Below, in pieces: positions 1-24,056 of a stretch of 24,056 nucleotides of DNA (positions are counted from its first letter, which is position 1; every line of letters starts with the position of its first letter). The translations under genes and the position numbers were made by a program. Under the pieces are notes generated by a model. That model was not told the DNA's origin. It saw only the letters and a program-made list of their open reading frames with translations, and did no database searches. The DNA is from a virus: positions 1-24,056 of IMG/VR virus record IMGVR_UViG_3300043449_000237; one strand, 5' to 3'.

Positions 1-540
1 GAATGGGCGCTGCCTAGCGACAAGCCCGACGGTCGAGCTGGCCCGGCACAGAAAGCGGGTGCTGGCCGCGGGGTCAACGAGTATACGGAGCTTATCTGGA
101 GCCTGGAGACTGCCGGGGACAAGCGCGAGATGATCGTGGACCGTTGGATTGACCCGAGGACCGCCGGCACCGAGACGATCACCAAAGACGGCGGCGTCAC
201 CGTACTTGACCTACTTGGTCAGACTGACAATCCGTTGATATTTACGCCCGCGGCAGGTCTGCCAATTGAGGAGCGGGTGCTATTAATCAATGATCTTTTG
301 TCGTGGGATAGAGAAAAACCAATGGTAAAAGGTGAAAACCACCCAAAACTGATGGTACATGAGTCTTGCCAGAACTTGATTTATAGTTTAAAGGAATGGA
401 CTGGACAAGATGGGCAAAAAGGTGCTAGTAAAGATCCTATCGACGCTTTAGGGTATATGGTTGTGATGCAGCCGCAATACTTTGGCGGCTTGGATTGGGA
501 AAAGCAATCTAAACGAATGTCTATGACCGGAAGTTATTAA
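1..540 (+). CDS. terL: Terminase large subunit, C-terminal part (5' truncated)
   Basis: The frame is open from base 1, so this is the last 179 codons of a gene that begins outside the window. TerL is the ATP-driven DNA-packaging motor and cleaves concatemers with an RNase H-like C-terminal nuclease. Only the nuclease part is visible. It contains the stretch DRWIDPRTAG and, near the end, KDPIDALGYMV, which fits the final metal-binding acidic motif of TerL nucleases (D-x-x-D-A-x-x-Y). The position directly upstream of a portal gene supports the call. The ATPase Walker motifs would lie upstream and cannot be checked. Base composition falls from about 65% GC at 61-120 to 40% at 301-360 (hand counts), so the last half may have a different recombination history. 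The identification is strong from motif and context. Confidence 0.88.
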   Translation, partial: EWALPSDKPDGRAGPAQKAGAGRGVNEYTELIWSLETAGDKREMIVDRWIDPRTAGTETITKDGGVTVLDLLGQTDNPLIFTPAAGLPIEERVLLINDLLSWDREKPMVKGENHPKLMVHESCQNLIYSLKEWTGQDGQKGASKDPIDALGYMVVMQPQYFGGLDWEKQSKRMSMTGSY

Positions 541-542
541 AT

Positions 543-2648
543 ATGATATCGCCAGTTGATCCTTTAGCTATTGCTTCTGATACGCCTGACATTGGCGAGC
601 TATTGAGCGAGTACAACCGCTCGATGATTAACTCGTCACAGGGCAACTTGGTGACTAAGTTTGATAACATCCGTTTTGCTCGCTGGGCCGGCCAGACTGA
701 CGACGGCAAAAAGCACAGTACGGCGCGCCCCGAGGGTAGCCCGGCATGGCCGTTTGAAGGTGCGAGCGATGTTCGCAACCGCCTCATCGACTCGTCCTGC
801 AACGAACTTTCCGCACTGCTGGTCACAGCCTTTCAACGTGCAACCATTCGAGCATCCGGGGTTACACTCGATGATGCACCAATCAGCGGCATTGCGACGA
901 ACCTTTTGCACTGGATTCGTGACGCAAAAATGCCCCAAGAATTGCGTAAAGAAGCTGAACTTGGCGCTCAGTACGCTTTGCAGTACGGTTGGTCTGCATT
1001 CTTCGTAGGCTGGCAGCAGAATATCAGCAAGCGCACACAGGAGATTACCGCTGAGGAACTCTTTCAGATGGCCGCGCAGGCGCAGGGTTCCGTGCTTGCG
1101 GAACTGCCGCAGATGATCCTCGATGCGCCCGACCAGGCTGCTGCAATCATTCAAGCGGCGATCCCTGACCTTGATGCGGACAACGCCAAGCGCATGGTTA
1201 ACGAGATGGCCACGACTGGCCGTGCGACGTATGACCAGGAGTACGTCAGCCGGAACCTTCCCGAGATCGTTGCGCTTAAGCCTTGGGATGAGATCATCGT
1301 TCCACCAGAGACGGCTGATTTGCAGCGATCACGGGTCATTTACCGCAGGACATGGATGTCCGAGGTTGAGTTGCGTGAGAAGATCACTACGGAAGGTTGG
1401 GACCCAGACTGGGTCGAGCGTGCGCTGCAACAGATCGGCAAGAGCAGCACGTTCTACAACATCAACCTGCTGCCGACAACGACCATGTTGGTTTACAACG
1501 GCGTAAACTACATGAACATGGTGGAGGTTGTGTATGCTTATACCAAGAGTCTCGACGGAAAAGCGCCCGCGATTTACTACACCGTTTTTTGTCCGCAAGC
1601 GGCGTCCAATCGAAAAGAAGATGCAGCCTCGTGGGCTATCCATCAGCGACTGGATTACGCTCATGGCGAATACCCGTTTGTGGAATTTCGTCGTGAACAG
1701 TTGCGCCGCGCTATTACTGATACTCGTGGTATACCCGAACTTGCGAGCACGGATCAAGACGAGATCAAGGCCCAGCACGATTCCATTCGGGACCATACTG
1801 CCTTCTCGACTTTACCTCCCATCAAAGTCGTCAAACGGATTGGTGCCATCAACAAGGTGGGCCCAGGAGTACAGTTGCCTGTCGTAAGTCCGACTGACTA
1901 CAGCTTTATGGAGCCGCCGGCACGCGAACCTACGGTGGCGTTCAAGCTCATCGAACGTGTCGAAGCCAATCACGCGGCTTATTTTGGCACGGTCAACGCC
2001 TTGGTGCCACCGGCCAAGACGCAGATGTTGCAGCAGTTGCTCGTCAATAGCTGGCTGCTGAGCTGGCGCAACATCTACCGGCAGATGTTCTCGCTGTGCT
2101 GCCAGTACATGAGTCCCGAGGAGATCATGCGCGTCACTGGCGGGCAACTGCCGCAGAGCATGTCTGAGATACACAACGAGTTCGACCTTAACGTCCGATT
2201 TGACGTGATGGACATGGACAAGGAGTACATCGCGCAGAAGATCGACTTCCTCACGAAGGTTGCTCAGTTGGATACTGGTGGTGTGCTTAACAGAACACGG
2301 CTGACCGAGATGATGATCCAAGCCATCGCGCCTGAGATGGCAAGCGAGCTTATCCTCAACCAGCAGCAGGCCAGTGTGCAGATGTTCAAGGACGTGCAGA
2401 GTGACATTGGCATGATGCTGCTCGGCAACGAGGCGTTGTACCAAGAAAACGATCCGGCTGCACAGACCAAGCTGCAATACGCGCAACAGGTGCTTCAGTC
2501 TAATCCGAAGGCGCAGGCTGCACTCCAGCAGGACGAGAACTTTAAGGCGCTGTTTGAAAACTACGTTAAGAGCCTTCAGATGTCAGTTATGCAGCAGCAG
2601 AACGCGCAGATTGGCAGAATTGGTGTAACTCCTGTATCACAACAATGA
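543..2648 (+). CDS. Portal protein (podovirus type, 701 aa)
   Basis: The portal is the dodecameric ring at one capsid vertex through which DNA enters and leaves. The length fits large portals of P22-like and SU10-like podoviruses (about 700 aa). Residues 80-110 carry a NRLIDSSCNELSALL segment, and the middle contains ITDTRGIPELAS followed by DQDEIKAQHDS, which I associate with the crown/stem part of such portals. The C-terminus is helical and Gln-rich, as expected for a barrel or core-binding tail. The gene starts two bases after the terminase stop, and its 3' end overlaps the next gene by ATGA. The assignment rests on position between TerL and scaffold/capsid genes plus length and general sequence character; I could not run a profile search. 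Confidence 0.85.
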   Translation: MISPVDPLAIASDTPDIGELLSEYNRSMINSSQGNLVTKFDNIRFARWAGQTDDGKKHSTARPEGSPAWPFEGASDVRNRLIDSSCNELSALLVTAFQRATIRASGVTLDDAPISGIATNLLHWIRDAKMPQELRKEAELGAQYALQYGWSAFFVGWQQNISKRTQEITAEELFQMAAQAQGSVLAELPQMILDAPDQAAAIIQAAIPDLDADNAKRMVNEMATTGRATYDQEYVSRNLPEIVALKPWDEIIVPPETADLQRSRVIYRRTWMSEVELREKITTEGWDPDWVERALQQIGKSSTFYNINLLPTTTMLVYNGVNYMNMVEVVYAYTKSLDGKAPAIYYTVFCPQAASNRKEDAASWAIHQRLDYAHGEYPFVEFRREQLRRAITDTRGIPELASTDQDEIKAQHDSIRDHTAFSTLPPIKVVKRIGAINKVGPGVQLPVVSPTDYSFMEPPAREPTVAFKLIERVEANHAAYFGTVNALVPPAKTQMLQQLLVNSWLLSWRNIYRQMFSLCCQYMSPEEIMRVTGGQLPQSMSEIHNEFDLNVRFDVMDMDKEYIAQKIDFLTKVAQLDTGGVLNRTRLTEMMIQAIAPEMASELILNQQQASVQMFKDVQSDIGMMLLGNEALYQENDPAAQTKLQYAQQVLQSNPKAQAALQQDENFKALFENYVKSLQMSVMQQQNAQIGRIGVTPVSQQ

Positions 2649-2896
2649 CGGAAAATCAAAAGGACGCTTTTGGCTTTTCAGGGAAGAACAATACCTGGAG
2701 CGAAGTGCTTAAAGTTATCGAGCAGTTGCAGGAGCAACATTGGATGCTTGCTATAAGTAAAGACTGCAAAGGAGAAGATAGAATACATGCCGCAGGGCAG
2801 GCTGACGGGATTAATCTTACTTTGAGCACACTTATTGAATTAAGAAGGCAAGCAAGAGAATTAAATGGCTTGACTAATAACGAAGATTTGGCATAA
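2645..2896 (+). CDS. Small conserved-looking hypothetical protein (83 aa)
   Basis: I do not recognise a named family. The 83-residue product is hydrophilic and mostly predicted helical, with an NTWSEVLKVIEQL segment near the N-terminus and a DRIHAAGQADGINLTLSTL stretch in the middle. There is no signal peptide or membrane segment. Its ATG overlaps the portal stop (ATGA), so translation is probably coupled to the portal. Small proteins are commonly found between portal and scaffold in podoviruses, and a role in head assembly is possible but unproven. The 3' part is AT-rich (about 32% GC at 2821-2880), lower than the flanking structural genes. Confidence 0.7.
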   Translation: MTENQKDAFGFSGKNNTWSEVLKVIEQLQEQHWMLAISKDCKGEDRIHAAGQADGINLTLSTLIELRRQARELNGLTNNEDLA

Positions 2897-2911
2897 CGCC
2901 ACTAGCGGGCT

Positions 2912-2928
2912 AACCAGCGTTACTGGTT
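2912..2928 (+). other. Short hairpin between the 83-aa gene and scaffold gene
   Basis: AACCAG at 2912-2917 pairs perfectly with CTGGTT at 2923-2928 around a five-base loop. No U-run follows, so it does not qualify as an intrinsic terminator. It lies in the 62-base gap before the scaffold gene and could be an RNA-processing or stability element, or chance. Confidence 0.35.
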
Positions 2929-2958
2929 TGATTATATAAGGACTTGCTACCTATTAGC

Positions 2959-3957
2959 ATGAACGAAGCACAAACACAGCCTGACGCCGGGAGTCAGGAG
3001 GCAGGAACGACACCCGTTGCACAAAAACTCGGTTTGCTGGATCAGCAAAGTCTTAGTGACTTGCTTAAATCTGGTTTCCTTGACGAGAAGGAGGCGACTC
3101 CCGCCAAAGAGGAGCAGGCTGAACCTGAAGTTGAAGCTGAGGAGCCAATCGTGGACTCGGAAGCTGAAGCTGAGGCGCCAGCCGATCAGCCCATTGAAGA
3201 AGAAGCTGAAGCTGAAGAAAGTTCGTTAAGCAAGGGCGTACAGAAGCGCATCAACAAGTTGGTTGCTGCGAAGAAGGCCGCTCAAGCTGAACTGGAAGCG
3301 CAAAAGTCGCGTCTGGCTGAACTGCAAAAGGAACTGGAGACTGCGAAGTCTTCGGTGCCGGCAAGACAGGTGGACGTATCTGATGTTGTCGAGCGTTTGT
3401 CCACACTTGAACAAGTGAAGGAAGAGCGCCAGAGAGCGTTGGATGTCATTTTGTGGTGCGAAGAGAACCCGGATGGTGGAGTCATCACCCTGCCCGATGG
3501 CACGGAGAAGGATCTTACCGACCAGGAAGTTCGCAGCATGAAGAGACTGGCGATTCGGCGCAAGGAAATCGAGCTGCCAGCCCGCGAAGAGTACCTGCAA
3601 CAGCAGGCTTACGTTGAGGGTGAAGTGGTAAAAGACTTTCCTTGGTGGAGCAAGCCGGAGACTGAGGAGTATCAAACTGCTCAACAGATTCTGCGTGAGT
3701 TCCCAGAGCTGAAGAAGCGCCGGGCAGACTGGAAACATGTAGCTGGATTATTAGTTATGGGAATCAAAGCCTACGGCGAAAAGAAAGCACAGAAGAAACC
3801 AACTGCACCGATCAAACGCGCCCCTGCTCAACCGTCGATTAAGGCGGCACCGGCAAGGACGACCCAGACGGACCTTCAGAAGGCCAAGCAATCGTTCATT
3901 CGGAACAATTCAAGAGATGGGATGACTGACGTAATCAAAGCAATGGGACTTGTGTAA
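2959..3957 (+). CDS. Capsid scaffolding protein (332 aa)
   Basis: The product has an acidic, low-complexity N-terminal third rich in Glu/Ala (EAEAEA-type runs around residues 50-90), then a long charged helix with coiled-coil character (about residues 95-145, KGVQKRINKLVAAKKAAQ), then a basic C-terminal region (KKAQKKPTAPIKRAPAQP). That layout is typical of phage scaffolds, which fill the procapsid and bind the capsid protein through a basic C-terminal segment. It sits immediately upstream of the major capsid gene. I chose ATG 2959 over the in-frame TTG at 2944, because the only purine-rich sequence (AAGGA, 2938-2942) is one base from the TTG, too close to serve it. No protease motif was seen, so the scaffold probably exits or is cleaved by something not visible here. 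Confidence 0.78.
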   Translation: MNEAQTQPDAGSQEAGTTPVAQKLGLLDQQSLSDLLKSGFLDEKEATPAKEEQAEPEVEAEEPIVDSEAEAEAPADQPIEEEAEAEESSLSKGVQKRINKLVAAKKAAQAELEAQKSRLAELQKELETAKSSVPARQVDVSDVVERLSTLEQVKEERQRALDVILWCEENPDGGVITLPDGTEKDLTDQEVRSMKRLAIRRKEIELPAREEYLQQQAYVEGEVVKDFPWWSKPETEEYQTAQQILREFPELKKRRADWKHVAGLLVMGIKAYGEKKAQKKPTAPIKRAPAQPSIKAAPARTTQTDLQKAKQSFIRNNSRDGMTDVIKAMGLV

Positions 3958-3991
3958 GTCCTTAACAATCAAACGCAGTTTACTCTTACTT

Positions 3992-5047
3992 ATGGCTATT
4001 CTTACTGAACCCCAACTTAGCGGTCGCGGTCTACGCGAAGACTTGATGGACATGATTGCGCTCGTTGACGCAAAGGACACTCCTTTTACGTCAATGGCTC
4101 GCAAAGGCAGCAAGCCCGGGAATATGTACTTCCGCTGGCAGTCTGACTCGCTCCCCACTCCTCAGGTGGGCGGTGTGGTTGACGGCACGGACGTTTCCAC
4201 CTACGACAACTACGTCGTTGGGTACCGCGCTGAACTCGCCAACTACGCGCAGGTTTTCCGGCGTGCAGTGCGCGTGTCCCGACTCACCCAGGACATCGCT
4301 GATGTCGCTGGCGTGCGTGACGAACTGGCTGACAACGTCAGCAAGGGCATCACTGGCATCAAGCGCGACATGGAAGCGACCTTCACGTCGAACCAGCTCT
4401 CGCAGCAGGACAACGGCACGACTCAGGCCTACCGCACCGCTGGTGTGCAGACCTGGATCAACAACGCTGGAACTGGTACGCCAACCCCCGGAGACATCCC
4501 TTCGATCTTCCGTACTCCTCTGACCTCGATCCTCACTGGTGCATCCAGCGGGTTGACGGACGCAGGTGTGCAGGGGCTTCTGAAGTCGATCTTCGACCAG
4601 ACTGGCCACTACACCAGCTTCGACGCCATTGTTGGAACGGACCTCAAGCGTGCCTTCACCGGCCTGCTCGGGACCACGGCTCTGACCACGGTCAGCAACT
4701 CCAGCAACACGCTTGCTGCTGGTGCGACCAAGGTGCAGACCTTCCAGCGTGACGCTGCCGCTGACACCTTCATCCAGAGCTTGGACGTGTTCCAGGGTGA
4801 CTTCGGAACGGTGCGTCTGCATCCTTCCACGTTCATCGGAACCGTGTCCGGCACGACCTGGACGCCCACACCTTACAAAGGTCTTGTGCTCGACATGAAC
4901 CTCATCGAGGTTCGCTACGGCGGAAACGTCGCTAACGTCACTGCACTGCCAGATTACGGTGGTGGCCCTGCTCGCCTCATCGAAGCCGTCGCAGGCTTGG
5001 TTGTTGGCAACCCGCTTGGCCTCGGGAAATTCGACTACTCCTCCTAG
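3992..5047 (+). CDS. Major capsid protein, SU10-like family (351 aa)
   Basis: This is the main shell protein, expected to adopt the HK97 fold. The N-terminal region reads LVDAKDTPFTSMARKGSK, then YFRWQSDSLPTPQ and GVVDGTDVSTYDNYVVGY, which match my memory of the SU10 major capsid protein family (formerly DUF5309), where an aromatic-Q-x-DSL motif follows a TPF segment. RRAVRVSRLTQDIADVAGV and KRDMEATFTSN follow, again typical. ATG 3992 is preferred over the in-frame TTG at 3950, which would overlap the scaffold stop and add a 14-residue unrelated leader. No Shine-Dalgarno is present; the upstream sequence is pyrimidine-rich (ttactcttactt). The gene ends with two in-frame stops (TAGTAG) and is followed by a structured intergenic region with a terminator. 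Confidence 0.92.
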   Translation: MAILTEPQLSGRGLREDLMDMIALVDAKDTPFTSMARKGSKPGNMYFRWQSDSLPTPQVGGVVDGTDVSTYDNYVVGYRAELANYAQVFRRAVRVSRLTQDIADVAGVRDELADNVSKGITGIKRDMEATFTSNQLSQQDNGTTQAYRTAGVQTWINNAGTGTPTPGDIPSIFRTPLTSILTGASSGLTDAGVQGLLKSIFDQTGHYTSFDAIVGTDLKRAFTGLLGTTALTTVSNSSNTLAAGATKVQTFQRDAAADTFIQSLDVFQGDFGTVRLHPSTFIGTVSGTTWTPTPYKGLVLDMNLIEVRYGGNVANVTALPDYGGGPARLIEAVAGLVVGNPLGLGKFDYSS

Positions 5048-5063
5048 TAGTTGCTAACACGCG

Positions 5064-5114
5064 ACACCTGCCGACCTTGGGCCTCCATACCCGAAGGCGC
5101 AATAAGAGTGGTGT
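5064..5114 (+). other. Structured RNA element downstream of the capsid gene
   Basis: An outer pairing of ACACC (5064-5068) with GGTGT (5110-5114) encloses an inner hairpin, CCTT-GGG (5075-5081) with CCC-G-AAGG (5090-5097), which has one bulged G at 5093 and an eight-base loop. The GGT at 5110-5112 can instead pair with ACC at 5135-5137, extending the adjacent terminator stem. The two folds are therefore mutually exclusive at those bases. Function is unknown; it could stabilise the capsid mRNA 3' end or tune termination. Confidence 0.4.
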
Positions 5115-5118
5115 GACA

Positions 5119-5143
5119 GCCGGGAGAGACCGGCACCTTTTTT
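5119..5143 (+). terminator. Intrinsic (rho-independent) terminator after the capsid gene
   Basis: GCCGG (5119-5123) pairs with CCGGC (5130-5134) around the loop GAGAGA, followed by ACC and six T residues (5138-5143). A three-pair extension GGT/ACC is possible with a bulge. The stem is short but GC-rich and the T-run is clear. It lies three bases before the next ATG, so readthrough must occur for downstream genes unless a separate promoter exists; none is apparent. Placement suggests partial termination that keeps capsid transcripts more abundant than tail transcripts. Confidence 0.7.
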
Positions 5144-5146
5144 ACT

Positions 5147-5491
5147 ATGATTACAATCCCTACTGATTTAGTGCCACAGCTTGAAGAAGAACTACGTCGC
5201 GGCTGGCAGAAGAACCGTATTGAAGCACAGGTTCAAGCCAAGCAGACAGAGAAGATCAACCGAGAACGGCACAAGTCTATTGAGGGATTGGGTCAGTTGA
5301 CTGCCAGAATACCTCCTACGGCTTACCACTTCTGGGGCCAAAAGCTCGGATATGAATGTTGGAACGATAAAGCGTTCATGGATGAGTTTTTGCGTGACAA
5401 TCCTGAGTGTCGAGTCAATAGTGGAGGGACCAAAGAAATCCATGTTGGCTGGACGCCGACAAATGTTCGTTCCCGCACCGTTTATCAATGA
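5147..5491 (+). CDS. Hypothetical protein after the capsid gene (114 aa)
   Basis: I do not recognise a named family. The N-terminal half is a charged helix (EEELRRGWQKNRIEAQVQ, residues about 12-30). The C-terminal half has a compact region with IPPTAYHFWGQKLGYEC and FMDEFLRDNPECRV, and then a predicted beta segment ending in RSRTVYQ. The conserved look of the aromatic-rich centre suggests a genuine phage family that recurs next to capsid genes, but this is from memory and uncertain. The gene starts immediately after the terminator T-run and overlaps the next gene by ATGA, so it is translated together with the adaptor-like protein. Confidence 0.72.
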   Translation: MITIPTDLVPQLEEELRRGWQKNRIEAQVQAKQTEKINRERHKSIEGLGQLTARIPPTAYHFWGQKLGYECWNDKAFMDEFLRDNPECRVNSGGTKEIHVGWTPTNVRSRTVYQ

Positions 5492-6696
5492 AGACCGTTC
5501 CGTTTAGCGATATTCTTGCTTCAGTGTGTCAGCTTGTTGGCTTGGATCGCACGACGCTAAACGATAAGGCATTTGGGGCGATCCGCGACTTCACTGGTCG
5601 CCGGCTGTCAGTGGTGTGGGACCGTGAGGAGTGGCCCGATGTGCAAAGATACATGTACACTTGGCCTGGCATGCCGGTTGAGTCGATTGAGTCTGGGCTG
5701 AACATTCTTGCCACAGAGACGAACGTGCCTCTGTCCACGGAAGACTCGGAAGACTTCTTCACCGAGAACGAGCTTAACACGAACACGACTCGGATTAACT
5801 TTGACACGAACTTCAAGCGCATCTATCTGCAAGACTTTTTGCATGACAGGTACAAACTTGGCACTGTAGGAGATTCTTACGCCAAGTTCTTAAACCCGTT
5901 TTATGGTTCAGTAGATGACGGTCCATTAACGTCTGTTGGCGAGAACCAATATAACTTCACTTATTCAACTGCGACCGACGAAATAGGTGAATATATCACA
6001 AACATCGTCATTGAGGCTGAATTTACCAACACAAACTATTTTACCTATTCCGGCCCGAACTCGCCCCTGACAACAAAGGTGCTGTTCATGGACAACCAGC
6101 AGTTGCTTATCCAGATTCCACAGGGATCACTGCAAGGCTTGGCTATCTACACGAACGACCCGCGTCAGACGACCAAGGCAATTCCGCTGCCGTTTATCGC
6201 GGAAGACTTTGCCGATCAGACGCCACAGAACTTCGGGGATGACGTGAACTACCTCCGCACGTTCAATACATCAAAGCAGTTTGTGCAGTATCGTCTGACG
6301 CCGCCGCGCATGTTTGGCGTGAAGTACGATCCAATTACAGCCTACACGGCTGGTTCACAGGTATACTTTGACTTGGGGCAGGGCAATGGCAACTACTACA
6401 TTGGCGACAAGACCAAGTTGAGCAACGGCAACTTTTTCTTTGCAAAGACGAACGTGTCTGCTGGGGTGACGCCGGCCAACCAGACCTCCGAGACTTGGCA
6501 GATCCTTGAGATTCCAGCCAGGTTTAGGGATTACCTAGCGAACTCAGTGTCCGCTGACTTCCTCAAGTCTGAAGGTCGCGCTGAAGAGGCTGTGGTGCTT
6601 GAGCAGTTGGCTGAAGCGGCGATTCAACAGCAGATTGACGTTCTCATCCGTCAGCAGGCACAGAATCAGCGTCTAAACATGGCTTACACCTACTAA
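5488..6696 (+). CDS. Putative head-to-tail adaptor/structural protein with carbohydrate-binding-like insertion (402 aa)
   Basis: The N-terminus (FSDILASVCQLVGLD and AIRDFTGRRLSVVWDREEWPD) resembles podovirus proteins that assemble onto the portal. The C-terminus (FRDYLANSVSADFLKSEGR followed by EEAVVLEQLAEAAI) is helical and matches the tail end I associate with such adaptors. Between them, residues about 280-340 contain YDPITAYTAGSQVYF, then GNYYIG, then TSETWQILEIP. That pattern (xYxxGxxVxF...YY...W) looks like a small CBM5/12-like or chitin-binding-like beta module inserted into the adaptor. The centre (about 5850-6060) is AT-rich, about 37% GC at 5941-6000. A head-tail connector role is inferred from position between capsid and fibre genes. 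Confidence 0.6.
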   Translation: MKTVPFSDILASVCQLVGLDRTTLNDKAFGAIRDFTGRRLSVVWDREEWPDVQRYMYTWPGMPVESIESGLNILATETNVPLSTEDSEDFFTENELNTNTTRINFDTNFKRIYLQDFLHDRYKLGTVGDSYAKFLNPFYGSVDDGPLTSVGENQYNFTYSTATDEIGEYITNIVIEAEFTNTNYFTYSGPNSPLTTKVLFMDNQQLLIQIPQGSLQGLAIYTNDPRQTTKAIPLPFIAEDFADQTPQNFGDDVNYLRTFNTSKQFVQYRLTPPRMFGVKYDPITAYTAGSQVYFDLGQGNGNYYIGDKTKLSNGNFFFAKTNVSAGVTPANQTSETWQILEIPARFRDYLANSVSADFLKSEGRAEEAVVLEQLAEAAIQQQIDVLIRQQAQNQRLNMAYTY

Positions 6697-6697
6697 G

Positions 6698-6895
6698 ATG
6701 ATTACCAGATTTCTAAGAAAGCGGAACAAGAACACTGCACTTGATGTAAACAAGAACTTTGCTCGCATTCAAGTCAGAGGCAATTCACAGACATTCCAGT
6801 ACAAGAAAATAGATATTCCAATATCTGCTCGTATCTTGACACAAGCGGATGATTTTCTTAATACTGAGGCTAGCGAGCGCATAAACATTGGTTAA
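6698..6895 (+). CDS. Small basic hypothetical protein (65 aa)
   Basis: The product is small and basic at its N-terminus (RFLRKRNKNTALDVNKNF), with a central beta-like stretch (RIQVRGNSQTFQYKKIDI) and a C-terminus rich in Ala, Asp and Glu. I recognise no family. It begins one base after the adaptor stop (TAAGATG) and ends two bases before the first fibre gene, so it is part of the same translational unit. The tight packing and sequence free of stops support a real gene; the role is unknown. Confidence 0.62.
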   Translation: MITRFLRKRNKNTALDVNKNFARIQVRGNSQTFQYKKIDIPISARILTQADDFLNTEASERINIG

Positions 6896-6897
6896 CC

Positions 6898-7767
6898 ATG
6901 AGCATCAAAATTTCCAATCTTCCAGCAGCCGTTGCTGTAAACAATGACGATATTATTCCAATTGTTCAGAATGGTACTACCAAGAAAGCAGCGGCATCGC
7001 TAGTGCGCCCCGTGTTTGGCACGGCGGCAGGCACAGTCTGCGAAGGTAACGACGTTCGCTTGAGTGATCCGCGCACTCCAATCGGTGCTGCAAGTGGTGA
7101 TCTTACCAACGAGTATCCTGGGCCGGCACTGACCACGACCGGCGTTGTTGCGTTGACCTACGGTGGAGCTGCACAGGTTGGCCAGTTCACAGTAGACGCC
7201 AAGGGGCGCATTACAAGTGCCGCTTCTGTGGCGATCACCCCGGCTGCCATCGGGGCGCTTTCGCTTGCGTCGCTCGGCGCAAATGTTTCGACGTTCCTTG
7301 CAACGCCATCAAGCGCAAACTTGGCTGCTGCGCTGACAGATGAAGTTGGTTCTGGCTCGGTTGTCTTTGCAAGTGGAGTCACTGGCTCCGGCTCGGCTGT
7401 TCTTGGCACCAGCCCAACAATTGGCAATCCTACAATCAACGGATATGTTGAAGGCAATACTGATCTTGGCACTGTTGGCGCATCTGCAACACTGAGCATT
7501 GCCAGCAGCACGGTGCTTACAGCCACGTTGACGGCTGGAACACAAACGACGTTCACGATGCCTGCTGTGTCTGCCGGAAAGGCGTTTACATTGTATCTCA
7601 AGCAGCCTGCTTCTGGAACTGTTGGTTCTGCTGTGTTCACTGGTGTAAAGTGGCAGAACGGCGGCGCACCAATCATCACTGAGCTTAACGGCAAGCTCGA
7701 CATTCTCCCGTTTGTATCAGACGGCGTAAACTGGTACGGTTCTTTTGCTCAAAACTTCGCATACTAA
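6898..7767 (+). CDS. Tail fibre protein 1 (289 aa)
   Basis: This appears to be a short trimeric fibre or spike protein. Residues 1-36 form an N-terminal module (KISNLPAA, then QNGTTKKAA) shared with the next gene and probably used for attachment to the tail. Next come standard fibre modules: GDLTNEYPGPAL, then FTVDAKGRITSA, then ALTDEVGSGSVVF followed by GTSPTIGNPTI, all widespread in phage fibres. The C-terminal third (TLTAGTQTTFTMP to VKWQNGGAPIITE and VNWYGSF) matches a beta-rich terminal domain common in environmental phage fibres. No enzymatic residues were seen. It ends three bases before the next fibre. Classification as a fibre is strong; the receptor is unknown. Confidence 0.82.
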   Translation: MSIKISNLPAAVAVNNDDIIPIVQNGTTKKAAASLVRPVFGTAAGTVCEGNDVRLSDPRTPIGAASGDLTNEYPGPALTTTGVVALTYGGAAQVGQFTVDAKGRITSAASVAITPAAIGALSLASLGANVSTFLATPSSANLAAALTDEVGSGSVVFASGVTGSGSAVLGTSPTIGNPTINGYVEGNTDLGTVGASATLSIASSTVLTATLTAGTQTTFTMPAVSAGKAFTLYLKQPASGTVGSAVFTGVKWQNGGAPIITELNGKLDILPFVSDGVNWYGSFAQNFAY

Positions 7768-7770
7768 GCT

Positions 7771-10700
7771 ATGTCTGACATCAAAATCTCTCAACTTCCA
7801 GTAGCTGGCATTGTCAATGATGCTGACATTGTTGTACTCAACCAGGGTGGTACGACAAAGACTGCCGCGAAGTCACTCATTGTTGCAGGCTTAACGAACA
7901 CGGCGCAGGTTTCTTCGCTGATCACTGAGCAAATCGCAGGCATTACTCCCGCAAGCATCGGGGCAATTTCGACTGACGCTGAGTCTGGATTTGCAACTAC
8001 AGATCAACTGGCTGCGATTACCCCAGCCTCGATTGGAGCGTTTGCCACAAGCGATGTTATTGGAATTTCCAACGGCGGCACCGGAGCAACCGACGCCGTC
8101 AGTGCGCTGGCAAATCTTGGCGGAATTACTTCCGCTCAAGTGCCTGCGTTTGATACCCAGCAGTTGAATGCTTATGTGCTCAAGGCTGGTTCAACGATGG
8201 ACGGTCGCCTCATCATGGCGGCAACCACGGATCAGGCCAAGGCTAACATTGGCGGCGCACTGATTGGCGCTGCTGCTCCAGCGTCTTCGATTGCAGGTGA
8301 CGTTTGGGTTAGCAACCAGAGCAAACTCACCTTCTCGCCATCAACTGGAACTGCTGTGACCGTTGCGGGGCTTTCCCAGCAAAACACATTCAGTCAACCG
8401 CAGACAATTGGCGTCTCTGGGCCATCTACTTCACTTGCAGTAAACCAAAGTGGCACAGGCCGTGCAGCTACGTTTGCGGCCAACTCTACGGCTCCTGCTG
8501 TTGCAATTACGCAGACTGGCACCGGTGCTGCGCTTTCGGTGGATAGCAAGGGAATCTTGTTCTACGATGGCTCGCTGCAGTCCACGGCAACGGGACACTA
8601 TCAAGCAAGACTTGCGTCCACGATCGATCACCCGGGCACGTCCAACACGGGCGTTACACCGAACACGTTTACATACCAGACGTTTGGCCTTCCGCAGTGT
8701 GATAACAGAAATATTGCACTAAACGATCTTCTTGTTTTTACAAGTCAGGCAGACCCAAAACAAAACGGGCCGTGGATTGTAACCACGATGAACACTGGAT
8801 CATCTGGTGCTGTGCTGACTCGCCCGACATGGTTCAGTGGATCTTCTGTAAAGCAGGGCATCACTCTTAATATTGGCGATGGAATAACTCGCTCCGGGCA
8901 AATCCTGAGTGTAACCAAGGCGACAAACGGACTGATTGCAGTTGGTGGCGACAACCTCACTGTTATTGTTGTCAACTACAACCAGAACACGGTTCAGCAG
9001 TCGCAGCTTTCCGGCCTTGCAACTACAGCACAACTTGGCGGCTACGCAACCACTTCGCAGATTGAAGGAATCGCCTTCACCTCACAGTTGTCTGGATTTG
9101 CCACAACCGATCAACTCAGCGGCTACGCAACCACAACCCAGCTTGACGCACTTCAACCTGCGTTGACATCTGCCGCGCCCCTCGCCATCTCGCAGGGTGG
9201 AACCGGAGCGACCACTGACATTGCCGCACTGGCAAACCTTGGTGCCTTGTCCGCGACTGCCGCTGCTGGCGGAGATTTGTCCGGTAACTACCCGAACCCA
9301 ACGGTCGCAAAGATTCAGGGATATTCAGTGTCTTCCAGCGCACCCACCAGTGGACAAGTATTGACTTGGGACGGGTCAGCCTGGGTGGCTACAGCTCCTG
9401 CTGCTGGAGGTTCTGGCGGCGGTGGAGTGCTGTTCTATCTTAATTATGGCACAAACCCAGATGCGCCTGCTCCATCTGGCTCAAAAGAACTTGGTCGTGT
9501 TGCTGAAGTTGCTCAGACATCCGTGCAGAGTGGCACGCTGCCTACTGGCGTGTGGACTGACATCGCTGGATTTGTTTCCGACACGCTGGACCCGAACCTT
9601 CAGGACATCCCGGCTGGCATCTTCGACTTCAACGTGTGGGCCAAGTCTGACGCAAACGCAAATGCGCCTACTTCCCTGCGTGTATTGATCAATAAGTGGG
9701 ACGGCACAACCTCGACGCTGATTGCCACATCTGGCACTGCGATTGCCAGCAACAACGGCACAACGGTTCAGACTGCCATCTCGGTAGTGATCCCGCAGAC
9801 CGACGTAACCCCGTCTGACAGGCTTTACATTGTGCTGCAAGCACAGCCTGCTGCAAGTGGACACACGATCACGGTGGACTTTGGCGACGGTACACCTTCG
9901 CACGTTCACACGACGATCCCGTCCGTGGGTGGCACGGGTGTAGTTAAGGTCATTAACGGCGTCCCACAGAACCCAGCGTCACTTATCACTGACTCGGACG
10001 TTTCGACTGCCGCGCCCCTTGCGCTGGATAAGGTGCAGATGGGTCAGGTGAGCGTTCTTGCCGGGGACGGCCTGACTGGTGGCGGAGATCTTTCAACGAG
10101 CCGCATTCTTGCTCTGGTTACTACCGGAGTCGCCGCCATCACCGCAGGATCATCCTCGGTTGTGCCTGTTATCACGACCAACATCTACGGTCAAATCACG
10201 GCACTCACGACGGAAGCCATCCCAGCAGGCACATCCGGCACTGTCACGGCTATTACAGCCGGCACGGGGCTCACAGGTGGCACCATCACGACAGACGGCA
10301 TCATTGCCCTTGAGACTGCTGGTCCAGGTGTGCTGACCAACGTAGGCTCCAGCGCAGCGGTGCCTGTTATCAGTGTGGACGCTTACGGTCGCATCAGCGC
10401 ACTTGAGACGGCCTCCTTGGCTGGGCTGGGTACAGTGACGAGTATCGCGATGACGAGCCAAGTGTCCGGCCTGTCCTTCTCGCCAACAACCGCAATCACT
10501 GACAATGGCACGTTCAACCTGACTGGTACGCTGGATATCTCCAACGGCGGGACAGGCGCAACGGACGCACCATCGGCGTTGAGCAACCTTGGCGGGATCA
10601 CCTCGGCGTCACTGAGTGGACTAGCGACAACGGATCAATTGGCTGGGTTGCAACCTGCGCTTACGACGGCTGCTCCGCTCGGCATCGAGCTTGGTGGCAC

Positions 10701-11679
10701 GGGCGCTACGACTGCACTTGCTGCGCTGACTGCGCTTGGCAACATGCACTTTGCTGGCGGATGGTCACAGACAAGCGTTGTGCTTGGCACAATGGACACT
10801 GGCGTCACACCGAATACGTTCACGGTAACAACCACTGGGGCACTATCTGTGGATGGTGGGTCTCCTGTTGCTGGAGATGTTTTAGTGCTTGTTAGTCAGC
10901 CAACCGGGTCTCAACATTTTGCTCGCGACAACGGACCGTGGATTGTAGTGAATCCTGGGGCGGTTGGCGTGCAGGCCACGCTTGTTCGTCCAGATTGGTT
11001 TAGTGGCATTGTAAAAACCGGCATATTGGTCAGCAACCAATACGGATCAAGCAGAACTGGAGTTACATATGCACTTCAGGGGCCAAACACTACAACGGTT
11101 AATAATTTTATTGATGTTGGCTCTGATGTAATCAGCGTAATTGCAGCTTACCAACGTGCATCTGGAGCCACACTTGGCACAAACACATTTGGCAGTCGTC
11201 AAACATACGCGGTTAACAACACGACACAAAACCCAATCAGCTTAAGTACAGCCGCTGCTGCACTTTTGTCAACCCGCCAGCTTGGCGCTCTTGAGTGGGA
11301 CAACACGCAGCTCTACATCACGGCATCGACTCAGTTCGCACTGCTCAATCGCAACCCGATTGCGACCGCAACAGTGCTTATCAACACGCAGACTGGCACG
11401 ACGTTCGCCCCTGCGCTGACTGACGCTGGAAGGCTGATCACACTTAGCAACGCCAGTGCAATCGCCGTCACAATTGCCGCTGATGCTACAACTGACTTCC
11501 CTGTTGGCACACAGCTTCTGCTGATGCAGCTTGGCGCGGGTCAGGTGACAGTGTCCGGGGCGGTTGGCGTGACGATTGTCAGCCGTAGCGGAACAAAAAC
11601 CGCTGGTCAATACGCACTCATTTCGCTAATCAAAGTGGCGGCAAATCAGTGGGTCGTTGGTGGCGATGCAACAACGTAA
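7771..11679 (+). CDS. Long modular tail fibre protein 2 (1302 aa)
   Basis: This is a long Ala/Thr/Gly-rich fibre built from repeated modules. Residues 1-37 repeat the N-terminal module of the preceding fibre (KISQLPVA, QGGTTKTAA). GGTGAT modules begin at residues 99, 473, 923 and 972. Two copies of a domain marked by GVTPNTF, NGPWIV and WFSG lie at about 277-407 and 991-1130. Six nine-residue repeats span 412-465. GDLSGNYPNPTV and QVLTWDGSAWV, around 500-545, are classic fibre linkers. Residues about 565-720 form a beta-sandwich-like domain with DIPAGIFDFNVWAKSD and HTTIPSVGG. The C-terminus has the LINTQTGTTFAPAL and PVGTQLLLMQLGAGQVTV type end. It probably forms the main trimeric adhesin. 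Start ATG 7771 follows TAAGCT with no Shine-Dalgarno. Confidence 0.88.
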   Translation: MSDIKISQLPVAGIVNDADIVVLNQGGTTKTAAKSLIVAGLTNTAQVSSLITEQIAGITPASIGAISTDAESGFATTDQLAAITPASIGAFATSDVIGISNGGTGATDAVSALANLGGITSAQVPAFDTQQLNAYVLKAGSTMDGRLIMAATTDQAKANIGGALIGAAAPASSIAGDVWVSNQSKLTFSPSTGTAVTVAGLSQQNTFSQPQTIGVSGPSTSLAVNQSGTGRAATFAANSTAPAVAITQTGTGAALSVDSKGILFYDGSLQSTATGHYQARLASTIDHPGTSNTGVTPNTFTYQTFGLPQCDNRNIALNDLLVFTSQADPKQNGPWIVTTMNTGSSGAVLTRPTWFSGSSVKQGITLNIGDGITRSGQILSVTKATNGLIAVGGDNLTVIVVNYNQNTVQQSQLSGLATTAQLGGYATTSQIEGIAFTSQLSGFATTDQLSGYATTTQLDALQPALTSAAPLAISQGGTGATTDIAALANLGALSATAAAGGDLSGNYPNPTVAKIQGYSVSSSAPTSGQVLTWDGSAWVATAPAAGGSGGGGVLFYLNYGTNPDAPAPSGSKELGRVAEVAQTSVQSGTLPTGVWTDIAGFVSDTLDPNLQDIPAGIFDFNVWAKSDANANAPTSLRVLINKWDGTTSTLIATSGTAIASNNGTTVQTAISVVIPQTDVTPSDRLYIVLQAQPAASGHTITVDFGDGTPSHVHTTIPSVGGTGVVKVINGVPQNPASLITDSDVSTAAPLALDKVQMGQVSVLAGDGLTGGGDLSTSRILALVTTGVAAITAGSSSVVPVITTNIYGQITALTTEAIPAGTSGTVTAITAGTGLTGGTITTDGIIALETAGPGVLTNVGSSAAVPVISVDAYGRISALETASLAGLGTVTSIAMTSQVSGLSFSPTTAITDNGTFNLTGTLDISNGGTGATDAPSALSNLGGITSASLSGLATTDQLAGLQPALTTAAPLGIELGGTGATTALAALTALGNMHFAGGWSQTSVVLGTMDTGVTPNTFTVTTTGALSVDGGSPVAGDVLVLVSQPTGSQHFARDNGPWIVVNPGAVGVQATLVRPDWFSGIVKTGILVSNQYGSSRTGVTYALQGPNTTTVNNFIDVGSDVISVIAAYQRASGATLGTNTFGSRQTYAVNNTTQNPISLSTAAAALLSTRQLGALEWDNTQLYITASTQFALLNRNPIATATVLINTQTGTTFAPALTDAGRLITLSNASAIAVTIAADATTDFPVGTQLLLMQLGAGQVTVSGAVGVTIVSRSGTKTAGQYALISLIKVAANQWVVGGDATT
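8599..8990 (+). repeat. Duplicated fibre domain, copy 1 (NGPWIV domain)
   Basis: In-frame copy within the 1302-aa fibre at residues about 277-407. It shares with copy 2 (10741-11160) the ordered motifs TGVTPNTF, DLLVFTSQ, NGPWIV, RPTWFSG and KQGI. Nucleotide identity is patchy while protein motifs are kept, so the duplication is old or was acquired twice. Borders are approximate. Confidence 0.7.
9004..9165 (+). repeat. Six tandem 27-bp (9-residue) repeats in fibre 2
   Basis: Residues 412-465 split exactly into six units of nine: QLSGLATTA, QLGGYATTS, QIEGIAFTS, QLSGFATTD, QLSGYATTT and a degenerate QLDALQPAL. The consensus is QLSGxATTx. A regular Q-L-x-G-x-A-T-T spacing suits a trimeric fibrous stalk. 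Related single units occur elsewhere in the same gene (SGFATTDQL near residue 72; SGLATTDQL near residue 947). Confidence 0.8.
10741..11160 (+). repeat. Duplicated fibre domain, copy 2 (NGPWIV domain)
   Basis: In-frame second copy within the 1302-aa fibre at residues about 991-1130, with TGVTPNTF, DVLVLVSQ, NGPWIV, RPDWFSG and KTGI in the same order as copy 1 at 8599-8990. It is preceded, like other modules, by a GGTGAT linker. Borders are approximate. Confidence 0.7.
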
Positions 11680-11682
11680 TTT

Positions 11683-13929
11683 ATGTTCTCTTCTATGTTA
11701 TCCTTACTAGGCAGTCTGAGAGGCGGGTCAAGTTTCATCACGAACTCACTTCGGTTTCGGTCGAGTGCGTCTGCCTACTTGAGCAGGACGTTTACGGCAA
11801 CGCCAACAACATATACGTTTAGTTTTTGGGTAAAACGCGGATCGATTGGAGTAGATCAAATAGTATTTGGTGCGCGCACGGCAGGAGTGGGAGGAGCATA
11901 TATAGGTTTTATCTCTGATAAATTGCGTTTTGCTCCCGGAAACCTAGCGGTAATTGACACAACCAGCGTATATAGAGATCCATCTGCATGGTATCATTTT
12001 GTTGTTAGTGTAATAAATAATGGAAATGTTGTTATATATTCCAATGGAATTCAAGTTCTTTCAACAAGCGCTGGGGCAAGTCCATATATATTTAGTAGTG
12101 CATTAACAAATACAATTGGCAGAAACGGTGATTCAGCATCATTTTATTTGGACGGCTACCTCACTGAGGTCCACTTCATCGACGGCCAGGCACTGACGCC
12201 AGCCTCGTTTGGCGCGATTGACTCGTCCACCGGCGTGTGGGCTCCGAGTCGCTACAGCGGCACTTACGGCACGAACGGATTCTACCTCAAGTTTGCCAAC
12301 ACATCGTCTGTGGCGGCGCTGGGCAATGATAGTTCGGGGAATAACAACACTTGGACGGTGAACAACGTATCGCTGACGGCTGGCGTGACGTACGACAGCA
12401 TGATCGACGTCCCGGTGAACTACAGTGACAGCGGGAATGGCAGGGGGAATTATGCAGTGCTGAATCCGTTGGATAAAGTAACTACAGCTACATTAGCCGC
12501 TGCAAATCTTGAAACTACGTCTGCTGCTGCCCAAAATATTATTGGCAGCATGTCAATGGATAGCGGCAGTTGGTATTGGGAAATTGCCTATAGCGCAGCA
12601 ACGGCATCTCAGCTTGTTGGTGTTTATAAGGCTGCTGCAACAACAGTTTCAGTCACTCCAACAACCAATGTAATTGGACTTCGATTTAATGCGGATACTG
12701 GCGCATTAGATTATACCGTCAATGGGTCAACATATACGTCGATTGCAACGGGCCTTACTGGAGGTGGATATTTCCCGTATGCTGGATCATTAACTAACGC
12801 AAAGGTTATTTACGCCAACTTCGGCCAACGCCCATTTGCCTACACGCCTCCTGCTGGCTTCCGCGCACTCAACACGAACAACCTGCCTACACCGTCCATC
12901 GTCAACGGAGCCAACTTCATGGCTGCTACGACGTACACGGGCAACGCTGCTGCACGGTCACTGTCGAATGCAGTAAACAACGTGTCATTCCAGCCTGATC
13001 TGGTGTGGATCAAGTCACGTACACCTGGAGCTACGAATCACGCTTTGTTCGACTCGTCACGTGGCGTCACAAAGTACCTGTCATCCAACACGACGACAGC
13101 CGAGACTACGCTTGCGCAGAGCTTAACGGCGCTCAACGCTGACGGCTTCAGCCTTGGTACGGACACGACACTGGTGAATGCTAGTGCAAACTCGTATGTG
13201 GCTTGGCAGTGGAAGGCTGGTGGCGCAGCAGTCAGCAACACACAGGGCACGATCACGTCACAGGTCAGCGCGAATACAACGGCTGGGTTTAGTGTGGTGA
13301 CATACACCAATCAATCAACTGGTGTTCAAACAGTTGGACACGGATTGGGAGTTGCCCCTAAAATGATAATTGTTAAATTTAGAGGCACAACATCAAATTG
13401 GTTTGTTTATCATTCTTCAATTGGAAACACAGGTGGAGTATTTTTAGATACAACCTCTGCAACAAATACAAATAGTACTTACTGGAACAATACCAGCCCA
13501 AGCTCATCTGTATTTACATTAGGAACTATTTGGAATAGTACAGCAACAGCAGCAGCCTACTGCTTTGCCGAAATCGCAGGCTTCAGTAAGTTTGGCAGCT
13601 ACACAGGCAATGGGTCTGCTGACGGGCCGTTTGTGTTCTGTGGGTTTAGGCCGAGGTTTGTGATGTTTAAAAGTTCTACTGGAGGAACCGTAGATCATAA
13701 CTGGGTTGTGTTTGATTCTAGCAGGGATACATCAAATCTTAGCGATTTAATTATTTCTCCAAACCTATCATCAATTGAAACCACAAAAGGCACTAGCTCA
13801 AATCCTTGTGACATATTATCAAATGGATTTAAAATAAGAGGAACTGGAGTTGCATCAAATACAAACGGGGCAACCTATATCTTCATGGCCTTTGCGGAAA
13901 TGCCCAGCAAGTACGCTCTAGCCCGCTAA
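11683..13929 (+). CDS. Lectin-like fibre/receptor-binding protein 3 (748 aa)
   Basis: The protein appears to be built from carbohydrate-recognition modules. Residues about 30-205 look like a LamG/concanavalin A-like domain (TYTFSFWVKRG, WYHFVVSV, FYLDGYLTEVHFIDGQ). Residues about 290-400 resemble a SPRY-like beta-sandwich (SGSWYWEIAYSA, IGLRFNADTGALDYTVNG, YFPYAGSL, VIYANFGQRPF). The rest contains repeated sections of a type I associate with phage DUF7483: FQPDLVWIKSR, HALFDSSRG, GLGVAPKMIIVKFR and FRPRFVMFKSS. The last repeat ends with YIFMAFAEMP. Base composition switches sharply between blocks: 15 of 60 G/C at 12001-12060 against 41 of 60 at 12181-12240. The gene starts four bases after the fibre-2 stop. 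A host-binding role is inferred from the modules and position. Confidence 0.8.
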   Translation: MFSSMLSLLGSLRGGSSFITNSLRFRSSASAYLSRTFTATPTTYTFSFWVKRGSIGVDQIVFGARTAGVGGAYIGFISDKLRFAPGNLAVIDTTSVYRDPSAWYHFVVSVINNGNVVIYSNGIQVLSTSAGASPYIFSSALTNTIGRNGDSASFYLDGYLTEVHFIDGQALTPASFGAIDSSTGVWAPSRYSGTYGTNGFYLKFANTSSVAALGNDSSGNNNTWTVNNVSLTAGVTYDSMIDVPVNYSDSGNGRGNYAVLNPLDKVTTATLAAANLETTSAAAQNIIGSMSMDSGSWYWEIAYSAATASQLVGVYKAAATTVSVTPTTNVIGLRFNADTGALDYTVNGSTYTSIATGLTGGGYFPYAGSLTNAKVIYANFGQRPFAYTPPAGFRALNTNNLPTPSIVNGANFMAATTYTGNAAARSLSNAVNNVSFQPDLVWIKSRTPGATNHALFDSSRGVTKYLSSNTTTAETTLAQSLTALNADGFSLGTDTTLVNASANSYVAWQWKAGGAAVSNTQGTITSQVSANTTAGFSVVTYTNQSTGVQTVGHGLGVAPKMIIVKFRGTTSNWFVYHSSIGNTGGVFLDTTSATNTNSTYWNNTSPSSSVFTLGTIWNSTATAAAYCFAEIAGFSKFGSYTGNGSADGPFVFCGFRPRFVMFKSSTGGTVDHNWVVFDSSRDTSNLSDLIISPNLSSIETTKGTSSNPCDILSNGFKIRGTGVASNTNGATYIFMAFAEMPSKYALAR

Positions 13930-13933
13930 CCTT

Positions 13934-14194
13934 ATGCCAAAGAGATCTGTATCACTATCCGTTGGCAGAGGCGAGAAGCTACCTGCGTCGAGGGGCGCAG
14001 GACTGACAGCCAAAGGTCGAGCCAAGTACAACAAGGCGACTGGTAGCAACCTCAAAGCTCCTGCACCTAGTCCCAAGACTAAGGCTGACGCTGGCCGTAA
14101 GAAGAGCTTCTGCGCTCGCATGGCAGGTGTGGTCGCCAAGGCTAAAGGCCCGGCAGAACGGGCTAAGGCAAGCATGAAACGCTGGAAGTGCTAA
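13934..14194 (+). CDS. Small basic conserved phage protein (DUF6321-like, 86 aa)
   Basis: The protein is Lys/Arg/Ala-rich. It carries GEKLPASRGAGLTAKGRAKY, then NKATGSNLKAPAP, then KKSFCARMAGVV and a C-terminal KAKGPAERAKASMKRWKC. I recognise this layout as a small family frequent in marine and freshwater phages, which I believe is called DUF6321; the number is from memory. No catalytic function is known to me. High positive charge would allow nucleic-acid contact, but this is inference. It starts four bases after the fibre-3 stop in the sequence TAACCTTATG. Confidence 0.82.
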   Translation: MPKRSVSLSVGRGEKLPASRGAGLTAKGRAKYNKATGSNLKAPAPSPKTKADAGRKKSFCARMAGVVAKAKGPAERAKASMKRWKC

Positions 14195-14198
14195 TCTT

Positions 14199-14378
14199 AT
14201 GGAACACATGATGGAAGTGGTGGCAAGCAAGGTATTGGAACAAGGATTTTCGGTATTTGTACTGGCCGTTGCCCTCTGGTATCTGCACGTTAAACTCACC
14301 AAGGTAGAGAACAAGATTACTGAATGCGAGCAAGACAGACTTAAACTTTGGGAGAAGATAGCTCAACTACACAACTGA
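14199..14378 (+). CDS. Single-helix membrane protein, BhlA/UviB-like putative holin component (59 aa)
   Basis: This 59-codon gene is easily missed because of its size. The N-terminus is short, then residues about 14-32 form one membrane helix (LEQGFSVFVLAVALWYLHV), followed by a charged helix with coiled-coil spacing (KLTKVENKITECEQDRLKL) to the end. This order matches BhlA/UviB-type holin-like proteins, which have an N-terminal membrane helix and a charged cytoplasmic tail. The next two genes are another small membrane protein and an endolysin, so a lysis role fits. It starts in the TAATCTTATG context right after the preceding stop. An alternative is an unrelated membrane accessory protein. 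Confidence 0.6.
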   Translation: MEHMMEVVASKVLEQGFSVFVLAVALWYLHVKLTKVENKITECEQDRLKLWEKIAQLHN

Positions 14379-14380
14379 TT

Positions 14381-14536
14381 ATGAAAGAGTACCTGAAACA
14401 ACCATCCACCTGGCTCGGCATCGTTAAACTCGGCACGGCTATCGGCCTGTACAGCACCGGCATTGGTGGCGCTGTAGCACAGGGCGTTATGGCAATCTTT
14501 GGCATTATTGACGTAATCCGCAACGAGAAACGGTGA
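14381..14536 (+). CDS. Putative holin (51 aa)
   Basis: The 51-residue protein opens with KEYLKQPSTWLGIVKLG and continues with a Gly/Ala-rich hydrophobic stretch (TAIGLYSTGIGGAVAQGVMA, then IFGIIDVI), ending in the basic NEKR. A PSTWxG start followed by one or two hydrophobic segments is a pattern I know from small phage holins encoded directly before endolysins. Holins form the membrane lesion that times lysis. I chose ATG 14381, two bases after the preceding stop, rather than the in-frame TTG at 14348, which would overlap the 59-aa gene. Its stop overlaps the endolysin start (GTGA). Confidence 0.62.
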   Translation: MKEYLKQPSTWLGIVKLGTAIGLYSTGIGGAVAQGVMAIFGIIDVIRNEKR

Positions 14537-15009
14537 TTGACGAGCGATCAGCCAAGCACATCTTGACACTGCTCCCTGAAGTACAGGGCGCATTTACGGC
14601 CTTCTTGCTCGATGCTAAAGAACTGGCGGCTAAAGACGGCTTGGACTACAAAGTCATCTGCGGCACTCGGTCTTGGGAAGAGCAGTCTGCACTGTACGCC
14701 AAGGGGCGCACTGCACCGGGACCAAAGGTGACCAATGCCAAGCCAGGATCATCGATGCACAACTTCGGACTCGCCATCGATTGCGGCGTGTTCAAGGGCA
14801 AAGTGTACATGGATGGCAGCACACCCGCTGACGCACAGATCGCTGATCTTATGCATAAACACGCCTCCACACTCTGCGCCAAACACAAGCTGCGTTGGGG
14901 CGGCAAATTCAAGAAGCTATACGATGCGCCTCATTTTGAGTATGATACTCCTTATTCTCTTGCTGATCTGCGTGTTCGCCGGGCCAAGGGACAATCCTTA
15001 ATCGCTTAA
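14533..15009 (+). CDS. Endolysin, M15-family peptidase (158 aa)
   Basis: This is a zinc peptidase of the M15 (VanY/L-Ala-D-Glu or D-Ala-D-Ala peptidase) type that cleaves peptidoglycan cross-links or stems at lysis. The signature S-x-x-H-x6-D is present as SSMHNFGLAID, giving H76 and D83 as zinc ligands. DAPHFEY near the end supplies H134 as the third ligand, with the D131 and E136 surroundings typical of the family. The length (158 aa) suits a single-domain endolysin without a cell-wall-binding domain. No signal peptide is present, so it needs a holin. The start is GTG 14533, overlapping the holin stop; the next in-frame ATG is codon 75, too late. The exact bond cleaved cannot be told from sequence alone. 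Confidence 0.92.
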   Translation: MIDERSAKHILTLLPEVQGAFTAFLLDAKELAAKDGLDYKVICGTRSWEEQSALYAKGRTAPGPKVTNAKPGSSMHNFGLAIDCGVFKGKVYMDGSTPADAQIADLMHKHASTLCAKHKLRWGGKFKKLYDAPHFEYDTPYSLADLRVRRAKGQSLIA

Positions 15010-15013
15010 TCTT

Positions 15014-15253
15014 ATGCCAAAGTCAATGAATGCAATGCTGGCCATCCTTGGTGGCCCTATGGGCGGCAAAAGCCGCTCCTGTCCTGAGTGCGACTCTCCT
15101 ATGGAGTCCGACGGCACCTGTTCCGAGTGCGGATACGGCGAAGAGGAGGAGTATGAGGAGGAAGGTGAAGATGACGGTCACATGGAGCGCATGGTTGAGA
15201 TCCGCGACGATCTCCAGCGTATTGTAGACAAGTTAAGCAAACTCATTTCCTAA
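15014..15253 (+). CDS. Four-cysteine zinc-ribbon-like acidic protein (79 aa)
   Basis: Two CxxC pairs (CPEC at 23-26 and CSEC at 36-39) suggest a small zinc ribbon. They are followed by a very acidic run (residues 43-54, mostly Glu and Asp) and a C-terminal amphipathic helix (HMERMVEIRDDLQRIVDKL). The N-terminus has MNAMLAILGGPMGGK. The function is unknown: such proteins can bind nucleic acid or partner proteins, and the acidic tract argues against plain DNA binding. It lies between endolysin and nozzle genes; its stop shares the A of the next ATG (TAATG). I am confident it is a gene, not of its role. Confidence 0.75.
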   Translation: MPKSMNAMLAILGGPMGGKSRSCPECDSPMESDGTCSECGYGEEEEYEEEGEDDGHMERMVEIRDDLQRIVDKLSKLIS

Positions 15254-17184
15254 TGGCACAAGAACTTCAAGCTGAAGGTGACGGCATGTTTATTGGCTTT
15301 GCCAGTAGGCTTGACCCTGCCAACTTGAAGCCCGGCATGCTACAGGCGAGCTTTAACACTCGTTTGCAGCGCGGCATTGCCCAGCCTCGAAAAGGCACAA
15401 AAAGGCTCACTGAGAATGACTTGATCGAGTTAACGATGGTTGGCTCGGGCTTGTACGTCGATGGCTCGGGGCGCGACAACATTGTGCTGGTTTTCACCGA
15501 CAGGATGTACCTATACAAGCCGGCACAGGGACCAGATCTTGAAGACTTGTTTGGGCCATACGAGTTTCCAGAGGGAAGGACAATCGAGGAGGGTGGCATT
15601 TGCGACGTAGTCACGGCACTCAATAAGATCTACATCTTCCGTGGGAAGTACGACAAGACGACGTTTGCCGCAACCGAGTCTAACCCTGACATTCTCGACA
15701 ACGCCACTGGCACAATCACGATTACGACCACACAGCCGCATGGGTATGCCACGGGCGACGAGGTCACCATCGGGCGCACAGACGGCTCAGACACGGCAGG
15801 ACAGGCTGTCACTGGCAGTTACGTCATCACGGTGACCGGCGCGAACAGCTTTACGTTTGAGTACGAGAACAACACCGGGGTCACTTACGCTACGCGGACC
15901 ACGCAGGCAGGCTGGACGGCTAGGCGCGGGAAGCCGCCGCTAATCTGGCAGGATGACCTGACGCCGATGACCTTTGCCCAGCAGAAGTTTGTCATCGATG
16001 GCACCACGGTAACTGGCGTCACCCAGTCCGTACCCTGCGCTGACTTTGGACTGTACTTCCAGAACCGGCTTATTCTTAAGTTTGGCGACTACCAGATGTT
16101 AGTCAGTGACATCTTAAGCGAGCAGTGCGACACGACGTTAAACAACTTTGTGGTCAACACTGGCGGGAACGACTCGATTGTAGGGGTGCTGCCGTGGGTG
16201 CAGGACCAGTTCTTGGTCTTTATGACCAACAGCATCTATGTTGTTTACGTCGAGACTGACAACTTTACCGCTGACTCGCCCCCAGGGGCGCAGAGCAGCA
16301 CGACAGTGGTGACAACCGAAATTGGCTGCTTGGCTAGACGGTCTATCGTCGCAGCCGGTCAGTTCGTGTTCTTCCTCTCAGCTAACGGCGTCCATATGCT
16401 GACGCCACAGCTTGATTTGAAGCTACTAGGCAACACGCTGCCACTGAGCGAACCGATTGCGGACTTCTTTGACAGCGTTAACTACAACGCCGTTCAAAAC
16501 TCGGTAGCGACCTACTATAACAATCGTTTCTACATTGCGATGCCCACTGGCACTGCAACGAGGAACGACAGGATTCTGGTCTACAACACGCTGAACCAAG
16601 CGTGGGAGTCGATTGACTATTATCCGACTGGGTTGTTCTCAGACAACTTGATCCTCTCAGCGTATATCAATCAACGCCGGTTGATGATGATCACCAACTT
16701 TGCTGGGGAAAACGAGTTTGGCGGCGTTTATTTGACCGAGGAGCAAACTGAGGGTGACCAGTTTAACACGTCCAACGCTACGCCCATTCTGCCGTTTAAC
16801 CTGTTCCCGCAGTCCACGCAGCAGGTTGAGTCTACATTGTATCCCGGCATACCCAACTTCACGCACATTCCGGCCTCTGTAAAGACTCGGGAATACACGT
16901 TTGGCGGGACTTCCGAGAAGCGGTACAGCAGGGGCGAGTTCAGCTTCAACAACGTGCAAAATGACTTTGTGCAGATTGACACGACGACTTACGACCCGGA
17001 TGCCACCGAGACGGTGCTTGAGTACAGCTTCAGCGGCACTACAGACGGGACGCTACGCCCGCGGATAGCAGCTCGGGGAACGTCGATTGCGTGTACCATA
17101 AGTTTCGTTATTGGAAGACCATCCTTGAAAAGTACGGCTGTTTATGCTATAGCAGCCAGCAGACCAATGATTTCGCAAGAATAA
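15253..17184 (+). CDS. Tail nozzle/stabilisation protein, beta-propeller-like (643 aa)
   Basis: The sequence has repeated short beta segments of the kind seen in podovirus tail nozzle or stabilisation proteins, for example YVDGSGRDNIVLVFTDRMYL, IYIFRGKYD, FGLYFQNRLILKFGDY, VQDQFLVFMTNSIYVV, GQFVFFLSANGVHML and YYNNRFYIAMP. These suggest propeller blades. Residues about 143-230 interrupt this with a Gly/Thr-rich domain (TTTQPHGYATGDEVTIGR, then GANSFTFEY), a module often inserted in phage tail proteins. Near the end, RPRIAARGTSIACTISF and GRPSLKSTAVYA fit the usual last strand. The protein would close the tail tube and hold DNA until ejection. It starts at a TAATG overlap and ends four bases before the collar fibre gene. 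No frameshift is needed. Confidence 0.75.
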   Translation: MAQELQAEGDGMFIGFASRLDPANLKPGMLQASFNTRLQRGIAQPRKGTKRLTENDLIELTMVGSGLYVDGSGRDNIVLVFTDRMYLYKPAQGPDLEDLFGPYEFPEGRTIEEGGICDVVTALNKIYIFRGKYDKTTFAATESNPDILDNATGTITITTTQPHGYATGDEVTIGRTDGSDTAGQAVTGSYVITVTGANSFTFEYENNTGVTYATRTTQAGWTARRGKPPLIWQDDLTPMTFAQQKFVIDGTTVTGVTQSVPCADFGLYFQNRLILKFGDYQMLVSDILSEQCDTTLNNFVVNTGGNDSIVGVLPWVQDQFLVFMTNSIYVVYVETDNFTADSPPGAQSSTTVVTTEIGCLARRSIVAAGQFVFFLSANGVHMLTPQLDLKLLGNTLPLSEPIADFFDSVNYNAVQNSVATYYNNRFYIAMPTGTATRNDRILVYNTLNQAWESIDYYPTGLFSDNLILSAYINQRRLMMITNFAGENEFGGVYLTEEQTEGDQFNTSNATPILPFNLFPQSTQQVESTLYPGIPNFTHIPASVKTREYTFGGTSEKRYSRGEFSFNNVQNDFVQIDTTTYDPDATETVLEYSFSGTTDGTLRPRIAARGTSIACTISFVIGRPSLKSTAVYAIAASRPMISQE

Positions 17185-17188
17185 CTTT

Positions 17189-17932
17189 ATGCCAGTTCAA
17201 CAGATTCAAAAAGGCACAAACTACGCGGATTTCCCGGGTGCAAACTCGCAGGTTACCGCAACGAACCTCAACAACCACGTTGATAACGCCGAACTGTTGC
17301 CTGGAGCCATCTTGGCGCAGCCTACCGCCACGCCTGAAGAGGCGGATTATATCCTAGCGGAACAGTCTGGGTCGCTTGTTAAGTATACCATTGAGTCTGT
17401 TAAGACTCTGTTTTCCTCGCTTGTAGACGGTTTCTTGCAGACCACCGGCGGCACCATGACAGGTGCGCTCATTCTTAACAACAGCAACCCAGCCACGGCG
17501 GCTACAGCAGCCAGTAAAGGGTACGTTGATGCTACAGTAGGGGCATCTATCCTGCCGGGGCAGATTGTCATGTGGGGCACGTCTACGCCTCCGGCAGGCT
17601 GGCTTGAAATGAACGGACAATCCACGGCTGGCTATCCCAACCTTATCGCGTTATTTGGCACCAACCTTCCCGATTTACGAGGTGAGTTTGTCCGTGGGTG
17701 GAGTAACGACCGTACTACGGTGGATTATCCTCGGCAGATTCTGTCTGCTCAAGCGCAGGACGTTCAACCGCACACGCACAGTTATACTGTGACAGGCTCT
17801 GTAACATCTGGAAGCCAAGGCGGCACAGCCTCTGGACTTATTCCAAGTTCATCCGGTTCCACCACAGGTTCCACCGGCACCACCGAAACCCGTCCACGCA
17901 ATGTGGCGCTGATGTTCATCGTCAAAACCTAA
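17189..17932 (+). CDS. Tail fibre with phage tail-collar domain (247 aa)
   Basis: The C-terminal part (residues about 123-247) is a phage tail collar domain: LPGQIVMWGTSTPPAGW, EMNGQS, LPDLRGEFVRGWSND, an H-x-H pair in QPHTHSYT, and the terminal ETRPRNVALMFIVKT. These are the standard landmarks. Residues 1-60 (QKGTNYADFPGA, NLNNHVDNAELL, PGAILAQP) form an attachment module often seen in environmental phages. Residues 75-115 include TTGGTMTGALILNN and ATAASKGYVDA, common fibre linkers. A Ser/Gly/Thr-rich loop (about 205-232) lies inside the collar part. The protein probably forms a short fibre or tip. It starts four bases after the nozzle stop (TAACTTTATG). Confidence 0.88.
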   Translation: MPVQQIQKGTNYADFPGANSQVTATNLNNHVDNAELLPGAILAQPTATPEEADYILAEQSGSLVKYTIESVKTLFSSLVDGFLQTTGGTMTGALILNNSNPATAATAASKGYVDATVGASILPGQIVMWGTSTPPAGWLEMNGQSTAGYPNLIALFGTNLPDLRGEFVRGWSNDRTTVDYPRQILSAQAQDVQPHTHSYTVTGSVTSGSQGGTASGLIPSSSGSTTGSTGTTETRPRNVALMFIVKT

Positions 17933-18330
17933 TGACCGTCAACGAATGGGAACAACTTGTCGATACGCTATATGAACAGTGCCGAAACCATTTACAGCTT
18001 CTGGGACAGGTATCCCGAAATGACGTTGATGGCTACCTTAGTTTTTACGGCGTCCATGACAGTATTTATGTGGCTTGCCGCGACGGCGTCATCACCGGCA
18101 TCTCGACTACACATCCGGGCGTTAGCGATTTTAATTGGAAGTGGCGCAGGCAGGACGGCCTCTGGACAATTCATATGGCTTGGGCAAGCGAGCCGGCAGC
18201 AGTCGCAGACATGTTCAACCAGTTCTTTGCACGCAAATCACCGATCACACAAGTGTGGGCATGGAGACACGATCATGCCGTCCCAATTACCCCTAAGAAA
18301 CTAGAAAGACTTTTATATGGGAGGAAGTAA
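17932..18330 (+). CDS. Hypothetical protein, possible internal virion protein A analogue (132 aa)
   Basis: I do not recognise the family with certainty. The compact sequence has a beta-rich centre (YGVHDSIYVACRDGVITGIS), then FNWKWRRQDGLWTIHMAWA and a C-terminal helix with ITPKKLERLLYGRK. Its size, and its place just before the long internal proteins, resemble the small acetyltransferase-fold protein at the start of the core cluster in T7-like phages (gp13, about 138 aa). That similarity is an impression, not an alignment. The start overlaps the collar gene (TAATG), and the 3' end overlaps the next gene by 14 bases. Confidence 0.6.
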   Translation: MTVNEWEQLVDTLYEQCRNHLQLLGQVSRNDVDGYLSFYGVHDSIYVACRDGVITGISTTHPGVSDFNWKWRRQDGLWTIHMAWASEPAAVADMFNQFFARKSPITQVWAWRHDHAVPITPKKLERLLYGRK

Positions 18331-19405
18331 AACCCAAGTTGTACAACCACCAGCGGCTCCTAATTACCAAGAGTCGATGCGATCCATTCTGCAAGCGCAG
18401 GTGGAGATGGCTCCACAGGTGTACGCTAGTGAGGAGATCTATCAGCCTAAGTATCAAGCTCTTCAAGACCGGATTGCCAAGCAGGCTGCTGAAAGCCAGA
18501 TTGCCCTGTATCGTGGTCTTCAGCCGTCTTACTCTGCGCTAGAAGAGCAGTACATGAAAGACCAGCAGGCGGCGCAGTTGCGCGGCTTGCAGGAGCGTGC
18601 GCCAGGGTACGTTCAAGCGTTTCAAGAAGCTCAAGGTGTTGGCGGGATCAACCAAGCTCTCCAGCAGTACACCCAGCAGAAGCTCGGCGCATTACAGGCC
18701 GACGGCACGATGTTGTCCCCGCAAGAACAACGCGCCATCGAGCAGCAGACCCGTGCAGGCTTTGCGGCTCGGGGAACGGCGCTTGGCGGGCAGTCCAACC
18801 TTGCCGAGGTGCTCAACCGCTACAACGCTCGTCAGGCTCGGGAACAGCAGCTTGTCGCTCTTGGCACTGGCCTCGGCGGTTACTTCGCACAACAGTCTGC
18901 GCCTGCACTGACTTCGTTCTACCAACAGCCGATGTACGCAGGTTCATTCGGTGGTCAGGCCGCACAGAACGCGATGATGGCGCAGCAGCAGGCTGGTCCA
19001 CAGTACTTCAACCCAGAGTCACCTACCGGCATGGGCTCGATCTACGGTGCATACAACGCGCAGATGCAGCTTGCGGCTGGCTCGCAACAGGCTGCTGCGG
19101 CAAGAAGTGCTGGACGGCAGGGAATGCTTGGGTCGCTGGGCGGCGCAGGGATTGGTGCGGCTGGGATGCTTGGGGCCGCTAAAATTGCTGGTCCGGCATT
19201 GTTTATGTGCTGGGTAGCCCGTGAGGTCTATGGCAACACTAACCCAGACTGGCTAACCTTCCGCGAGTGGATGTTGAACGAAGCTCCAAGCTGGCTCAGG
19301 GCCGTGTACATTAAGTACGGTGAATGGTTTGCGGGCTTTATTAAAGATAAACCTCGCGTAAAATGGTTTATCAAGTTGTGGATGGACTCAAAGATTAAAC
19401 GGTAA
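18317..19405 (+). CDS. Putative internal virion/ejection protein with CWVAREVYG C-terminal domain (362 aa)
   Basis: The first 260 residues are Gln/Ala-rich and helical (SILQAQVEMAPQVYASEE, ALQDRIAKQAAESQ, RAIEQQTRAGFAARG). A glycine-rich hydrophobic stretch (about 265-297, GMLGSLGGAGIGAAGMLGA) could cross or destabilise a membrane. From residue 298 a distinct domain begins: CWVAREVYG, WLTFREWMLNEAPSWL and a basic aromatic end. I know this short C-terminal domain from many environmental phage proteins, function unknown. Such a profile fits proteins carried inside the head and ejected with DNA. It starts inside the preceding gene (14-base overlap). The GGAGG just after the ATG (18321-18325) lies inside the coding region and is not its ribosome site. 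Confidence 0.68.
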   Translation: MGGSKTQVVQPPAAPNYQESMRSILQAQVEMAPQVYASEEIYQPKYQALQDRIAKQAAESQIALYRGLQPSYSALEEQYMKDQQAAQLRGLQERAPGYVQAFQEAQGVGGINQALQQYTQQKLGALQADGTMLSPQEQRAIEQQTRAGFAARGTALGGQSNLAEVLNRYNARQAREQQLVALGTGLGGYFAQQSAPALTSFYQQPMYAGSFGGQAAQNAMMAQQQAGPQYFNPESPTGMGSIYGAYNAQMQLAAGSQQAAAARSAGRQGMLGSLGGAGIGAAGMLGAAKIAGPALFMCWVAREVYGNTNPDWLTFREWMLNEAPSWLRAVYIKYGEWFAGFIKDKPRVKWFIKLWMDSKIKR

Positions 19406-19410
19406 CTCTT

Positions 19411-20082
19411 ATGGCAAGACCTCGTGAACTTTACAGTGGAGCAGCTCCTCAAGCGATGACCATGATGGGCGCTGGAATCGCAGACGCTTACGCTAATGTG
19501 GGCAGGATCGAAGGGCAGGGCATGCAGGCGTTGGGCCAGGGTATCGCGCAGGGGATTACGAGTGCGGCGTCGTCAGTGGCAAGCTACATGAAGGAGGCGA
19601 AGCAGCTTGAGGCGCAGAATAAGTCCTACGAGAACTTCCTCAACAACAAGGTTGGGCAATCAATGCTTGGTTACACGCCACAGGATTCACAGCAACTCAT
19701 TGAGCAAGCAAAAAAGATTTCCCTTGAGGGCGGCATTCGCGCAGGCAACGACTTCCTCAACTTGGCCGTTGGCGGAAGGTTGCAACAGCAGAATAAGTTG
19801 CAGCTGGTTAAAGAAGAGGCTGCTGGTAGGGCTTTGGTTGCACAAAAGCCGCCACTAGACTTGAGTGGAGTTGGTGCAGCACTTGATTCCATATGGAATC
19901 CTAAATCAACAGGATCGCAAACTTCCGCAGCGGCTGGGCAAGTAGATCAATCAATGCAAGGACAGGACACCACGCAGCCCGCAACAGATCTTGCGGATTT
20001 TATAAGACGGCGTCTTGGCTACATCCCCAGCGTAATTCCACCTGCGCTGATGGCTGAATACAATGCACTAACAGGTCGATAA
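19411..20082 (+). CDS. Putative internal virion protein (223 aa)
   Basis: This is an Ala/Gln/Gly-rich protein with an N-terminal Gly/Met/Ala segment (MTMMGAGIADAYANVGRIEG, MQALGQGIAQGITSAAS), then a helical charged middle (YMKEAKQLEAQNKSYENFL), a polar Ser/Gln/Thr linker (about 170-195) and a short ordered C-terminus (FIRRRLGYIPSVIPPALM). I recognise no named family. The pattern and place in a row of similar genes suggest part of the ejection apparatus. It starts in the context TAACTCTTATG, with no Shine-Dalgarno site. Confidence 0.62.
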   Translation: MARPRELYSGAAPQAMTMMGAGIADAYANVGRIEGQGMQALGQGIAQGITSAASSVASYMKEAKQLEAQNKSYENFLNNKVGQSMLGYTPQDSQQLIEQAKKISLEGGIRAGNDFLNLAVGGRLQQQNKLQLVKEEAAGRALVAQKPPLDLSGVGAALDSIWNPKSTGSQTSAAAGQVDQSMQGQDTTQPATDLADFIRRRLGYIPSVIPPALMAEYNALTGR

Positions 20083-20085
20083 CAT

Positions 20086-21402
20086 ATGGCTTTTCGAGAT
20101 ATTCTTCCATATAGAATGCAGGGTGACATCGCTTATGGCGATTACATGAATGCAGAGGCCGATATCAACCGCTTACAGGGGTTGAATCAAAACCTTGCTG
20201 CTTACCGTGAAGCACTGCAACAAGCCCAGCAGGCAAAGTTTACAGCCGGGGAAGAATACCTTGCTGCAATAAACGCACAAAGAGCCAAGGCAGGACAAGA
20301 GCCGTTTACTGGATGGCCAGAAGAAGCTATGGGTGGACGCAGGGTGTTGCCGGCAGTAGATCGCATGGGCTATCCACTTACGCCTCAAGAGGAGGCCATG
20401 TACGCACAGGCATCCCCGCGCCGTGTTGTTCCATTAACTCCGGCAGAAACGGCAGTATCTCAGCCTGCTGTACGTCCAGATGTTGTCGATACAAGTTACA
20501 GCGGCTCAGGCGCAGACTTTGGCGCAGAAGAACCAGCGCAAGCAGCTCCAAGTCGTGTTGTGGAATTAACTCCACAAGAACGAGCGGCATTTGATGCGCG
20601 TCGCAATTCCGCACAGCAAGAGGCAGCGCCAATGTATCCTGAGCGCGAACACGAGCTTCGCAGGCAAGATTTGCGAGCAAAGGTATTGGCTACAAATCAA
20701 TTAATGGATTCATTGATTGCAAAAAATCGCGATTACGCTGAAACAATACGCTCTAGTTTTAAAAGCAAACTTGATGCATTGGTTGACCCTGAGCAACTTA
20801 AATCATTTGATGAAAGCAATGCCGCAAAATCAGTATGGGCAGAATTGCCATCTTTAAGAAAAGAACGAGATTTTGTTAAGACTATTCGAGAAGATATATT
20901 ACAGGCAGAAAAAATACAAAAGGACGACCCGACTAATAAGGCTCGTCTTGTTATTTCATTGCAAACAATTCTTCCAAAAATGATTCAATCTGCCGCTTCT
21001 GGTGGGTCTGATGCAGTGCAGATGCAGGAGTTTATGAAACTTGCTCCAGAACTTGTTAGTGGATATGCGGAATATGCTGCATCAATTGGAAAAGATCCGC
21101 TTTCAAGTGGCACTTATTATCAATGGCTAAACTCTAGCCAATTTAAAAAAACAGCAGATCCAGAGGCTTTTATTCAAAAGGTAAAAGAAAAGTATAACGT
21201 AATTGCTTCTGCTAGAAATAGTGTTGTTGAAGAGTTTGAAAACAGGACATCTCCAGAGTGGTTTAAAAAAACTGGGGTTAAAATGTTGCCAATCTTTAAA
21301 TCGGATGTTGAATCTGAGGTTGTAAGGCCGCCAGTTAAAACTACAGCTCAGGGTCAAAACGTAATGCAACCACCAGCCGGCGCTGTACGGAGGATTAGAT
21401 AA
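20086..21402 (+). CDS. Putative internal virion or structural protein (438 aa)
   Basis: The N-terminal 100 residues are helical and Gln/Ala-rich (LNQNLAAYREALQQAQQAKF). A proline-rich, disordered-looking middle (about 100-185) has two related short segments, RRVVPLTPAE and SRVVELTPQE. The C-terminal 250 residues are charged helices (KERDFVKTIREDILQAEKI, QKVKEKYNVIASARNSVV). No family is recognised. Base composition drops strongly inside the gene: 31 of 60 G/C at 20521-20580 but 18 of 60 at 21181-21240, with AAA/GAA/TTT-rich codons. The C-terminal part may therefore come from a different source than the N-terminal part. The stop shares its last A with the ATG of the next gene (TAATG). Confidence 0.62.
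   Translation: MAFRDILPYRMQGDIAYGDYMNAEADINRLQGLNQNLAAYREALQQAQQAKFTAGEEYLAAINAQRAKAGQEPFTGWPEEAMGGRRVLPAVDRMGYPLTPQEEAMYAQASPRRVVPLTPAETAVSQPAVRPDVVDTSYSGSGADFGAEEPAQAAPSRVVELTPQERAAFDARRNSAQQEAAPMYPEREHELRRQDLRAKVLATNQLMDSLIAKNRDYAETIRSSFKSKLDALVDPEQLKSFDESNAAKSVWAELPSLRKERDFVKTIREDILQAEKIQKDDPTNKARLVISLQTILPKMIQSAASGGSDAVQMQEFMKLAPELVSGYAEYAASIGKDPLSSGTYYQWLNSSQFKKTADPEAFIQKVKEKYNVIASARNSVVEEFENRTSPEWFKKTGVKMLPIFKSDVESEVVRPPVKTTAQGQNVMQPPAGAVRRIR
21389..21394 (+). promoter_or_regulatory. Canonical Shine-Dalgarno (GGAGGA) for the 819-aa gene
   Basis: GGAGGA lies seven bases upstream of ATG 21402. It is the only strong Shine-Dalgarno match I see in front of any start in this window. It also encodes Arg codons of the preceding protein, so chance cannot be excluded. 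Confidence 0.5.
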
Positions 21403-23861
21403 TGCCAACATTTGAAGTTGATGTAGCTGGAGCAACTTACGAAGTTGATGCTCCTGACGAAAACACAGCTTACCAGTGGGCTGTATCTGAGCATCAAGCC
21501 CAAGGAACCCAACAGCCCGCTGAAGATGCTGGACTGCTTGCGCGTATCTCCGAGTCAATCACAGGCAAGGCACGCAGTACGCCGGAGATTGAAGCACTTC
21601 CAGACTGGCGCGGCAATATGCCGGAGTTTTCGTTGTCACAGGGTATACCAGCCCTAAAGACGGCGTTTGGCACTGTGTTTACTGATCCAGATGAAACCGC
21701 CAAGATCATCAAGTCAAACTTTCCAGACATTCAAGTAAAGCAAGACTCTAAAGGAAATTACATTTTTAAGTCTGCAATTGATGAGAAGGAATACGCTTTA
21801 AAACCTGGCTTTCGAGGCAGCGATATTCCTAGGGCTATAGCTGGAACCTTGTTGTCGCTCCCAGCCGCTCGCGCAACCAGCGTTCTTGGTGTAGCAAGTG
21901 CGGCTGGATTAACTCAAGCAGGCATCGAGGCAACTCAAGCTGCAACTGGTGGCGAGTTTGATGCTTCCGAGATTCCAACTGCCGCAGCATTTGGTGGCGC
22001 AACTCAAGCGGCATTCAAGATTCTTGGCACAGCCATTCCGGGTGCAAAACGGATGTTTCAAGGTAAGTCGTTTATTCCTGAAGACATTGCCGCATCAGTG
22101 CCGGAAGTAGCGCCAGAAGTGGCAGCTAAAGACTTGCGTTCAATTATCGATAAGGCAACCGGCAGCGGGTTGGGCGCAACAAAAGCACAGATAGAGCTGG
22201 CACAGCTTGCCAAGGTTAATCCAGAGGCGCTTGCTATAGCGCAAGATCTTGGCATTGAAGTGCCGATTGATGTGCTCAGCGACAACCCGCAGATGAAAGC
22301 CATCGTTGGCACTTCTCGCGGAATTGCCGGCTCGGAAGCTGAAGCTGGATGGAGAACGCAACAAGCTCAGTTTGTGCAGCAAGCTGACGACTTGATGGAC
22401 AGAATCGGCGCAAACAAAAGCCTTTCAGAAGTATCGGATGACGTTAAGGCGGCTCTTAAAAAGACTAGGGACGAAATGGACAGCGTCACTGAACAGTCTT
22501 ACGAGAGAATAAATGAACTGATTCCTAAGACAACGGTTATTTCTGGCAAGGAAGCTCCCGGTCTTCCTAATCTTAAAAGGCTTCTTGATGACACGCTGAA
22601 AGATGTAGGCGGCACGGAGGCGATGACCGCCCAAGAGAGAAGCCTGTATAACATGGTTAAGAATGAGACCATGACGTATGGCAGGTTTGTGCGCGAGAAA
22701 CGCGACATTCGGGCGGCTCTAAGCGGAAAGCAGAATGCTTATGGCAGCTTAGATTCCAAGATTTTAAGCGACCTGTACAACGCGCTTACCTTGGATCAGT
22801 TAAACGCAGTTGAACAACTTGCGGGAACTGCTGCAAAAGATGATTTGCTTGCCGCAAACGCGATGTACGCAAAGCAGAAAAGCCTGGAACGTACAATTGT
22901 TGATGCCTTTGGCAAAGACACAGAAGGAAGCATTGCTGGCCTAATTCGCCAGTCGATCACAAAGACCGGCAAGGGAAGCTCAGAGGCTTTAACAAAACTG
23001 CTTAAAGTTGTGCCGCAAGACTTGCAGAAGAATACGTTGCTTACGGCTATATCGGATTTAGCAACAGAGGCGCGAGCAGAGTTTGGAGGACAGTTTAGCT
23101 TTGCAAGGTTTAGGGCGCTGTATGACGGCATTCAAAAGGAAAAGCCGTTGATGGCTCAGATTGAAGGCGTGATTGGACCAGAAGCCGTCAAGGCACTCAA
23201 GGGGCTGCATGAGATTTCAAAGCGAGTCACGGAGGCCCGCGCTCTTGTAAGCTCCACTGGCAAGGCAAATCAAGCGTTGATTCAAGAACTCAGAGCGCAG
23301 ACGCTTACTGACCGCATTTTGAATCCAGCAACCGGCGCTGCCATTGGCGCATCAATTGGCGGCGCACCAGGCGCATGGGCTGGATCTAAATTGTTCTCTG
23401 CTATCGGAGGAAGCAAGGATCGCATTGCGGCAACTGGAAAGCTGTTTATGAGTCCAGAGTTCCAGAAACTGGCTTCTGATGCCGCGTCAAAGTCAACAGT
23501 TCCAAACTCCAGCATTTCAGCAGTAGCAAGATCGAGTGCATTTAAGAAATACGCTGCACTAATGAAGCTGCCATATGAGCCAAGCAAGGCAGAGCGTTGG
23601 CTTAAAGCGGCTCTCATGTCGCCATATGACATGGCGCAACCACAGTCCGCATTTGAGCCAAGTCGCGTAGTTGCTGAGATTCTACCAAATGCCTCGATAA
23701 AGTCTGATCCTGCAACCAAGTTTAAGATCCTGCAAAAGCCCGGAGGAAATTATCGGTTGCTTGCACCAGATGGCACAATCAGTGTTTTTGCTACTGAAAC
23801 TGAAGCGATCAAAGCTGCAAACAAGCAACTCAAAAGGCTTAACGCAGCACCTGTTAAATAA
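21402..23861 (+). CDS. Large putative DNA-ejection/internal virion protein (819 aa)
   Basis: The protein opens with a small module (FEVDVAGATYEVDAPDENTA, then YQWAVSEHQ) that recurs at the N-termini of phage virion proteins. Residues about 146-176 form an Ala/Leu-rich hydrophobic stretch. The middle 450 residues are charged helices (VKAALKKTRDEMDSVTEQSY, VREKRDIRAALSGK). Residues about 643-668 are Gly/Ala-rich (ATGAAIGASIGGAPGAWAG), a possible membrane-active helix. The C-terminus (GGNYRLLAPDGTISVFATET, then AIKAANKQL) resembles another short module found in such proteins. No lytic transglycosylase or peptidase motif is visible. Size and position at the end of the core cluster fit the largest ejected protein. 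It has the only good Shine-Dalgarno site in the window. Confidence 0.68.
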   Translation: MPTFEVDVAGATYEVDAPDENTAYQWAVSEHQAQGTQQPAEDAGLLARISESITGKARSTPEIEALPDWRGNMPEFSLSQGIPALKTAFGTVFTDPDETAKIIKSNFPDIQVKQDSKGNYIFKSAIDEKEYALKPGFRGSDIPRAIAGTLLSLPAARATSVLGVASAAGLTQAGIEATQAATGGEFDASEIPTAAAFGGATQAAFKILGTAIPGAKRMFQGKSFIPEDIAASVPEVAPEVAAKDLRSIIDKATGSGLGATKAQIELAQLAKVNPEALAIAQDLGIEVPIDVLSDNPQMKAIVGTSRGIAGSEAEAGWRTQQAQFVQQADDLMDRIGANKSLSEVSDDVKAALKKTRDEMDSVTEQSYERINELIPKTTVISGKEAPGLPNLKRLLDDTLKDVGGTEAMTAQERSLYNMVKNETMTYGRFVREKRDIRAALSGKQNAYGSLDSKILSDLYNALTLDQLNAVEQLAGTAAKDDLLAANAMYAKQKSLERTIVDAFGKDTEGSIAGLIRQSITKTGKGSSEALTKLLKVVPQDLQKNTLLTAISDLATEARAEFGGQFSFARFRALYDGIQKEKPLMAQIEGVIGPEAVKALKGLHEISKRVTEARALVSSTGKANQALIQELRAQTLTDRILNPATGAAIGASIGGAPGAWAGSKLFSAIGGSKDRIAATGKLFMSPEFQKLASDAASKSTVPNSSISAVARSSAFKKYAALMKLPYEPSKAERWLKAALMSPYDMAQPQSAFEPSRVVAEILPNASIKSDPATKFKILQKPGGNYRLLAPDGTISVFATETEAIKAANKQLKRLNAAPVK

Positions 23862-23863
23862 CT

Positions 23864-24016
23864 ATGCCACTGAAGAAATCCGCATCCGATAAGGCTTTCA
23901 CCGAAAACCTCAAGCGCGAGATCGGCGCAGGCAAGCCGCAGAAGCAAGCACTCGCCATTGCGTACTCCGTCCAGCGTGAGGCTGCGAAGAAAGCTGCGGC
24001 TCGCAAGCGCAAATAG
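23864..24016 (+). CDS. Small basic conserved phage protein (50 aa)
   Basis: The 50-residue product contains ASDKAFTENLKREIGAGKP, then QKQALAIAYSVQREA, and a Lys/Arg/Ala tail. I recognise the core K-P-Q-K-Q-A-x-A-I-A-Y as a small, widespread phage and bacterial family of unknown function; it recalls DUF6496-type sequences, though I am not sure of the family number. It starts two bases after the preceding stop (TAACTATG) and ends in TAG. It is short enough to be missed by length cut-offs. Confidence 0.72.
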   Translation: MPLKKSASDKAFTENLKREIGAGKPQKQALAIAYSVQREAAKKAAARKRK

Positions 24017-24019
24017 CCT

Positions 24020-24056
24020 ATGGCCAACATAACACGGAAGTGGCGACGCTTCCTTG
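24020..24056 (+). CDS. Start of a further gene (3' truncated)
   Basis: An ATG three bases after the previous stop opens a frame reading MANITRKWRRFL to the window end. The start context (TAGCCTATG) matches the other genes here. A basic start with K-W-x-R-F-L recalls phage calcineurin-like metallophosphoesterases, but twelve codons are too few to say. Confidence 0.45.
   Translation, partial: MANITRKWRRFL

Follow-up and report, generated by a model that had tools for sequence, protein, structure and literature searches.

A candidate receptor-binding protein gene of uncultured phages alternates conserved frame segments with exchangeable, mostly sub-domain cassettes

In the T-even phages, Tetart et al. 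1998 reportedly described the exchange of tail-fibre adhesins by recombination between conserved motifs; these adhesins, in which conserved motifs are said to alternate with variable segments, reportedly differ in protein and fold from the protein treated here. Fragments of phage tail fibres and spikes are known to be shuffled between proteins, in some cases recently and between distant phages (Smug et al. 2023, PMC10684548; the main text of that paper does not contain the terms lectin, laminin or GC content). Host-recognition genes, some of them lectin-like, vary between near-identical phages, and their variants recur in different combinations (PMC3909814, PMC7468147). Both mosaicism in receptor-binding proteins and variability of host-recognition modules are well established.

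The gene described here lies in IMGVR_UViG_3300043449_000237, a linear virus record, which was analysed over its whole stretch of 24,056 bases (the window) and is a fragment from an uncultured virus of bacteria. The window encodes a SU10-type portal and capsid (PF23899 and PF17236) and a collar-type tail protein, as identified by Pfam profiles, as well as an endolysin-like gene. Megablast of the window against 50,697 phage records returned no match, so it has no close cultured relative there, and the best among the matches listed for its capsid had 29% identity. The reading frame at 11683–13929 (plus strand, as are all features below) is open from end to end and encodes a 748-aa structural protein, assigned as a candidate receptor-binding protein from the open frame, a PF24299 match, PHROG labels (virion structural/tail fiber protein), an AF2 model and fold matches. 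Upstream is a 1302-aa fibre-like gene (7771–11679; identified by ORF, PHROG and comparison with the sister phage L028, relative to which it is mosaic), and downstream are a small gene (13934–14194) and then the endolysin-like gene. The only relative in a bacterial and archaeal genome collection at the sensitivity used (1 of 16 pattern matches, L288, 48% identity) sits on a contig assigned by binning to uncultured Burkholderiales, which may be of phage origin and offer a faint hint of the host.

DUF7483 (PF24299) spans aa 410–741 of the product (model positions 3–330 of 330) with 379.5 bits, above the Pfam gathering cut-off of 27 (E 1.7e-113). The other two domains, for which Pfam profiles gave no sequence match at E values up to 1, were recognized by VIA-align alignment of the AF2 model (mean pLDDT 89.7): aa 14–254 have a pentraxin/concanavalin-like lectin fold (4dqa, Z 20.8, 197 residues; pentraxin 3flp, Z 18.5, aa 15–247), and aa 256–400 have a SPRY (B30.2) fold (Ash2L SPRY 4x8p, Z 17.2, 143 residues). 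The lectin-like folds, the adjoining fibre-like gene, the PHROG labels and the pattern of variation described below suggest binding to a host receptor, probably a surface glycan. We regard the product as a virion surface protein, most likely a receptor-binding tip beside the tail fibre.

The original prediction was that sharp composition blocks alternate along this intact frame as the mark of recombinational domain swapping. Its six hand counts (15, 41, 24, 32, 23 and 21 G/C of 60) were all exact on recount, and the alternation was confirmed, GC3 varying from 0.08 to 0.80 in 40-codon windows with the frame open throughout. The counts at 13321–13380 and 13741–13800 stand and can be refined, as they belong to two AT-rich segments with a short frame segment (13558–13665) between them. 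None of 500 permutations of codon order matched this GC3 range, and the ratio of GC3 variance to that of permuted codon order, 6.65, was the highest among the 16 window genes tested. Two further genes exceeded all 500 permutations in GC3 range, namely 543–2648 (ratio 2.74) and 19411–20082 (ratio 5.43). The latter is part of a second composition anomaly at 19411–21402, in which 20701–21300 falls to a GC of ~0.36–0.37; among the 80 loci introduced below, relatives of gene 19411–20082 are present in 2 and of gene 20086–21402 in none, many loci stopping before that place.

Along 11683–13929, four AT-rich cassettes are interleaved with five conserved frame segments of higher GC. Frame B1 (11683–11790, aa 1–36), whose borders are approximate and taken from the identity profile, precedes cassette B2 (11791–12150, aa 37–156, GC3 ~0.2), which contributes the majority of strands in the N-terminal half of the lectin-like domain and is flanked by frame strands on both sides. 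Frame B3 (12151–12453, aa 157–257, GC3 ~0.8) covers the second half of that domain and a linker, and cassette B4 (12454–12816, aa 258–378, GC3 ~0.31) nearly the whole SPRY-like domain. Frame B5 (12817–13290, aa 379–536, GC3 ~0.64) contains the end of the SPRY-like domain and the start of DUF7483. Within DUF7483 lie cassette B6 (13291–13557, aa 537–625, GC3 ~0.22), with its best relatives in AT-rich contigs, the conserved 108-nt anchor frame B7 (13558–13665, aa 626–661) and cassette B8 (13666–13875, aa 662–731, GC3 ~0.25); frame B9 (13876–13929) encodes aa 732–748 and the stop codon. Borders were mapped from pairs with similar flanks but different cassettes (n = 42, 36, 12 and 56 for B2, B4, B6 and B8, respectively), and at most of them identity drops within a few codons (aa ~37–41, 156/157, 258–265, 378/379, 625/626, 662–664 and 731/732), the 5' border of B6 (aa ~537–545) being less sharp. 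The expected agreement of blocks with domain borders was not borne out, as most borders fall inside the lectin-like domain and DUF7483 and the SPRY-like cassette alone comes close to being a whole domain. Since B2 is inside the lectin-like domain and B6 and B8 are inside DUF7483, swapping is mostly sub-domain on the modelled structure.

With a first set of slightly different borders, which was also used for block identities to 45 listed relatives (near-duplicates kept), GC3 was 0.60, 0.19, 0.79, 0.31, 0.64, 0.22, 0.54, 0.25 and 0.70 for B1 to B9 (z –7.7 to +4.6), whereas the GC3 expected from the amino acids, given the codon usage of the other window genes, was flat (0.52–0.57 per block). The residues thus do not explain the GC3 blocks, and the possibility raised with the original prediction, that composition follows amino-acid content only, does not hold.

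Relatives of the protein are encoded by 300 of 320 IMG/VR pattern matches, and the best 80 loci, all IMG/VR contigs, were kept. Together with the window they make 81 sequences, 73 of which could be aligned with at least 650 codons in one frame; L044, L047, L063, L066, L068, L070, L074 and L075 were excluded as short or interrupted. All 73, near-duplicates included, were used for profile correlations, block GC3 and pair identities, and removal of nine near-duplicates left 64 for the border, allele, conservation and regression analyses. Over 2628 pairs, the identities of frames B1, B3, B5, B7 and B9 co-vary (Spearman 0.34–0.73) and those of cassettes B2, B4, B6 and B8 are almost uncorrelated with one another (0.09–0.26); B7 and B8 identities correlate at 0.51, so assortment is less than fully free. 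The identity of B4 is strongly two-peaked (2437 pairs below 50%, 105 at 80% or above and 86 between), that of B2 and B8 is mostly below 60%, and that of B6 is more graded. At 75% identity, the 64 sequences, window included, carry 55, 50, 47 and 58 alleles of B2, B4, B6 and B8, respectively, in 61 distinct combinations, and one common B4 allele occurs in 12 of them, again counting the window. Among the 406 pairs of 29 close sequences, 68 share B4, 70 share B6 and only 5 share both, while all 6 pairs sharing B8 also share B6. A closely similar fragment is thus common to otherwise dissimilar proteins, as in mosaic receptor-binding proteins. No close case of cassette reuse across slots was detected among 133 weak cross-segment matches (131 B5–B6 and 2 B5–B8, with top identities of 39% and 42%).

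The sister phage L028 provides a direct comparison. Its backbone is 91.9% identical to the window in nucleotide sequence over 4956–8000 and 94.0% over 14235–19113, and identity at 4-fold sites is 83–89% in 7 of the 8 flanking genes measured, yet all four slots are different, with 28, 31, 47 and 37% aa identity in B2, B4, B6 and B8 (4-fold identity 57, 17, 36 and 20%, on only 14, 18, 25 and 5 sites). Over 12817–14194, 4-fold identity is also low in B5, B7 and B9 (48, 77 and 57%) and in the small gene 13934–14194 (52%), returning to 89% in the endolysin-like gene; judging from these values, a longer tract from B5 to the small gene was probably replaced too. In the fibre-like gene, comparison with L028 showed that 8051–9250 is replaced or strongly diverged (GC 0.45–0.61), that ~10110–10640 is largely absent and that 11051–11200 is diverged. 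L002 and L017 have different dataset numbers and are 95% identical in nucleotide sequence over a common 4.8-kb stretch; their B4 and B6 are 100% identical in amino acids, and their B2 and B8 share 42% and 45%. Synonymous identity to the window, determined for 20 chosen relatives, was 81% in B4, 37% in B5 and 56% in B3 (4-fold sites) for L012, whose frames except B3 are AT-rich and whose endolysin-like gene is also fairly close to that of the window (73%).

Searched block by block, each of six blocks had a different closest relative, rather than one relative over the full gene. Tree tests on 17 taxa (those of 22 with all segments) gave the same picture, the data of each segment rejecting the tree of every other segment in 72 of 72 tests (p < 0.05, uncorrected for multiple testing; the weakest, B4 data on the B5 tree, at p 0.049), with the cassette trees based in part on poorly aligning, unrelated alleles. 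Of the three cassettes tested, B2 and B4 are shared by pairs whose flanking frames are not more similar, and pairs sharing B6 have more similar flanks. A rise in synonymous conservation towards the cassette edges is slight and seen on one side only (rho –0.18, p 0.025 upstream of 5' edges; rho 0.14, p 0.08 downstream of 3' edges; rho 0.00 for the nearest edge) and was therefore not used as evidence. Just upstream of B4, at 12373–12462, codon identity in the close set is 0.67–0.80 vs 0.40–0.48 expected, and conservation extends to pairs with different B4 (0.82 identity at 4-fold sites over the 15 codons closest to B4); this stretch may be a recombination joint, a type of site weakly supported across the gene as a whole. 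In a tblastn search of the 50,697 phage records at E 1e-5, B4 had no match, B2 had one partial match, B6 matched in 17 records and frame B5 in 59.

The same layout occurs in the complete genomes of 11 cultured pelagiphage isolates, in which the homologue is split into two adjacent genes, one lectin/SPRY and one DUF7483-like. The proteins of HTVC011P, HTVC021P, Greip, Skadi-1 and others resemble that of the window in being homologous over most of their length and in having the same arrangement of frames and cassettes, but differ in consisting of two genes and in being AT-rich throughout (whole-gene GC3 0.08–0.14), so that almost no composition blocks are seen. The lectin/SPRY gene in the isolates listed is downstream of the annotated tail-fibre gene, either next to it or separated from it by up to three genes. 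Over the 55 pairs compared (11 of the 12 isolate regions fetched, the one-gene version of MEP301 being left out), mean identities were 77, 69, 73 and 77% for frames B1, B3, B7 and B9, 75 and 50% for the two parts of B5, and 37, 31, 44 and 40% for cassettes B2, B4, B6 and B8; the second part of B5 thus barely exceeds B6 in conservation. Single cassettes are shared between isolates: HTVC011P and Greip are 88% identical in B4 vs 40, 46 and 43% in B2, B6 and B8, and HTVC031P and Skadi-1 are 96% identical in B2 vs 37, 39 and 44% in B4, B6 and B8. The DUF7483-like gene of Greip is annotated as SprT-like protease, a label that is doubtful given its match to the window protein. The recombinational swapping that the original prediction had read from composition is thus directly evident from cassette assortment, the sister phage, the differing closest relatives of the six blocks, the tree rejections and single-cassette sharing in isolates, and the exchange of cassettes itself is practically certain.

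The meaning of the composition differs from what was originally proposed. In the 73 aligned sequences, the window's smoothed GC3 profile has a correlation of r = 0.86 with the mean profile of its relatives (–0.20 to 0.86 with single relatives). The pattern therefore belongs to the family, recurs at fixed positions, is most pronounced in the closer relatives and is not a private scar of a recent exchange in this phage. Neither is composition a general mark of swapping, since 8051–9250 of the fibre-like gene is replaced or diverged yet mostly not AT-rich, a widely shared allele of the third slot, B6, is near genome GC3, and the AT-rich pelagiphages have the same layout with almost no GC3 contrast. 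Within 11683–13929, the abrupt changes in composition do mark the edges of the exchangeable pieces. A caution follows for other genomes: a GC step within a phage gene can reflect a pattern inherited in its family rather than a recent event in that genome.

GC3 is set mainly by segment, and residue conservation explains little. In the window and its close set, window residues at least 90% conserved have a GC3 of 0.30 in cassettes (n = 46) vs 0.73 (n = 101) in frames; a given residue is also encoded differently in frames and cassettes of the 24-sequence close set (GC3 0.86 v 0.35 for Lys and 0.67 v 0.11 for Ile). Across 63 of the 64 genomes, one being dropped for too few background codons, frame GC3 rises with genome GC3 with a slope of 1.04 (95% 0.80–1.29) and cassette GC3 with a slope of 0.50 (0.32–0.72; slope difference 0.31–0.77), the genomes being phylogenetically non-independent. 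The eight best B6 loci (on seven contigs) have a GC3 of 0.17–0.41 vs 0.55 in the window genome, whereas the best relatives of B2 are found outside AT-rich genomes (0.36–0.56 in the top ten). A mixed, AT-leaning phage pool as the source of the cassettes, which would not have fully ameliorated, is a rather probable cause of the composition. The near-identical L052 and L062 have a background GC3 of 0.25 and frames B3–B9 at 0.45–0.66, with the gene at 6001–8337, as if recently acquired whole; frames therefore do not always follow the genome.

Instead of origin, a local force could set the composition, through mutation or mRNA/codon selection in the cassettes or GC-biased conversion raising the frames. 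We consider this unlikely, though it deserves to be kept in view: the common B4 allele keeps a GC3 of 0.25–0.32 in all 12 phages despite divergence (4-fold identity to the window 52–90%, measured for 9 of the remaining 11 copies), without the rise expected under simple amelioration, so that a force keeping it AT-rich remains a candidate. Frames also exceed cassettes in GC3 in 62 of 63 genomes, and frame B3 averages 0.13 above genome GC3 and is lower than it in just 9 of 71 genomes (2 of the 73 lacked sufficient background codons). However, with B3 set aside the frames average close to genome GC3 (–0.05 to +0.03), a shared B6 allele is found at GC3 0.39–0.63, and the cassettes of two GC-rich phages, L043 (0.61–0.69, background 0.65) and L036 (0.48–0.69, background 0.60), are not AT-rich; the small part played by residue conservation also speaks against it. 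Another, highly improbable idea is that amino-acid composition or relaxed constraint let variable surface loops gain AT-ending codons in place, with no exchange. It would account for the correlation of GC3 with conservation along the gene (r = 0.82), which within segments is weak and confined to B4 (rho 0.23) and B6 (rho 0.29), the other 7 of 9 showing no significant dependence. The flat expected GC3 led us to reject amino-acid composition as the cause, and in-place divergence was rejected on the cassette-sharing data, because proteins that are otherwise diverged carry cassettes that are identical or nearly so, and phages that are near-identical carry different ones.

Chimeras formed in metagenome assembly, joining variants at conserved frames, are very unlikely. 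Points in their favour are that frame B7, at 108 nt, is below the usual length of short reads and that the window, a virus record fragment, and all 80 relatives come from IMG/VR; yet frame DNA identity to the window among the 45 relatives listed is only 51–93% in B3 and 54–91% in B5, and the swapped partners L002 and L017 come from different datasets. This explanation was rejected since cultured isolates, 55 pairs from 11 complete genomes, show the same layout and single-cassette sharing. Several variable segments in a lectin-like surface protein might also recall a diversity-generating retroelement or other targeted mutator, an explanation that is scarcely credible here, as alleles differ over 70–120 codons and near-identical alleles recur in different phages, which argues for exchange and not point mutagenesis.

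Taken jointly, the best explanation, to which we assign a probability of roughly 0.8, is that 11683–13929 encodes a receptor-binding protein with a fixed scaffold and four exchangeable slots, filled by recombination from an AT-leaning pool. Directly shown are the conservation of the frames across phages and the existence, in each slot, of many unrelated or only distantly related alleles whose assortment is largely independent of the other slots and of the backbone. During co-infection, homologous recombination within the conserved frames or at their margins would transfer cassettes, and a phage could then change one binding surface at a time with the protein core still folding. Frames would stay with one phage lineage and adopt its codon usage, while cassettes would pass through many phages, of which a large share are AT-rich, and turnover faster than codon amelioration would produce the GC blocks. 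Whether the reading extends further is an even wager: the four-slot adhesin scaffold would be common to aquatic phages of unrelated hosts, its cassette pool largely AT-rich and outrunning amelioration, so that within one gene the frame would belong to the phage and the cassettes to the pool. The analysis gives definite borders to the variable parts of a widespread, little-studied aquatic phage protein and suggests that specificity could change slot by slot, multiplying host-range variants combinatorially. It also makes testable which slot sets host choice and whether sub-domain gene flow outruns codon amelioration.

In the literature on DUF7483, pelagiphage SPRY recombination and hypervariable receptor binding, we did not find a four-slot scaffold or GC3 alternation in print, and these appear to be the new features of this DUF7483-bearing protein family. 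The frames of the window protein are folded parts of its lectin-like, SPRY-like and DUF7483 domains, whereas those of the T-even adhesins are reportedly short motifs. With the mosaicism described in PMC10684548, the window protein shares the shuffling of fragments between receptor-binding proteins; it differs from the cases there in having four fixed slots in one scaffold, which are largely independent, mostly sub-domain and accompanied by a composition signature. The metaviromic islands, in the parts of PMC3909814 and PMC7468147 available, concern whole genes, C-terminal ends, domain variants and read recruitment, whereas in the window protein the variation falls into four cassettes, each smaller than the gene, whose borders are common.
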